Below are positions 1-64,000 of a stretch of DNA of 64,000 bases, in pieces. How positions within the stretch are numbered: position 1 is the stretch's first letter; each line of letters begins with the position of its first letter. Below the pieces are notes generated by a model. That model was not told where the DNA came from, made no database searches, and saw nothing but the letters and a program-made list of their open reading frames with translations. The translations under genes were made by a program, and so were the position numbers. The DNA is from Saprospiraceae bacterium (GTDB taxonomy: Bacteria > Bacteroidota > Bacteroidia > Chitinophagales > Saprospiraceae): the NCBI GenBank assembly GCA_022841345.1, contig JALHRR010000001.1:186001-250000 (forward strand), written 5' to 3'.

Positions 1-94
1 TCCGGATAAAAAGTACACAGCGATTTTTAAAGCTGATTAAGCCAACTTATACACATACTATTTACGTTCTTTTTGTACACTTTACAACTCTAAT

Positions 95-1537
95 ATGAAC
101 ACAACCGGATTTCGATTTTTAAAACAATTAGTTTTTGCTATCTGTATATTCGGCTCATCCATAAGCTTTGGCCAGACGGAGCAGGTTGCATTTATACCAG
201 GAGTCTTTGAAATCACTGCTGATCAAAGAAATGAAAAGCAAATATTAGAGAAATATTCTGATGGATTTCAACGTGCAATATTATTACGGGAAGCTTCAGG
301 TGAATATCTCATCAAAGTAGATTTTCTTAAGCGGGGTAAGGCATGGTCGGAGCAGTATCCAATTTCTTCTGATGAATTACTATCGCTTCGTAATGCATTA
401 AGTGGCGGGGCAATTATACTTCCGACACAGCCAGCCAACACGACCGCATATAATGGAAGATATTATCTGATTACTTCAGCGACAGTTCATAGCATTTTTC
501 AGGGTATCGCGCTTTCGGAATTAATGACCAAAGATGAAATATATTACTACCCGGGCGGGTCGGACACGTTCCCTGAAAAAACCAGATTCGGGAGAGCATT
601 TCCTTTGTTGGTGGGAGCCGGAACGTTTGCGAGTTCATTGTTTTTAACCAGGAACAAACCCATATTAGCTTCTGCGGCAAACATGCATTTTTTTGGTTCA
701 GGGTTCGGTTATGCGCATGGTATAGGGTTAGGAGGGATAATACTTGGAAATGAAATTTTTGAAGAAAATAACACACCCCTATTTGTGGGCTTGACCAGTA
801 TTGTTGAGGGCTGGGCGATGTATTTTGTTGCTAAGAGGAACAATTTTGATTATGCCAGATCTGCTGCCTGGAATACCGGTAATTTCTGGGGAACGGGATT
901 AGGAGTCCTGGCATATGGAGCAATTACCGAATTTGATGATGAAAATATTAGGAGCGTTGGGATCAGTAGTTTTGTTGGGGCTGCCGGTGGAATTGTGCTA
1001 ATGGATTTTTTGCAAAAGTCACAACCCAGAACGACCGGAGATTTGAGAGCCATCAATGCCGCAGGTTTAATCGGGACTACTATAGGTTTTGGGTTTTCAG
1101 ATGAAGGATCGGGAAGGGGCGCATTTACCAGCTTATTTGCTGGTTCTGGTTTGGGCCTTGCTGCGAGCTATTTATTGACAAATCATACTTCATTTGATAA
1201 TGCGGAAGGAGGATTAATAGCTTTAGGCTCTTTAGTAGGCGGATTAGCCGGGGGCGGTATTGCTATTGTAGCAGATATGGATTCTTTTTCAGGACCTGTA
1301 CTTATCACCGCTGCAGGGGCAGCTGCAGGATGGGCTGTTTCTTATTTATTCTTTAAAAATAGAAATCGCTCAACGGGTAAGGATGGAATGGGTCTGGAAA
1401 GAAAAAGAGGAACTAAAGTCGATTTCAATTTTAACCCGGTTGGATTTGGAATGTTACAGCAAAGTGAAGAACAGCAAATCAGGATGTTGCAGCGGAATGT
1501 GCCAGGTGATATGCTGGGTTTCAAGCTGACATTTTGA
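95..1537 (+). CDS. Conserved-looking membrane protein of unknown function
   Basis: Unrecognised 480-residue protein. It opens with a signal peptide (basic start, hydrophobic residues about 10-24, cleavage near SFGQ). Residues about 30-150 look like a soluble periplasmic part. From about residue 165 to 430 there is a run of glycine- and alanine-rich hydrophobic segments (for example GGIVLMDFL and GGLAGGGIAIVADM), which could be membrane helices or tightly packed glycine-rich strands. The last 50 residues are polar and basic. No catalytic motif is visible. It stands alone: the next gene starts 359 bp later, and what precedes it lies outside the window. The ATG at 95 places the signal peptide at the very N-terminus, so this start is favoured. 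Function cannot be assigned from sequence alone. Confidence 0.75.
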   Translation: MNTTGFRFLKQLVFAICIFGSSISFGQTEQVAFIPGVFEITADQRNEKQILEKYSDGFQRAILLREASGEYLIKVDFLKRGKAWSEQYPISSDELLSLRNALSGGAIILPTQPANTTAYNGRYYLITSATVHSIFQGIALSELMTKDEIYYYPGGSDTFPEKTRFGRAFPLLVGAGTFASSLFLTRNKPILASAANMHFFGSGFGYAHGIGLGGIILGNEIFEENNTPLFVGLTSIVEGWAMYFVAKRNNFDYARSAAWNTGNFWGTGLGVLAYGAITEFDDENIRSVGISSFVGAAGGIVLMDFLQKSQPRTTGDLRAINAAGLIGTTIGFGFSDEGSGRGAFTSLFAGSGLGLAASYLLTNHTSFDNAEGGLIALGSLVGGLAGGGIAIVADMDSFSGPVLITAAGAAAGWAVSYLFFKNRNRSTGKDGMGLERKRGTKVDFNFNPVGFGMLQQSEEQQIRMLQRNVPGDMLGFKLTF

Positions 1538-1896
1538 TTGCGTGTTTCATTTTTGCCCAGGGTTGACCTCACATTCTAAATCAAAGGACTAGTTGCATCA
1601 GCGCTGCGCAATGGTGTCCCGCAGGGACAGTCCCGACAGCAAAGCGGCGTGATCCACCAGAGTTTTGTGGGCAGGACCGAGCGAACAGCGAGCCATGAAG
1701 CATAGCGATCCACCAAAGCGTTGGGGACTTGCCGCGGGTGAAATGATATGATGGATGGCTTGACAGCAATCAGATCACTTCACTCGTGGTGATGCCCTAT
1801 TAATCATAGGAGAAGAAATGGGCTTCTTGCTAATCTCTTTTATTATGCTTTAATTTGTAGAGTCCGGAAGGGATTTAATGTGCCGGACTTCAAAGT
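1538..1896. other. Intergenic region with GC-rich hairpin segment
   Basis: No credible gene is present. Bases about 1590-1745 are clearly richer in G and C than the flanks and contain a perfect hairpin, TGTCCC-GCA-GGGACA at 1615-1629, whose right arm can also pair as GGGAC-A-GTCCC. The words CCAAAGCGTTGGGGACT near 1706-1722 resemble, in reverse complement, the CCCCAAAGC words found in other intergenic regions of this window (about 11275 and 47920), so this is probably a decayed genome-wide intergenic repeat. The xdhA promoter lies at its right end. Confidence 0.5.
1827..1857 (+). promoter_or_regulatory. Candidate Bacteroidota-type promoter for the xdh cluster
   Basis: TTG at 1827-1829, a 20-bp spacer and TTAATTTG at 1850-1857. 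The Bacteroidota consensus is TTG, 19-20 bp, TAnnTTTG, so the -7 element has one mismatch. It leaves a leader of roughly 35 nt before the xdhA ATG at 1897. Confidence 0.45.
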
Positions 1897-3300
1897 ATGA
1901 TCGAATTTATTCTAAATAATGAAACTGTCCGGACGGACCTTTCTCCGGGAATGACCCTGCTGGATTATGTGCGTTACGAAGCCAATCTGCGAGGCACCAA
2001 AATCGGGTGCAGAGAAGGCGATTGCGGAGCATGTACGGTGCTTCTCGGCTCTATCAGGGATCAGAAACTCAAATATATCAGCGCGACATCTTGCCTTACT
2101 CCTCTGGCAAATGTGCATGGAATGCATGTGGTGACAATAGAAGGTTTGAACACAGAAGGAGGACTTAATAAAGTACAGAAAGCTTTTGTGGATTGTTCCG
2201 GAACACAATGCGGATTCTGCACGCCCGGATTTGTGACTTCTTTATGCGGTTATGCTTTGAATTGCGAAAATGCAAACGCTATGGATGCTGTTGGGTCTAT
2301 GGACGGGAACATTTGCCGATGTACAGGCTACAAATCGATTGAGAGGGCCGCTGCTGTGGTAGCGGATCAATTGCAGGAAAAAGACCACAATCTGCCATTA
2401 AAATGGCTGGCTGGGGAGGAATTTATCCCTGCCTGGTTTGAAGATATCCCTGAAAGATTAGGTCAATTTTCAGCTGAATTACCGGTCTCCGGCGAGAAAG
2501 CTATTGGTGGAGGCACAGATTTGTTTGTTCACCATCAGGATGTACTTCAGGAAGCCCCGCTAAAGTTTTTGTTCGGGAAAAAAGATTTAACAGGCATTGA
2601 ATTTTCAGATACAGAATGCATCATTCATGCATCCAGTACAGCTGCAGATTTGATTGATAATGCCAGGCTTCAGTCAGTTTTTCCGGGATGGCATTCATAT
2701 ATGAAATTGGTTTCTTCTACACCTATCCGAAATATCGGTACAGTAGCGGGAAATCTGGTCAATGCCTCTCCCATTGGTGATCTTACGATATTATTGCTGG
2801 GGTTGAATGCCAGGATTGTATTATTAGATAATGAAGACCTGACCCGCACATTACCTCTCAAAGAATTTTATCTGGACTATAAAAAACTGGATAAAATGGA
2901 ATCTGAAATCATCTCCCGCATCATTTTCGATTTGCCCGATATGGACTCACATTTTCATTTTGAAAAAGTCTGTAAGCGAAAATATCTGGATATCGCCAGT
3001 GTGAATACTGCCATTCAGATCCGGATGAGTGAGGGTAGAATCATAAAGGAGATTCATTGTTCCATGGGCGGAGTCGGACCCATTCCGCTGTATTTGAAAA
3101 ACACAGTAAGCTTCATGACAGGCAAAGTGCTTTCTTCGGAATTGATCAGAGAATCAGTTGACATTTTACAATCTGAGATCAAGCCTATCAGTGATGCCAG
3201 AGGGTCCGCGGACTATAAAAGATTGCTGGCAAGTCAGCTGTTTTTCAGCCATTTCATTGAATTATTTCCTGAAGAAATCAAAGGGGAGGAATTGCTATGA
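1897..3300 (+). CDS. xdhA: Xanthine dehydrogenase small subunit (2Fe-2S/FAD)
   Basis: Iron-sulfur and FAD subunit of a molybdenum hydroxylase, carrying electrons from the molybdenum site to NAD. Residues 1-80 form a plant-type 2Fe-2S ferredoxin domain with C38, C43, C46 and C66. Residues about 85-165 form the helical second 2Fe-2S domain with CGFC (C105, C108) and CRC (C140, C142). Residues about 190-350 are the FAD-binding domain (IGGGTDLFVH, then TPIRNIGTVAGN), and the rest is the CO-dehydrogenase flavoprotein C-terminal domain. At 467 residues it matches the separate XdhA subunits of bacteria rather than the fused eukaryotic enzyme. Its stop overlaps the start of xdhB by 4 bp (ATGA), indicating translational coupling. 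Xanthine as the substrate is inferred from the family and from the xdhC gene nearby; another purine or aldehyde is possible. Confidence 0.93.
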   Translation: MIEFILNNETVRTDLSPGMTLLDYVRYEANLRGTKIGCREGDCGACTVLLGSIRDQKLKYISATSCLTPLANVHGMHVVTIEGLNTEGGLNKVQKAFVDCSGTQCGFCTPGFVTSLCGYALNCENANAMDAVGSMDGNICRCTGYKSIERAAAVVADQLQEKDHNLPLKWLAGEEFIPAWFEDIPERLGQFSAELPVSGEKAIGGGTDLFVHHQDVLQEAPLKFLFGKKDLTGIEFSDTECIIHASSTAADLIDNARLQSVFPGWHSYMKLVSSTPIRNIGTVAGNLVNASPIGDLTILLLGLNARIVLLDNEDLTRTLPLKEFYLDYKKLDKMESEIISRIIFDLPDMDSHFHFEKVCKRKYLDIASVNTAIQIRMSEGRIIKEIHCSMGGVGPIPLYLKNTVSFMTGKVLSSELIRESVDILQSEIKPISDARGSADYKRLLASQLFFSHFIELFPEEIKGEELL

Positions 3301-5546
3301 TCAATATAGATGCACATAATCATGTCAGCGGCAAGTCCATTTATCTGGATGATATCATTGAATGGAAGGGGACGCTCTTTGCATTGCCTTTTGATGCACC
3401 CGTAGCACATGCAAGGCTGGATCATGTTGATGTTTCAAAAGCCCTTTCAATGTCCGGAGTTGTTGTTGTATTAACTGCAAAAGACATTCCCGGCAAAAAT
3501 CAAATAGGCGGAATCATCGCAGATGAACCACTTTTTGCTGAAGAAGACATTCACTTTTGGGGTCAGCCTATAGGTATTATTGTTGCTACATCAGAGCGGA
3601 TTTGCAGACTGGCCCGGGAACAGATAGAAATTAAATTTTCAGAATTGCCCGTAATCACCGATCCCCGCGAAGCACATGCTCAAAATAAACTTATTTGCCC
3701 TCCCCGTAATTTTCAGCTGGGAGATGTGACTAGTGCCTGGGGTCAATGTCAGCATGTTTTCGAAGGAAAAGTGGAAATCAATGGGCAGGAACATCTATAT
3801 ATTGAAACTCAGGGGGCATATGCCAGGATGAAAGAAGATGGTAGCATACTCATTGCTTCCTCCACCCAGGGCCCTACGGCTGTTCAGCGAACGATTGCAA
3901 AAGTACTGGACATTCCGATGCATAAGGTAGAGGTGGATACTGTGAGATTGGGAGGAGGTTTTGGTGGGAAAGAAGATCAGGCTACAGGATGGGCAGTGAT
4001 GGTAGCGCTCGCAGCACAAAAACTCCGGAAGCCTGTAAAAATGGTATTGCATCGCATGGATGATATGCGTATGACCGGCAAACGACATCCATATTCGGCG
4101 GATTTCAAAATAGGTCTTTCTTCTGACATGAAAATCCTGGCTTATGAGGCTACTTTTTTTCAGAATGCAGGAGCAGCGGCGGATCTTTCTCCCGCTGTAC
4201 TGGAGAGGACGCTATTTCACGCTACCAATGCCTATTTTGTTCCAAATGTACATGTGACAGCGTACAGCTGCAAGACCAATCTTCCCCCAAATACTGCATT
4301 CCGCGGATTTGGTGGTCCTCAGGGCAAATTTGTCATAGAAGCCGCTATTTCAAAAGCTTCAGAATCTCTGGGTGTTCCGGCTGCAGATATTCAGAAACAG
4401 AATTTGTTAAATGACGGAGATGAATTTTCCTATGGTCAGATAGTGGATCAGTGTGAGGCTCAAAATGCCTGGAATTCATGTGAAGAAGGCTTTGATTTGA
4501 AATCTATTCAGGAAAGGGTCAGATTATTCAATGAGCAAAACTCGCATATAAAAAAGGGAGTGGCTGTACAGCCCATTTGCTTTGGCATTTCATTTACCAA
4601 TACCATGATGAATCATGCCCGGGCACTGGTTCATATTTATCAGGATGGCAGTGTGGTAGTAAGTACCGGAGCAGTAGAAATGGGTCAGGGAGTGAATACA
4701 AAATTGCTGCAGATCGCAGTGAGAAAGTTGGGAGTACAGCCGGGGAGTGTGCGGATTGAATCCACAAATACACTCCGCATCGCCAATACTTCCCCGACAG
4801 CCGCTAGTGCGGGCGCTGATCTCAATGGTAAAGCTTTGGAAATGGCTTGTAAATCATTGTGGGAAAGGCTTGAGCAAGTAGCTGCTGAGCATTTGAATAT
4901 TTCGAATTTGAGGGTACAAAATGACATTTTGTATGATAATCAACAAAAAACAGATCACACCTGGCATGACCTGGTGCAGAAAGCATTTCAACTCAGAGTC
5001 AATTTGAGTGAACACGCTCATTATGCGACTCCTCTGATACATTTCGATAAAGAAAAAGGTAAAGGGCATCCGTTTGCATATCATGTCTATGGGGCAGCCA
5101 TACTCGAAGTCACCGTAGATTGTTTGCGTGGTACCTATCATTTTGACAAGGTGCAAATTGTCCATGACCTTGGTGTAAGCATGAATGTACATATAGATAA
5201 TGGACAGATAGAGGGAGCTGTAGTGCAGGGTATCGGCTGGATGACGCTGGAAGAAATTATCTACAACAAGGAAGGTAGGCTGATGACCAATGCACTGTCC
5301 ACTTATAAAATTCCGGATATCTACTCAGTTCCATCAGAAATCAATATCAAACACCTGGAAACAGAAGGACATGAGCTGGCTATACAGAAATCAAAGGCAG
5401 TTGGAGAGCCGCCTCTCATGTATGGCTTGGGAGCTTATTTCGCCATTCGGAATGCAGTCAGTGCATTTAATCCCGGAAAGGAGTTTGCTTTTGATGCGCC
5501 TTATACTCCAGAGAAGGTACTGATGGATTTGTACAAAGGCCGATAA
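3297..5546 (+). CDS. xdhB: Xanthine dehydrogenase large subunit (molybdopterin)
   Basis: Catalytic molybdenum subunit, 749 residues. The N-terminal aldehyde oxidase/xanthine dehydrogenase a/b hammerhead domain spans about residues 10-125 (GKSIYLDDI at the start). The molybdopterin-binding domain follows, with the loop GGGFGGKEDQ near residue 220, AFRGFGGPQG near residue 340 and the catalytic glutamate in GEPPL (E704). These motifs are shared with xanthine dehydrogenases, so the active site appears complete. The start overlaps the end of xdhA by 4 bp. A small membrane protein gene follows after 13 bp and the XdhC maturation factor a little later, a normal setting for this enzyme. No molybdopterin biosynthesis genes are seen in the window. 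Confidence 0.94.
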   Translation: MINIDAHNHVSGKSIYLDDIIEWKGTLFALPFDAPVAHARLDHVDVSKALSMSGVVVVLTAKDIPGKNQIGGIIADEPLFAEEDIHFWGQPIGIIVATSERICRLAREQIEIKFSELPVITDPREAHAQNKLICPPRNFQLGDVTSAWGQCQHVFEGKVEINGQEHLYIETQGAYARMKEDGSILIASSTQGPTAVQRTIAKVLDIPMHKVEVDTVRLGGGFGGKEDQATGWAVMVALAAQKLRKPVKMVLHRMDDMRMTGKRHPYSADFKIGLSSDMKILAYEATFFQNAGAAADLSPAVLERTLFHATNAYFVPNVHVTAYSCKTNLPPNTAFRGFGGPQGKFVIEAAISKASESLGVPAADIQKQNLLNDGDEFSYGQIVDQCEAQNAWNSCEEGFDLKSIQERVRLFNEQNSHIKKGVAVQPICFGISFTNTMMNHARALVHIYQDGSVVVSTGAVEMGQGVNTKLLQIAVRKLGVQPGSVRIESTNTLRIANTSPTAASAGADLNGKALEMACKSLWERLEQVAAEHLNISNLRVQNDILYDNQQKTDHTWHDLVQKAFQLRVNLSEHAHYATPLIHFDKEKGKGHPFAYHVYGAAILEVTVDCLRGTYHFDKVQIVHDLGVSMNVHIDNGQIEGAVVQGIGWMTLEEIIYNKEGRLMTNALSTYKIPDIYSVPSEINIKHLETEGHELAIQKSKAVGEPPLMYGLGAYFAIRNAVSAFNPGKEFAFDAPYTPEKVLMDLYKGR

Positions 5547-5559
5547 ACCCGGACGATAA

Positions 5560-6057
5560 ATGCCCCTCAAAAAATTCAGTGACTACAAATATCTCTCTCC
5601 CATTCTGGGTGGTTTAATTTATATGACAGGGGATTCAATTGCTTCGCTGATTATTGATCAGTTTAGCTGGATCAGGATGTCGGGCATTTTTGCATTAGGA
5701 TCGACGCTTTACTCATTTGAAATTCCACGGTATTTTAAATGGATTGAAAAAGTAATCTCAGGATATCAGGGTTGGAAGAAAGTTACATTGAAAACTTCGA
5801 TGGCATTGTTATATTTCAACCCATTATGGATTGCACGGCATTTGCTGTTTGTGCAGCTGTTTTCAGGAAATATGGATATGATTAGCTGGGATTTGCTGAG
5901 GATTGGTTTGGTCTCCTTTGCTGTCAATATTCCAGTTTCTATTGTAGCGAATTATCTGATACAGAATAAGATTTCATTAAAATATCGATTTTTCGCAAGT
6001 GCCATTTTCTCAGGAATCATGGCTATTTATTATTCAATGAGCAGTGTATGGTTTTAG
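5560..6057 (+). CDS. Small four-helix membrane protein, Mpv17-like
   Basis: A 165-residue hydrophobic protein with about four membrane-spanning segments (near residues 12-32, 38-55, 82-105 and 112-160). It starts 13 bp after xdhB and is probably cotranscribed with it. By eye the pattern resembles the Mpv17/PMP22 family of eukaryotic organelle membranes: an early GDSIAS, an arginine plus small residues before helix 2, a FKWIEK after helix 2, and near the end NYLI followed by KYRFF and a final IYYSM. That family is rarely described in bacteria, so the assignment is tentative. Its position inside a molybdenum hydroxylase cluster might hint at substrate or cofactor handling, but nothing in the sequence proves this. 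The C-terminus is complete. Confidence 0.6.
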   Translation: MPLKKFSDYKYLSPILGGLIYMTGDSIASLIIDQFSWIRMSGIFALGSTLYSFEIPRYFKWIEKVISGYQGWKKVTLKTSMALLYFNPLWIARHLLFVQLFSGNMDMISWDLLRIGLVSFAVNIPVSIVANYLIQNKISLKYRFFASAIFSGIMAIYYSMSSVWF

Positions 6058-6181
6058 TTCCGGGTTGATTTCAGAATTTAGAACTTAGAATTCAGAATGG
6101 AAACAGCCGTCGATTTTATGCGATAAACTGGGTTAAAATTAGAAAGAGATCAAGTTTTATAAAGAATTGTAAATCAGATTA

Positions 6182-7132
6182 ATGCAAAAAGCTTATAAAG
6201 AAAATTTTTACGCAGGATTGCAGCAGGCAATTGAGGAGGCTGGAAAAATAGTTCTGATGGTAGTCATTCAGAGCAACGGCAGTAGTCCGGGAAGGACGGG
6301 ATTCAAAATGTGGGTTACTGAGAAGGATATGGGCGGAACAATCGGTGGAGGAATTATGGAGCATAAGCTGGTAGAATATGCCAAAACGCTTTTGCTGAAA
6401 GACTCATGGAAGCCATTTTTGAAAAAACAGATGCACAGCAAAGAGGCGTCTAAAGATCAGTCGGGAATGATTTGTTCCGGGGAACAAATGATTGCTTTTT
6501 ATTTGCTGGAAACATCCGATTTGAATTGGCTCTCATCAGTCGGGAAAGGAGGTACAGAGAGTATTGTATTTACACAAAATGGGATAGCGCTCAATAATGT
6601 AAAGGATGACCTGGCCACAGATAAAATAGATGAGCAGAATTGGCAATTGCGGGAGGCACTTCATTCATTGAATAAAGTCTATGTGATTGGTGGGGGACAT
6701 GTAGGAAGAGCTTTGTGTGAGATACTTGCTTTTCTGGATTTTGAGATTCACCAACTCGACAATAGAGCTTCTCTCAATACGATGGAAAGCAATCCATTTG
6801 CTCAATATAAATCCGTAATAGATTTCAATGAAATCGATCAGTACATTCCTGAAGGCCCTGATGTCTATGTCGTCATTATGTCCTTCGGGTACAGGACAGA
6901 TGAGATCATTTTGCGCAGATTATTAGGAAAAAAATTTAGATATATCGGCATGATGGGCAGCAAAAACAAGGTCAAAATGCTGTTTGATCAATTCAGCTCA
7001 GAAGGCATTGATCCTGCATTATTGAGTGAATTACATACACCAATAGGTATAGATATAAAGAGCGAAACTGCGCATGAAATTGCAATCAGTGTGGCCGCGG
7101 AGCTGATAAAAGTGAAGAATAAGGAAAGGTAA
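6182..7132 (+). CDS. xdhC: XdhC/CoxI family molybdenum cofactor insertion protein
   Basis: XdhC proteins bind molybdenum cofactor, promote its sulfuration and insert it into the XdhB subunit. The N-terminal XdhC/CoxI domain (about residues 10-100) contains the typical GSSPGRTG and a GGTIGGG segment. The C-terminal domain is a Rossmann fold beginning VIGGGHVGRAL near residue 166, followed by SFGYRTDE and the family signature IGMMGSKNKVK, ending with PIGIDIKSETAHEIA. The length of 316 residues is normal. It lies on the same strand as xdhA and xdhB, 124 bp beyond the small membrane protein. The gap contains short direct repeats of an AGAATT/AGAACTT type but no terminator, so the four genes may form one transcription unit. 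The substrate enzyme is inferred to be the adjacent XdhAB. Confidence 0.9.
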   Translation: MQKAYKENFYAGLQQAIEEAGKIVLMVVIQSNGSSPGRTGFKMWVTEKDMGGTIGGGIMEHKLVEYAKTLLLKDSWKPFLKKQMHSKEASKDQSGMICSGEQMIAFYLLETSDLNWLSSVGKGGTESIVFTQNGIALNNVKDDLATDKIDEQNWQLREALHSLNKVYVIGGGHVGRALCEILAFLDFEIHQLDNRASLNTMESNPFAQYKSVIDFNEIDQYIPEGPDVYVVIMSFGYRTDEIILRRLLGKKFRYIGMMGSKNKVKMLFDQFSSEGIDPALLSELHTPIGIDIKSETAHEIAISVAAELIKVKNKER

Positions 7133-7167
7133 TGAATTACACTTTCAGCTAGCCGAAACTCCATTCT

Positions 7168-7197
7168 TTGTTACCGGCATTGGGCTTCATTAATTTG
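7168..7197 (+). promoter_or_regulatory. Candidate Bacteroidota-type promoter
   Basis: TTG at 7168-7170, an exact 19-bp spacer, and TTAATTTG at 7190-7197 (one mismatch to TAnnTTTG). It fits the gene starting at 7248 with a leader of about 45 nt and argues against the TTG start upstream of the signal peptide. Confidence 0.5.
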
Positions 7198-7247
7198 TTC
7201 TGATTTCTGAAGTATTGATTAAATTTATCCAACAAAGCGGAAAAATC

Positions 7248-10076
7248 ATGACAAAAAGAATTACCCCAATCCTGATATGCATTGCAATCTTTTTCTATCA
7301 GCTTGTCAATGCTCAGTACACCCACCCTTCTTCCGGTCAACAAAGTACATTTATTGGTGCATGTCCTGTCAATCTGTGCTCAGGCACTTATACAGACAAC
7401 GGTGGGGCGGGTGGAAATTATGCTGCAAACATCAATGGGATAATCAGGACATTTTGTGCCGAAAACCCGGATGAACAATTAAGAATGGTGTTTACAAGTT
7501 TTTCAATGAACGACACCTATTTCCTTTGCTTTGGACCTGGAAGTTGTTGTGATTACCTGCAAATTTTTGACGGACCAACTATTCAGAGTCCTATGATTTA
7601 TAATAACTGCACTTCATCACCGGGTACGGTAACAAGTACCAGTGGTTGTTTAACGTTCAGATTTTACACTGACGGATCTGTGCAACTGGCAGGATGGAGT
7701 GCCCAACTTTCCTGTGTGACGGGACAGGGCGGGCAAGCAAGTGGCACTAATAGTGACTGTATGAACGCTTCTTCATTATTTACTTCAGGTCCGGTTAGCG
7801 ATACCTCCACCGGACCAGGACTGGTATCCGAAGGTTGTGCGGGATGTATGCTTGGTGAACATTACTCATCGTGGTATTCTGTATGCGTATCAACTTCAGG
7901 AACTCTGGCTTTCACAATTGCCCCACTAAACAGTTCTGTAGATTATGATTTTGCGGTTTATGGACCGAATGTTTCTTGCGGAACATTGGGGACACCTCTA
8001 CGATGTTCATGGGCAGCAGCATCCGGAAGCGGAAGTACTGGGTTAGGAAATGGAGCAATAGATAATTCAGAAAATGTAGCAGGTGATCAATGGGTGGCCC
8101 CATTGGATGTAATCGCAGGAGAATCTTATTATATTTTAATCAACCGAATCTTGAATACACCCCCCGGCTTTAATTTCACATTTACAGGTACAGCTGTTAT
8201 TACGGATTGTAATACAGAAGATCAGACTGATCCGGTTTTTGATTGCAACACCCTGACTACTATCAATGTAAATACAGCAATAGATTCCTGTAATGCTATA
8301 GTTAATTTGATTGCTCCTGTCGCTACAGATAATGTGGATGGGACAGTGACTGCTACAGGTGTCCGGTCAGATGCATTGGCCCTCAATGCTCCTTATCCGA
8401 CTGGCACAACAACCATAATCTGGACTTTTCAGGATATGGCTGGCAATTCTATTCAATGCATGCAAGATGTAATGATCACTGATAACATACTTCCTTCCCT
8501 CATGTGCCCGGTCCTTCAGACCTTAGTTCTTGATGAAAATTGCTCCGCAACTTTGCCTGATTACGCAGTCTTAGCTATAAGCGATGACAATTGTGCTGTA
8601 CAAAGTATAACTCAATCCCCGCTTGCAGGTACTACGGTTTCCGCTGCAGGAAATATGAGCATAGTACTTTCTGTGACTGATGTGAACGGTAATACAAGTT
8701 CCTGCACCTTTACAGCAATGAAGGTAGACAATACTGCTCCAACCATCACCTGTCCGATTGCACAAACATTGACTCTTGACCCGGACTGCAACGCCACATT
8801 ATCCGACTATACCGGATTGGCTACAGCTAATGACAATTGCAGTGTACAAGGTATCACTCAATCACCGGTTGCAGGTACTATGGATTCTGGTGCAGGCAAT
8901 ATGACAGTAAACCTGACTGTAACAGATAGTAATGGATTAAGTAATACCTGTCAGTTTACAGTTTCAAAAGTTGACAATACATTTCCGATATTACAATGCT
9001 CAAATCAAAATATTAATTTTAATGGAGAGGATGAATTTGTTTTAAATGCTACTGAACTGGTACAGGCATCAGATAATTGTGATCTACAAAGTGTGGTTTT
9101 AAATCCCACCGTGGTCACCGCAGCTCAGATTGGTCAATCTGTTTTATATACAGCTACAGTCACCGATGAAAACGGAAATAGCTCTACTTGTTCAGGCAAT
9201 ATAAATGTAAATGGACTTCCTCCTGGATGGGCTCAAAATATTAATGGTATCAATTGCGCTGGTGGAAATAGTGCAGCATACAATTCGGGCAATGAAGTTT
9301 GGACGGTCAGCAGCACTAATTGCTACTACAATTCTCCTTTCACTTCAGATGCTATGGCATTTGCACAAAAGACATTGTGTGGTAATGGCAGCATCACGGC
9401 ACAAGTTACTGGCATAATCGGGACTTCCTTAGGCTGGGCTGGCTTAGTGATGCGAGAGAATAATACAGGGGGTTCAAAAAAAGTCCAGCTAATGACAAAC
9501 ACTCAAAGCAATTTCTCCCGTCGCGAAATACGAAGTATCACAAATGCGCAGGCAGTCCCGCAACAATTTCAGGCTTTTGGCAAGTTTTGGTTAAGAATTG
9601 TACGGTCCGGTAACCAGTTTATTGCTTACAACTCCGCAAATGGGATCCAATGGCATCAGGTGTTTGCTGTAAATATAAATATGCAATCATGCATAGAAAT
9701 TGGTTTGGTAGTTACCAATTATACACAAAATAGTACTGTGACAGGTACATTTGAAAATGTTGATATTGTTGGAAGTGGCTTTAGTTTACCACAAATCAAT
9801 AATCAAATTCAGACAATAGAACGCAGCTCTGATTTCACCGTTTCTCCCAATCCCACAGATGGGATACTGCAAATTGGTTTAGATAACTATTCAGGGATGC
9901 AGATTAGTCTGGAACTATATAGTATTCAGGGCCAGTTGCTGAAAACTTATAAAATCGATAAAGCTTCGAATGTGGAGATACTGGATATGAATTCCTATGC
10001 TAACGGCATGTATCTGATCCGGTTAAAATCGCAGGACGTGCAGGATAAAGTCAAAAGAATAATATTGCATAAATAG
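7248..10076 (+). CDS. Secreted CUB/HYR multidomain protein with T9SS sorting signal
   Basis: Large surface or secreted protein of 942 residues. The ATG at 7248 is preferred to an in-frame TTG at 7215 because it starts directly with a signal peptide (basic MTKR, hydrophobic core, cleavage near NAQ). Domains in order: a CUB-like domain (about 39-155, with FSMNDTYFLCFGPGSCCDYL and YLQIFDG); a cysteine-containing beta domain common in secreted Bacteroidota proteins (about 165-323, with SSWYSVCVSTSG and DYDFAVYG); three or four HYR-type immunoglobulin-like repeats (about 325-655, each with DNC and CTF/CQF motifs); a concanavalin-like DUF1349-type domain (about 656-843, WAGLVMREN); and a type A T9SS sorting domain (about 861-942, VSPNPTDG to the end). 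HYR repeats usually mediate adhesion, so a role in attachment or binding is inferred. No catalytic residues are evident. Confidence 0.88.
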   Translation: MTKRITPILICIAIFFYQLVNAQYTHPSSGQQSTFIGACPVNLCSGTYTDNGGAGGNYAANINGIIRTFCAENPDEQLRMVFTSFSMNDTYFLCFGPGSCCDYLQIFDGPTIQSPMIYNNCTSSPGTVTSTSGCLTFRFYTDGSVQLAGWSAQLSCVTGQGGQASGTNSDCMNASSLFTSGPVSDTSTGPGLVSEGCAGCMLGEHYSSWYSVCVSTSGTLAFTIAPLNSSVDYDFAVYGPNVSCGTLGTPLRCSWAAASGSGSTGLGNGAIDNSENVAGDQWVAPLDVIAGESYYILINRILNTPPGFNFTFTGTAVITDCNTEDQTDPVFDCNTLTTINVNTAIDSCNAIVNLIAPVATDNVDGTVTATGVRSDALALNAPYPTGTTTIIWTFQDMAGNSIQCMQDVMITDNILPSLMCPVLQTLVLDENCSATLPDYAVLAISDDNCAVQSITQSPLAGTTVSAAGNMSIVLSVTDVNGNTSSCTFTAMKVDNTAPTITCPIAQTLTLDPDCNATLSDYTGLATANDNCSVQGITQSPVAGTMDSGAGNMTVNLTVTDSNGLSNTCQFTVSKVDNTFPILQCSNQNINFNGEDEFVLNATELVQASDNCDLQSVVLNPTVVTAAQIGQSVLYTATVTDENGNSSTCSGNINVNGLPPGWAQNINGINCAGGNSAAYNSGNEVWTVSSTNCYYNSPFTSDAMAFAQKTLCGNGSITAQVTGIIGTSLGWAGLVMRENNTGGSKKVQLMTNTQSNFSRREIRSITNAQAVPQQFQAFGKFWLRIVRSGNQFIAYNSANGIQWHQVFAVNINMQSCIEIGLVVTNYTQNSTVTGTFENVDIVGSGFSLPQINNQIQTIERSSDFTVSPNPTDGILQIGLDNYSGMQISLELYSIQGQLLKTYKIDKASNVEILDMNSYANGMYLIRLKSQDVQDKVKRIILHK

Positions 10077-10098
10077 AGAACTGTGTCAAAGTAGTATA

Positions 10099-10138
10099 GT
10101 AGAGAGGATGCAATTTGCAGCCCCTCTACAATTTTTTT
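10099..10138. terminator. Bidirectional rho-independent terminator
   Basis: GTAGAGAGG (10099-10107) pairs with CCCCTCTAC (10121-10129) with one mismatch, and an inner TGCA/TGCA pair extends the stem. Seven T residues follow at 10132-10138. It lies between the two convergent T9SS cargo genes and can stop the upstream gene; the opposite direction has a weaker A/T run. Confidence 0.75.
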
Positions 10139-10141
10139 AAA

Positions 10142-11161
10142 TCACCTCTTCATCCACTTAATTGTCTGAGTTCCCTCTGCAGTGGTCACTTGAAAAAAGT
10201 AAATACCTGAGGGAAATGCACTGGTATCGATATTAGCTTTATCATTGACAATGGACTGATGCATGAGTTGACCATTTATATTCCAAATGCTTAGGTCAGC
10301 TGAAATGGATTGTACATGATTATTGAGAAAAGCCTCATTATTTCCCGGATTGGGTACCACTGAATATTCAGTCAGTATTGTATTTAAGTTACTTGTATTG
10401 TTTGGATTCAGGGTGAATTGGTAGAGTGTGCCTTCAGCAGGGATGGCATCTGTAAAATAATCTCCAGTTGGTTCATCGCCATTCTCAAATATAATTACAT
10501 CAGGATTTTCAGGATTTCCTGTTAAGAGAATTACCGCGGTTTCTGAATTTAAATCATCAATTTCCTTAAAATAGACAGCCCCTATAACATACTCGGAATC
10601 TTGAAGTAAATCATGCGCTGCTGGATTATATGTTGAAGGTCCATAATGGTACTGAAATGATCCTGTCTCATGATCAAAAACATATGTAAAATTGAAAAGA
10701 GCATTCGGAGAAATTTCGGATAAATCTGAAAAGTAAAAAGTGAGATTTCTGAACTCCAGATAAGAAACACCATCTTCGAATTTATACCAGATTTCTGTGT
10801 CGAAAGAATCTGTTCCACCACTATACCTATAGTCCATAATAGTAGATTGTGAAGCAAAAAGTACCTCATAAAATTCACTAAAACTTTCTTCAAAACAGTA
10901 GATATTAACAATACCATTGAATGAAATTTCCAAACCCGGGCAAAAAACATTTTGATCAAATTGAAAATAAATAAATTCAGACGGACTGAATGTCATAGAG
11001 TTCTCTTCCCAATCCTCTTCAGTGAAATCCGCGGTAATATTTGTCCCACCCTCTAATGCCATATAAGGCTTAGTCTGAACACTAAACTGATATTGGCTGA
11101 TTTGTGCATTCAGTAAAATAAAAATAAAAATGAAAAGAATGGAAAGTGCATACCTGGTCAT
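10142..11161 (-). CDS. Secreted protein of unknown function with T9SS sorting domain
   Basis: A 339-residue exported protein. The signal peptide is residues 1-20 (MTRYALSILFIFIFILLNAQ). The middle part (about 21-255) is rich in aromatic and acidic residues and in predicted beta strands, with no motif I recognise. The C-terminal 75 residues form a type A T9SS sorting domain (VVPNPGNNEAF, then LSIWNINGQLM, then FPSGIYFFQV and a basic end KWMKR). It should therefore be exported through SprA and anchored or released at the surface. It is convergent with the CUB/HYR protein and shares a terminator with it. Function unknown. Confidence 0.85.
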   Translation of the reverse strand: MTRYALSILFIFIFILLNAQISQYQFSVQTKPYMALEGGTNITADFTEEDWEENSMTFSPSEFIYFQFDQNVFCPGLEISFNGIVNIYCFEESFSEFYEVLFASQSTIMDYRYSGGTDSFDTEIWYKFEDGVSYLEFRNLTFYFSDLSEISPNALFNFTYVFDHETGSFQYHYGPSTYNPAAHDLLQDSEYVIGAVYFKEIDDLNSETAVILLTGNPENPDVIIFENGDEPTGDYFTDAIPAEGTLYQFTLNPNNTSNLNTILTEYSVVPNPGNNEAFLNNHVQSISADLSIWNINGQLMHQSIVNDKANIDTSAFPSGIYFFQVTTAEGTQTIKWMKR

Positions 11162-11260
11162 GTTAAGGATTTTTCATGTGAAGAATATGCAAAAACGAAG
11201 CAGTAGTGAAGGTATGGCATTAAATTTAATTTATAAAAAATATTTAATAAACTATAGGAA

Positions 11261-11297
11261 GCTGATGGTCGATCCCCAAAGCTTTGTGTACGACCCC
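11261..11297 (+). repeat. Divergent REP-like hairpin unit
   Basis: Begins GATGGTCG like the complete units nearby and ends ACGACC, so GGTCG and CGACC can pair. The centre is a different palindrome, CAAAGCTTTG. It lacks the second ATGAATT hairpin and looks like a partial or divergent relative of the units at 11321, 12078 and 12162. Confidence 0.55.
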
Positions 11298-11320
11298 CAG
11301 ACAATATAACAAATCAAAAG

Positions 11321-11380
11321 CCGATGGTCGAAGTCTGTGACTTCGATCCATTACATCATGAATTTGCAATTCATCCACGA
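11321..11380 (+). repeat. REP unit A, two-hairpin, upstream of RAYT
   Basis: 60-bp unit. Hairpin 1: GGTCGAAGTC-TGT-GACTTCGATC (10-bp stem with one G-T wobble). Hairpin 2: ATGAATT-TGC-AATTCAT. It ends in CCACGA 15 bp before the transposase ATG. It shares its whole architecture with the units at 12078-12137 (inverted) and 12162-12221. Confidence 0.8.
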
Positions 11381-11395
11381 ACTCATTATCTTTAA

Positions 11396-12022
11396 ATGAT
11401 AGATTTCAGCAGTCCAAAACCTTCCTCAATTATGCATGGGCACAAAATATTCAACCAAAATTCTGCGCATTTTGTCACTATGACAGTTGTAGGTTGGATA
11501 GATGTTTTTACACGAGATGCCTACAGAAAAATTATCATCGATAGTCTCATTTATTGCCAAAATGAAAAAGGCTTAGTTATAAATGCATATGTTTTAATGA
11601 GTAATCATATTCACATGATATGTTATACTAAAGAGAATTATTCTCTATCAAATGTATTAAGGGATTTCAAAAAATTTACCTCAAAATCTATTATAGACTC
11701 AATTTCAAATAGTGAGCAGGAAAGTAGAAAAGAATGGATGTTACAGATGTTTTCATTCTATGCGAAATACAATAAGAACAACAAGATTTACCAATTCTGG
11801 CAACAGGGCAGTCATCCGGTCGAACTTGCAAGCCCTAAATGGGTTAATCAGAAGCTCGCATATATTCACCTGAATCCTGTCAGGAATAGATTAGTGGAAA
11901 AAGCTGAGGATTATTTATATAGCAGTGCAGGAGCATATTCAGGAAGAGATGGATTTCTTGAAATTGAAAAGATTGAATTGGATAATACGATTGGTTACTT
12001 TGGTGGTCAGCTTGGTGATTGA
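11396..12022 (+). CDS. REP-associated tyrosine transposase (RAYT, Y1_Tnp family)
   Basis: A single-strand-type transposase of the HUH superfamily, 208 residues. The histidine pair of the HUH motif is H71-x-H73 in SNHIHMI, and the catalytic tyrosine is most likely Y156 in LAYIHLNPVRN. The typical FRKFT-like helix appears as FKKFTSK and the QGSHP motif is present. No inverted-repeat ends of an IS200/IS605 element or accessory TnpB are seen; instead the gene is framed by REP units, one upstream and two downstream, which is the normal arrangement for RAYT proteins that mobilise or maintain REP sequences. The ATG at 11396 gives a slightly longer N-terminus than an alternative at 11432. The reading frame is intact, so it may be active. 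Confidence 0.9.
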   Translation: MIDFSSPKPSSIMHGHKIFNQNSAHFVTMTVVGWIDVFTRDAYRKIIIDSLIYCQNEKGLVINAYVLMSNHIHMICYTKENYSLSNVLRDFKKFTSKSIIDSISNSEQESRKEWMLQMFSFYAKYNKNNKIYQFWQQGSHPVELASPKWVNQKLAYIHLNPVRNRLVEKAEDYLYSSAGAYSGRDGFLEIEKIELDNTIGYFGGQLGD

Positions 12023-12077
12023 TGAATTGGAGACAATAAAGATGTTGCTGGCTTTTTTCCTAAAAAGTTATTATGGT

Positions 12078-12137
12078 CGTTAATGAATTGAAAATTCATA
12101 AAATATTGGATCGCAGTTGAAAACTGCGACCATCGGC
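12078..12137 (-). repeat. REP unit B, inverted, downstream of RAYT
   Basis: Reverse-strand copy of the same 60-bp unit. Hairpin 1 on this strand reads GGTCGCAGTT-TTC-AACTGCGATC and hairpin 2 ATGAATT-TTC-AATTCAT. Compared with units A and C, two stem positions differ on both arms so that pairing is kept (GAAGTC/GACTTC becomes GCAGTT/AACTGC). Confidence 0.8.
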
Positions 12138-12161
12138 TAAAGTCGAAATAAATATATAAGT

Positions 12162-12221
12162 ACGATGGTCGAAGTCTCTGACTTCGATCAGATACATCAT
12201 GAATTTGTAATTCATCTACGA
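12162..12221 (+). repeat. REP unit C, downstream of RAYT
   Basis: Direct repeat of unit A with the same stem 1 (GAAGTC-TCT-GACTTC) and stem 2 (ATGAATT-TGT-AATTCAT), ending CTACGA. Together with unit A it frames the transposase in direct orientation, with unit B inverted between. Confidence 0.8.
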
Positions 12222-12281
12222 GGAATTCTGTAAGTAAACCAAGTGCACGGAGTATCCCGTCTTAATCTACTACGCCCCCCC

Positions 12282-14705
12282 CTACGGCTGTGTACTCCTC
12301 TTACTATTTTTCACATGTGTATCCAGCCATTGAGTCATTTCCCAAAGCGTATGCATGATGCTCTGTCTGGCACGGTATCCGTGGCTTTCATGAGGCAACA
12401 TAACCAATCTGGTCGTGGCACCATGACCTTTCAATGCACTGAAAAAACGCTCACTTTGCATCGGGAAGGTTCCGGAATTATTATCTGCTTCTCCGTGAAT
12501 TAGCAGGATGGGAGTTTTGATTTTATCAGCAAAGGAAAAAGGCGACATCTGAGTATATACTTCAGGGGCTTCCCAGTAACTTCTTTGCTCTGACTGAAAT
12601 CCAAATGGCGTCAATGTCCTGTTGTATGCCCCGCTTCTGGCGATTCCTCCGGCAAACAGATTGGTATGTGCCAATAAATTAGCGGTCATGAAGGCACCAT
12701 ATGAATGTCCGCCTACCCCTATTTTATTCCGGTCAGCTACACCCATATTTACCAGAGTATTGATGGCTGCTTCAGCGGATGTACGCAATTGTTCCACAAA
12801 TGTTTCATTGGGCTCTGCATCTCCTTCTCCTACGATTGGCATGCTGAAATCATCAAAAATGGCATATCCCTGAGTCACCCAATAAATAGGTGAGCCCCAA
12901 TTAAGTCTTGTAAATTCATATGGCGAACTAGTCATTTGACTGGCTGCCTCCGCACTTTTGAATTCACGTGGATAAGCCCACATGAATACAGGTAATGGGC
13001 CGTCTTTTTCTTTATTGTATCCGGCTGGCAAATACAACTTGCCTGTCAGTTGAAGTCCGTCAGCTCTTTTATAACTAATGATTTCACTCGTCACCCCTTC
13101 CAGACCTGCATAAGGATTAGGGAATTCAGTTAGTGTCCTAATCTTTTTATCTTTCAGTGTAATACTAAGATAATTGGGAGGCATTGTCTTGGACTCTCTG
13201 CGTATGATCCACTGTTGGGAGGCCAGATCTATTGGAGTTACAGGCATTTCATAATAAGGAGCCTGAGATTGCCACAATCTTTTAGTTTTTGCATTGCTGA
13301 TCTCATACTGATCTATGAATGGCTGATTGCCTTCGGGTGAAGCACCCATTCCGCTCAGATATAATGATTTTTTATTAGCACTCATCGCCAGAACGTTCCA
13401 TCCGTATTGATTAGGCTCAGTCAGAAATGATCCAGGATCACTGTATCTGTCTTCATAGCTTCTGTCAAAAATAACTTTTCCACTTTGTGCAGGAAGCGAT
13501 GGATTCCATATGGTAGTTTTAGTTTTTCTGGTGGCCCACCAGCTTTCCGTGAGTAATGCCATATTATCACTACCCCAGGTAACCCCGCCGTATCTTAGAG
13601 CCGTAGCAGGTCCTTCCAGAACAGTACCGTTTGGTATATTTTGCATAAAAACTTTATCCCTGATGGCTGCTTCTTTGTTGGGATCACCACCATCCTGAGC
13701 TTCTACCCAGTACAACATGGATGGTTTGTCAGCTCTCCAGGAAATACTCCTTTTTCCGGTAACTGTAGCATTGAATCCTTTAGGAATATTTTCTGCCAGT
13801 GGGCTATCATGGATTTTCTGGACCAATTGTCCATTTTTGTCATATACTGTGGTAGTTGCAGGGAATAATGAGTAAGGAACAAGATATGAGAAGGGCTTAT
13901 TAATATTTGTTACGAGAATATAATTGCCATCAGGGGATGGCTGAAAATTACTAATCGCACCTTCTACATTGATAGCTGTTTTTTCGCCTCTTGATACATC
14001 CCATTTCACCATTCGGGAGCTGGTATAGTAGGTGAACATCGCTTCATCTGCCGGATTTTTCAGAAGATCCTGGAATGTTCTTGCAGGGGCAGCTTTTCCG
14101 CTGGATTCCTGGATAACAGGTCCATCGGGAATCTCTTTTGATGAAGGCAGTGCTTCCTTTTTCACATTGACTTCTTTTCCTACGATAGTATTATTGTCCA
14201 GCCAGGAAAAACTTTTACCCATAGCCTGATTAAGATTCGATCCTATTTTTCTGGCCTGATTAGTCGTAAAATCAATAACCCAGAGCTGAACCTCCGTTTC
14301 TTCAGATTGTAAAAAAGCCAGCATGCTTCCTGAGTTGTTGAAACTCATATTGCTCATGCGCAACACAGCAGGCAAACCGTTTATTTTAACTTCTTTAAGA
14401 TCTGACAAATTCATGTAGCTAATTCCTGTAGAATAATTAGCTCTGGAAGGCCCGAAATTTCGGGGATTAATCCGAATACCGGCCAGCCTCAATTCCTCTT
14501 CTGCCAATTCTTCGATAGATGGAAAATCAGATTGCTCTATCAAAAGCATCCTTTTTTTGTCAGGACTGATCATCACTGAAGGGTTTTTTGGACCATCGAT
14601 GAGTGCCACAATTTCTGCAGGTGGAGTCTGATATTTAAGTGAGCTTTGTGCACTCGGCAGAATTAAGCGAAAGCAAACAATCAGCAAACAAATAAGTATT
14701 CGCAT
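12282..14705 (-). CDS. S9 family prolyl-oligopeptidase-type serine peptidase
   Basis: Exported serine peptidase of 807 residues. Residues 1-20 form a signal peptide. A beta-propeller-like region covers about 40-530 and the alpha/beta hydrolase domain follows from about 545. The catalytic triad is visible: serine in GGHSYGAF (about S668), aspartate in GEADNNSG (about D741) and histidine in ESHGY (about H775). The motifs and overall length resemble the S9D group that includes the plant chloroplast glutamyl endopeptidase, so cleavage after glutamate is possible but unproven. It is probably cotranscribed with the DUF5916 protein upstream, since only 36 bp separate them on the same strand. It likely degrades peptides in the periplasm. 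Confidence 0.9.
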   Translation of the reverse strand: MRILICLLIVCFRLILPSAQSSLKYQTPPAEIVALIDGPKNPSVMISPDKKRMLLIEQSDFPSIEELAEEELRLAGIRINPRNFGPSRANYSTGISYMNLSDLKEVKINGLPAVLRMSNMSFNNSGSMLAFLQSEETEVQLWVIDFTTNQARKIGSNLNQAMGKSFSWLDNNTIVGKEVNVKKEALPSSKEIPDGPVIQESSGKAAPARTFQDLLKNPADEAMFTYYTSSRMVKWDVSRGEKTAINVEGAISNFQPSPDGNYILVTNINKPFSYLVPYSLFPATTTVYDKNGQLVQKIHDSPLAENIPKGFNATVTGKRSISWRADKPSMLYWVEAQDGGDPNKEAAIRDKVFMQNIPNGTVLEGPATALRYGGVTWGSDNMALLTESWWATRKTKTTIWNPSLPAQSGKVIFDRSYEDRYSDPGSFLTEPNQYGWNVLAMSANKKSLYLSGMGASPEGNQPFIDQYEISNAKTKRLWQSQAPYYEMPVTPIDLASQQWIIRRESKTMPPNYLSITLKDKKIRTLTEFPNPYAGLEGVTSEIISYKRADGLQLTGKLYLPAGYNKEKDGPLPVFMWAYPREFKSAEAASQMTSSPYEFTRLNWGSPIYWVTQGYAIFDDFSMPIVGEGDAEPNETFVEQLRTSAEAAINTLVNMGVADRNKIGVGGHSYGAFMTANLLAHTNLFAGGIARSGAYNRTLTPFGFQSEQRSYWEAPEVYTQMSPFSFADKIKTPILLIHGEADNNSGTFPMQSERFFSALKGHGATTRLVMLPHESHGYRARQSIMHTLWEMTQWLDTHVKNSKRSTQP

Positions 14706-14741
14706 AAGGCAATTTTAAGAAGGTGAAGTGAAGGTTTCAAA

Positions 14742-17249
14742 TCAGGCTTTGGCAAACCGTCTTTTTACCAAACCATAATCCAGATAATACACGACTCTCA
14801 ATGACAAGCTATTAGCCTGAGGATATTCAAAGATATTATTTAAAAAATCAAAATAAGAAATATCCAGCTGATTCTGACTCAGATTCAATGCATGTTTCCA
14901 CACCAGTATAATGTCACTGCCCGGAGCAAATCGCCAGGTATAAACCAAATCTGTAGTCAATAAATTGACAGTCTGACTATGCAGCAAATCGCCATTTGTA
15001 TTTCTTCCCGTGTAGTCAGTTGCTGCCAACAAACCATCCTCATCCAGGATATGGAACCGTATAAAATCTACTGAAGTAAAGTAATGACGGGTCCTCAATG
15101 TAATATTATGCAAGGCATTAAAATTGTACCTGGCAGAAAGCGTATTGGTAACTATATGCTGATTTCTTCTGGAAAACAAAATATCATCTGCCTGGAGACT
15201 TTCAAAACCAACAGAGTTCGAATTTTTAGAACTGTAACCTACATCTTTGTGCAACCATTGCTGTGTATGCTTGAATGTAAAAAAGAAATGATCATTGAGT
15301 CTGAATCTAGGTGCAATATCAAAATAATGCATATGCCTGTCTTCATCCTGAAACCATCTTGAACTCCAGCTCACATCTATCGCAAATTTCTTTCGGTAAT
15401 CAGTAGATATGAATCCTCCCAATTGCCCATTCCTCGGATAAGTCAGGAAGCTTTTGAAATTATCTCTGGGTTCAAAATAATCATAAGTAATCACAGGTTC
15501 AGCCAGCGCATTGATACCAAAAGCGAAAAACTTCCGGGTCATAAAAAATGAATTGTACCTGATCTGAAAATTATGAAATGCATTAGGATCTATGATTCGC
15601 TCGTAAGCAACAGTCATACTGGCATTATATCGGTTGAAAATTGAGCCCGGAATAAATTTATAATAATTGAGCGTCCCCACTGTTCCTCTGTAGTTTCGGA
15701 TCAAATTGAAGCCCAGATCATTGGGATTGTAATCCGGCGAAATCTCAGTTGCTGACAGGGTATATTGCCAGCTGCCTCTTGTTTTACTCCAGTTTAACTT
15801 CCAGTTATATCCTATCTGAGGTGCTTCTTCCAGGTGTCTTTGACTGATTGCAGCATTCCCGCTCAGAAGGTATTTATTGTTTTTTGTTCTCAGTCCAAAT
15901 TCAGTTCCCGTCACGTTGGCATTATAGGCATCTCCCTCTCTCCAGACATTGGTATTGATCAGGGAGACATAAGAGTTGTAAGGCAGATTCTGGTCCAGTA
16001 CCGAGACATTGTAGTTGGTTAATGGATGTATGACTACTTTTTCCTGACCGTTATCTGAAATATTCAAAGTGGCATATCCTCTGTTTTCAATAGCATTCAA
16101 GACTCCAATACCAAGTCCGGAGCTGGTTCGGCCGGAAAATTTTACAGCATTTAATAATTGACTGTTTGCAGGTACATTTTCAATGGAATTGCCTTGCGGA
16201 AATCGCTGGGGCCATTGACTCAGATAAAATGGTTGAGCGCCCATTCTCCTGGAATAGAAGAGCCCTGCTCTGTTGAAAAGCTCAGTTCCTTCCGTGAAGA
16301 ATGGTCTGTTTTCTTCAAACCGGATTTCAAAGGGACTTAAGTTCAGAATCTGATCATCGAATCTGACTTGTCCAAAATCCGGAATCAATGCCATATCCAG
16401 TGTGAACGCATCCCCAATACCTAATTTTAGATCCATGCCTCCATTGATGGTCTTTCTCCAAATATCCGGATAGGCCGAGTTGTTTTCAATATAAGTAGAA
16501 ACAAATGGAATCAGGGAAATCCTCGGTAAAGGTTTAACATTTTCAATGGTAGTGGTACGGCCTGTTTGGAAGAGGGTATTGCTGATGGCTGGATTGATAG
16601 CATTCCACCAGCTTTCCTCCCGCACCCTTCTTACATATCTGCCAAAATTGATTCCCCAATGTTGTTCCTCTAATGGTGGAAACCTTAAAGCTGAATATGG
16701 AATTTCAATCTCCACTGTCCAGCCCTGATCATGAATGGTGACTGCGCTGATCCATACGGCATCCCATGTTGGGTCAGAAATGGAAGGATTGGTAATGCGC
16801 TGATCCACCTGAATTCCTGAGGGCGTTACTGTAAACCCGAACCCGGTCTGCCCGGCTTTATAAGTATCTATTATTACTGAAAAATAATCTGTATTCGCAA
16901 GCTGATCTCTTGGAGATAGTTCCTTTAAAATTCCTTCGGGATTGTCATCATATAAAATAGCGCCTATATAGATGGCATTATCATCATAAAGCACCCGAAT
17001 TTCAGTGCGGAAATCTGAAGGAACGCCGGGATTAGGGTCCAATTGCGTAAATCCGGATCCGAATCTCACCTTGTTCCACATGAGCTCATCCAGGATTCCG
17101 TCTATTTTAATGGAGCTGTCAATGCGCTGAACATGAATCAAATTTCTGCTCAGGCTATCAGAGTAATGAATAGCTGATGCGCGTGCGTATACCCTGCTGA
17201 AACTGATGAATAGCAGCAGGATGGAAACTTGATATAAAATCCTTCGCAT
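14742..17249 (-). CDS. DUF5916 outer-membrane protein with CBM9-like N-terminus
   Basis: An 835-residue exported protein. The ATG at 17249 is chosen over an in-frame TTG at 17273 because the signal peptide (MRRILYQVSILLLF...) begins there. Residues about 45-210 form a carbohydrate-binding family 9-like domain (IDGILDELMWNKV, then IYIGAILYDDNP and DYFSVIIDTY). The remaining part matches the DUF5916 pattern: FTLDMALIPDFGQV and FFTEGTELF, followed by many alternating aromatic strands typical of an outer-membrane beta barrel, ending near the C-terminus in a tyrosine-rich strand. No transport partner or SusC/D homologue is adjacent. It precedes the S9 peptidase by 36 bp, and the two may act on the same peptide or glycan material, but that is inference. 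Confidence 0.82.
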   Translation of the reverse strand: MRRILYQVSILLLFISFSRVYARASAIHYSDSLSRNLIHVQRIDSSIKIDGILDELMWNKVRFGSGFTQLDPNPGVPSDFRTEIRVLYDDNAIYIGAILYDDNPEGILKELSPRDQLANTDYFSVIIDTYKAGQTGFGFTVTPSGIQVDQRITNPSISDPTWDAVWISAVTIHDQGWTVEIEIPYSALRFPPLEEQHWGINFGRYVRRVREESWWNAINPAISNTLFQTGRTTTIENVKPLPRISLIPFVSTYIENNSAYPDIWRKTINGGMDLKLGIGDAFTLDMALIPDFGQVRFDDQILNLSPFEIRFEENRPFFTEGTELFNRAGLFYSRRMGAQPFYLSQWPQRFPQGNSIENVPANSQLLNAVKFSGRTSSGLGIGVLNAIENRGYATLNISDNGQEKVVIHPLTNYNVSVLDQNLPYNSYVSLINTNVWREGDAYNANVTGTEFGLRTKNNKYLLSGNAAISQRHLEEAPQIGYNWKLNWSKTRGSWQYTLSATEISPDYNPNDLGFNLIRNYRGTVGTLNYYKFIPGSIFNRYNASMTVAYERIIDPNAFHNFQIRYNSFFMTRKFFAFGINALAEPVITYDYFEPRDNFKSFLTYPRNGQLGGFISTDYRKKFAIDVSWSSRWFQDEDRHMHYFDIAPRFRLNDHFFFTFKHTQQWLHKDVGYSSKNSNSVGFESLQADDILFSRRNQHIVTNTLSARYNFNALHNITLRTRHYFTSVDFIRFHILDEDGLLAATDYTGRNTNGDLLHSQTVNLLTTDLVYTWRFAPGSDIILVWKHALNLSQNQLDISYFDFLNNIFEYPQANSLSLRVVYYLDYGLVKRRFAKA

Positions 17250-17352
17250 GGGTGTGTGAAAAATACACTGCAAATTAAAACAATTTATAGATCTAAGGCT
17301 TTAAGAACCGTGCTAATTAATCAAAATCGCACTAAATAGTATTCAATTTTCC

Positions 17353-17360
17353 TAACTTTG
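17353..17360 (+). promoter_or_regulatory. Candidate -7 element (TAACTTTG)
   Basis: Perfect match to TAnnTTTG, 21 nt before the ATG at 17382. No TTG is found at the expected -33 distance. An alternative TTG start at 17358 would fall inside this element, which supports the downstream ATG. Confidence 0.5.
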
Positions 17361-17381
17361 GCCCGAAACAATCAACCCACT

Positions 17382-18626
17382 ATGAGTATCGTCGAATTGA
17401 GAGTGCCTACTATTGGCGAATCTATCACAGAAGTAACTCTTTCTCAATGGTTAAAGCCCAATGGCTCTATCGTCAAAGTAGATGACGCACTTTGTGAATT
17501 TGAATCAGATAAGGCAACCCTGGAATTTCCATCCGAAGCTGCAGGTAAATTGATTTGGGTCGCTAAGGAGGGAGATGATCTCGAGATTGGCGCTGTAGTG
17601 GCAAAAATCGACACAAGTGTAGCAGCAGAAGAGGCTCCGGCTCCTGTTGCAGCAGCACCTAAAAAGGAAACAGTCCCTGTCGCAGAAGAGAAAAAAGCAG
17701 CTGCGGAATCTTATGCAAGCGGACATCCTTCTCCGGCAGCATCAAAAATACTGGATGAAAAGGGCATCAGTGCTGACAAGGTCTCAGGAACCGGAAAGGA
17801 TGGCAGAATTACAAAAGAAGATGCTTCAAAAGCAGTAGCCCCCGAGCAAGAGAAAGCGGCAACTGCCCCACAAGAAGCTGCTCCTTCTGCACCTAAAGCG
17901 CCCGCAGCCAGATCCGGTTCATTCAGCCGAAATGAGCGCAGAGAAAAGCTGAGCAGAATGCGCCGTACCATCGCTAAGCGCCTGGTTTCTGCCAAGAACA
18001 ATACTGCGATGCTCACGACTTTCAATGAAATCGATCTGACTGAAGTCATGGCACTCAGAAATAAAGTTCAGGATCAATTTGTGGCTAAGCATGGAATCAA
18101 GCTGGGCTTTATGTCCCTGTTTGCAAAAGCTTGCGCCAAAGCTTTATTAGAAATGCCGGAAGTCAATGCCATGATTGACGGTGATGATATTATTTACCAT
18201 GATTATGCAGATATTTCTATTGCTATCTCCACGCCCACAGGCTTGGTCGTACCGCCAGTGCACAATGTAGAGTCACTTTCATTTGCAGAAATTGAATTCG
18301 CCATTAAAGAACTCGCCGACAAAGCACGCAATGGAAAATTGACTCTGGAGGAAATGAGCGGAGGTACATTTACCATTACCAATGGAGGTATTTTCGGATC
18401 AATGATGAGTACACCCATCATCAATGAACCTCAATCGGCTATTCTTGGTATGCATAATATACAGGAAAGAGCAGTGGTTGTAAAAGGTGAAATTGTAATT
18501 CGTCCCATGATGTATGTCGCCTTGTCATATGATCACAGAGTGATTGATGGAAGTTCATCTGTTACTTTCCTGGTGAAAGTGAAGAAAATGCTTGAGGATC
18601 CGACATTGCTACTGATGGATTTATAA
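17382..18626 (+). CDS. sucB: 2-oxoglutarate dehydrogenase E2, dihydrolipoyl succinyltransferase
   Basis: E2 component of a 2-oxoacid dehydrogenase complex, most likely 2-oxoglutarate dehydrogenase of the TCA cycle. The lipoyl domain (residues 1-80) carries the lipoylated lysine K44 in ESDKATLEF. An alanine- and proline-rich linker leads to the peripheral subunit-binding domain (about 115-155, [15 protein letters not shown]). A second linker precedes the catalytic acyltransferase domain (about 185-414) with the active-site motif HRVIDG (H385, D389). The N-terminus [16 protein letters not shown] is typical of succinyltransferases rather than acetyltransferases. It is 414 residues from the ATG at 17382. 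The E1 gene sucA, often adjacent, is not in the window. A small membrane protein gene follows after 12 bp. Confidence 0.9.
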
Positions 18627-18638
18627 AAAATCGCCCTC

Positions 18639-19145
18639 ATGACATTACGTGAAGCATTTGATGCCATCTCAGAGTCACCCGGTGTAGCGATTGGTTTCCT
18701 GACAATGATTCCGGTCCTCACATGGATACTTAGTAAGATAGCAGGGAAAGAATCTGCATTGTCTCCCTGGAAGTATATCTACAGTATTCTCATTTACATT
18801 GCTTCTATACTGGGAGTTTTATCCATTGTCTTGTGGGGATACCTGTTTCTTTTTGAGCGTCAGAGCGTCTGGGACGTAAATTTGATTTTACAGATTTTAC
18901 CGGTTGTAAGTATGGTATTAACCTTGCTGATTATCCGTCAGGTAGTACCATTTAAAGCTATACCCGGGTTTGACAGATTATCCGGATTGATCATTATGTT
19001 ATTTGCATTACTGGTCTTTCTCTGGGTGATTGACCGGACACGTATTCTGGTGATCAGCTTTTTACCCATACAATATGCCATTGCAGGTTTTGTAGGTGCT
19101 TTGCTGATTGTAAGATGGGCCTGGGGAAAATTTGTAAAATATTGA
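18639..19145 (+). CDS. Membrane protein of unknown function, five or six helices
   Basis: A 168-residue very hydrophobic protein with segments at about 14-33, 46-70, 80-99, 112-128 and 130-160. It begins 12 bp after sucB on the same strand and is probably cotranscribed with it. No conserved polar or metal-binding motif is visible and I do not recognise the family. The end meets the anti-sigma gene on the opposite strand with 2 bp between stop codons, leaving no room for a separate terminator. Confidence 0.7.
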   Translation: MTLREAFDAISESPGVAIGFLTMIPVLTWILSKIAGKESALSPWKYIYSILIYIASILGVLSIVLWGYLFLFERQSVWDVNLILQILPVVSMVLTLLIIRQVVPFKAIPGFDRLSGLIIMLFALLVFLWVIDRTRILVISFLPIQYAIAGFVGALLIVRWAWGKFVKY

Positions 19146-19147
19146 GA

Positions 19148-19936
19148 TCAGATGGGTTTGTGAGTCAGTATCTCATCGAGTAAGCGTTCACTCCTTCGTA
19201 CAAATTCCGGATCGCCGGTTTCAGTAAGTTCCTGAAGCAACAGTCTTGCAAGTGTCCACTCTTCATTTTTAATATATGCCAGAGATAAGTACCAGGTGGC
19301 AGGTAGTAGTTTGGCATGCTTTGTTTTGCGCACCTCATACAGCTTTTTGAATGCATTGGTCAGATCATTCATTTCCAGATAACATATTCCTTCCCAGAAA
19401 TTGGCGCTACCTGAGTCCAGATACTGGGGTTGTCCTTCCCTGCAATTGAGTAAAGCTTGTGTATAATTTCTGGAGCGGATATTGATGAGAATGGTTTTTT
19501 CGAATTCATTAATTTTGGGATCAGGCTTTCCTGGTGTTGCATAAAATTCGTTTCTGTCGAGATCATCAAGGGAATAATACTGTCTGAATATCTCGTTTGT
19601 TCCGCTTTGGTATCTGACAGCTATGATCAGGAAAATAAAGATGAGCAAAACGCCAAGGGCAATGATTTTTTGATAAATCGGAACATCTACAAAGCTGATT
19701 GCAAGTGTTTTTACCGGGCTTTTAGGTAGTTTGAGGGACTCGCGAAGTATCTGTGTCTCTTCTTCCAAAATGTCCAGTTCATTTGATTTGATGGCACTAA
19801 TTACCGAGCTGCAGTAGTGGCATTCAATCAAATGTTCCTCTACTATAAACCTGTTATTAACAGATATAGAACCATTGACATAGGCCCGGGCAGTGTCCAG
19901 TTTAAGGCAAATTAATTTTTCGTCCGCAGCATTCAT
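19148..19936 (-). CDS. Membrane-anchored zinc-finger anti-sigma factor with TPR-like tail
   Basis: 262 residues. The N-terminal part carries the zinc anti-sigma motif H35-x3-C39-x2-C42 (HLIECHYC). A single transmembrane helix covers about 90-108. The periplasmic part (about 140-255) is helical and TPR-like (ALLNCREGQPQYL, FWEGICYLEMNDLTNAFKKL, ATWYLSLAYIKNEEWTLARLLL). Its start overlaps the stop of the sigma-factor gene by one base (TAATG), indicating coupled translation. Together they form an ECF sigma/anti-sigma pair; the periplasmic tail would sense an envelope signal. The signal is unknown. Confidence 0.75.
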   Translation of the reverse strand: MNAADEKLICLKLDTARAYVNGSISVNNRFIVEEHLIECHYCSSVISAIKSNELDILEEETQILRESLKLPKSPVKTLAISFVDVPIYQKIIALGVLLIFIFLIIAVRYQSGTNEIFRQYYSLDDLDRNEFYATPGKPDPKINEFEKTILINIRSRNYTQALLNCREGQPQYLDSGSANFWEGICYLEMNDLTNAFKKLYEVRKTKHAKLLPATWYLSLAYIKNEEWTLARLLLQELTETGDPEFVRRSERLLDEILTHKPI

Positions 19937-20547
19937 TATTTAAGGTTGGACAATTGTACTTTTTTTATAAAAGTCTTTCTGCCGTTGTGCAATTTAGTTT
20001 TAATCTTACCCGGAGAGATTTCAAGTATTTTACTGATTTCTTCGTAGCTCTTTTGTTCTTTATAGAATAGTAGCAAAACATCCTTTTCATCAGGATTCAT
20101 TTGGTGCAATATTTCCTCTATTGATTTTTGTTCATCAGGATCGTTTGAAATAAACCAATTGGCAGTGCCATTAAAGTGTACGGGAGTTGTTTGTTCAATG
20201 GCCAGCAGATATTCCAAAGTCAATTCGGCCGATTTAATTTGCTTTCTGATAGCCAGAATGCAGACTTCCCGGCAGATACGATACAACCAGTCACTAAAGC
20301 GATCCGGTGGTGCGTCTTTGATTTCGCGTTGTACAATATGCAGAACACTCAAAGAAGCCGTTCTGGCTTGTTCTCTGTCCTGCAATACCTGATAACTGAA
20401 TGCAAAAATTATGTGAAGGTATTTTTCAAGCAATTGTTGTAGACAGATTAATTTACCTGTATTGAAATAATTCAACAATAGCTGTTCATCGGATAGCTCC
20501 TCCCCAGAAACCCGGTTTATATTTCCAAACCATCCCTTCATGCTCAT
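19936..20547 (-). CDS. ECF-type RNA polymerase sigma factor
   Basis: 203 residues with the sigma-70 region 2 at about 25-105 (YLHIIFAFSYQVLQD, FSDWLYRICREVCIL) and region 4 at about 140-195 (MNPDEKDVLLLFYKEQKSYEEISKIL, read as a helix-turn-helix, then KIKTKLHNGRKT). Region 2.2 is less canonical than in well-known ECF factors, because the usual DAEDLVQE-like segment reads DREQARTAS. The zinc anti-sigma gene follows with a TAATG overlap and is its likely regulator. No target promoter can be named from the window. The pair probably responds to a cell-envelope signal. Confidence 0.8.
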   Translation of the reverse strand: MSMKGWFGNINRVSGEELSDEQLLLNYFNTGKLICLQQLLEKYLHIIFAFSYQVLQDREQARTASLSVLHIVQREIKDAPPDRFSDWLYRICREVCILAIRKQIKSAELTLEYLLAIEQTTPVHFNGTANWFISNDPDEQKSIEEILHQMNPDEKDVLLLFYKEQKSYEEISKILEISPGKIKTKLHNGRKTFIKKVQLSNLK

Positions 20548-21059
20548 TTATTAAATTATGCGCATCAATTAACACTGCTGCATCGTGGGATAGGTTACAT
20601 TATACCCGACAAATACCAACTTCTTATGTATACAGAATTATCTATATTTTTTAAAAAGTGATTTTCAATGCAGATTCGATAATAAGTAAATACGAACTAT
20701 CATAGTAATTAAATGATTTCATAAAAATAGACTATAGTAAGATTGGATACAGAGGAGATTTGTCAAGCACCTGATTTCTTTATTCTATACAAGGTATTCC
20801 TGTTTAAAGAAGCATTTCTATTTTGCCGGTAGTAGTTTAAAAAAGTCATATTATTGATTATTATAGATTTATTACTGAATAAATTGTACCAAAAGAGCCT
20901 GCAGGAATCGTCAAAAGACTACTTGTTTTTGTTTGATATTGAATTAAAACCAGAGAATGGGGTTCCTAATTCAGGCTATTCCTATCTTTGAAGATGGTGT
21001 TGTTAAAGGACAGCGCCAAAGGAGACTTTTCACATCTTAATTTTTAAATTTTTATTCAC
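20548..21059. other. AT-rich divergent intergenic region
   Basis: 512 bp between the sigma-factor gene (leftward) and the M3 peptidase gene (rightward). I see no ORF of interest, no RNA gene and no strong hairpin. It is A/T rich, ending in a T-rich leader before the ATG at 21060. The only recognisable site is the -7 element at 20983-20990. The sigma-factor promoter must also lie here but was not identified. Confidence 0.5.
20983..20990 (+). promoter_or_regulatory. Candidate -7 element (TATCTTTG)
   Basis: Perfect TAnnTTTG match about 70 nt upstream of the M3 peptidase ATG. No TTG at the -33 position, so support is partial. Confidence 0.4.
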
Positions 21060-23180
21060 ATGAAAAAACCTACTTTTCTGATTATGGCTTTTATAGTCTT
21101 TCAACAAACAATGGGCTTATCGCAAAATTATAGTGGAACCAATCCATTGCTTTTGCCTTACACAGCTCAATATGGAGCAGTTCCATTTGATAAGATTCAA
21201 CCGCATCATTTTGAAGAAGCTATTTATTACGGCATGGATATGCAGATGGCAGGTCTTAAGGGGATGCATGCTTTTGAAGAAGATCCAACTTTTGAAAATA
21301 CAATAGAAGTCATAGAAAAAAGTAGTGAAGTTTTGGATCAGGTTTTGGCTATTTTTTACAATCTTACGAATGCCAATACCTCCCCTGAGATGCAGGAACT
21401 GGCTAAAAAGTTTGCACCCATTATCTCTAATCACAGAGATGCCTTAATAATGTCAGAGGAGTTTTCGGGCCGTGTATTAAAAGTGTATAATAACAGATCC
21501 TCTCTGAATCTAAAGCCAGAACAGCTCAAGCTTTTAGAAGAAACCTATAAAAGATTCAAACGTGGTGGCGCTTTCATTTCTGCTGATGACAAGCAGACGC
21601 TTCAGGCCATCAACCAGAAAATGTCTACCATGGCGCTTGTTTTCGGAGATAATGTCCTGGCAGAAACCAATTCTTATAGGCTAATCATAGAAGACCCAAA
21701 AGATCTGGCCGGTCTTCCTGAAAGTGTGATTTCAGCAGCTATGGCTAAAGCTGCAAAAGCTGAAAAACAAACCCAAATCAATAAATGGGTCTTTGATTTA
21801 AGCAATTCCAGTGTGATGCCTTTTTTGCAATATGCTGATAATCGCGCATTGAGAAAGGAAATCATGGAAGCTTACCTCAGCAGGGGTAATAACGATAATC
21901 AGTACAATAATGAAGAGGCTATTAAATCTCTGGCCAATCTCAGACTAGCCAAAGCTCAGTTGCTGGGATATGAATCACACGCAGCTTTTGTTTTGGAAGA
22001 AAGCATGGCCAAAGACCCTGAGACCGTGAAGGAATTATTGAATAACATTTGGGAAGTGGCTCGCCCAATGGCTATGAAAGAGGAGGAAGAACTGAAGGCA
22101 CTCGCCAGGCTGGACGGAATTACCACCCTCGAAGCTTGGGACTGGAGATATTATACTGAAAAATTGAGGAAGCAAAAATACGACCTGGATGAAGAGCAAT
22201 TAAGAGCATACTTTGAGCTGGAGAAAGTCAGAGACGGCATGTTTGGTACCATCAATAAATTGTTCGGACTTCAGTTTAAGCCTGTAAATAATGTCCCGGT
22301 TTACCATGAAGAAGTGGAGGTTTTTGAAGTGAGGGAATCAGATGGGAAATACGTGGGTATTCTGTATATGGACCTTTTCCCAAGAGCAAGTAAACGCGGA
22401 GGAGCCTGGATGACCAGCTTCAGAAAGCAATACAAACTGGGCGGTCAAATGGTCCATCCGCATATTAGTATTGTATGTAATTTCACACGGCCTACAGAGG
22501 ATAAACCGGCTTTGCTTTCAGCAGATGAGGTAACTACTTTGTATCACGAAATGGGTCATGCGCTGCATGGATTACTTTCAAATGTGGAGTTCAGGTCCTT
22601 GTCCGGAACTTCGGTCCCGAGAGATTTTGTTGAGCTTCCATCTCAGATATTGGAAAATTGGGCAATGCATCCTACAGTATTGAAGACTTATGCCCGTCAC
22701 TACAAAACGAATGAAGTAATACCTGACGCATTGATTCAGAAAATGGAGAATAGCAAGTACTTTAATATGGGTTTTATCACATCAGAATATGTTGCGGCCT
22801 CCCTTCTGGATATGGCATATCATAACAGAACGGAACCCATCCAGGTCTCTGTCAGGGATTTTGAATATGAGAATTCCAGGCAGATAGGCCTTCCTAACGC
22901 TATTCCTTACAGATACAAAAGCACATACTTTAATCACATATTTTCAGGAGGATATTCAGCCGGCTATTACAGCTACATTTATGCTGAAATATTGGACGCT
23001 GATGCATTTGATGCCTTCAAAACGAAAGGACTTTTTGATCCGTCTACAGCCAAATCTTTCAGAAAAAATATTTTAGAGAAAGGAGGCACGGAAGATCCTT
23101 TGGAATTGTACATCAAATTCAGAGGCCAAAAGCCGCAGATCGGACCATTGATGTCGAGGAGAGGACTTGCGAAGCCTTAA
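21060..23180 (+). CDS. dcp: M3 family zinc peptidase, peptidyl-dipeptidase Dcp-like
   Basis: A 706-residue metallopeptidase that removes C-terminal dipeptides or cleaves short oligopeptides. The zinc motif HEMGH is at 496-500 and the third ligand, glutamate, at about 525 in FVELPSQ, the M3 gluzincin pattern. The region before it (YMDLFPRASKRGGAWM) and the late substrate-binding YSAGYYSYIYAEILDADAF segment are characteristic of Dcp/oligopeptidase A. Residues 1-22 look like a signal peptide (hydrophobic core, cleavage near LSQ), so a periplasmic location is likely, unlike cytosolic E. coli Dcp. Length is slightly above the usual 680 residues because of that signal. It stands alone, with its own candidate promoter. 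Dcp and oligopeptidase A cannot be told apart with certainty here. Confidence 0.9.
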   Translation: MKKPTFLIMAFIVFQQTMGLSQNYSGTNPLLLPYTAQYGAVPFDKIQPHHFEEAIYYGMDMQMAGLKGMHAFEEDPTFENTIEVIEKSSEVLDQVLAIFYNLTNANTSPEMQELAKKFAPIISNHRDALIMSEEFSGRVLKVYNNRSSLNLKPEQLKLLEETYKRFKRGGAFISADDKQTLQAINQKMSTMALVFGDNVLAETNSYRLIIEDPKDLAGLPESVISAAMAKAAKAEKQTQINKWVFDLSNSSVMPFLQYADNRALRKEIMEAYLSRGNNDNQYNNEEAIKSLANLRLAKAQLLGYESHAAFVLEESMAKDPETVKELLNNIWEVARPMAMKEEEELKALARLDGITTLEAWDWRYYTEKLRKQKYDLDEEQLRAYFELEKVRDGMFGTINKLFGLQFKPVNNVPVYHEEVEVFEVRESDGKYVGILYMDLFPRASKRGGAWMTSFRKQYKLGGQMVHPHISIVCNFTRPTEDKPALLSADEVTTLYHEMGHALHGLLSNVEFRSLSGTSVPRDFVELPSQILENWAMHPTVLKTYARHYKTNEVIPDALIQKMENSKYFNMGFITSEYVAASLLDMAYHNRTEPIQVSVRDFEYENSRQIGLPNAIPYRYKSTYFNHIFSGGYSAGYYSYIYAEILDADAFDAFKTKGLFDPSTAKSFRKNILEKGGTEDPLELYIKFRGQKPQIGPLMSRRGLAKP

Positions 23181-23247
23181 CAAAGCTATTATAGCTGCTT
23201 AAAAACCAGGAGTTTCTTCTAAGAAGACATGTTTAAAATGAATACTA

Positions 23248-23298
23248 AAACCCCTGAAAGGGGTTTACCAAAGAGTAGCCCCGGATGAAAATCCGGGG
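23248..23298. repeat. Tandem GC-rich hairpins with GAAA-type loops
   Basis: Two perfect hairpins in tandem: AAACCCC-TGAAA-GGGGTTT (23248-23266) and CCCCGGAT-GAAA-ATCCGGGG (23279-23298). They lie in the 229-bp gap between the M3 peptidase and ppa genes, and the second is followed by TTT. They resemble dispersed REP-like elements, but the first could also terminate the peptidase transcript. Confidence 0.6.
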
Positions 23299-23409
23299 TT
23301 TATGAGAATCAGATCAACGGTTTTGGCATGAATTTTTGCGACAAGTAGCAAAAATCATGACAAAACATGATCCACGAAAATTGTTGAAACCACGATAAAA
23401 TAATTTTTT

Positions 23410-23949
23410 ATGATGCACCCATGGCATGATTTGGATCCGGGACCTGATGCGCCTAAACAAGTACTGGCAGTCATTGAAATCCCAAAAGGATCACGGGCCA
23501 AATATGAATTAGATAAAGCTTCCGGTCTGATACGCCTGGACAGGGTATTATTTTCATCCTTTTACTATCCTGTCAACTATGGCCTGATTCCAAGAACTTA
23601 TTGTGGAGACGGGGATCCTCTGGATATACTGGTTATATGTACAGAGAATATGTTTCCCGGTTGCCTGATGGATGCAAAAGTCATAGGTGCCATGCGAATG
23701 CTGGACAATGATGAAGAAGATGATAAAATCATCGCTGTGGCAGCCAATGATATCAGTGTGGCTCATATCGATCATTTATCAGATTTGCCTTCCCATTTCA
23801 TGCGGGAAATCCAGCACTTTTTTGAACAATACAAGCATCTGGAAGATAAAAAGGTAGCCATAGAGGGCTTTGTAGACCGGGAAAAAGCCTGGCAGATTAT
23901 TGATGAAGCTTTTGAGTTGTATCGGGTTACTCCTGGGTTGAAACCCTGA
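23410..23949 (+). CDS. ppa: Inorganic pyrophosphatase
   Basis: Family I soluble pyrophosphatase, hydrolysing pyrophosphate to phosphate and so pulling biosynthetic reactions forward in the cytoplasm. The signature DGDPLDILV is present with metal-binding D67, D69 and D72. Other family positions are visible: [29 protein letters not shown] and the ANDISVAHI segment. At 179 residues it has the bacterial hexameric-enzyme length. Two in-frame ATGs lie together at 23410 and 23413; either is possible. It is monocistronic, with REP-like hairpins before it and a strong terminator after it. Confidence 0.95.
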
Positions 23950-23964
23950 AGATTTAATTTAGCA

Positions 23965-24002
23965 AAAAAAGGCTAAGCGATTTACTTCACTTAGCCTTTT
24001 TT
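23965..24002. terminator. Bidirectional rho-independent terminator
   Basis: AAAAAAGGCTAAG (23965-23977) is the perfect complement of CTTAGCCTTTTTT (23990-24002), with a 12-nt loop. The symmetric A and T runs serve both ppa (rightward) and the SurA-like gene ending at 24023 (leftward). Confidence 0.9.
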
Positions 24003-24022
24003 GTTTTTTTAATTATACCTGA

Positions 24023-25432
24023 TTACGGCCTGGCCGCAGCACTTTGATTGACTCTCCACTTGCTCAGCAATTCGCAGCCAGAAAATTGAGGATCAATGAA
24101 AACATAATTGGATTGTGCTCTCTCTATGATCCATTCATTCAGATAGCCTGCTTTCTTCTGTTCAATAGCCGCTAATTTTATCTTTGAAAAATCTTGCTGC
24201 AAATTGGCTTTGTGAGGAGGTGTACGAGTATCCAGTCTCAATATTTTATATAATTTTTCGCCTCTCTCATCCTGAAATAAAAGTGGTGGAGTTATTCCTA
24301 ATGGTTTAAGGGAATCCACTGCGAAATAGACATCCGGATCCAGATCTGCAATTTCAAAGAATGTATTTCCTGTTTTAGGATTGGAGATTCTTCCATTATT
24401 GGTCTGGCTTTGAGCAGTCTTGAGAGAATAAGTTCTCACTGCCTGATCAAATGAAAGTTTTCCTTCTAATATTTGTGTGCGGATAGAATCCAGTTTCATT
24501 CTTACAATATTCTCATCTTCTTCTGTGATCACCGCTTTGATCAGAATATGGCGGGTATGAAATGTGTTTCCTCTTCTCTCCAGCATCTGTATCAGGTGAA
24601 AACCAAAGGGTGATTCCACCACCTGAGACAGTTCACTGACCTCCAGACGATAGGCAGCTTCTTCAAATTCCTGAACAAATGATCCTCTTTTCTGCCAGCC
24701 CAGATCCCCACCCAAACGTGCAGAACCCGGATCGTCCGAAAAGCTTTTCGCCAGTACTGCAAAATCCTCTCCGGCCGCTACCCTGGCTTTCAGGCCTTCC
24801 AGTTTCTCGATCGCCAGCTTTCTTTGCTCATCATTCACTTTGGGCTGCATAACAATCTCACTGATTTCTACCTCAGAATTGAAATATGGCAAACTATCGA
24901 AAGGTATTTTATCAAAAAATGTTTTTACTTCTGCCGGCGTAATTTTTATATCACGAAGTATTTGCGCCTGCATTCTTTCAGTCAGGATTTGATTTCTCAT
25001 ATCCTCACGCATGTCTGTTTTGACCTCGTTGACCGATTTTCCGTAATATTCCTGAAAAAAGCTTACATCACCGTTCATCATGCCCAGGATTTCATCTATC
25101 CTTCTGCCCAGTTGACTCTCGACTTCTTCATCTGTTAAAATAATGGTCGTATCCTGCTTTGCTTCATGAGCCAATAGCGACTTGAGCATCAGGTTGTCCA
25201 GAATATTGCATTTGACATCTGCAGGCAGATTGGGATTGGCAGATTTTTGATAAGCATAGAATTCTTCAATATCAGACCAGAGAATTACTTCATTTCCTAC
25301 CTGTGAAACTACCTTGTCCAGAATAACAGGTTGCGCCCAAACTCCAGAGGTACTCATTATTAAAACGAGTATCAGAATCCAGTGTGAATTATAGAAGGAA
25401 GGCTTAAATGGCATATTTTTAATGTTAGTCAT
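24023..25432 (-). CDS. SurA-like peptidyl-prolyl isomerase/chaperone
   Basis: Exported parvulin-type isomerase, third gene of a three-gene chaperone cluster. A signal peptide ends near VWAQ. A SurA N-terminal domain follows (DKVVSQVGNEVILWSDIEEF, about residues 20-140), then a PpiC/parvulin domain (about 160-290: EISEIVMQP, LAKSFSDDPGSARLGGDLGW, ESPFGFHLIQMLERR), and a second, weaker rotamase-like region after RHILIKAV. The ATG at 25432 overlaps the stop of the upstream gene by 8 bp; an alternative ATG at 25414 gives a shorter signal peptide, and both are plausible. The family escorts outer-membrane proteins through the periplasm. It ends before the strong bidirectional terminator. Confidence 0.87.
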   Translation of the reverse strand: MTNIKNMPFKPSFYNSHWILILVLIMSTSGVWAQPVILDKVVSQVGNEVILWSDIEEFYAYQKSANPNLPADVKCNILDNLMLKSLLAHEAKQDTTIILTDEEVESQLGRRIDEILGMMNGDVSFFQEYYGKSVNEVKTDMREDMRNQILTERMQAQILRDIKITPAEVKTFFDKIPFDSLPYFNSEVEISEIVMQPKVNDEQRKLAIEKLEGLKARVAAGEDFAVLAKSFSDDPGSARLGGDLGWQKRGSFVQEFEEAAYRLEVSELSQVVESPFGFHLIQMLERRGNTFHTRHILIKAVITEEDENIVRMKLDSIRTQILEGKLSFDQAVRTYSLKTAQSQTNNGRISNPKTGNTFFEIADLDPDVYFAVDSLKPLGITPPLLFQDERGEKLYKILRLDTRTPPHKANLQQDFSKIKLAAIEQKKAGYLNEWIIERAQSNYVFIDPQFSGCELLSKWRVNQSAAARP

Positions 25433-26357
25433 ATATCTTAACGTTGTTCGTTTCAGTTTCTTTCTCATAGAGCTGTAGTTTTAACTCTTCGAGCAATTTT
25501 AATTTTCTTTGATGCAGAATATACTTTTTGGCTTGCTCCTGTATAAATGACAAAGGCGCAGGTTCTTTTTCCGAAATACTCTCCAGGATGCGAAGGTAAT
25601 ATGTAAAATTGGCATCCCGCAATATCAATTCTCTATTGTTGTTTACGATGTTATTATTAATACTTCCATCCGGCATTATATTTTTGATTAAATCCAGTCT
25701 GTGCCAATTGGTTTCATTCAAATAACAGATCTCGCCAAACTCTTTGCACACTCGTTGAATATACCGCAAATCCATTTTGTTATTGCTCTGCCAGTTGCTT
25801 CTCATAAACTCAGCATCCTTCGGAGTAATGGTCTTATTATTTAATTTCAGCAAACGGCATCTTAGAATGGTATGTTCCAGCTGATATTGTTGCTGATTGG
25901 CTTCATAATACAGATTCATCTCCTCATCAGATACAAAAGTGTCGATCGCTTTTTCGACATATAATTTCTCAAAATTGGATATTATCAATGATTGTCTGTA
26001 GTCTCTGACCAGCTTATCAATCTCAAGATCTTTGCTTACTTTTTTCTCCGCTTCATTCAGTAAAAGGGCCTCTTTGACCCATTTTTCTATAAATGCTTTA
26101 CTGATCTGAATACTATCTTTTTGTGTAGCTTCTTCAGGAATATATCCCTGTAAATCAGATAAGTATAAAGTTTTATTGTACACCTCAGCCAGGATTTTAT
26201 CTTCTTCAGCTGACCCTTCAGCGGGATATCTATCGCAGGAAGACAAAAATAATATGGTCAATATCCCAATGAAGAAGCTGTATTTAACAGAAGAAACCAG
26301 AGGAAAGCGATTCCCTTTCGTCGAGTCAGTCAAATATGAAAAATAGCTGCTTTTCAT
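25425..26357 (-). CDS. Lipoprotein related to SurA N-terminal chaperone domains
   Basis: A 310-residue lipoprotein and the middle gene of the SurA-like cluster. The ATG at 26357 is preferred to an in-frame TTG at 26378. The lipobox LSSC is at about residue 40, after a hydrophobic stretch, so the mature protein is a lipid-anchored envelope protein. After it comes a charged helical region (ILAEVYNKTLYLSDL, FIEKWVKEALLLNEAEKKV) that resembles the SurA N-terminal and PpiC-associated domain. The parvulin catalytic motifs seen in its neighbours (GGxLG and GFHL-type) are absent, so it is probably a chaperone without isomerase activity. Overlap with the next gene supports one transcript. Confidence 0.75.
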   Translation of the reverse strand: MKSSYFSYLTDSTKGNRFPLVSSVKYSFFIGILTILFLSSCDRYPAEGSAEEDKILAEVYNKTLYLSDLQGYIPEEATQKDSIQISKAFIEKWVKEALLLNEAEKKVSKDLEIDKLVRDYRQSLIISNFEKLYVEKAIDTFVSDEEMNLYYEANQQQYQLEHTILRCRLLKLNNKTITPKDAEFMRSNWQSNNKMDLRYIQRVCKEFGEICYLNETNWHRLDLIKNIMPDGSINNNIVNNNRELILRDANFTYYLRILESISEKEPAPLSFIQEQAKKYILHQRKLKLLEELKLQLYEKETETNNVKIYD

Positions 26358-26376
26358 CTGATGTATTAATAGATAC

Positions 26377-26406
26377 AAAACAGGCAGAAGTTTTGCTCCT
26401 GCCTGT
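26377..26406 (-). terminator. Hairpin with short U run between SurA-like genes
   Basis: On the minus strand ACAGGCAG and CTGCCTGT form an 8-bp perfect stem (26406-26399 with 26387-26380), followed by TTT. It lies between the first chaperone gene (stop at 26458) and the second (start at 26357). The U run is short, so it may be a partial terminator that lowers expression of the two downstream genes. Confidence 0.5.
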
Positions 26407-26457
26407 ACTTCATCTTTATATTAAATGATAATGGATGATTAAAGCCGATTCGGTCTT

Positions 26458-28425
26458 TTATGAGCGAATCATACCTTTCACTACATCCTCATTTATCTTC
26501 ACTTTGTATTTGGCTCGAAGCGCATTGACCCATTCTTTTTCCAAATAATCCTGATAATCAGCAATAATATATCCGCGCGCTTCATTCAGAGATTTTGGCT
26601 GAGGCTTGAGTATGTTTTCTACTTTGCTGAAATTGTAGATAGCGTTTTCACCCAATTTCTTCAACTCAGAAACAGAACCTGCGGACCATTGCACTCCCGT
26701 CATTTGAGCAGCATTTGCCTTTTCAATCATTCTCAGCTCTGTCGTTACAATGACTTTTTTCTTTTTGTTGAATTTTTTCTGTGTTTGCTCAGGGGTTTTT
26801 GTTTTGGCAAATTCATAGATTTTTTTTGCCGTTTTTTCGTCCACATCTGTCAGCGTGTACATCATCCATTCTGCCCTTTCATCCCACATATATTGTTCTC
26901 TGTTGGCGGAATGAAACTTACTTAAGCCTACCGTATCCTGAGACGCTTTGTCCCAAACCAACATTTTAGTAGCTTCAAATAATAGTATGCCTTCTTCATA
27001 TTCGCGCATCAGTGCTTTGAATTCAGGATACTTTACCTCCAGTTTTGCTTCCTCAAATTTGATACATGATTCACTTACAAAGTCATTGTACAATAGCATG
27101 GCTGTAAGCTGAACCTGAGAATCTCTGGCAACCTGCAGTCTTTTCCGCTGATTGCGGAGTAAATATTCATTAAAATCTAGATTAGTGTGATTAGTACTTC
27201 CCAGAGAAAATAAAGTCTTCACCGGAAGTTCATCATTGGCCTGCCATTTGTATGACAGAAAATCCATGTCCAGTGTTTTGATATATTCATTCAAAGCGGC
27301 AGGGTCTTCTTTGAAGCCTGCATCTTTTTTGATGCGATCTATCATCTGCTTTTTGCCCTCTTCAAATCTGCTGTCCTGAGTGATTTGACTTTGCAGTCTG
27401 CTTTTGACCTTTGGTAGGGGTTCAATTCCTTTTTGGCCCATTCTTTTGATGATATGCCAGCCAATTCTTGTCTTTACAGGCTTCGTGAATTCTCCGTCTT
27501 TCGTCAGTGCAAAAGCTGCATCTTCAAATGCTTTTTCATATTTGTTAATACCGAAAAAGCCAAGATAACCACCTTTGGAAGATGTGATTTTATCGTCTGA
27601 CATATCCAGCGCAACCTCTTCAAAGTTTTGCCCTGATTTAAGCAGATCATATGCTTTTTGTGCTTTTTGTGCTGCACCTTCTATTGGCATATTTTCCGGA
27701 TCACGAATGAGAATATGAGCCACTTCCATTTCACCTCTCGCAGGACGTTCGCTCAGGATTTTCAAAACATGTACACCCATTGGGCTGTAAACTATTCCGG
27801 AAACCTGACCTACAGGAGTATTATAGATGGCATTTTCAAAAGCGTAAAACCCGTCCGGCAACATGGCTGTCAGGTATCCAAGATTGCCGCCATTCGTTTC
27901 AGCTGTAGGATCTTCAGAACTCCCTCTGGCTATTTTTGCAAAATCATTGCCGGTTTTTAAAGCGTCGATGGCCCGCTGAGCTCTGGCAACTGCTACTGTA
28001 CTATCCTGATTGGTAGCATTTGGCTTGATTTTGAATAATATATGCGCTACTTCACGCTCTGTCAACATTCTTTTGTAAACATCTTCAATCAGCTTATCAG
28101 TCACTTCCTTGTCTACCAGATAAGAATCGGCCAATTGTCTTCTATATCCTTCCAATTCTCTGGAAAGTGAAGCGATTGTATCCAATTCCATCTCCTTCGC
28201 CTTCTGCACTTTGAGCTTGAATTTGATATACAAATCCAGATATTCCTGGATGGAAGCATTGCTGTAGTCAGCATTATTTCCGTTGGTTTTTTTGTAGATG
28301 TAATCAAATTCTGAGACATGTACCGGTACACCTTCTACTGTAAATAATACCGCATCTTGAACCTGTGCCTGTAAAAATGGAGTGAAGGAAAGAAAGCACA
28401 AGAATAAAATTAAGGTCCATTTCAT
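26458..28425 (-). CDS. Periplasmic isomerase with two parvulin domains
   Basis: 655 residues, first gene of the three-gene SurA-like cluster. The ATG at 28425 starts directly with the signal peptide MKWTLILFLCFL and cleavage near LQAQ; an in-frame upstream start at 28470 would add an uncharacteristic extension. A SurA N-terminal-like region (about 20-110) precedes two PpiC domains: the first with AHILFKIKP, GGNLGYL and YSPMGVHVLKIL, the second with AHILIRDPE, GGYLGFFG and RIGWHIIKRM. The C-terminal 250 residues are charged and helical and resemble the large periplasmic isomerases of Bacteroidota. It likely helps fold or transport outer-membrane and T9SS proteins, though this is an inference. 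The hairpin at 26377 separates it from the other two genes. Confidence 0.87.
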   Translation of the reverse strand: MKWTLILFLCFLSFTPFLQAQVQDAVLFTVEGVPVHVSEFDYIYKKTNGNNADYSNASIQEYLDLYIKFKLKVQKAKEMELDTIASLSRELEGYRRQLADSYLVDKEVTDKLIEDVYKRMLTEREVAHILFKIKPNATNQDSTVAVARAQRAIDALKTGNDFAKIARGSSEDPTAETNGGNLGYLTAMLPDGFYAFENAIYNTPVGQVSGIVYSPMGVHVLKILSERPARGEMEVAHILIRDPENMPIEGAAQKAQKAYDLLKSGQNFEEVALDMSDDKITSSKGGYLGFFGINKYEKAFEDAAFALTKDGEFTKPVKTRIGWHIIKRMGQKGIEPLPKVKSRLQSQITQDSRFEEGKKQMIDRIKKDAGFKEDPAALNEYIKTLDMDFLSYKWQANDELPVKTLFSLGSTNHTNLDFNEYLLRNQRKRLQVARDSQVQLTAMLLYNDFVSESCIKFEEAKLEVKYPEFKALMREYEEGILLFEATKMLVWDKASQDTVGLSKFHSANREQYMWDERAEWMMYTLTDVDEKTAKKIYEFAKTKTPEQTQKKFNKKKKVIVTTELRMIEKANAAQMTGVQWSAGSVSELKKLGENAIYNFSKVENILKPQPKSLNEARGYIIADYQDYLEKEWVNALRAKYKVKINEDVVKGMIRS

Positions 28426-29144
28426 CGTTTGAAATTTTGATTTATTGAATTTCTGCATAAAAGCAAACAAGTTAGTTGGAGAAAAATCAGTTTGTTTTGA
28501 ATAGTGTCAAACTCAAAGAAAGCCCGGTTTTTATTAAATTTTTTTATCTGATAAATTCGGACAAGCCTTTGATGGATTCCACTTTATCAAAATGAACGCG
28601 CAAAATTAGATATTTTCAACTGAAATTATGCATTTGAAGTTTGACTTCGTCAGGATATCTGCAACATAGACGAAATGTGAATAAAAAAAGTGTACGAAAA
28701 TAATATTTGTCATTGTGACAAAACAATGATTGAAGGTACATATTACCTTTGATTAGCAATATCTAAAAAAAACCCCGATGATAGTAGTAGATTCCCACCT
28801 TGTAGAATAAGCCGTAAAAAATGGTTTTGAGTGAAGCGACCAAGGCTGGCACTGTGTGAGCAATCAGAGAGCCCAGGCAGATATAGAGATGACCTGTGAG
28901 GAATAATCAGGAACACTGATGCTAAATGCGAGTTTGGCAGACTTAGCGAAACGAAAGCGCATTTTTAGGCTTAGGCTACACAGTGGGCGGACTTTTTGTT
29001 TACTTTTTTGACTGCAGAAAAAAGTAAAAGCCCAGCCGGCTTGAGGCGAAATTAGAAATAGATAATTCCAATCGACTTCTGTTAGGAGAACATAAAGTCT
29101 TACATTGATCTGTAATATTCAAATTATAAAATAAGCTATAATCC
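28426..29144. repeat. Gene-free intergenic region with repeat-like insert
   Basis: 719 bp without a credible gene. The left part is A/T rich and includes a GAAGT-TTG-ACTTC-type hairpin near 28636. Bases about 28790-29045 differ in composition (CCAGGCAGA..., GCGAAACGAAAGCGC) and include a perfect inverted repeat TTTACTTTTTT-(8 nt)-AAAAAAGTAAA at 28999-29028, followed by GCCCAGCCGGC. The wording TTTTTGTTTACTTTTTT...AAAAAGTAAA is like a dispersed intergenic repeat often met in Bacteroidota genomes (from memory, not checked). No transposase is present. Confidence 0.5.
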
Positions 29145-31613
29145 TCAATAATTCAGAAAAACCCTCTGCACTCTTCCGGATAGACGACTGAGAATTTCGT
29201 AAGAACTTGTATGGCAAGCTTTGGCCAGTTGCTCAAGAGTAGGCTCTTTTCCAAAGATGATCACCTCATCTCCTTCATTACAATTCAAATCTGTCACATC
29301 TATAAAGCACATATCCATACATACCCGGCCGATCAGAGGAACTAAATTGCCATTCAGCAGGACATGATGTCTCCCCATACCGGCGACTCTCATAAGCCCA
29401 TCGGCATAGCCAATGCTTATCGTTGCAACTTTTGATTCCCGCTCTGCTTTCCATTGTCTGTTATACCCGACTGTATCTCCCATGGGTATGTCCTTAATCT
29501 GTGAAATTGTTGCTTTCAAAGTATGGACCGTCTCCAATGACAGATTACTCAATTCAGGCTGCACACCATACATGCCGATTCCCAGTCTGACCATATCCAT
29601 CTGTTGATCAGGGAAACGAATCGTGCCAGCGGAGTTGAGTGCATGTCGATCCGGTCTGTAATTCAGGAATTGTGCCAGCTGTTCATACATTTGATTGAAT
29701 CCCCTGATTTGCGATAGTGTAAACTCATCCGATGCAGCATCTTCACTCGCAGCAAGATGTGTAAAAATGGATTGTACCTTGAAATTGGGAGTTTTTTGCA
29801 ACTCAGAAATCAAACTTGCTACCTCAGATTCCATAAAACCCAGACGGTGCATTCCTGTATCCAGCTTGATATGTATGGGCCACACATGATTTTGCTCTCC
29901 CAGTTTTTGCAATCGTTCCAGCTGACTAATGGTATAAATAACCGGTTCGAGTTCAAATTCAATTAATTGCTCCCATTGATCCATGTCCGGATTCATGATC
30001 ATGATCGGGATTTGTACACCGGATTGACGGACCTTGACTCCTTCATCAATATAGGCCAGCCCCAGATAATCTACCCGGATAGTTTCGAAAAATCTGGCTA
30101 ATTCTATCTCTCCGGTTCCATATCCAAAGGCTTTGAGCATGGCCATGATCTTGACCTGAGGTTTCAGATGCCCGGTAATCAGTGCAATATTATGACTGAG
30201 TGCCTGAAGATCGATTTCCAGTCTGGTTCTGTGTCTTAGCTGTGATAATTTATCAATCGTCTTTTCCAGCTCAAAATGCCTGGACCCTTTGAACAAAATT
30301 GCCTTATCTTTTACTTTTTCAGTTAGAAGAAGATTCTCTAAAAGGCTCTGAGTATCAGGATAGAATTCAGCTTTTATTTCTGCAGGTAAATAAGATTGCA
30401 AATTTGAAATGCCTTCTCCTAATCCGGCCAAAAAGCTGATCTTATATTTTTTTAATAAAGTGACTATCGCTTTAAAAAGTGATTCCTTATCCTGATTGAC
30501 TTGCTGAAAAGAGGTTAAAACCAGGATCTTTTCCTTAGCACCGGCTTGTTGCTTAAGGAAAGCCAGGCCTGATTGCAGCGATTCCAAATCATTGGAATAG
30601 GCATCATTGATCAGGATGGTATTATTCAGGCCCTTTCTTAATTCCAGTCGAAGTGGAATCTTTTGCAGTGTTTTTAAACGATTGTTGATATCGGCTTCAG
30701 AATATCCCACATGAATCATGTAGACAATGATGGGCATCAGATTTTCGATATCCATATCTGAGGAATAAGGCAATTCAATCCGATACCCGATATCCTCTGA
30801 TTTACCTCTGATCACCACTAAATCCTCTCTGTGTTTTTCACTGGAAAGAATCTGAAAATAAGGATTTGCTTCCGGATCTTTTCCCCAGTTCAATAATTCG
30901 GGGATATTTAATTTGGAAATGGCCTTGTGTACTTTCTTCTGATCTGAACAGTATATCAATGTATCAGCATCCTTGAAGAGCTTCAGCTTTTCCTGCAATT
31001 TTTCATCTTTATCAGCAAAGCCTTTATCGTGCGCAGTGCCCAGATTCAAAAATATTCCAATATTTCCCTGGAGGATTTCAGCAATTTTGTCCATCTCACC
31101 TTTTGCAGAAATTCCCGCTTCGAAAATCCCAAGATCATGTGCATCCTCGATTTGAAGCACACTGAGTGGAACGCCGATTTGAGAATTAAAACTGGCAGGA
31201 CTTCTTACGATATGATGATCTGACTTCAACATTTGGAACAACCATTCTTTGACAATGGTCTTTCCATTAGATCCTGTAATTACTATTCTGGGCAGCTCAA
31301 ACTGTTCCACATGATGCTTACCCAGCTTTTGCAAGACCTCTAATGAAGAATCATGTATAATAAAATGAGCTTCAGGAAATGGAGAGGAGTTAAATTTTGA
31401 ACTAACCACAAAAGCTCTTACTCCCGCCTGATAAAGATCTTCCACAAATTGATGACCATCTCTCACCGGGCTTTTGAGGGCAAAGAAAATACTACTTCCC
31501 GGAAAGATGAGCTTTCTGCTGTCTATAACATAATGCCGTATCGCAGGTTCAGCGCTGGTTCCGGTTTGATAATCTGCTCCGGTGATGGATGCTATTTGTG
31601 CAGGTGTATACAT
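29145..31613 (-). CDS. Bifunctional MurF ligase and alanine racemase
   Basis: A natural fusion of two peptidoglycan precursor enzymes, 822 residues. Residues about 1-455 are MurF (UDP-MurNAc-tripeptide:D-Ala-D-Ala ligase): the ATP loop GSNGKT is at 114-119 and the Mur ligase C-terminal domain begins after NDAYSNDLESL. Residues about 460-822 are alanine racemase, making D-alanine: the PLP lysine is K494 in LKAFGYGTG, followed by GLAYIDEGV, KLDTGMHRLG, GIGMYG and the catalytic-tyrosine region TVGYNRQW, with ISIGYADGL. The fusion is typical of Bacteroidota and couples D-alanine supply to its use. Its start shares one base with the stop of purD (TAATG), so it is translationally coupled to a purine gene. 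Active sites look intact. Confidence 0.93.
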   Translation of the reverse strand: MYTPAQIASITGADYQTGTSAEPAIRHYVIDSRKLIFPGSSIFFALKSPVRDGHQFVEDLYQAGVRAFVVSSKFNSSPFPEAHFIIHDSSLEVLQKLGKHHVEQFELPRIVITGSNGKTIVKEWLFQMLKSDHHIVRSPASFNSQIGVPLSVLQIEDAHDLGIFEAGISAKGEMDKIAEILQGNIGIFLNLGTAHDKGFADKDEKLQEKLKLFKDADTLIYCSDQKKVHKAISKLNIPELLNWGKDPEANPYFQILSSEKHREDLVVIRGKSEDIGYRIELPYSSDMDIENLMPIIVYMIHVGYSEADINNRLKTLQKIPLRLELRKGLNNTILINDAYSNDLESLQSGLAFLKQQAGAKEKILVLTSFQQVNQDKESLFKAIVTLLKKYKISFLAGLGEGISNLQSYLPAEIKAEFYPDTQSLLENLLLTEKVKDKAILFKGSRHFELEKTIDKLSQLRHRTRLEIDLQALSHNIALITGHLKPQVKIMAMLKAFGYGTGEIELARFFETIRVDYLGLAYIDEGVKVRQSGVQIPIMIMNPDMDQWEQLIEFELEPVIYTISQLERLQKLGEQNHVWPIHIKLDTGMHRLGFMESEVASLISELQKTPNFKVQSIFTHLAASEDAASDEFTLSQIRGFNQMYEQLAQFLNYRPDRHALNSAGTIRFPDQQMDMVRLGIGMYGVQPELSNLSLETVHTLKATISQIKDIPMGDTVGYNRQWKAERESKVATISIGYADGLMRVAGMGRHHVLLNGNLVPLIGRVCMDMCFIDVTDLNCNEGDEVIIFGKEPTLEQLAKACHTSSYEILSRLSGRVQRVFLNY

Positions 31614-32872
31614 TATAAATCAAATCCGATATCCTTTCTGAAATATTTTCCCTCAAATTGGATTTGATCCGCCCAATGTTTGGAATTTTCCAATCCACGT
31701 TGAAGATCAGTACTCAAAGTAGTAACAGCCAGCACTCTTCCTCCATTAGTGACTATAGACTCACCTTGTTTGATAGTGCCGGCATGAAAGAATAAGGTGT
31801 TTTCAGGTCCGGCAGGAATATCCATTTTGTATCCTTTTTCATAAGAATCCGGATATCCACCTGAGCAAAGCATGACTGTGCAGGCGTTCAATTTACTTTG
31901 GGTGACTTTGATTTCATTCAGCTTATTATGCTTTACTGCCAGAATGAGCTCCAGCAGATCACCTTCTATTCTTGGAATCACAACTTCGGTTTCCGGATCT
32001 CCCATTCTGCAATTGTATTCAATCACAAATGGATCTCCGTTCACCATGATCAGACCAAAAAATACAAAACCATTGTATCGAATTTGTTTTTCATGCAATC
32101 CCCTAATGGTCGGCTTGACAATTCTTTCAATTACTTTATGCATCACAGCCTCATCAGCAAATGGGACCGGAGACACGGCTCCCATTCCTCCTGTATTCGG
32201 TCCGGTGTCTCCCAGACCTACCCGTTTGTAATCCTTGGCTTCAGGCAATAAAACCCAATCTTTACCATCTGTAAGGGCGAAAACAGAAAATTCAATTCCT
32301 TTCAAAAAATGTTCGATTACAACTTTTGAACTGGCTTTGCCAAATTTACCGGATAACATAGCCTGGATTTCCGAAGTAGCTTCTTCCAGACTTTCACAGA
32401 TTAAAACTCCTTTTCCTGCAGCAAGACCATCGGCTTTAAGTACATAAGGAGGAGGAAGAGAAGCGAGGAATTCCACTGCCGCTTCATGCTCACCTGATAT
32501 AAAAGTCTTATACGCAGCAGTCGGAATGTTATAATCTGCCATGAATGCTTTGGCAAAATCTTTACTGCCCTCCAGCAATGCCCCCTGTTTGGATGGGCCC
32601 AAAACAAATATTTCCGGATAATCTCTGAAGAAATCTTCAATGCCCATTACAAGCGGCTCTTCGGGACCAACAATGATGCATTCTATATTATTTTCAAGAG
32701 CAAAGTCTGCAATCGATTGAAAATCCAGCAGCTTCAGGTCCACATTGGTCCCTTCCTGAGCAGTGCCGGCATTCCCGGGTGCAATGAAGAGCTGATCACA
32801 GAGGGGGCTTTGGCGTATTTTCCATGCAAGTGTATGTTCCCGACCGCCACTGCCTAAGATTAAAACATTCAT
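31613..32872 (-). CDS. purD: Phosphoribosylamine-glycine ligase (GAR synthetase)
   Basis: Second enzyme of de novo purine synthesis, joining glycine to 5-phosphoribosylamine with ATP in the cytoplasm. 419 residues. The N-terminus VLILGSGGREHTLAWKI, the ATP-grasp loop ADGLAAGKGV, and the GDTGPNTGGMGAVSP segment are diagnostic, as is the metal-binding EYNCRMGDPETEV. The ATG at 32872 fits the first motif at residue 5. It is followed with a one-base overlap by murF-alr, an unusual partner, so a purine gene and a cell-wall gene seem to share a transcript. A candidate -7 element lies about 50 bp upstream in the shared intergenic region with ruvA. Confidence 0.96.
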   Translation of the reverse strand: MNVLILGSGGREHTLAWKIRQSPLCDQLFIAPGNAGTAQEGTNVDLKLLDFQSIADFALENNIECIIVGPEEPLVMGIEDFFRDYPEIFVLGPSKQGALLEGSKDFAKAFMADYNIPTAAYKTFISGEHEAAVEFLASLPPPYVLKADGLAAGKGVLICESLEEATSEIQAMLSGKFGKASSKVVIEHFLKGIEFSVFALTDGKDWVLLPEAKDYKRVGLGDTGPNTGGMGAVSPVPFADEAVMHKVIERIVKPTIRGLHEKQIRYNGFVFFGLIMVNGDPFVIEYNCRMGDPETEVVIPRIEGDLLELILAVKHNKLNEIKVTQSKLNACTVMLCSGGYPDSYEKGYKMDIPAGPENTLFFHAGTIKQGESIVTNGGRVLAVTTLSTDLQRGLENSKHWADQIQFEGKYFRKDIGFDL

Positions 32873-32921
32873 ATTCAGTAGAATAGATTATTAAAATAGA
32901 ATAAGAAATTCTTATTGTGCC

Positions 32922-32929
32922 CAAATGTA
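32922..32929 (-). promoter_or_regulatory. Candidate -7 element for purD (TACATTTG)
   Basis: Perfect TAnnTTTG on the minus strand about 50 nt before the purD start; no TTG at the -33 distance. It lies in the 258-bp divergent gap with ruvA. Confidence 0.4.
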
Positions 32930-33095
32930 AGGAATGATCAATGGATAAAGAGGGGAGGAAAAGAAATATGTGATGTACAAATTGAATTTGGGATCTGTTA
33001 ATAAACGAAAGCTTAGATAAATTATAAATTAACATTTCAGACCGGATATAATAAATGTCATTTTACATATTAAGAATGTGTTTAATAAATTTAAC

Positions 33096-33103
33096 TACTT
33101 TTG
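33096..33103 (+). promoter_or_regulatory. Candidate -7 element for ruvA (TACTTTTG)
   Basis: Perfect TAnnTTTG, 27 nt before the ruvA ATG. No TTG at the -33 position. It would also serve sprA if the two are cotranscribed. Confidence 0.45.
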
Positions 33104-33130
33104 CGGCTTTGAAACAACATAATATCCTGA

Positions 33131-33721
33131 ATGATAGCATATCTCAAAGGTAAACTCACCTTTAAAAGCCCCACTTTTGTCCTTGTAGAATGCAACGGCG
33201 TGGGCTATCAGGTTTTTATTTCATTACAGACATTTTCCAAAATCGAAAAGATAGAGGACACGCTCCTGCATACTGTGCAGGTGATCAAAGAAGACAGCCA
33301 TAGCCTTTATGGATTCTTTGATCCTGAGGAGAAAGAATTTTTTCAATATCTGCTAACTGTATCAGGTGTAGGCGCAAATACAGCGAGAATCATACTGTCT
33401 ACAATGACAACTGCCGAAGTGAAATCGGCCATTTTGATGGATCAGCCGGAAGCGTTCCGAAGAGTTAAAGGTGTAGGCCCTAAAACGGCCAAGCAAATCA
33501 TACTGGATCTTAAAGATAAATTGATGAAAGGTGGAGACGGGGGTATGGAATTTGTTCCTAACAAAGGCAATATAGCCATAGATGAGGCGTTATCTGCGCT
33601 GATTGCACTAGGCTTCGTCCGTCAGAAGGCGAGTCAGGTTCTGTTGAAGATACAGAAAGAGCAAGCGGAAATTCAAACGGTGGAGCAAATGATTAAGGCG
33701 GCTTTAAACCAAATGTCTTAA
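33131..33721 (+). CDS. ruvA: Holliday junction branch migration protein RuvA
   Basis: 196-residue subunit that binds four-way DNA junctions and works with the RuvB helicase. The N-terminal OB-fold begins MIAYLKGKL and includes CNGVGYQVFIS. Two helix-hairpin-helix motifs follow (LLTVSGVGANTARIIL and VKGVGPKTAKQIILDLKDK), then a C-terminal domain that contacts RuvB (about 150-196, ALIALGFVRQKASQVL). It is a normal length for the family. sprA follows 107 bp later on the same strand, an arrangement also known in other Bacteroidota such as Flavobacterium johnsoniae. RuvB and RuvC are not in the window. Confidence 0.96.
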   Translation: MIAYLKGKLTFKSPTFVLVECNGVGYQVFISLQTFSKIEKIEDTLLHTVQVIKEDSHSLYGFFDPEEKEFFQYLLTVSGVGANTARIILSTMTTAEVKSAILMDQPEAFRRVKGVGPKTAKQIILDLKDKLMKGGDGGMEFVPNKGNIAIDEALSALIALGFVRQKASQVLLKIQKEQAEIQTVEQMIKAALNQMS

Positions 33722-33828
33722 CTTCGCGCCCCAATTGTTAAAATTTTTAACACAATTCAATACTAGTAGCTTTTGTTCGTTTACGATGGGTTACGTTGAA
33801 ATGTAGAAATGCTGTTGTTAAGGTATTT

Positions 33829-36800
33829 ATGAAGAAGACCTTTTTACTTTTATTAATTGTTTCGTTGTCAGGTGTGGGAGTTACAGCGCTATCATGGATG
33901 GATGTGGAAACATACAATTCCCTGCAGCAAAGAGCGGTTCCATTATCTACTGCCATAGATACGATACCCAAAGACAGAACCGGTGATTTCATTACCGACC
34001 CGGGTCGTCGCAATCCATACGATCTCAAAGATCCTCAGATCATAGAAAAGGACGTTGAATACGATCCTGTTACCAACCAATATATCATCCGTGAAAGAAT
34101 AGGAAGCGATTTTTATCGTGCTCCTACTTATATGACTTTTGAAGAGTATATGGAGTGGAGAGCCGCTAAGCAGGAGAGAGAATATTTTGCAAGAATGGCG
34201 GGTATAGGCACAGGGTCAGCCGGCTTGAAGAGAGATCCCATCGGAAGAGTGGATGTCAACAGGAGTCTGGTAGACAGACTTTTTGGGGGTTCTACTGTAG
34301 ACATAAAACCTCAGGGTAATATTGATGTCATTTTGGGTGTCAATTATCAGAAAGTTGAGAACCCCATCCTTCTGCAACGTCAGCAACAAAATACGATCTT
34401 CAATTTTGACATGGCCATCAATATGAATGTGACCGGTAAGATTGGAGAAAAGCTGAAATTGAACGCAAACTACAATACACAGGCAACATTTGATTTTGAT
34501 AATCAAATGCGTTTGGAGTATGATTCTGAAGCATTCTCTGAGGACGAAATCATTAAGAAAATTGAAGCAGGTAACGTAAGCCTACCTCTTAAGAGTACAC
34601 TAATCCAGGGCGCTCAGGCACTATTTGGTATCAAAACTGAATTACAATTTGGTAAATTAAGAGTAACAGCCATTGCCTCACAACAGCGTTCTCAGGCGAA
34701 AAATATCGTGGTCCAGGGGGGTACACAACAACAATTCTTTGCAGTAAGAGCAGATGAATATGATGAAAACCGCCATTTCTTTTTATCTCATTTTAATAGA
34801 GAGACTTTTGAATATGCACTGGATAAGTTGCCGCAAATTCAGAGTGTTTTCAAGGTCAACAGGATAGATGTATATGTGACCAATGAAAGAAATATGCCTG
34901 AAGGCGTAAGAGATATTGTGGCTATTTCAGATTTGGGTGAATTGATCAGACTGTCAAACCCCGGTAATGTTCAGCCTGGCCCGGGAGCAGGTAATGTAGG
35001 TATCCCACAACCCGGAGTTCCACCTTTACCATTACCCGCGAATGATGTAAATACTATCTTTCAGGATCTTCTCAACAATCCTTCTTCGCGCTTTCTGAAT
35101 GAGGCAGTCAATGTGCTTCAGAGTCCTCCGTTCAACATGCAACAATCCAGAGATTTTGAGAAATTGCGTGCCAGAAAACTTACACCTTCTGAATTTACTG
35201 TCAATCAGGAATTGGGATTCATTTCATTGAATACTGCTCTTCGCCCTGATCAGGTCCTCGGAGTTGCATACGAATATGTATATAATGGTAAGACTTATCA
35301 GGTGGGTGAATTTGACAATGAAGTTCCGGGTGCTTTAAATGATACGCTGGGAGTGATATTTGTCAGAATGTTGAAATCTACAACTCCAAGGGTAGATATT
35401 CCAAACTGGCACCTGATGATGAAGAATTTCTACAACATCAATGCTTACCAGGTAAGTCCGGAAGATTTCAGGCTGGATATTTTTTATGAGGACCCGGGAG
35501 GAGGAGAAAAACGATTTTTACCTACCAGTAATATTGCCAGTGAACCGTTGATCCGTGTATTTAATATGGATAATCTCAATCCCAATGGGGATCCGGGTCC
35601 GGATGGAGTTTTTGACTTTGTACCGGGACTGACCATCAATCCCCGGAATGGCCGGATCATGTTTCCTGTTTTAGAGCCTTTTGGTTCTTCTCTTTCTACT
35701 CAAATCACAGAGGCAGTTCAGCGGGAGCGATATGTCTATCAAATGCTCTATGATTCCACCATTACGAGAGCAAGGGAATACCAGGAATTGAATCGTTTTG
35801 TGATCAGGGGTTCCTATAAATCCAGCATATCCTCCGAAATTTCTCTGGGAGCCTTTAATATACCGGAAGGATCTGTAAGAGTCACCGGTGGAGCCATTCC
35901 TTTAGTGGAAGGAGTGCATTATGAAATTGATTATGGTCTGGGCAGAGTGCGAATTTTGGACCCTGCATTATTAGAGCCCGGAAATAGGGTTAGTGTATCT
36001 TTTGAAGATAATGCGCTCTTTAGTTTTCAGCAAAAAACAATGCTGGGTTTAAGGGCTGAATATGAAGTCAGTAAAAATCTCAATATAGGTGGTACATACC
36101 TCCATTTATTTGAAAGGCCATTTACTCAAAAAGTAAACCTTGGGGATGATCCGATTAACAATAGGATTTTTGGTCTGGATGTAAACTATAGTGAAGAAGC
36201 ACCCTGGTTAACGAGACTGGTGGATAAGCTCCCTTTTTATTCTACAAAAGAAGCGTCTAAAATCACATTTGCGGCAGAAGGTGCATACCTTAAGCCCGGA
36301 CACTCCAGAGCCATCAATCAGGACGGAGCCGGTGCAATCTATCTGGATGACTTCGAAGGTGTGATTAGCAGGATTGACCTGAGAACTCCAGCAAATCAAT
36401 GGGTGTTGTCCTCTGTGCCTCAGAATGCTCAAAGAGATGGAGCGCCTGTTTATACCGAATCTGCCCTTATTGACAATAGACTGGGGGGTGTCAACAGAGC
36501 ATTGCTCAACTGGTATCGGATTGATAATGCCGTTAGAAATGATAATGACAATCTAAATCCATATACAAAGCCAATAGAACTGAAGGAAATCTTCAGAAAT
36601 GCTTCATTACAGCCTGGGCTGAACAATGTAGTTCAGGTTTTTGACCTGACTTATCACCCCAGAGACAGAGGTCCGTATAATTATGATATTCCTGGCGGCA
36701 CTCAGTATTCAGCAGGTTTGGATAGCGATGGTTCATTGCTGAATCCTTCTTCCAGATGGGCAGGAATTCAAAGACCATTAACGACGAATGACTTTGAAGC

Positions 36801-39800
36801 TGCTAATATTGAATACGTTGAGATGTGGGTTCTGAACCCATTTATGCAGAGAGGACCTGATGACAATTTACCCGTAACAGGGCCGGGAAGATTGGTTCTT
36901 AATATTGGTAACGTATCAGAGGATATCCTTCGCGACTCCAGATTGTTTTTTGAAAATGGTGTTCCTGTACCCACTCCTGACGGAATGGCAAGAGCCGATG
37001 TCACCAATTGGGGATTGATTCCCCGCTCAGCTCAGATAGTACCTGCATTTGACATTGATGAAACCAACAGGAGAATTCAGGATGTAGGTCTGGATGGAAT
37101 GGATGATAATGCTGAAAGAGAATTTTTGGTGGATTACTTGTCTAATATCAATGGATCGTCCTTGTTATCTCCTGATGCCAAAAATCGTATCTCAGCAGAC
37201 CCTGCCAATGACAATTTTGCCCACTTCAGAGATGAAATATATTCTGACCAGGATGGGATTGTAGTAAAGCATAAGAAATTCAACAATCCGGAAGGAAATT
37301 CACCATCATCTCAGGAATCGGGTGCTTCTCAATTCCCTTTGTCTTATACTAATATACCTGATAGTGAGGATATCAACAGAGACAATACGCTGAATGAGAC
37401 TGAAGCATATTACGAATATATTATTCCTTTTGAGAGAGATGTGAATGGAGGAGTTGTCATCAATGAGTTTATCACCGATACCGTTAACGCTCCGAATTCA
37501 GGAACCTGGTACCGTATTAAAGTGCCTATTTCTCAATTTAACCGAGCGGTTAATAATATTCAGGATTTCAGGTCCATGCGATTTATCAGACTGTATCTGG
37601 ATGGATTTGATGAAAGCGTTACGTTCCGTTTTGCCAGATTCGAATTGGTCAGAAATCAATGGAGAAGGTACCTTCGAGACCTGAAGGAGCCGGGAGTTGT
37701 ATTCCCGGGAGATCCTGATGATGATATTTATTTTGATTTAGCTGCAGTGAATTTTGATGAAAACAGCGGTAAACTTCCATTTAATTATATCATTCCTCCG
37801 GGCATCAATCGTGAGAGATCTATCGGCGCATTCCCGGACATTTTTCAGAATGAGCAATCCCTTGCTTACAATGTATGCGATCTTCCTGATGGCCGGGCGG
37901 TAGCTGCTTACAGGATTCTCAATTATGATATGCGTCTTTTCGAAAGAATCAAAATGTTTATTCATGCTTCTTATTCTGATTCATTGCCGCCGATTGCAGA
38001 TGGTAAGGTCAGCTTATTTATGCGTTTGGGTAGTGACTTTACCAGCAACTACTATGAGTATGAGATTCCGCTGAGTATGTCTGATCCTATGTTGGGGCTC
38101 AGAGATCCGGCTAATATATGGAAAGTGGAAAATAATATGGACTTCAGTCTGGAAGTCATGAAGCAGCTCAAGCTGGATCGTAACAATATAGGTTTTGCAC
38201 TGACGGAAGTATATGAGAATCAGGATCCGGAGAATCCAAATAATAAAATTAAAGTCATCGGTAATCCAAATTTTGGACTGGTAAAGGGGATCATGATTGG
38301 TGTTAAAAATATTGGAAATGATAATCAGGCCCGATGTTTTGAGGTCTGGGTCAATGAGCTGAGGGTCAATGGATTTGATGAGCGTGGCGGTTTGGCCGCT
38401 TTGGCCAGGCTGAATATGCAATTGGCCGATCTTGGGAATATTGGTGTTGCCGGAAATTATAGCACCATCGGATGGGGTGGTCTCGATCAGAGACTTGCAC
38501 AGCGAAGCAGGGAAGATGTCATTCAGTATGACATAACCGCCAATCTTGAACTGGGTAAGTTCTTTAATGAAAAAACGGGTATTCGTATTCCATTCTATGC
38601 GCAGTATTCCAATACTTACAGATTACCTCAATTCGATCCATATGATCTGGATATTGAGTTGAATGAAAAGATAAATAATACTCCGGATCAGAGTGACCGG
38701 GATTCCATCAGAAATCAGGCAATAGATTTTCTATCCATCAAGACATATTCCTTTACAAATGTCCGCAAGGAAAGAGTTCAGCAGACTACAAAAGCGCCAA
38801 TGCCCTGGAATATTGAGAATTTCAGTTTGACTTATTCATACGCTGAGACATTCAGAAGGGATCCGATTATTGAATTTGACAACCTGGAACAATACCGGTT
38901 TGGACTCGACTACAGCTTTGCACGGAAGGTGACTTATATTCAACCTTTCAAAAACCTTATCAAGAAAGATAAATATTTTAAGCTGATCACAGATTTTAAT
39001 TTCAATCCTTTACCCAATAGTTTTTCAGTCTCTAATGTCTTTGACAGGCAATATCAGCAGCGCCGGTTCAGGTTCTCAGACCCGCAATATGACCTTTGGG
39101 TGAATAAAAGATTTCTCTGGGACAGAAACTATAATCTTCAGTGGGATTTAACCAGATCATTAAAAATTAATTACAGCGCACTGGCCAATGCCATTATAGA
39201 TGAAATTCCTGAGATTGATGAAGATGGACAATATAATGAAGATTTCAACAGAGAAAGAAACAGGCAGGAAATATTAAAAAACATCAGAAACCTGGGACGT
39301 CTCAAGAATTTCTCACATAATATCAACGCAACTTATACTGTTCCTACCAAGAATATTCCTTTTCTGGATTTTGTGAATATCAGAGCTACTGTGACGGCTA
39401 CATATACATGGAACAGGGCCGCTCTTCAGCAAGAGTTTTTGGGAAATGTCATCCAGAATTCTCAGACCAGGAACCTCAGTGGTGACTTCAATTTTGACCG
39501 GCTATATCAAAAGTCAAAATACCTGACATCCATTGAAAAAGCAAAAGCGCCGGTACGGGGTGGTGCAGGAGCCAGAGGACAAGGCGGAGGAGCGGTAGAT
39601 CAAAAAGAGAAGGATACAAACCTTCCTAACAGGCCTGGTGGAAAGGAACCAACACCGGTTCCGGCTGAGGACGAAAAGAAGAAAAGAGAGGCTAAAACCG
39701 GACCGGGTGAATTTGAGAGAATATTAATTCGTCCATTATTGCTTATCCGGAAAGCCAGACTAAATTATACTCAGAACTTTGCATCCATCGTCCCGGGATT

Positions 39801-41151
39801 TACACCTACTCCATTCTTATTTGGATTAGCTGAAAATTGGACAGCACCGGGATGGCAGTATATTGCCGGCTTGCAGCCCACCAATGCCATGCTGGATGGA
39901 TATGCCCAGAATCGATGGATAACAGACGCTATTTTTCTCAATCAGCAGGTATACAGAAATACTACCGAGACTTTTGATGCAAGAGTCACACTGGAACCAT
40001 TCAATGGCTTCAAAATAGATCTGGACATCAACAAATCCAATACTTTCAACAACACACTCTTTCTAAAAGATACATTGGATGATGGAATGTACGATGTAAA
40101 AAGGCTCAATTCCAGGGATCTGGGTTCCTTTACGATTTCTTATCTGGCCATCAATACCCTGTTCAATAATGACGTGAATGGTATGTTCAGAAATTTTGAA
40201 AATACCAGACCGGGAATTTCTACAAGAGTTCGGAATGAAATGGGACTACCTCCGGGTGAGCATGCACTGGATGGATCTGATTATGAATTAGGTTTGGGAA
40301 GATTTCAAACAGATGTCCTTATTCCTTCATTCCTCGCTGCTTATACCAATACCCCTGTAGACAAGGTCCAACTGGATGTTTTCAAAACTGCTCCAAAACC
40401 CAACTGGACACTGAGCTACGATGGACTTACCAGGATTCCGGCGGTGAAAGAGATTTTCAGTAGTGTGAGAATTTCTCATGCCTACAAATCCACACTGACC
40501 ATTAATGCATTCAATTCCAGTGCAAAGTACACAGATCAGTTTGAAGTGATTAATGACATTACTGCAAATTATTACTCAAGATTTGAGATTCCGAATATTG
40601 TAATCAATGAGAGTATGTCACCATTGCTGGGAATCGATGTGAAGACCAACAACGACATAATAATCAAGGCAGATTTAAGAAAGAATCGCAACCTGGCAAT
40701 GAGCTTCATAGATTTCCAGTTATCTGAAACCCGCTCCAGTGAGTACATAGTTGGATTCGGATATGAAATCAAGAACTTCGTTATCAATTTTCTGAGTGGT
40801 AACAAAAATGTAAGGCAACGCCGAAACAGAGCTGATACCCCACCAGCGACGCCTCCGGCAGGAGGTTCAAGGGGCGGGCAGGCCAGAAGTGCTAATAATT
40901 TGCGGATCAACTGTGACTTTTCTATCAGAGATGATCTCACCGTCATTCACTTGCTTGATCAGGAACAGCCTCCGATTCCTACGAGAGGATTGAGAACCAC
41001 CAGATTTTCACCCAATGTGGAGTATGATGTGTCAAAGTCATTGACAGTGAGACTGTTTGTAGATTATTCAAGAACGGTACCGGCTACTACTCAGTCCTTC
41101 CCGATTACGAATATTAACACAGGTGTCAGGGTCAGATTTTCGCTTAATTGA
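33829..41151 (+). CDS. sprA: T9SS outer-membrane translocon SprA (Sov)
   Basis: Very large outer-membrane protein that forms the conducting pore of the type IX secretion system. It is 2440 residues from the ATG at 33829, which directly begins a signal peptide (MKKTFLLLLIVSL); an upstream TTG would add eleven residues with no sense. The protein is full of alternating aromatic strands, as expected for the 36-strand SprA barrel. The N-terminal part shows SprA-type motifs (YDPVTNQYIIRERIG, GNIDVILGVNYQKVENP, GKIGEKLKLNANYNTQ), and a similar second segment recurs later. A low-complexity, proline- and lysine-rich insert (residues about 1905-1960) is probably an exposed loop. The final strand ends VRVRFSLN. 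Position after ruvA and length close to F. johnsoniae SprA (about 2400 residues) support the call. It should export the three T9SS cargo proteins of this window. Confidence 0.96.
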   Translation: MKKTFLLLLIVSLSGVGVTALSWMDVETYNSLQQRAVPLSTAIDTIPKDRTGDFITDPGRRNPYDLKDPQIIEKDVEYDPVTNQYIIRERIGSDFYRAPTYMTFEEYMEWRAAKQEREYFARMAGIGTGSAGLKRDPIGRVDVNRSLVDRLFGGSTVDIKPQGNIDVILGVNYQKVENPILLQRQQQNTIFNFDMAINMNVTGKIGEKLKLNANYNTQATFDFDNQMRLEYDSEAFSEDEIIKKIEAGNVSLPLKSTLIQGAQALFGIKTELQFGKLRVTAIASQQRSQAKNIVVQGGTQQQFFAVRADEYDENRHFFLSHFNRETFEYALDKLPQIQSVFKVNRIDVYVTNERNMPEGVRDIVAISDLGELIRLSNPGNVQPGPGAGNVGIPQPGVPPLPLPANDVNTIFQDLLNNPSSRFLNEAVNVLQSPPFNMQQSRDFEKLRARKLTPSEFTVNQELGFISLNTALRPDQVLGVAYEYVYNGKTYQVGEFDNEVPGALNDTLGVIFVRMLKSTTPRVDIPNWHLMMKNFYNINAYQVSPEDFRLDIFYEDPGGGEKRFLPTSNIASEPLIRVFNMDNLNPNGDPGPDGVFDFVPGLTINPRNGRIMFPVLEPFGSSLSTQITEAVQRERYVYQMLYDSTITRAREYQELNRFVIRGSYKSSISSEISLGAFNIPEGSVRVTGGAIPLVEGVHYEIDYGLGRVRILDPALLEPGNRVSVSFEDNALFSFQQKTMLGLRAEYEVSKNLNIGGTYLHLFERPFTQKVNLGDDPINNRIFGLDVNYSEEAPWLTRLVDKLPFYSTKEASKITFAAEGAYLKPGHSRAINQDGAGAIYLDDFEGVISRIDLRTPANQWVLSSVPQNAQRDGAPVYTESALIDNRLGGVNRALLNWYRIDNAVRNDNDNLNPYTKPIELKEIFRNASLQPGLNNVVQVFDLTYHPRDRGPYNYDIPGGTQYSAGLDSDGSLLNPSSRWAGIQRPLTTNDFEAANIEYVEMWVLNPFMQRGPDDNLPVTGPGRLVLNIGNVSEDILRDSRLFFENGVPVPTPDGMARADVTNWGLIPRSAQIVPAFDIDETNRRIQDVGLDGMDDNAEREFLVDYLSNINGSSLLSPDAKNRISADPANDNFAHFRDEIYSDQDGIVVKHKKFNNPEGNSPSSQESGASQFPLSYTNIPDSEDINRDNTLNETEAYYEYIIPFERDVNGGVVINEFITDTVNAPNSGTWYRIKVPISQFNRAVNNIQDFRSMRFIRLYLDGFDESVTFRFARFELVRNQWRRYLRDLKEPGVVFPGDPDDDIYFDLAAVNFDENSGKLPFNYIIPPGINRERSIGAFPDIFQNEQSLAYNVCDLPDGRAVAAYRILNYDMRLFERIKMFIHASYSDSLPPIADGKVSLFMRLGSDFTSNYYEYEIPLSMSDPMLGLRDPANIWKVENNMDFSLEVMKQLKLDRNNIGFALTEVYENQDPENPNNKIKVIGNPNFGLVKGIMIGVKNIGNDNQARCFEVWVNELRVNGFDERGGLAALARLNMQLADLGNIGVAGNYSTIGWGGLDQRLAQRSREDVIQYDITANLELGKFFNEKTGIRIPFYAQYSNTYRLPQFDPYDLDIELNEKINNTPDQSDRDSIRNQAIDFLSIKTYSFTNVRKERVQQTTKAPMPWNIENFSLTYSYAETFRRDPIIEFDNLEQYRFGLDYSFARKVTYIQPFKNLIKKDKYFKLITDFNFNPLPNSFSVSNVFDRQYQQRRFRFSDPQYDLWVNKRFLWDRNYNLQWDLTRSLKINYSALANAIIDEIPEIDEDGQYNEDFNRERNRQEILKNIRNLGRLKNFSHNINATYTVPTKNIPFLDFVNIRATVTATYTWNRAALQQEFLGNVIQNSQTRNLSGDFNFDRLYQKSKYLTSIEKAKAPVRGGAGARGQGGGAVDQKEKDTNLPNRPGGKEPTPVPAEDEKKKREAKTGPGEFERILIRPLLLIRKARLNYTQNFASIVPGFTPTPFLFGLAENWTAPGWQYIAGLQPTNAMLDGYAQNRWITDAIFLNQQVYRNTTETFDARVTLEPFNGFKIDLDINKSNTFNNTLFLKDTLDDGMYDVKRLNSRDLGSFTISYLAINTLFNNDVNGMFRNFENTRPGISTRVRNEMGLPPGEHALDGSDYELGLGRFQTDVLIPSFLAAYTNTPVDKVQLDVFKTAPKPNWTLSYDGLTRIPAVKEIFSSVRISHAYKSTLTINAFNSSAKYTDQFEVINDITANYYSRFEIPNIVINESMSPLLGIDVKTNNDIIIKADLRKNRNLAMSFIDFQLSETRSSEYIVGFGYEIKNFVINFLSGNKNVRQRRNRADTPPATPPAGGSRGGQARSANNLRINCDFSIRDDLTVIHLLDQEQPPIPTRGLRTTRFSPNVEYDVSKSLTVRLFVDYSRTVPATTQSFPITNINTGVRVRFSLN

Positions 41152-41204
41152 TAAGATACAATCGATTTTTGCACTGAAACAAGTCTGCACTGTTTTCGAA
41201 TCTC

Positions 41205-41212
41205 TACTTTTG
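41205..41212 (+). promoter_or_regulatory. Candidate -7 element (TACTTTTG)
   Basis: Perfect TAnnTTTG only 13 nt before the GTG start at 41226. If used, the message would have just a few untranslated bases, that is an almost leaderless transcript. Confidence 0.4.
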
Positions 41213-41225
41213 CAAAAAATAAATT

Positions 41226-42131
41226 GTGGCCAGAGTACTGATTACAGGTGGATATGGATTTATAGGGTCCCATATAGTTGAAGCATTTGCCAATGCAGGC
41301 TGGGAGGTTTTGACGCTGGGTCTCAATCCCCAAAACGACATAGTTCATGATCTTTCGAAAGGAATTCCAAACCTTCCGGAGCTGCAGCTGGATGCAGTAG
41401 TGCATGCAGCAGGATTGGCCCATAAGATTCCTCCGGGTATGGATGGCATGCAATCCTTTATCAATGTTAATTATCATGGTACAGAGCATTTATTGCAGGC
41501 ATTGGAGCTTTATGAACAGGAGCATGTTCCGGTTATTTATTTAAGTTCAATCGCTGTCTATGGTCAGGTAGCCGGCAATTTTATTGGTGAAACACAGAAG
41601 ACTGATCCCAAAGGTGCATTCGCCCAAAGCAAAGCCGAAGCAGAAAATCTTTTGCTGAGATGGCAGGAACATAAAGGTGCAAACGTCCTGATTCTCAGAT
41701 TGCCTCCTGTTGCCGGACCTGATTCTAAAGGGGTACTGAGGGATATGCTCGATAAAATGAAGAAAGGTACTTTCCTCAGTATAGGGAATGATAATATCAG
41801 GAAAAGTTATGTCCTGGCCTCTGACATCGCAGCTCATCTCCCGCGATGGACTGCTCACAGCGGTATTTTCCATTTGACTGATGGAAAGCATCCAAGTTTT
41901 GGAGAAATAATTTCGGCTCTTAAATTCAGAGAAAAGCAGCTTCGTGTTCGGTCTATGCCTTATTGGCTGGCGCGAATTATTTCAGGTGCAGGGGATCTCA
42001 TTCCCGGATCACCACTCAATAGCATTAGTTTCTACAAGAATACTAATGACCTGACATTTGATGATCAAAAAGCAAGGAAATTATTGGGCTGGGAATCTAC
42101 TTCAGTGCTGGAGTTTTTAAAAGAAGCTTAG
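41226..42131 (+). CDS. NAD-dependent epimerase/dehydratase-like (extended SDR)
   Basis: 301 residues with an N-terminal Rossmann fold: VLITGGYGFIGSHIVEAF (glycine-rich loop at residues 8-14). The active-site serine region is recognisable (YLSSIAVYGQ), but where extended SDR enzymes have tyrosine in Y-x3-K, the sequence reads FAQSK, so phenylalanine 132 replaces the catalytic tyrosine while lysine 136 is retained. It may be a binding or regulatory protein or use another residue; activity should not be assumed. Substrate unknown; similar proteins act on nucleotide sugars. The start is GTG at 41226, immediately before the Rossmann strand. It follows sprA by 74 bp and ends 7 bp before a convergent gene. 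Confidence 0.82.
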   Translation: MARVLITGGYGFIGSHIVEAFANAGWEVLTLGLNPQNDIVHDLSKGIPNLPELQLDAVVHAAGLAHKIPPGMDGMQSFINVNYHGTEHLLQALELYEQEHVPVIYLSSIAVYGQVAGNFIGETQKTDPKGAFAQSKAEAENLLLRWQEHKGANVLILRLPPVAGPDSKGVLRDMLDKMKKGTFLSIGNDNIRKSYVLASDIAAHLPRWTAHSGIFHLTDGKHPSFGEIISALKFREKQLRVRSMPYWLARIISGAGDLIPGSPLNSISFYKNTNDLTFDDQKARKLLGWESTSVLEFLKEA

Positions 42132-42138
42132 AGACTTA

Positions 42139-42579
42139 TTATAATCCCGGCCATACATGCCATGGGATTCTGATCAATATCAGTATCAATGCTATTGTAA
42201 AATACAGCAAAATACTATTGTACGCCTTCTTGCCCGTTGCAGCTTTTTTAGCTTTAGAATTTCCAATGGTTATTGCTACAGCAGCCAGAATCATAGTCAA
42301 AACATGTTCGACTGCATAAAATCTGATGGCAGATTCACCCATAGCAGCACCAAAATCCTCCATAGCATTTTTTGTAATGGGACTTACAAAATATAGGACA
42401 ATTCCAAGCAGAATCTGAGTGTGCGTAAATATCAGAGTAAACAGAGAAAATCTTTTGGTAAGACTATCCAGTGGTCCTGAATTGTTTCTCTTCATCAGGG
42501 AAAGTATCAATGCGGCGGCCAGTGCGATAAAAATAAGATATGGCAGGAAAGTGTGTATATGTTTTAATCCCGTGTACAT
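42139..42579 (-). CDS. Small four-helix membrane protein, cytochrome b-like
   Basis: 146 residues with four predicted membrane helices (about 8-27, 44-66, 83-106 and 118-140). Histidines lie at the helix ends: HIH near residue 8, FTHTQ near 52 and VEH near 93. Similar proteins in Bacteroidota are often labelled cytochrome B family (from memory), and paired histidines could bind heme, but no clear bis-histidine pattern proves it. It ends 7 bp from the stop of the SDR-like gene on the opposite strand and lies 103 bp downstream of pgi on the same strand. Confidence 0.65.
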   Translation of the reverse strand: MYTGLKHIHTFLPYLIFIALAAALILSLMKRNNSGPLDSLTKRFSLFTLIFTHTQILLGIVLYFVSPITKNAMEDFGAAMGESAIRFYAVEHVLTMILAAVAITIGNSKAKKAATGKKAYNSILLYFTIALILILIRIPWHVWPGL

Positions 42580-42682
42580 TGGTTCAAGTTTTTGTTTCAG
42601 CTAATGTAAAGAAGTCTGACTTGCCAAATGCAATTTTGAAAGGATTAAATTTCCGAAATGGAGAAGTTCTTTGGGGATTGGA

Positions 42683-44332
42683 TCACTCCCGCCACTTTTT
42701 ATAAGTATTGATCAATCCATTGGTTGAGCTGTCATGAGCTTCAATTTTATCTGAGCCATTTAATTGGGGAAGAATTTTATTAGCCAGGACTTTTCCTAAT
42801 TCTACCCCAAACTGATCAAAAGAATAGATATTCCAAAGTACTCCCTGCACAAATATTTTATGCTCATACAGAGCAATGAGTCTTCCGAGGTTGTATGGTG
42901 TCAGATTATCCATTAATATGGAAGTAGTAGGTTTGTTTCCCTGAAATACTTTGAAAGGTGCAAGATCGTAAATCGCAGAGGTGTGAAGGCCCTGATTTTT
43001 AAATTCTTCAATCACTTCTTCTTCAGATTTTCCTGACATCAGGGCTTCTGTCTGGGCAAAAAAGTTAGAAAGTAGTTTTGGATGATGATCCGACAGCTGA
43101 TGATGACTATTGGCAAATGCAATGAAATCACAGGGAACTACTGTGCTGCTTTGGTGAATGAGTTGATAAAACGCATGCTGACCATTCGTTCCGGGTTCAC
43201 CCCACACAATGGGGCCGGTCTCATATGATATTTTGTCACTATTTCTGTCTGTGCTTTTACCATTACTTTCCATATCTGCCTGTTGCAAATAGGCTGGAAA
43301 ACGATGCAGATACTGGTCATATGGCAAAACAGCATAAGTTTCTGCTTTGAGAAAATTGCGATTCCAAATTCCGATCCAGGCCATTAATACAGGGATATTT
43401 TCCAGAAATGGCTTATTTCGAAAATGAATATCAGTCGCTTCTGCCCCTTTCAAAAGCTGCTCAAAATGCTCAAATCCCACTGTACACGCAACTGGTAAGC
43501 CTATAGCCCCCCATACTGAATAACGACCTCCCACCCAATCCCAAAATTCAAACATATTTTCTATGTCAATTCCAAAGGCTGCAACCTTATCGGCCTGAGT
43601 CGATACAGCAACAAAATGTCGGGCAATGTAAGCTTCATCTCCGGCTTGTGACAAAAACCAATCCCTTGCAGAATGCGCATTAGTCATGGTTTCTTGTGTT
43701 GTAAATGTTTTTGAGGCAATAATAAAGAGCGTTTTTGCCGGATCCAGGAGTTTCAGGGTTTCCGCCAGATCTGTTCCATCGACATTGGAAACAAAATGTG
43801 CAGTCAGATTTCTCTTACGATAAAATTTTAGAGCCTCGTAAACCATTTTGGGGCCCAAATCTGATCCACCTATTCCAATATTTACAATATGCTCAATAGC
43901 ATGCCCGGTGTATCCTTTCCAGCTGCCATCAATGATTTTTGCACTGAAATGTTTCATTTTTTGTAATACCCTGCGGATCTGCGGCATGACATCTTCTCCA
44001 TTTACAAAAACCGGATGTTCGGAAAAGTTTCTCAAAGCTGTGTGAAGAACTGCTCTGTTTTCAGTCCTGTTGATAGGGTCACCTTCGAAATAAGAATTTA
44101 TTGCTTCACGTAAATGGCATTCCATGGACAAATCATTGAAAAGTTCCAATGTTTCCAATTGGATAAACTGCTTTGAAAAGTCTGCTAATAAATGATCATC
44201 TTCTACGGATAAATTTGCAAAGCGATCCGGATCATCTGCAAACATTTCACCTATTTTTTTACCGGACATGGAATGGTGATGCTCTTTCAAAGCTTTCCAG
44301 CTCTGTGTATGGGTGGGGTTAATATTTCTCAT
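42683..44332 (-). CDS. pgi: Glucose-6-phosphate isomerase
   Basis: 549 residues, normal length for the long bacterial form. It interconverts glucose 6-phosphate and fructose 6-phosphate in glycolysis and gluconeogenesis. Diagnostic segments: [50 protein letters not shown] with the catalytic region, and [11 protein letters not shown] near the C-terminus. The ATG at 44332 gives the usual N-terminal helix. It stands alone on the minus strand, 135 bp from an unrelated secreted protein. Confidence 0.96.
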
Positions 44333-44466
44333 TTGGATTTTTACTTAAGCTGATACAAAACAATATGAAAGAAAACTTTCATTAAAAACTCAGGCTCTTA
44401 ATCAAGGCCCAAAGTAAGTAATTAGTTTTGATTTGGTAATTTCAGAACTGTAGAAAAATGCGATAG

Positions 44467-45897
44467 CTAAGCTCTTTGATAAGCTATTTTTACCAGTTTC
44501 AGCTTATTTCTTTTCACACTCGGAATGATGATTTCATTAGCACTGATCTGCAATGAGCTCCGGACCTGTAGTTTTAAATCCTGACGATTAGTATTGAGCA
44601 CACTCTTTCGCTCATGTTTGCCTCCCCCACTGAGTATATACTCACTTACAGTATTTTCATTTTTGATTTCATCATTAAATAAAATCCTGACTGATGAACT
44701 GTTTTTGAATGTAAAATAAGATGAATACATCGCGTCATCATCAAAGGAGTATTGTTTCTTTTGTAAGATTTTCTGCCAGTGAGAGGTTCCATCCGGATGA
44801 ATTCCGGCAATCACCATATCTTCATAATAGAAGTCAATGGCAAACCGCATGCTGTAGAAGTCCCTCCGTCCCTGATAAAGACTGCGTTCATATTCCTTTC
44901 TCTCTTCGGCAATAACAACCAGACCTCCATCATTTCTCAGCATGATATCCATCACTTCAAGATCATTGATAGATTCGACTTTTGATTTTTTTCCATCCGC
45001 GGCATTAGCAATTGTTTGCGCTTCAAAAGGTATATAACTGATGGAGGTCTTATCAGGCTGAGAGGCCGGCAGCTTAAATGTAACAAAGCCCAGAGAAACA
45101 TTACCGGGCTTATCATTGTATAATCCCGCCGCGATGACTGCATTCTGTTTGTTATCAACTTCAAATAAAAGACTATACACGAAGTAGTCAAGTTCTTTCA
45201 TTTCCATTACATATGGCATCTCACTCAGAATACCCGAGCGAATAATAATAAGGACCTGATCTGTCTTTCGCGTAGCATTTTTTGCATTATCCAAAATCAT
45301 GAAGAGATCACCCTTGTCTGAGATTAAAATCTTACTAAAATCTTTTCGAAAATCAAAAGTGGATACATCGTATAAGTGATCCGCCAGGAGCTTCATCTCT
45401 GCATTATCAAAGTATAAGACTTCCAGGCGATCTTCAGTTAGAATACAATGAAGTGAAATCATTTCCTTGTTTTCACTTGCCACCAGTTTGAATCTTCTGA
45501 TTTCTCCGTCCCTGATGTAAGATTTAATCAATGCACTATCTACCAATTCCGCTGTTGCATTAAATTTTCTCACCATCAGGAAGGAAGAGTCCTTTCTTTC
45601 ATGAATATAGTAAATATAGAGATGATTGTTACCGGGAAAAACTGAAATGATGTCTGCTTTTTTGACATCCAGATTCAGCTTCTTTGTCCAGGATTTGTAC
45701 AACCTGTCATCGTAGGCCTCCATTTCTACTTCTGCCCCGTACTGCTTGCTGATGAGAATATACTCTCCGAATTTACCCATGATATCGTAATTGACATCGC
45801 GCAGCATGGTGATATCCTCAGATACAGTGACTATCTGAGCCGAAATTGGAGCATAAAAAATAGAAAGAATAAAAAGTATAGAAAACAAAAACTTCAT
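44467..45897 (-). CDS. Secreted protein of unknown function
   Basis: 476 residues. A clear signal peptide occupies residues 1-20 (MKFLFSILFILSIFYAPISA, cleavage at AQ). The rest is mostly beta-strand-rich, with many tyrosines, no cysteine pairs and no motif I recognise; the pattern of repeated short strands would fit a beta propeller. There is no T9SS sorting domain and no lipobox, so it should stay in the periplasm or be released. No partner gene is evident: pgi lies downstream and mtaB is divergent upstream. Confidence 0.75.
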   Translation of the reverse strand: MKFLFSILFILSIFYAPISAQIVTVSEDITMLRDVNYDIMGKFGEYILISKQYGAEVEMEAYDDRLYKSWTKKLNLDVKKADIISVFPGNNHLYIYYIHERKDSSFLMVRKFNATAELVDSALIKSYIRDGEIRRFKLVASENKEMISLHCILTEDRLEVLYFDNAEMKLLADHLYDVSTFDFRKDFSKILISDKGDLFMILDNAKNATRKTDQVLIIIRSGILSEMPYVMEMKELDYFVYSLLFEVDNKQNAVIAAGLYNDKPGNVSLGFVTFKLPASQPDKTSISYIPFEAQTIANAADGKKSKVESINDLEVMDIMLRNDGGLVVIAEERKEYERSLYQGRRDFYSMRFAIDFYYEDMVIAGIHPDGTSHWQKILQKKQYSFDDDAMYSSYFTFKNSSSVRILFNDEIKNENTVSEYILSGGGKHERKSVLNTNRQDLKLQVRSSLQISANEIIIPSVKRNKLKLVKIAYQRA

Positions 45898-46065
45898 AAT
45901 TGACCTTTCCTTTGGATAAAGATAACAGCTTGAATCAGTTATTCAAACGATGAATATACCCGAATCGTTTGAAATCCGTGTAGTTTATTATTCATAATAC
46001 GATGGAAAGAGAGGCGGGAAGACATGCTTAATGATTGCGATGACATGATTCTTGATCAAAAATTG

Positions 46066-46073
46066 TAATTTTG
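46066..46073 (+). promoter_or_regulatory. Candidate -7 element for mtaB (TAATTTTG)
   Basis: Perfect TAnnTTTG, 23 nt before the ATG at 46097. It overlaps the region read by an upstream TTG start, which supports the later ATG. No TTG at the -33 distance. Confidence 0.45.
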
Positions 46074-46096
46074 CAGCTCATTTTCAAAGCATTCGC

Positions 46097-47446
46097 ATGG
46101 CTACGCCCAAAACTGTGGCTTTTCATACATTAGGTTGTAAATTGAATTTCTCAGAGACTTCTTCTATTGAGAGGATGTTTGAGGATAAGGGTTATCAACC
46201 GGTAGAATTTGATGAAGGTGCGGATATCTATGTGATCAATACATGTTCAGTGACAGATTTTGCAGATAAGAAATGCAGATATACTGTCAGAAATGCACTT
46301 CGTAAAGCTCCTCATGCTCATGTAGTAGTAATAGGTTGTTATGCTCAATTAAAACCTGATGAAATAGCATCTATCCCCGGCGTGGATCTGGTATTGGGTG
46401 CTGCAGAAAAATTTAGAATTCTGGACTTCATTCAGGATTTGGAGAAAGCTCCCGGCAAAGGTATGGTCAGAGCAGGTCAGGTGAGCGAGGCCAATACTTT
46501 TTCTCAGGCTTTTTCATTTGGAGACAGAACCCGTTCATTTATGAAGGTCCAGGATGGATGTGACTACAAATGTACTTTTTGCACCATTCCTCAAGCCAGA
46601 GGCAAAAGCCGCTCAGATACTGTAGAGCAGGCCATCATCAATGCTACTCAAATAGGAGAAAGGGGAGTGAGAGAGATCGTGTTGACTGGGGTCAATCTGG
46701 GAGATTTTGGCAATGGAACTGCAGTTATTGAAGGGACAAGAGCTAAGAAGGAAGCATTGTTTATCGATCTGATCAAAGAATTGGATCAGGTAGAAAGTAT
46801 TGATCGTTTCAGAATATCCTCCATTGAACCCAATTTATTGACGGATGAAATCATTGATTTTGTTGCAAACAGCAAACGATTTGTTCCACATTTCCATGTG
46901 CCTCTGCAGTCCGGAAGCAACAAAATATTGGCATTGATGAGCCGCAGATACAAAAGAGAATGGTATGCTTCCCGGGTCAGCCAAATCAAATCAGTCATGC
47001 CTCATGCCTGCATAGGAGTAGATGTGATCGTCGGTTTTCCGGGGGAGACAGAGGATGATTTTATGGATACTTTTGAATTTTTGCACGGGTTGGATGTTTC
47101 TTATTTCCACGTTTTCACTTATTCTGAAAGAGCAAATACACCGGCAGCAGAAATGAGCGAAGTCGTTCCCATGGATATCAGAAGAGAAAGAAATGAGCGT
47201 TTGAGGATTCTTTCCGAAAAGAAGAAGCGCGCTTTTTATGCTCAATTTACAGGCCAAACCAAACAGGTCCTGGTAGAGCAGGGCTCATCCGAGGGTGCGC
47301 TTTCAGGCTTTACAGACAACTATCTCAAAGTTGTGTTTGAAGGGGATCCTTTACTGATCAATCAACTGATAGATTTCCAGTTAACTGAACTGGATGAGGA
47401 GGGCTTGTTTCGCGGAATTCCCAGACATGAGTTGGTGTCAATTTAA
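46097..47446 (+). CDS. mtaB: tRNA methylthiotransferase MtaB-like
   Basis: Radical SAM enzyme that adds a methylthio group to t6A37 of tRNA. 449 residues from the ATG at 46097, where the UPF0004 domain begins with HTLGCKLN. The first iron-sulfur cluster is bound by cysteines in GCKLNFSE, NTCSVTD and GCYAQLKPDE. The radical SAM motif CDYKCTFC holds the second cluster, followed by IPQARGKSRS. A TRAM-type domain fits the C-terminal part (VLVEQGSSEGALSGFTDNYLKVV). The GCKLN start and the NLGDFG segment favour MtaB over MiaB. It is monocistronic and is followed by a gene-free hairpin-rich region. Confidence 0.9.
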   Translation: MATPKTVAFHTLGCKLNFSETSSIERMFEDKGYQPVEFDEGADIYVINTCSVTDFADKKCRYTVRNALRKAPHAHVVVIGCYAQLKPDEIASIPGVDLVLGAAEKFRILDFIQDLEKAPGKGMVRAGQVSEANTFSQAFSFGDRTRSFMKVQDGCDYKCTFCTIPQARGKSRSDTVEQAIINATQIGERGVREIVLTGVNLGDFGNGTAVIEGTRAKKEALFIDLIKELDQVESIDRFRISSIEPNLLTDEIIDFVANSKRFVPHFHVPLQSGSNKILALMSRRYKREWYASRVSQIKSVMPHACIGVDVIVGFPGETEDDFMDTFEFLHGLDVSYFHVFTYSERANTPAAEMSEVVPMDIRRERNERLRILSEKKKRAFYAQFTGQTKQVLVEQGSSEGALSGFTDNYLKVVFEGDPLLINQLIDFQLTELDEEGLFRGIPRHELVSI

Positions 47447-48112
47447 GATTGAGGAAGATTGATAGGATTGAAAGGATTGATACAGTGTTTCTCCTGCTGA
47501 TTTTTTCCCCAAAGTTCAAGTTTCTCCAACCTCATCAACGTTGTTGAATAGAGTAGTGCGCCTAGGGCGCATTAGAGAGGAGCTCCATACCCGGTGTGTG
47601 AGCGTCGGCTGCGCCTCGCTCGTGTGCTGCCTTTCGGCCTACGGCCGTGCGTGATGTGGTTCACTTCGTTCACGGGATGTGTAACAGCCAATGATCGTCT
47701 GCGACGATCAATTATAGAGACCTACTCAACACTCCCTACCCGGCTGCTTTCACACGCATACACTCCACTCACAATTCATCCCGTGAGCTTTGCGAACCAC
47801 ATCCCGCGAATTTGACGAAGGAGAATTCGCACACACAGAGGCAGCGAAGCGCCCCTCTTCACACGATCTCTAAACTAAATCCACTGGCGCAGCCTACCTC
47901 AACCCGGCTGTTCAGCCAGTCCCCAAAGCTTTGGGGAAGAAGCCAGAGCTAGCAGCGGCTGTTTGCCAACTACTAATAGCCAACAGCTAACAGCAAATCC
48001 AGCTATCTGGTAATCTTGTTGTATCGACCTTTAACACAAAGCATACAGCATCAAATAGCTTCTCTTTAATCAATACCATTATATTTGTGTCTTACCTAAG
48101 AGACGAAACATT
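47447..48112. repeat. Hairpin-rich gene-free region, REP-like
   Basis: About 666 bp without a supported gene. Bases about 47520-47950 differ in composition from the flanks and contain several perfect hairpins with three-base loops: TGCGCC-TAG-GGCGCA (47557-47571), CGGCC-TAC-GGCCG (47635-47647) and GATCGTC-TGC-GACGATC (47693-47709). Two 27-nt arms, 47653-47679 and 47777-47803, form an inverted repeat with identical 10-nt ends and a variable 7-nt centre. A TCCCCAAAGCTTTGGGGA palindrome lies near 47920. An apparent ORF at 47594-47815 follows these repeats and is not believed. The rightmost 60 bp contain the lgt promoter. Confidence 0.6.
48080..48087 (+). promoter_or_regulatory. Candidate -7 element for lgt (TATATTTG)
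   Basis: Perfect TAnnTTTG, 25 nt before the lgt ATG; no TTG at the -33 distance. Confidence 0.45.
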
Positions 48113-49267
48113 ATGTATCCAGATCTTTCCTACATTTTACATGGTTTATTTGGCATCGAGCCGGATAATTGGGCATCAGTAATCAAGACATTTGGTTTGA
48201 TGCTTGCATTTGCATTTCTCGCATCTGCATGGATACTGAGTCAGGAAATGAAGCGACTCACAGCTGCGGGAATTCTGAAGCCGGTGCAGGTAAAGGTCAT
48301 TGAAGGTGAAGCAGCTACGGTTCAATTTTTACTGGTTCAGGCCATAATAGGATTTATTATTGGATTCAAGGGTTTGTATATTTTTCAAAATTCTGAAGCA
48401 TTCCTGGCTGATGCTGCTTCAGTGCTGTTGTCCACTGAGGGATCAACAATTGGAGGAATTCTGGGCGCCATCATTTTTGGTGGTTTACAATACTATTTAA
48501 AAAATAAAAAAGCACTTCCAAAACCACGAGAAACCATGCAGACAGTGCAACCTTACCAAATGGTGGGAGATATCACTGTCATGGCTGCGATTTCCGGACT
48601 TATAGGAGCGAAGGTTTTTGCGATTTTTGAAAGTGCTGAGAACATCAGTGCTTTTATAAAAGACCCGGTCGGGCAATTGTTTTCAGGAACCGGACTGGCG
48701 ATTTATGGAGGATTGATTGTTGCTTTTTTTGTAGTATTGAGATTTGTCAGAAAACAGGGTTTTCCGGGCTTGAATATGATGGATGCAGCAGCACCTGCCA
48801 TGATTACAGGCTATGCAGTGGGACGTATCGGTTGTCAATTGTCGGGTGATGGCGACTGGGGTATTGCGAGTGTTGCTAAACCCGGCTGGCTGCAGTGGGT
48901 ACCTGATAATCTCTGGGCCCAAACTTATCCACACAATGTACTGAAAGAAGGTGTCCCTATGGCAGATTGTGTGTGGGATTATTGCACACAGCTGCCGGTG
49001 GCCGTATATCCTACTCCGATATATGAGACTTTGATGGGTTTTATCATTCTGGGAATACTGTGGGGCTTAAGAAAACGTGTAACAGCTCCCGGATTTATCT
49101 TCTTTTTGTACGCCTTCCTGGCAGGCATTGAGCGATTCTTTGTAGAAAAAATCAGAGTAAATGATACTTTTCCTTTCCTCGGAATGGAAGTGACACAGGC
49201 AGAACTGATATCTGTTGTATTTATGCTGATAGGAATAGCAGGGATGATATGGACGAAGAGAAGGTAA
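48113..49267 (+). CDS. lgt: Prolipoprotein diacylglyceryl transferase
   Basis: Integral inner-membrane enzyme that attaches diacylglycerol to the lipobox cysteine of prolipoproteins, the first step in lipoprotein maturation. 384 residues, with about seven membrane segments. The Lgt signature appears as GRIGCQLSGDGDWG, the Bacteroidota variant of the usual RIGNFxNxE motif, followed by PTPIYETL and by the C-terminal GIERFFVEKIRVND. It is longer than E. coli Lgt because of an extended N-terminal part. Lipoproteins with clear lipoboxes occur in this window (for example the SurA-like one ending at 25425). No gene neighbour suggests an operon. Confidence 0.92.
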   Translation: MYPDLSYILHGLFGIEPDNWASVIKTFGLMLAFAFLASAWILSQEMKRLTAAGILKPVQVKVIEGEAATVQFLLVQAIIGFIIGFKGLYIFQNSEAFLADAASVLLSTEGSTIGGILGAIIFGGLQYYLKNKKALPKPRETMQTVQPYQMVGDITVMAAISGLIGAKVFAIFESAENISAFIKDPVGQLFSGTGLAIYGGLIVAFFVVLRFVRKQGFPGLNMMDAAAPAMITGYAVGRIGCQLSGDGDWGIASVAKPGWLQWVPDNLWAQTYPHNVLKEGVPMADCVWDYCTQLPVAVYPTPIYETLMGFIILGILWGLRKRVTAPGFIFFLYAFLAGIERFFVEKIRVNDTFPFLGMEVTQAELISVVFMLIGIAGMIWTKRR

Positions 49268-49376
49268 GTAGACTGATTTTTTTTTACAATGACTGTTTCA
49301 TTGGAAATTTCTCAACCTTCAGTTCAGCTTGTATTAACTCTCTACTAATAGGTAGGGTTTAATCTATTGATGTAAT

Positions 49377-49811
49377 CTAAATTTTACACGCATGTCTGCT
49401 CACTAACTTCCATTCCCCATCCACATTGACATACACCTCTGTATAGTTCAATTTGATGTCGAGTGGCTTTCCTTCCAGTGCTACTTCGAATAATCCTGAT
49501 CCCTGCACGATAACAGTTTTATCATATTCTCTGGCATCTGCTTTATCTACTGTGACCTTGCGATAACTAAGCTTTCCGGATTCTATATTTCCCAACACTT
49601 CTTCCTTTGTTTCAATCCACCCATTGGAATGAATATACAATACATCTTTGTCCAATAATAAAGACAAGGAATCCAGCTGTTTGCTGCTCATCCATTCGAA
49701 TTTCTTCTGATGGAGTGACAGGACATCTTCTTTATCTGATTGCGCATGGCAAAGTCCTGAAATGAATAAGAAAATTGGAATGAATACATTAAAAGTATTA
49801 AAAGTTCTCAT
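49377..49811 (-). CDS. Exported NTF2-like protein (DUF4440/SnoaL-like)
   Basis: 144 residues with a signal peptide (residues 1-23, cleavage near CHAQ). The remainder shows the NTF2-like cone fold of DUF4440 proteins: an N-terminal helix (LSLHQKKFEWMSSKQLDSL), then strands DVLYIHSNGWIETKEEVLG and a final NYTEVYVNVDGEWKLVSRHACKI. It starts 10 bp after the DAHP synthase stop on the same strand, so it may share the aromatic operon transcript, but a functional link is unproven. Its ligand is unknown. The gap to the convergent lgt gene (109 bp) contains a T run but no clear hairpin. Confidence 0.75.
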   Translation of the reverse strand: MRTFNTFNVFIPIFLFISGLCHAQSDKEDVLSLHQKKFEWMSSKQLDSLSLLLDKDVLYIHSNGWIETKEEVLGNIESGKLSYRKVTVDKADAREYDKTVIVQGSGLFEVALEGKPLDIKLNYTEVYVNVDGEWKLVSRHACKI

Positions 49812-49821
49812 ACTACAAATA

Positions 49822-50922
49822 TCATTCTTTATTCATGATTTCATTCTGATGATTGATACTTTCCATGTGTACTGCATTGAGATAGCGGGAGATAAATTCT
49901 TTGCTCAACTTCAACTTTTCAGCCTTTGCATAAGCTTCTTCCAGGATTTGATTCCATCTGCTGGTTTGAAGGATGGTGACCTGATTGTTCTTTTTATAAA
50001 TCCCGATTTCCTCAGCAATCTTCATGCGCTGACTCAGCAGCTGTAATAGCTCATCATCCAGATTGTTAATTCTTTGACGCAATTGTTCCAGAACGGCATG
50101 GAATTCCTCAGAAACTACATCTTCTTTCCTCCATATAATGGCATCCAGAAGAGTTGCAACTGTCTCCGGAGTGATCTGCTGTTTTGCATCCGTCCATGCC
50201 TGATCCGGATCGATATGACTTTCTATCATAAGACCATCAAAGTCCAGATCCACAGCTTTCTGTGCTATTTCCTGCAATAAATCCCGTCTTCCGCAGATGT
50301 GTGAAGGGTCATTGATCATCATCAGATCAGGAAATCTTCGCTTCATTTCAATCGCCAAATGCCACATTGGAGCATTTCTATAAGTGGTATTTCCATAACT
50401 GCTGAATCCTCTGTGGATCAGGCCGACACTGGCTACATCGCTCTTGCTGATACGCTCGACTGCCCCTACCCAGAGATCCAGATCTGCATTGATGGGATTT
50501 TTAATGAGCACAGGTATTTTCACTCCTTTCAATGCGGTAGCGACTTCCTGCACGCTGAAAGGATTGACAGTAGTGCGGGCACCTACCCAGACAACATCCA
50601 CGTCGAACATCAGAGCATCTTCGACCTGCTTTGCCGTTGCGACCTCCACTGCAGTAGGTAAGCCTGTCTGTTTCTTAGCTTCCTTCAACCATGGCAATCC
50701 CCTGGTACCAATTCCTTCAAACATGTCCGGTCGGGTTCGTGGTTTCCAGATACCTGCTCTTAGGATATCAACCTTACCGGTCTTTGCCAGTCTGATGGCT
50801 GTATTGATAAGTTGATCTTCAGTCTCAGCACTGCATGGGCCACTGATGATGAGCGGTCTTTTTGCCAGCGTTTGATCAATTGTAAGGATATCCTGAGCGG
50901 AGGTTTGCATGTTGCTAGTCAT
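49822..50922 (-). CDS. aroF: Bifunctional DAHP synthase/chorismate mutase
   Basis: 366 residues. The N-terminal two thirds are a DAHP synthase of the short (type I-beta, KDO8P-synthase-like) kind, making the first shikimate pathway intermediate from PEP and erythrose 4-phosphate: IISGPCSAE, IWKPRTRPDMFEGIG, KNPINADLDLW, HRGFSSYG and NDPSHICGRRDL are all visible. Residues about 270-366 are an AroQ-type chorismate mutase (RQRINNLDDELLQLLSQRM, IYKKNNQVTILQ). The fusion is known from Bacteroidota and channels flux towards prephenate. It is the last core gene of the operon, 19 bp after tyrA. The gene name is a family label; paralogues elsewhere cannot be excluded. Confidence 0.93.
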   Translation of the reverse strand: MTSNMQTSAQDILTIDQTLAKRPLIISGPCSAETEDQLINTAIRLAKTGKVDILRAGIWKPRTRPDMFEGIGTRGLPWLKEAKKQTGLPTAVEVATAKQVEDALMFDVDVVWVGARTTVNPFSVQEVATALKGVKIPVLIKNPINADLDLWVGAVERISKSDVASVGLIHRGFSSYGNTTYRNAPMWHLAIEMKRRFPDLMMINDPSHICGRRDLLQEIAQKAVDLDFDGLMIESHIDPDQAWTDAKQQITPETVATLLDAIIWRKEDVVSEEFHAVLEQLRQRINNLDDELLQLLSQRMKIAEEIGIYKKNNQVTILQTSRWNQILEEAYAKAEKLKLSKEFISRYLNAVHMESINHQNEIMNKE

Positions 50923-50941
50923 TTCTTTTGTGTTAAATAGA

Positions 50942-51874
50942 TTATATCGCTAAGTGTTCAGGGGCTTTGAATGGGACTTCGATTTGCTTGTCCAATACTT
51001 TTTTAATTTGATTGGATGCTGTAATCAGCTCATGCAGATATTCCCAATTTTCTTTTTCCAGACAAGACTTAAATTTTCTGAGTTGACTCATATGCTCATT
51101 GAGTACATCAAGCAGATATTCTTTATTTTCTTTAAAAATAGGAACCCATGTATCGGGATTACTCTTGGCCAGTCTGACGGCGCTTCCAAAACCTGCACTT
51201 GCCAGTTCAAAAATGGCTTTTTCTTCTTTTTCCTTTTCCAAAACCGTATTTGCCAAAGCAAAGGAAGTGATATGTGCCAAATGACTTACATAAGCCGTAT
51301 GCAGATCATGTTCTTCCGGATTCATTGTGAGAATGTGCATTCCCAAAGCGCTGAATATATGAATGGCGCACTGTAATGCATCCTGATCAGATTTTTCTGC
51401 TTCGCAAATGATGGCAGCTTTGCCACTAAAGGATTCAACTGTAGCTGCTAATGGTCCCGAAAATTCTGTTCCCCACATGGGATGTGCAGCTACGAAGCGA
51501 CCTCGTTTTCCATGGCCGGAAACTGAGTGGCAGATCCCGGCTTTAGTAGAACCCATATCTACAATCACTTGCTGTTCCGATTCATTAAGTATTTTATTTA
51601 AAATGTCAGGGATACTATTGACCGGGGTGGCGATGATGATCAATTGTGATCTGGGAACTGCTTCATTCATGCTTATATACTCATCAATTATACCTGAATC
51701 TAAAGCGATTCTTCCATGAACCTCATTTGCATCTACACCCAGAACTTTATTTGTAAGTCTCAATTCTTTTAGTCTCAAGGCCATGGATCCGCCAATCAAA
51801 CCAAGACCAATGACTGTAGTTACAGTCCATTTTTGATGAAGATTTGAATCCGGCATTATGTTGTTTTCTTTCAT
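50942..51874 (-). CDS. tyrA: Prephenate dehydrogenase
   Basis: 310 residues. NAD-dependent oxidation of prephenate to 4-hydroxyphenylpyruvate, the tyrosine branch. The dinucleotide-binding motif VIGLGLIGGSM begins at residue 21, and the catalytic-histidine regions appear as VAAHPMWGTEFSG and YVSHLAHITSF. No ACT domain is attached, so feedback control by tyrosine may act elsewhere. The ATG overlaps the stop of the aminotransferase gene by 4 bp (ATGA), confirming coupled translation within the Phe/Tyr operon. Part of the leader-regulated unit that starts at 54118. Confidence 0.94.
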   Translation of the reverse strand: MKENNIMPDSNLHQKWTVTTVIGLGLIGGSMALRLKELRLTNKVLGVDANEVHGRIALDSGIIDEYISMNEAVPRSQLIIIATPVNSIPDILNKILNESEQQVIVDMGSTKAGICHSVSGHGKRGRFVAAHPMWGTEFSGPLAATVESFSGKAAIICEAEKSDQDALQCAIHIFSALGMHILTMNPEEHDLHTAYVSHLAHITSFALANTVLEKEKEEKAIFELASAGFGSAVRLAKSNPDTWVPIFKENKEYLLDVLNEHMSQLRKFKSCLEKENWEYLHELITASNQIKKVLDKQIEVPFKAPEHLAI

Positions 51875-53058
51875 GACCCTGCTGTTTGAGTTGTTGCAAC
51901 AGATGGCTGGGATTTATACTGCAGTATGCGATCCAGACTTTTTTGTAATCCACTTTCGGGGGTACAGAGACTTAGCCTCAGATATTGATTTCCCTGAGAC
52001 CCGAAGATACCTCCCGGTGTCAGAAAGACCCTGGCTGAATGGAGCACTTCATTGCTATACTGATAGGAATCTGCATATTTTTCAGGAATTCGTCCCCATA
52101 AAAACATTCCGGTTTGATCTTTTTCTAATGTGCAATCCAGGGCCTCCATGATGCGGTAAGCAATCTGCCTGCGACGTCGGTAAATGGCATTTTGTGCATT
52201 ATACCATGATTTATCAAGAGATAATGCTGTAGCAGCTGCCAATTGAACAGGCAGAAACATACCACTATCCATATTGCTTTTAAATTTTAAAACATTCTCA
52301 ATATGTAAAGCAGATCCGAGCAAAACACCTACTCTCCATCCGGCCATGTTGTGACTTTTACTGAGTGAATTCAGCTCCAGGGCTACTTCTTTTGCTCCAT
52401 CTATTGATAACAGACTCAAAGGTTCATCATTCAAAATAAAACTATAAGGATTGTCATGAATGAGCAGGATATTCTCATCCTTAGCAAAGCGGATCAATTC
52501 TTCAAAAAATTGTCTGGAAGGAGATTGACCACTTGGCATATGAGGATAATTGACAAACATAATTTTTGCACCTGAGCCTTTCAAATTTTCAAGATCAGGC
52601 ATCCATTTTCCCGATTCTTCCAGCAAATATTCCCTCACTGTTCCACCCGCCAGTTTCACGGCAGCACTATATGTTGGATATCCGGGGTTAGGTACTAGTA
52701 CAACATCTCCGGGATTCAAATAAGTCATACAAATATGCATTATCCCCTCTTTCGAACCAATCAGAGGCAGAATTTCTGTATTAGGATTTATGCTGGTATT
52801 GTAATGGTCAAAGTACCATTTTGCTACTGCCTGTCTCAATACAGGACTTCCTTTATAGCTTTGATAGGCGTGATGGTCTGTTTTCAGGCTCGTCTGATGA
52901 AGGCAATTGATTACATCCGGATGAGGAGGCAGATCGGGACTGCCGATGCCCAAATTCAAAATTGGTGCTGCATCCTGTTGATTGAGTTGTTCTATTTCCC
53001 TCAGTTTTTGAGAAAAATAGTATTCACCTATGCCCTGAAGTCGATTGGCGATTTCCAT
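51871..53058 (-). CDS. Class I/II PLP-dependent aminotransferase
   Basis: 395 residues, fold type I aminotransferase. The PLP-binding lysine is K234 in SLSKSHNMAGWRVG. Other family marks are ILNLGIGSPDLPPHPDV, PNPGYPTYSAAVKLAGG, NYPHMPSGQ and the arginine near the C-terminus (YLRLSLCTP). Located between pheA and tyrA, it most likely converts phenylpyruvate and 4-hydroxyphenylpyruvate to phenylalanine and tyrosine. It starts 3 bp after the pheA stop. Sequence alone cannot decide between an aromatic and an aspartate/methionine aminotransferase, but the operon favours the aromatic role. Confidence 0.9.
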   Translation of the reverse strand: MEIANRLQGIGEYYFSQKLREIEQLNQQDAAPILNLGIGSPDLPPHPDVINCLHQTSLKTDHHAYQSYKGSPVLRQAVAKWYFDHYNTSINPNTEILPLIGSKEGIMHICMTYLNPGDVVLVPNPGYPTYSAAVKLAGGTVREYLLEESGKWMPDLENLKGSGAKIMFVNYPHMPSGQSPSRQFFEELIRFAKDENILLIHDNPYSFILNDEPLSLLSIDGAKEVALELNSLSKSHNMAGWRVGVLLGSALHIENVLKFKSNMDSGMFLPVQLAAATALSLDKSWYNAQNAIYRRRRQIAYRIMEALDCTLEKDQTGMFLWGRIPEKYADSYQYSNEVLHSARVFLTPGGIFGSQGNQYLRLSLCTPESGLQKSLDRILQYKSQPSVATTQTAGS

Positions 53059-53061
53059 AAT

Positions 53062-53955
53062 TTAGTTTTTTCCGTTTTTATAAATCCCCAGTACTTTGAT
53101 TCCTTCTGTATAGGCACTCATTTCTTCCAGGGCTGCTTCAAACTGAGATAAATCATCAAATTCCATATCTACATGAAAGCTATAGGTCCATTGATTCTGA
53201 GGTATGGGCATGCTTTGCAGTTTGCTCAGATTGATCCAGTGTTCTGAAATAATAGATAATACCTGAGCCAGCGCTCCTTTCGTATGTGAAGTATGGAAAT
53301 TCACCGAAGCTTTATTAGCACCTTCAGGTATTACTGCACTTTCATTTTTATGAAGGATCAGAAATCGTGTATAATTATTTGCAATGCTGTGTATGTTTTC
53401 TGCCAAAATTTCAAGCCCATACAGTGTTGCTGCTAATTTCCCCGCGATCGCTGCTGCATGTTTGTGATGATATTGATGCAAATGTTTTGCACTAAGTGCT
53501 GTGTCCTCGGTTTCGACCAATTTCCAGCCCGGATGAGATTCCAAAAAATCAATGCATTGAAGCAATGCCATCGGGTGGCTATGAACTTCCCGAATATCTT
53601 CGAGACGAACGCCAGGATTGACCATGAGTTGTTGCTGTATATGGAGATAAATTTCCCCGGTAATTTGCAAGTCGCTGTTCAGGATCAGGTTGTAATTTGG
53701 TAAAATACTTCCGGCAATGGAATTCTCGATTGCCATGACGGCTGCAGTTGTTTGTTCATCCTGTGTAACGGATTTGATCAGGCTTCTGAAGGAATCACAG
53801 GGCGCAATATTTATTTCATTCCCAAAATAGAGCTGTGCAGCTTCCTGATGAAAAGAACCTTCATATCCCTGAATGGCAATGTTATTAACAGCAGCATGGG
53901 CACGTTTTGGCTGAGCTGATTGTTTTATGTTAGTAGGATAAGTCTTACCTGGCAT
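53062..53955 (-). CDS. pheA: Prephenate dehydratase
   Basis: 297 residues from the ATG at 53955; a longer frame reaching 54045 would run through the terminator hairpin and is rejected. It decarboxylates and dehydrates prephenate to phenylpyruvate. The prephenate dehydratase domain (about 25-215) shows IAIQGYEGSFHQEAA, MAIENSIAGSILPNY and TRFLILHKN. A C-terminal ACT domain (about 220-295, SVNFHTSHTKGALAQVLSII) gives feedback control by phenylalanine. No chorismate mutase is attached; that activity is fused to DAHP synthase downstream. It is the first gene after the attenuator and opens the operon. Confidence 0.94.
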   Translation of the reverse strand: MPGKTYPTNIKQSAQPKRAHAAVNNIAIQGYEGSFHQEAAQLYFGNEINIAPCDSFRSLIKSVTQDEQTTAAVMAIENSIAGSILPNYNLILNSDLQITGEIYLHIQQQLMVNPGVRLEDIREVHSHPMALLQCIDFLESHPGWKLVETEDTALSAKHLHQYHHKHAAAIAGKLAATLYGLEILAENIHSIANNYTRFLILHKNESAVIPEGANKASVNFHTSHTKGALAQVLSIISEHWINLSKLQSMPIPQNQWTYSFHVDMEFDDLSQFEAALEEMSAYTEGIKVLGIYKNGKN

Positions 53956-53971
53956 TTTTTTAATTTTTAGC

Positions 53972-54000
53972 AAAAAAAAACCCGGTCTGTTGGGACCGGG
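53972..54000 (-). terminator. Attenuator terminator before pheA
   Basis: On the minus strand CCCGGTC (54000-53994) and GACCGGG (53987-53981) form a perfect 7-bp stem with loop CCAACA, extended by A/U and G-U pairs, followed by nine U residues (53980-53972). It ends only 16 nt before the pheA ATG and after the leader ORF, so it must control read-through into the operon. The 5' arm contains CCGGTC, which can alternatively pair with GACCGG (54058-54053) inside the leader ORF. Confidence 0.92.
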
Positions 54001-54037
54001 CTTCTGATTTAATCTTGATTCGTTTTGTTTAAATGGC

Positions 54038-54118
54038 TCAAGCAAAGGACTTCCGGTCTACTTTTTGAAAGTAAAAAAAAGAACAGAATGACCAATAAAA
54101 TGATGCTTGTCTTGCCAT
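54038..54118 (-). CDS. Aromatic-amino-acid leader peptide
   Basis: 26-codon ORF, ATG at 54118 and TGA at 54040-54038. Residues 7-17 read FYWSFCSFFYF: eight of eleven are Phe, Tyr or Trp (six Phe, two Tyr and one Trp in the whole peptide). It lies between the promoter and the terminator that precedes pheA, the classic position of a leader peptide whose translation senses charged tRNA. Codons 21-22 (GAC CGG) overlap the segment that can form the antiterminator. It is too short for ordinary gene finders. Composition, position and RNA structure together make chance unlikely. Confidence 0.88.
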   Translation of the reverse strand: MARQASFYWSFCSFFYFQKVDRKSFA

Positions 54119-54125
54119 ATAGAGG

Positions 54126-54155
54126 TAAAATTACAAGTCATTCTGTATTGTGCAA
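54126..54155 (-). promoter_or_regulatory. Promoter of the phenylalanine/tyrosine operon
   Basis: On the minus strand TTG (54155-54153), an exact 19-bp spacer, and TAATTTTA (54133-54126; one mismatch to TAnnTTTG). The leader-peptide ATG follows after 7 bp, giving an almost leaderless message. It drives the leader, attenuator and pheA-to-aroF operon. Confidence 0.65.
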
Positions 54156-54340
54156 ATGTTTTGCAAAAAAATAACAATACTTTTTTCTCTTCATCCCGAT
54201 AAGATTTACTGTTTTAGCTAAGAAATAATAATAGTTGTATTTGAATACCTGTTTCATCACTTTAAATTCCAACTCCATCTTAATAGACCACAGCCCGGAC
54301 TCTATATATAACTACATTGGGGTGTAAACATAAGTGACAC

Positions 54341-57300
54341 ATGAAATCAACAGTACTTTTAATATCCTTTTTTATATTTTTCTTTCAGTTTGAGACGCTT
54401 ATCGCTCAAAATTGCACATCGCTTTTCTCATTTGATATGGTAGGAGTCAATGTTGCTTTCATGGATCAATCTACTACCACTGGATCTCCTATTGTGTCCT
54501 GGAACTGGAATTTTGGCGACGGAAGCAGCTCGAATCAACAGAATCCTGTTCATGTCTTTCCCGGGCAGGATGAATATGTGGTTTGTCTAACAATTACCAC
54601 TGCTAACAATTGTTCAGATCAGTTCTGTTTTGATCTCGAGATCTGCCATATGACTGTAACTGTGACGCAAACCGGGGATTGCAATTCAAATGGAGAAATA
54701 CCCATTCGCATTTTTATCACTGACATGTATGACAACGCCCGGGATGTCAATGTCTCAATTGATGGAAATCTTGTCCCCGGAAGTCCTTTCAGAGTAAGGG
54801 AAGATGAGCCGGTCACCATTAATACATTTGTTCCCGGCGATGGACTGAGCCATGTCATTGCAGTTATTTCTGAGGATGTGGAGGGATGTCAGGTGATACA
54901 GGATTTTCAATCTGAAGATTGTACCTCAGATTGCTTTATTTCCGGAATGGCATTACAATTTTCAGGGGGAGCCACTCATACTATTAATGTTGGTGGTAAC
55001 TTTTTTCAACCTGTGAATCAAACTATTCTAATTGGAGATTTGGTTAATTTTCAATTTATAGATGGGGGACATACTACTACTTCTGACGCAACGACCGGAC
55101 CGGATTCCTGGAGTTCCGGAGAATTGGGTTTTGGAGCTACCTACCCTGTATATATAACCAATCCGGGTACTCACCGATATTATTGCCAGCCTCATGGTGG
55201 TCCAAACGGAAATGGGATGTCGGGAATGATCATTGCAAACTGCCCACCTGGTGGACAAAATCCGGTGCAAGTATCTTTCAACACCTCCATTGCTAACCCG
55301 GCAGGATATAATATTCGGGTAGATGGGGTGAATATTCCCGGAAGTCCATTCATGTACTCCGGTACAGGTCCAAATAGTCAAATAATCACCATCGCAGGAG
55401 ATGGAATGGCACATACCGTAGAAGTGCAGGATGTAGCAGAACCGACCTGTATCAATACACGAACATACAATGCTCCTGACTGCGGCGCTGCACCCGCTTG
55501 CAATATCAGCTTTTCAGGAGCACAATCAGGAGGATGCGCCAATAATCAGGTTCCCTATCAATTAACTATCGCTACCATTAACGGCAGTGCACAGGGGTTT
55601 CAGGTATTGGTAAATAATGTTCTCCTTCCCGGAGGACCCTTTCCATATAACTCAGGGGGAAATACCCTTTTTACCGTTCAACTTCCCGGCAATGGTCAGT
55701 CTCAAACCGTAAGAGTAAGAGATAGTCAGGATGTAAATTGTTTCGGCGAACAAATGTTTACTACACCCAACTGCAGTGCTCCCTGTAATATTTCAAATGT
55801 GACAATAAGTAGTGGCTCTGCAGTAACGCACACGGTTCAAGTAAGGGATTTTGACTTTTTCCCTCCTTCTATCCAAATCACGAACGGAGATATTATTGAT
55901 TTTTTCTGGACGGGTGTAGTGCCACATACAAGTACTTCTGATGTTGGCGCCGGTCCGAATACCTGGAATTCAGGATTGTTGAATCAGGGGGCCCATTACA
56001 TGGTGACAATAACAGACCCGGGCAATTATGGATATTATTGCTTGCCTCACGGAGCTCCCGGAGGAGTAGGTATGGCCGGTACCATCACAGCTGTGCCACC
56101 ATGCAATAATGGACTTGTGAGTGTTTTAGTAACTTTTCAGGCATCTAATGCAGGTTTCACAGGATTTAATATTTTAGTGGATGGAAACATGGTCTCAGGT
56201 GGACCTTTTCCATATGATGACAATAATGGCATAAATAGCATTCCGGTGTTGGTCCCCGGGAATGGAATGTCGCATGTAATCCTGATTCAGGATGCAGAAA
56301 CAACCACCTGCAGTGCCTCAAATAACATTACAACTCCTGATTGTAATGCTTCATTTTGTGAAATTAATGTCACAGCGCAGCAAAATGGGACTTGTAATCA
56401 GGGTAATGTGAGCGTCAACCTTACAATACAGTCACTAAATGGAGGTAGTACCGGATTTACGGTAACATCAAATGGGGTGCCAGTCGCTGGTAGTCCATTC
56501 CAGTATACCGGAAATAATACAGTCGTTCCAATTACTTTGATGGGAAATGGACAGACATATACAATAGCTGTGGCAGATGTCGCTGATGCTTCCTGCACTG
56601 CTCAAACAAGCTTAGCAAGTCCTGATTGTAATTTGCCTTGCAGTATCAATAATTTAAGTGTCTCCGCCGGGCAACAAGTGACGCATGTAGTAGATGTAAG
56701 GGATTTTGATTTTAGCCCGGCGGCTATACTAATCAATGTAAATGATATTGTGAGGTTTAATTGGACAGGGGCAGTTCCGCATACTTCTACATCGGACCTT
56801 CCTTCAGGACCCAATAGCTGGAGCTCCGGGTTGCAGGGACAAGGTTTTCAATATGATGTTACGATTACTGAAATCGGCGTTCACCCATATTATTGTGCAC
56901 CACATGGAGCCCCGGGCGGTGTTGGAATGGCTGGAACTATAACTGCTGCTCCTCCCTGCAATGATGGTTTTGTACAGGTTTCGCTGCAATTTGGATTTGT
57001 AAATGGTGGCTCCGGTGGTTATAATGTCTTAGTCGATGGACAAATAATTCCCGGAAGTCCTTTTGATTATCCTGCTTCAGGACCCGTGCAACAATCAGTT
57101 GCTGTGCCGGGAGATGGAGAGAACCACTTAATTGAAGTGAGAGATGTTGCCGGTCCGGCTTGTCAGGCATCTGTTAATCTGGTAACACCGGATTGTAATG
57201 TTTCCTTTTGCCAATTAAATGTTCAGGCAAACCAAAATGGAGCCTGTAATCAGGGCAGCGTTCCTGTTTCAGTGACGGTCTCAGCTATTAATCCGGGTAA

Positions 57301-60300
57301 TGCAGGATTCATAGTATTGGTTGATGGTCAGCCTGTTAACGGAAATCCATTTCAATATCAGGGAGCCAATACCACCGTCAATATTCAGGTAGTCGGCGAT
57401 GGGTCCTCGCATTCAATTATAGTAAGAGATGTAGAGGATAATGCATGTACCAATACTGCTCAGGTAACCACATCAGACTGCAATCTGCCTTGTCAAATCA
57501 GTAATTTACAGGTAAGTGCGGGGCAATCAGTAACGCATACCGTTCAGGTAAGAGATTTTGATTTCAATCCGCAGCATATTTCGATTAATACCGGTGATGC
57601 AATAGATTTTATTTGGACAGGTGTAATTGCGCATACAGCTACAACTGACCTGCCGTCTGGACCGGGTAGCTGGAATTCCGGCTTGCAGGGTCAGGGATTT
57701 GAATATTCCGTAACATTTGAAGAGGTTGGTGTGGTCCCATATTACTGTATTCCTCACGGAGCACCGGGTGGAGTGGGTATGGCAGGAACTGTCAGCGTGA
57801 CTCCTCCTTGTGTGGATGGCTTTGTACAGGTTAGTACAAGTTTTGAATTTTCTAATCCGGGAGCAGGTGGCTACAGAGTGTTTGTTGACAATGTTGAAAT
57901 TTCGGGTAGTCCATTTCCATACCCTTCAGGAAATAGTGTTCAAATTTCAGTATCGGTAACAGGTGATGCACAATTGCATCAAATTAAAATTCAGGATGCT
58001 TCTCAATCCGCTTGTTTTAGTACTGCCCAGGTGACCACTCCGGATTGTGGTGTTTCACTTTGTCAGTTAAGTGTGTCCACAGTCGTAACCGGGCCTTGTA
58101 CTCCTCAGCAAACATTGCCTGTGAATGTCAGTGTGAATGCATTGAATCCTGCCGGTACATCTTTTAACTTGTATTTAAATAATATTCTTTACACCGGATC
58201 TCCATTTAATTATGGGACACAGGGTGCCACCATTATTCCGATTTTAGTTTCCGGAAATGGCCAGACACATGTCATTCGCGTCGAAGACTTCAGTGATCCT
58301 ACCTGCCAGGCGCAGACAAGTCTTGGTGTTTCTGATTGTAATGATCCTTGTGTGCTGACCAATTTGACATTGTCAACAGGTTCACCAGTGGTTCATGTAG
58401 TAGGAGTAGAAGATTTTCAGTTTGACCCGCAATTCATAGATATTAATGCAGGAGATACTGTACAATTCATTTGGACAGGAGTTATACCACATACAGCCAC
58501 TTCTTCTGTTTCTACCGGTCCGGGCAGTTTTAATTCCGGTCTTCAGGGTCCGGGATTTGTGTACGAAGTTCCATTCGCAGTGCCTGGTGAATATCCATAT
58601 TATTGTGAACCACATGGTACTCCTTCAGGAATTGGAATGGCAGGAACAATCACCGTCAATAATAACTGTACCAATAATCAGGTACAGGTGGCTATTTCTT
58701 TTCAAGCAAATAATGTAGGCGTTCAGGGGTATTTGGTATTTGTAGATGGCACTCAGGTCTCGGGCCCGCATGCGTATGTAAGCGGACCAATTCAATCAAA
58801 TACTGTGGCTGTTGCCGGCGATGGAATGAGCCACACAATCGAGATCAGAGACGCAGATTATGCCGACTGCAAAATAATCAGTTCCATCACTACCCCTTTA
58901 TGTGGCGGAGGTAATGTTTGTCAGATCAATGCAACAGCAAATGTAGGCACTGTGTGTGATGCACAAAACAGGGTGCAGGTCACATTAACAGTAAGTCACC
59001 AAAATGTAAGTACAACAGGGTTTGATGTATTGGTGGACGGTGTTACATTTAATGCTCAGCCGATTCCTTATACATCTGGAAGTCAAACTGTTTATGTCCT
59101 TTCACTGGCAGGAACCGGCACCAATAAGCAAATGCAAATCAGAGATGCCGTTGATGCTTCCTGCAATGATACATTGCAAATTACTCTTCCATCTTGTGGA
59201 GTAGCATGTGCAATAGAGCAATTAGCCGTTAATGCCGGACCCGGCGTACATGAGGTGCAAGTACGGGATTATGATTATTTACCTCAAATTGCGCAGATTC
59301 AATTAGGGGATACAGTAAGATTCGTGTGGACCGGAGCCATACCACATACAGTGACTTCAGATATTTTGAGCGGTCCTGGTTCTTTTAATTCCGGATTGCT
59401 TTCTACCGGTGCTACATTTGATGTCATCCCCGGTAATGCAGGTACTGTTGGATATTTCTGTATTCCCCATGGAGGTCCCGGGGGTATCGGTATGGCAGGA
59501 AGCATACAGGTCTCAGGTGGTTCTGAATGTGTAGGCGATACTGCTGTTCTTTCTATTCAATTTGCTGTCACAAATGGAAGCCCTCTGGGATATTGGGTCT
59601 ATCAGGATGGAGTTAAATTGAATGCTCAACCCATTACTTATCAAAATCAAATGGGATTAAATCAAACCACTATTCGTGTTATTGGTGACGGAAGTCCCCA
59701 TTTCTTAACAGTGCAAGATGTAGAATCTCCAGGTTGTGCAGCCACAGCTTTGTTTGAGACACCATTGTGTGGAGCAGGCTGCGCGATCCTGGATATGGAT
59801 CTTAATACAGGTGAAAATATTGTACATCGGGTAGAAGTCAGGGATTTTGATTATCTGCCTGAGAATATATTGATTAGAACAGGAGAGACCGTTTTGTTTG
59901 ATTTCACAGGTGTGATTCCGCATACAGTGACATCTGATGCACTTCAGGGGCCGGATGTGTTTAACTCGGGAATTCTGGGACAGGGAGCTGCTTATGAAGT
60001 CACTATTCAGCAAACCGGAGCACACCCTTACTATTGTATACCACACGGTGGTCCATCCGGAATAGGTATGGCAGGTTCTATTCAGGCCAATCTTTCCTGC
60101 GAAAATGGACTGACAGCTCTTCAGGTAAAATTCAGAGTTACAAATGGCAGCGCAGAAGGATATAGAATATATCTCGACGGGGTATTGCTGCCCGGAAGTC
60201 CTTTTATTTATGATGATCGCCGGGGGGAAAATGTACGAATGTTATTTTTACAAGGAGATGGTCAGCAACATATTATAACTATTCAGGATCTTGACAATCC

Positions 60301-61933
60301 CATTTGTGCTGCCTCCGGCTTTGTCTTTTTACAAAATTGTGCTCAAAATTGTTCTTTCAATCAGGTTCAGGTTGCAGTTTCTTCAGGCAGAGAACATGAG
60401 GTGCTCGTTCGGGATTTTGATTTCGAACCATTGACGCTGCAGGTCGAGCCGGGAGATTTGGTGGTTTTTAACTGGACAGGAGTTGTTCCTCATACAGTTA
60501 CATCTGATAATTCTTCAGGTCCCGGATCATTTAATTCAGGCTTGTTGGGGCAAGGTGCGCAGTACACTTTACCTGTTTTGGATCCCGGGACAATTTCATA
60601 TTATTGTATTCCTCACGGATCGCCGGGTGGAATAGGAATGGCCGGACTCATCACCAGCACTGCTGCATGTGATGATGACACATTAAGTATGCAGCTTACC
60701 TTTCAGACTGCAACAGGAAAGACCGGATTCTACCAGATAATGATCAATGGGATGCTCTATCCAGGCGGACCAATCCCTTACAATGCATCAGGAAATCAAC
60801 TTATGCTGTTTTCAATTCCCGGAGATGGAGTTGAGCGTACCCTGAGCATTATTGACTTAAGTGATCCAACCTGCTTCACTCAGACTTCGTTTGTAGCGCC
60901 CGACTGTGATAATCCTTGTTTTGAATTGAAAGCGGGATTCAATTTTGCAGTAGATATCAATAGCAAGAGTGTGCAATTCACCAATACCAGCACGGGAACT
61001 TATGATGAAGTTACATGGACCTTTGGCGATGGAGGGCAGTCCGGAGAGCTTTCTCCGAATCACACATATGCTGCGGATGGAAGCTATCAGGTTTGCCTTT
61101 TTCTTGAAAATTCCTCCAGTGGATGTCGTGATACTATTTGCAAAACTGTATTTATCGGAGGTTTTATCTGCCAGGCAAATTTTGATTTTGATGGAAAAGG
61201 ACTTGCAATTCAATTTGAAGATTTGTCGATCACAAGTAGTCCCGTCATGCTGAGAACCTGGTCATTTGGTGATAATAATATTACGCTTAATGTGCTTAAT
61301 CCTCTGCATACTTATGCAGGGCTGGGAATTTATGAAGTCTGCCTGACTGTGAAGACAGCTGAATGTGAGAGTACAATTTGCAAAACTATTGACCTTAGTA
61401 ATCCCTGTGTTTTATTTCAACCAGATTTTGAATATGTTCCGGATCAGAATCAGGGATTCCAGTTTGTAGACCTGACAGAAGGTGAGCCGGATAATTGGTT
61501 ATGGGGCTTTGGTGACGGAAGTACCAGCAATGAAAAGAATCCATTCCACAGATATAATACAGGCGGCAATTATAAAGTCTGTTTATTGGTACAAAGAGAA
61601 CAAGATTTCTGTAGTAAGTTCCTGTGTAAAGAGATTCAATTAAGCACCGGAATATTTTCTACCAGAATCGTGAATCACAAATTGAAGGTATTTCCAAATC
61701 CAGTCCCGGATGGATTAACAGAGGTGATTTTGGAAGGTGTTTTGGATCTTGATTTAAATAAAAGAGGAATATACCTGATATACGATGCAATGGGACGCAC
61801 TGCGCAATCAGGTGATATACAGATGGAGAAATCCACTTCATTGCCACTGTCTCACAAATTTGTGAAGGGTATTTATTTTCTGGAATTGAAATTGGGTGAA
61901 CGGATTTATTATGCGAGCTTTATGTACCAATAG
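54341..61933 (+). CDS. Giant secreted protein with eight cupredoxin domains
   Basis: 2530 residues, with signal peptide 1-22 (cleavage near LIAQ). N-terminal PKD domain (about 23-100). Eight plastocyanin-like domains start near residues 200, 482, 767, 1049, 1337, 1624, 1815 and 2004. Each keeps the four copper ligands: His in a PHT-like motif (VVPHT, AIPHT, GGHTT in domain 1), then Cys and His in YYCxPHG and Met in GMAG. The Cys-to-Met loop (C-x2-H-x7-M) is longer than in plastocyanin. Between them lie about fourteen copies of a roughly 90-residue beta repeat (DGxxxxGSPFxY ... GDGxxH ... PDC), two per interval in the first part and one between domains 6, 7 and 8. Three PKD domains (about 2190-2435) precede a T9SS sorting domain (2450-2530). 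It may bind copper or carry electrons at the surface. Function is inferred. Confidence 0.9.
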   Translation: MKSTVLLISFFIFFFQFETLIAQNCTSLFSFDMVGVNVAFMDQSTTTGSPIVSWNWNFGDGSSSNQQNPVHVFPGQDEYVVCLTITTANNCSDQFCFDLEICHMTVTVTQTGDCNSNGEIPIRIFITDMYDNARDVNVSIDGNLVPGSPFRVREDEPVTINTFVPGDGLSHVIAVISEDVEGCQVIQDFQSEDCTSDCFISGMALQFSGGATHTINVGGNFFQPVNQTILIGDLVNFQFIDGGHTTTSDATTGPDSWSSGELGFGATYPVYITNPGTHRYYCQPHGGPNGNGMSGMIIANCPPGGQNPVQVSFNTSIANPAGYNIRVDGVNIPGSPFMYSGTGPNSQIITIAGDGMAHTVEVQDVAEPTCINTRTYNAPDCGAAPACNISFSGAQSGGCANNQVPYQLTIATINGSAQGFQVLVNNVLLPGGPFPYNSGGNTLFTVQLPGNGQSQTVRVRDSQDVNCFGEQMFTTPNCSAPCNISNVTISSGSAVTHTVQVRDFDFFPPSIQITNGDIIDFFWTGVVPHTSTSDVGAGPNTWNSGLLNQGAHYMVTITDPGNYGYYCLPHGAPGGVGMAGTITAVPPCNNGLVSVLVTFQASNAGFTGFNILVDGNMVSGGPFPYDDNNGINSIPVLVPGNGMSHVILIQDAETTTCSASNNITTPDCNASFCEINVTAQQNGTCNQGNVSVNLTIQSLNGGSTGFTVTSNGVPVAGSPFQYTGNNTVVPITLMGNGQTYTIAVADVADASCTAQTSLASPDCNLPCSINNLSVSAGQQVTHVVDVRDFDFSPAAILINVNDIVRFNWTGAVPHTSTSDLPSGPNSWSSGLQGQGFQYDVTITEIGVHPYYCAPHGAPGGVGMAGTITAAPPCNDGFVQVSLQFGFVNGGSGGYNVLVDGQIIPGSPFDYPASGPVQQSVAVPGDGENHLIEVRDVAGPACQASVNLVTPDCNVSFCQLNVQANQNGACNQGSVPVSVTVSAINPGNAGFIVLVDGQPVNGNPFQYQGANTTVNIQVVGDGSSHSIIVRDVEDNACTNTAQVTTSDCNLPCQISNLQVSAGQSVTHTVQVRDFDFNPQHISINTGDAIDFIWTGVIAHTATTDLPSGPGSWNSGLQGQGFEYSVTFEEVGVVPYYCIPHGAPGGVGMAGTVSVTPPCVDGFVQVSTSFEFSNPGAGGYRVFVDNVEISGSPFPYPSGNSVQISVSVTGDAQLHQIKIQDASQSACFSTAQVTTPDCGVSLCQLSVSTVVTGPCTPQQTLPVNVSVNALNPAGTSFNLYLNNILYTGSPFNYGTQGATIIPILVSGNGQTHVIRVEDFSDPTCQAQTSLGVSDCNDPCVLTNLTLSTGSPVVHVVGVEDFQFDPQFIDINAGDTVQFIWTGVIPHTATSSVSTGPGSFNSGLQGPGFVYEVPFAVPGEYPYYCEPHGTPSGIGMAGTITVNNNCTNNQVQVAISFQANNVGVQGYLVFVDGTQVSGPHAYVSGPIQSNTVAVAGDGMSHTIEIRDADYADCKIISSITTPLCGGGNVCQINATANVGTVCDAQNRVQVTLTVSHQNVSTTGFDVLVDGVTFNAQPIPYTSGSQTVYVLSLAGTGTNKQMQIRDAVDASCNDTLQITLPSCGVACAIEQLAVNAGPGVHEVQVRDYDYLPQIAQIQLGDTVRFVWTGAIPHTVTSDILSGPGSFNSGLLSTGATFDVIPGNAGTVGYFCIPHGGPGGIGMAGSIQVSGGSECVGDTAVLSIQFAVTNGSPLGYWVYQDGVKLNAQPITYQNQMGLNQTTIRVIGDGSPHFLTVQDVESPGCAATALFETPLCGAGCAILDMDLNTGENIVHRVEVRDFDYLPENILIRTGETVLFDFTGVIPHTVTSDALQGPDVFNSGILGQGAAYEVTIQQTGAHPYYCIPHGGPSGIGMAGSIQANLSCENGLTALQVKFRVTNGSAEGYRIYLDGVLLPGSPFIYDDRRGENVRMLFLQGDGQQHIITIQDLDNPICAASGFVFLQNCAQNCSFNQVQVAVSSGREHEVLVRDFDFEPLTLQVEPGDLVVFNWTGVVPHTVTSDNSSGPGSFNSGLLGQGAQYTLPVLDPGTISYYCIPHGSPGGIGMAGLITSTAACDDDTLSMQLTFQTATGKTGFYQIMINGMLYPGGPIPYNASGNQLMLFSIPGDGVERTLSIIDLSDPTCFTQTSFVAPDCDNPCFELKAGFNFAVDINSKSVQFTNTSTGTYDEVTWTFGDGGQSGELSPNHTYAADGSYQVCLFLENSSSGCRDTICKTVFIGGFICQANFDFDGKGLAIQFEDLSITSSPVMLRTWSFGDNNITLNVLNPLHTYAGLGIYEVCLTVKTAECESTICKTIDLSNPCVLFQPDFEYVPDQNQGFQFVDLTEGEPDNWLWGFGDGSTSNEKNPFHRYNTGGNYKVCLLVQREQDFCSKFLCKEIQLSTGIFSTRIVNHKLKVFPNPVPDGLTEVILEGVLDLDLNKRGIYLIYDAMGRTAQSGDIQMEKSTSLPLSHKFVKGIYFLELKLGERIYYASFMYQ

Positions 61934-61942
61934 TACGCCTGC

Positions 61943-64000
61943 ATGAATCTGCTTCAAATAAGTAAAAATAGGATTTCAATCTTTTCCTGGATGCTGGTAG
62001 TCATCATCCTGACAGGCGGTTTGTTGGTTTCCCCCTTAGGAAGTTGGCAATCAGAAGTTCCGGGTTATAAACTGGTGGTCGATGCATTACCCGATCTCAG
62101 TGAAAACAGACATGTAGTCGTTTGTAAGTTAGGTGCTGCCAATCCACGGATTCTGGAAAAGAAAGTGACCATTCCATTGAGCAAATGGTTGTTGTCTCAG
62201 AAAAATATAAAGGAAGTTCAGGCACTTACCATGAATGCGAAAGTATTCCTTTATATCAGAATGGATGATAGTCCTGATTTTCAGGACTCATATGATGATC
62301 TCACTGCTATACTGAATCGAATGCCTCCCCAAATATTGCCGGAAGAAGCAGTTCTTGAAGCCGGACCACCTACCAGCTCTGTTCATCAGACTTTTGGTTT
62401 TATTCTTAACCAATCAGATTCGACCGGAGAATTTATGCCTATTCTGGATCCTCATGAACTGTCAACACTGCTCCAAAAGGAATTTATTCCGGAATTGTAT
62501 GCAATTGAAGGAGTAGCAGAAGTAGCAATTGCTGGTGGTGCCGGAACTGAAATTCAGATAATTCCGGATCTGGAAGCTATGAAGGGATGGGGAATCTCGC
62601 TGGAGTCCCTGATTGAGCAGATCAAAAAATCATTCAACAACAATTCTTCGGGAACAGCTTCATTTAATGGTATTGAGTATTTTATAGAATGGGACGAAAG
62701 CGATAAAGATCCCAATTTTTTTCGGGAAATGCTGGTTCACGGGCATGAAGGAACTACGGCACTTTCCAGCATTGCCGCAGTCCAGACAGCAGCCTCTGAG
62801 CGAAATAGTCTGTTAATTTTTGAAGGACATGAGACTAGTGGAGCATTTATCAGTTTGTATCCTCATGCAGATCCTTCGATAGTTTTAACACAGGTACAGA
62901 AATCAATTGACAATATAATTCAGAAATGGAACCAGCAGAACATTAGTGGAAATGGAGGAATTAGTTCGCATGTCTTCTACAATCGAATGGACCTGATTCA
63001 AAAGAACATGAGTACCCTTCGGGAAGCACTTATTCTCGAATGCTTAATTGCAGTGTTTATACTGTGCTTGTTTATGAGTCGATTTAGAATAGCTGTAATA
63101 GTTGCTATAATGGTGCCCCTGACCATTTCGCTTGTATTTATCATTATGTATTTCACAGGAATTCGTCTGCATATTTTATCTGTTGCAGGTCTGATTTTAG
63201 CAATAGGTACTGTAGTTGATTTTGGAATTATTCTATCTCAAAGTGTAGAGGAGAAATTGGTCCAAAGTGAGCGTGGAAATCTCAGGGGAGCTATTCAGGA
63301 ATCTATGCGTTCTGTATTACCCTTATTTATCACATCGGCTTCGATTGTGATATTGGCATTCATTCCGGTTTTTTTATTGGAAGGGACTGAAGGACGCATG
63401 TTTTCACCTTTGGCCTGGACTAAGACACTGATGATGATTTCAGCATTATTGCTGACGTTATTGATACTGCCGGGCTTATTGAGAAGCACATTAAATATCT
63501 CTATCTCTGTTAACATAGGTTACGGGATAGGATTGACAGCTGCTTTGACCCTTGTTTATTTGAATTTTTTGGCAGGAATTGCTGCAATTTTCATTTTTCT
63601 GGCTTATTTTCTTTCACGCGAAAAGCCAAAACAAAGAGTGATAGTAATGCGGGTGTCTGCCGTTATTTTTCTCATTTTTTACAGTCATTTTTGGGCTCCA
63701 TTAGGGCAGGCGCAATTGCCTGTTTTGAACATTTTATTTGGTACCGGCCTGATTGCAGCCTTATTAGTAATAATGCATTTCAATCAAATCTACTACAAAG
63801 TCATCCTGGGTTTTCTGATGAAGAAGGCAGCCTGGTATGGCATATTCATTGTTTGTTTTTTGATGGCAGGGATTTGGTCATTTTTCCGGATTCCAGCTTC
63901 TCATTTGCCTGTATTAAATGAAGGTGTTTATTTACATATGCCTTCTTTGCCGCATGGCGCTGATATCCATGAAGCACTGGATTATGGATTATTACTGGAT
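61943..64000 (+). CDS. CusA-like RND transporter, 3' end cut by window
   Basis: Runs off the right edge; at least 686 residues are present without a stop. The ATG at 61943 starts 9 bp after the giant cupredoxin gene, so the two are likely cotranscribed. A first membrane helix (about 10-32) leads to a periplasmic porter domain. The second helix bundle carries VVDFGIILSQS, matching the conserved aspartate of RND pumps, and FIPVFLLEGTEGRMFSPLA, closely like the heavy-metal-efflux CusA sequence LPVFTLEGQEGRLFSPLA from memory. A later LPVLNEGVYLHMP also fits this family. Copper as the substrate is inferred from the family and neighbour. The periplasmic adaptor and outer-membrane channel, if present, lie beyond the window. 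Confidence 0.85.
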   Translation, partial: MNLLQISKNRISIFSWMLVVIILTGGLLVSPLGSWQSEVPGYKLVVDALPDLSENRHVVVCKLGAANPRILEKKVTIPLSKWLLSQKNIKEVQALTMNAKVFLYIRMDDSPDFQDSYDDLTAILNRMPPQILPEEAVLEAGPPTSSVHQTFGFILNQSDSTGEFMPILDPHELSTLLQKEFIPELYAIEGVAEVAIAGGAGTEIQIIPDLEAMKGWGISLESLIEQIKKSFNNNSSGTASFNGIEYFIEWDESDKDPNFFREMLVHGHEGTTALSSIAAVQTAASERNSLLIFEGHETSGAFISLYPHADPSIVLTQVQKSIDNIIQKWNQQNISGNGGISSHVFYNRMDLIQKNMSTLREALILECLIAVFILCLFMSRFRIAVIVAIMVPLTISLVFIIMYFTGIRLHILSVAGLILAIGTVVDFGIILSQSVEEKLVQSERGNLRGAIQESMRSVLPLFITSASIVILAFIPVFLLEGTEGRMFSPLAWTKTLMMISALLLTLLILPGLLRSTLNISISVNIGYGIGLTAALTLVYLNFLAGIAAIFIFLAYFLSREKPKQRVIVMRVSAVIFLIFYSHFWAPLGQAQLPVLNILFGTGLIAALLVIMHFNQIYYKVILGFLMKKAAWYGIFIVCFLMAGIWSFFRIPASHLPVLNEGVYLHMPSLPHGADIHEALDYGLLLD

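Follow-up and report, generated by a model that had tools for sequence, protein, structure and literature searches.

Tandem arrays of cupredoxin domains in predicted secreted proteins of the Saprospiraceae

Architecture of the eight-cupredoxin protein

The window analyzed here is a stretch of 64,000 nucleotides from a Saprospiraceae bacterium (GCA_022841345.1, contig JALHRR010000001.1, positions 186,001 to 250,000). Toward its 3' end lies a single long frame that codes for a large protein with repeated cupredoxin domains, flanked by Polycystic-Kidney-Disease-type (PKD) domains as defined in Pfam and followed by genes for a putative metal efflux system. The features that matter for what follows are these:

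33796..41151, + strand: SprA, core of the type IX secretion system (T9SS) (PF14349, 563 bits)
54341..61933, + strand: gene of the eight-cupredoxin protein, one ATG-started frame of 2530 amino acid residues
54449..54619, + strand: N-terminal PKD domain, residues 37-93 (Pfam)
54941..55240, + strand: cupredoxin domain 1, whose first His motif is a GHT variant
55790..56092, + strand: cupredoxin domain 2 (domain alignment)
56645..56947, + strand: cupredoxin domain 3 (domain alignment)
57494..57799, + strand: cupredoxin domain 4 (domain alignment)
58355..58660, + strand: cupredoxin domain 5 (domain alignment)
58661..59206, + strand: example of a spacer domain pair, ~87 and ~95 residues, Cys-rich
59213..59512, + strand: cupredoxin domain 6 (domain alignment)
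59786..60091, + strand: cupredoxin domain 7, preceded by one spacer (domain alignment)
60356..60658, + strand: cupredoxin domain 8, preceded by one spacer (domain alignment)
60953..61630, + strand: C-terminal PKD domains, read as three, with approximate bounds (PKD_4 matches four stretches in total, one of them N-terminal)
61688..61933, + strand: T9SS-type C-terminal tail (PF18962, below the Pfam cut-off in this copy)
61943..64000, + strand: gene of a CusA-like RND pump of 1177 residues, continuing beyond the window
Outside the window, at L052 7473-8756: gene of a CusB-like adaptor with a heavy-metal-binding domain (HMBD), overlapping the end of the pump gene by 4 bases

The original prediction placed eight cupredoxins on one polypeptide, and this was borne out, as the Pfam profile PF00127 (Copper-bind) matches the single 2530-residue frame with an E value of 1.3e-67, at eight stretches each with E <= 0.1. 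A six-frame search with the same profile listed seven of the eight places with scores above the 21.2-bit cut-off, the missing one being domain 1. The first six copper domains start ~285 residues apart and the last steps are of ~190 residues, one or two spacer modules of ~95 residues lying between neighboring copper domains. The spacer pair that was scanned with Pfam matched no family above cut-off. Cysteine residues other than the ligands are regularly placed, with a CxxxC motif directly before each copper domain and more cysteines in every spacer, and they may form disulfides along the chain. The computed pI of the protein is 4.2 without its signal peptide. Around the gene, nothing reached the Rfam gathering threshold within the window, and the 26 promoter-like sites counted over 53950-62100 gave nothing clear (shuffled mean 19.6, sd 4.1).

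The protein is probably secreted. Its C-terminal tail has the usual look of a T9SS signal but scores 16.9 bits with PF18962 (cut-off 27), while that of the one relative scanned (L041) reaches 29.5 bits, and the sprA gene is found 13 kb upstream of the array gene in the same window. Two more proteins of the window genome have a single cupredoxin match each (L053 7644-9389 and L054 6512-7159), and their tails are T9SS-like by eye.

The ligands His, Cys, His and Met were expected in each of the eight repeats, and the alignment confirms all of them: the four columns are invariant across the window domains and coincide with the ligands of the solved plastocyanin 1bxu. The proposal of type-1 sites thus stands for the four ligands but not for the plastocyanin loop length, since the last ligand loop reads C-x2-H-x7-M in all eight window domains and C-x2-H-x4-M in 1bxu, with a three-residue gap in the alignment. 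The longer loop is a family trait, the step from Cys to Met being 11 in 168 of the 168 measurable domains and 8 in 1bxu. Among the 170 domains of 30 frames from 27 genomes, 164 have the HCHM set, three have HCHQ, and three are cut short at the end of a contig or by a stretch of N. The Gln-for-Met sites (domain 8 of L042, domain 7 of L094 and domain 6 of L092) are in each case in the penultimate domain, the three arrays being related, and they group together in the domain tree. An axial Gln is associated with a lower potential in stellacyanin; the position of the Gln sites in these arrays is what might be expected if their potential were tuned.

By profile and by their four ligands, the array domains belong to the same fold family as plastocyanin, pseudoazurin and amicyanin (PF00127). 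The whole protein passes the NCBIfam profiles for plastocyanin, halocyanin and amicyanin alike (TIGR02656, 224.8 against 87.85; TIGR03102, 215.9 against 93.8; TIGR02657, 121.6 against 110.2, each score being summed over 5 to 8 stretches), so that no single subclass can be named. The solved PF00127 relatives listed are mostly single-domain carriers, the nitrite reductases 9cck and 6hbe being longer. The arrays differ from plastocyanin in having up to ten tandem domains with spacers, besides the longer ligand loop. Several cupredoxin domains per chain are also found in multicopper oxidases and ceruloplasmin, which harbor a catalytic trinuclear center; in contrast, no multicopper-oxidase family of Pfam matched the window protein at E <= 0.1.

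Distribution and evolution of the arrays

A close match to the domain was found in 34 of the 398 genomes sampled from the host family, the window's own included, and 31 of them have two or more, only G179, G220 and G299 having a single one. Because a strict threshold (E 1e-15) was applied and at most 12 candidates were scored per genome, the domain counts are lower bounds. The array design thus occurs in about one in twelve sampled relatives, with a patchy distribution; the same-genus genome G001 is without a match at E 1e-15. Proteins with five or more such domains, a search for which had been proposed, do exist, and the largest frames hold ten (3183 residues in G085, a one-contig genome, and 3206 residues at L041). 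Steps between copper domains in the relatives are of ~190, 285 or 380 residues, corresponding to one, two or three spacers. An assembly artefact was ruled out by the ten-domain gene of the single-contig G085, in which identical repeats differ at silent sites.

Other searches delimited the family. A one-domain scan of named genomes returned 13 loci, namely six single-domain ones and seven arrays, which the records label as Saprospiraceae (five), Chitinophagales (one) and Sphingobacteriales (one). Class-wide, at the same E value of 1e-15, 11 of 391 genomes matched: the window genome and ten with single-domain frames of 209-232 residues. Similarly, 51 array-free genomes of the class that carry DUF5777, a barrel protein discussed below, yielded 36 PF00127 matches, no two of them in one frame; these 51 are the DUF5777 carriers of the class, the window's own left out. 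Plasmid sequences gave matches in 120 records at 126 places, with at most two places per record among the 25 records listed. In a whole-protein search 59 of 60 relatives matched, but in most of these genomes the listed matches span only the C-terminal PKD domains and tail, and they were not used for arrays.

The copper domains are under purifying selection and evolve more slowly than the spacers in all four usable ortholog pairs, with dN/dS values of 0.084, 0.073, 0.095 and 0.140 for the cupredoxin domains and 0.224, 0.165, 0.164 and 0.186 for the spacers; the last two pairs give rough ratios, as their dS is 1.7-2.2 and they have one protein in common, and a fifth pair was saturated and left out. 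A tree built from 92 domains of 12 proteins places 11 first domains in one clade (100/99), the twelfth protein beginning at a contig edge, while inner repeats tend to group by protein; the alignment is short, 36 of the 87 inner branches are left open, and bootstrapping stopped short of convergence. At L091, domains 3, 5 and 6 are identical in protein sequence, with dS of 0.10-0.39. The single clade of first domains and the grouping of inner repeats within proteins make the array look old, with fresh duplication of the 285-residue unit in several lineages.

Genomic neighborhood

In the window, the start of the pump gene follows the stop codon of the array gene by 9 bases, which, together with the 4-base overlap between pump and adaptor genes, suggests that array, pump and adaptor are on one transcript. 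The two neighbors resemble CusA and CusB of CusCBA-type copper efflux systems, although some NCBIfam profiles score below their cut-offs: the pump has 321.5 bits with the CusA/CzcA profile TIGR00914 (cut-off 701.45), and the adaptor 61.3 bits with the RND adaptor profile TIGR01730 (cut-off 94.9) but 33.9 bits with the HMBD profile PF19335 (cut-off 23.6).

Array loci were read in 27 genomes, 25 from the family tally of 34 and two from outside it, and 23 of them have DNA beyond the 3' end of the array; the loci of G139, G155, G179, G220, G229, G271, G299, G320 and G403 were left out. Orthologs and module genes were labeled by BLAST against single reference proteins. A CusB-like adaptor gene follows the array, directly or behind a pump gene, in 10 of the 23 genomes, and eight of these ten adaptors have a metal-binding motif (Pfam or pattern). 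A CusA-like pump gene follows it in two, the window genome and G127, the latter having the cytochrome module as well. At that place G105 has a different adaptor and an outer-membrane efflux gene.

The usual company of the arrays is a set of redox-related genes that code for a cytochrome with CX4CH and CxxCH motifs, a smaller CxxCH protein, an OB-fold protein, a YceI protein and a DUF5777 barrel. At least one of them is near the array in 21 of the 23 genomes with readable downstream DNA, the exceptions being the window genome and G202. The larger cytochrome has both motifs in 20 of 20 copies, and the copies scanned pass the PSCyt1 cut-off. The smaller has one CxxCH in 19 of 19 copies, and its assignment rests on that motif, as it has no Pfam match above cut-off. 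Several array loci have other genes between the array and the module; in G222 the single module gene is at a contig edge, and in G047 the array is split across two contigs, with the larger cytochrome gene 5' of one piece. In the window genome, contig C2 holds the genes of the smaller cytochrome, OB-fold, YceI and DUF5777 proteins together, and C20 that of the larger cytochrome. The window genome and G202 have another type of neighbor: a prephenate dehydratase gene adjoins the array of G202 (L103 4631-5650, Pfam), and in the window aromatic amino acid genes, assigned by eye, adjoin it on the opposite side (49822-54045).

At six loci (L055, L091, L092, L093, L095 and L104), the array is located between the cytochrome genes and a set of YceI, kinase and LytTR regulator genes, or part of that set. 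Among 20 DUF5777 loci of array-free family genomes, the regulator runs straight into the cytochromes in five (L139, L145, L147, L148 and L150). As the same order is found with the array inserted and without it, the module seems to be a standing redox unit in which the array is optional. The module, present at L111 8355-10712 and at L139, L147, L148 and L150, is often led by the YceI-kinase-LytTR trio. A gene for a TPR protein and one for a glycosyltransferase precede the cytochromes in one genome with an array and one without (L104 2672-5993 and L152 8195-11552), and the slot thus takes other genes too. In two array-free genomes, a di-heme cytochrome c peroxidase gene (CCP_MauG) is found beside the module (L151 3222-4547 and L142 11154-12488).

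DUF5777, for which no paper was found in the open-licence literature searched, occurs in 352 of the 398 family genomes, comprising all 34 with an array and 318 of the 364 others (P 0.02, uncorrected for kinship), and its genome-level presence says little since it is so common in the family. A cupredoxin gene adjoins that of DUF5777 in two of the 51 array-free genomes, or two of their 36 cupredoxin matches. In a phylum sample of 20 DUF5777 loci, L120 has one single-domain T9SS cupredoxin beside DUF5777, and at L130 9141-9914 a T9SS protein whose DOMON match fails the cut-off (23.6 bits, cut-off 32.7) is beside DUF5777 or a module gene; these two loci hint faintly at a slot for redox proteins next to DUF5777. 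In another family, a Lipoprotein_15 repeat protein gene adjoins DUF5777 or a module gene (L116 4890-6515). The closest single-domain relatives found are cupredoxins of 209-232 residues from other families in the class, and their tails are T9SS-like by eye. Unlike the arrays, they have one domain and a shorter ligand loop, and no labeled module gene was near any of the eight loci read among the ten found.

Possible functions of the arrays

The best-supported reading, given that the ligand sets are kept across the family and that cytochromes are the usual company, is a redox array at the cell surface. We tentatively favor, with slightly less than even confidence, a T9SS-exported array of independent type-1 copper domains that would store electrons for small c-type cytochromes or be their redox hub. 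Each site would take up and give out one electron; each domain would be supplied on its own by mobile or neighboring partners rather than through the chain; and the small cytochromes would exchange electrons with the copper array. The CusB-like adaptor, with or without a pump, might help supply or clear the copper. An electron role is plausible because the sites are intact and under selection and because c-type cytochrome genes are usually near the relatives' arrays. At the window locus, however, the cytochrome module is absent and the metal-pump pair is present instead, which argues against this reading. Counting against it as well are the absence of any association with NosZ (see below), the lack of a match in the same-genus genome G001 at the threshold used, the rarity of cupredoxins next to DUF5777 in array-free genomes, and the eight single-domain loci without a module gene. 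The arrays (pI 4.1-4.4) and both cytochromes (4.1-5.5) are very acidic, so that charge-matched docking between them is unsupported.

A bolder form of the redox reading, doubtful though conceivable, would make these poly-cupredoxins copper-based electron capacitors of the cell surface, in which 4-10 independent type-1 sites on spacer rods pinned by cysteines would be charged and discharged by co-encoded cytochromes. Repeat number and the axial ligands of single sites would then be evolvable knobs for tuning the device.

Long redox arrays outside cells are known as heme proteins. In the Saprospiraceae, secreted proteins with very many heme motifs have been described from wastewater genomes, and their authors speculate about electron transfer or capacitor-like storage (PMC11495043). 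As described in that article, these proteins are similar to the arrays in their host family, predicted secretion and many redox centers, with heme in place of copper. The main text of the article contains none of the words copper, cupredoxin and plastocyanin. The passages found in PMC4585252, PMC12016528 and PMC9240420 apply the term "multidomain cupredoxin" to oxidases or a nitrite reductase, or refer to single cupredoxins. The open-licence literature searched yielded no paper on tandem arrays of mononuclear cupredoxins; while the cupredoxin domain is known, a tandem mononuclear array with this ligand loop is undescribed there. If the redox reading is true, a copper counterpart of the heme arrays would mean that electrons can be stored or passed on at the cell surface by a second chemistry, and the Saprospiraceae would have a copper array in addition to the many-heme secreted proteins reported in PMC11495043. 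The family lends itself to study, as the domains are small, natural variants differ in repeat number, and a single domain suffices for examining the unusual ligand loop.

The original prediction had also considered conduction along one chain and copper buffering. The former is unsupported: neighboring copper domains have one or two ~95-residue spacers between them, and up to three in relatives, which would put them out of reach of direct tunneling if the chain is extended, so that their spacing by itself makes such a wire improbable. The strongest competitor of the redox store or hub is copper buffering, though we consider it rather unlikely. In this proposal each chain would hold up to eight copper ions at the cell exterior, either to detoxify or to store them, and the CusA/CusB-like pair would export copper. 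The tight succession of array, pump and HMBD-bearing adaptor genes in the window fits this proposal, as do the strong negative charge of the arrays and the adaptors that follow them in other genomes, most with metal-binding motifs. It is the adaptor that keeps a copper role alive. Against buffering, a pump is next to the array in only 2 of 23 genomes, the window pump and adaptor score below their CusA/CzcA and RND adaptor cut-offs, and the module cytochromes are the commoner neighbors. Type-1 copper sites, moreover, are usually redox sites.

It is improbable that the array donates electrons from its copper sites to just one enzyme, at the surface or in the periplasm, its copy number merely raising the local concentration. 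Candidate partners would be the co-located CxxCH and thioredoxin-like proteins or a di-heme peroxidase: members of one pair of genes, CxxCH or thioredoxin-like, are next to the array in 9 of the 27 genomes (L039, L042, L044, L045, L092, L093, L094, L095 and L105), with Pfam matches of the pair (e.g., L044 8310-10413) below cut-off, and a CCP/MauG peroxidase gene adjoins the module in the array-free genomes G001 and G372. No single enzyme is constant among the loci, however. For N2O reductase in particular, electron supply by the arrays was rejected, as NosZ occurs in 14 of the 34 array genomes and 141 of the 364 others (P 0.85). Finally, the protein might be structural or adhesive, with the cupredoxin fold as a mere scaffold and copper incidental. 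Surface adhesins typically have PKD domains, Cys-rich spacer modules and expanded repeats, and repeat number varies widely here, but this reading is very improbable in view of the ligands kept in 164 of 170 domains and the slower evolution of the copper domains relative to the spacers.
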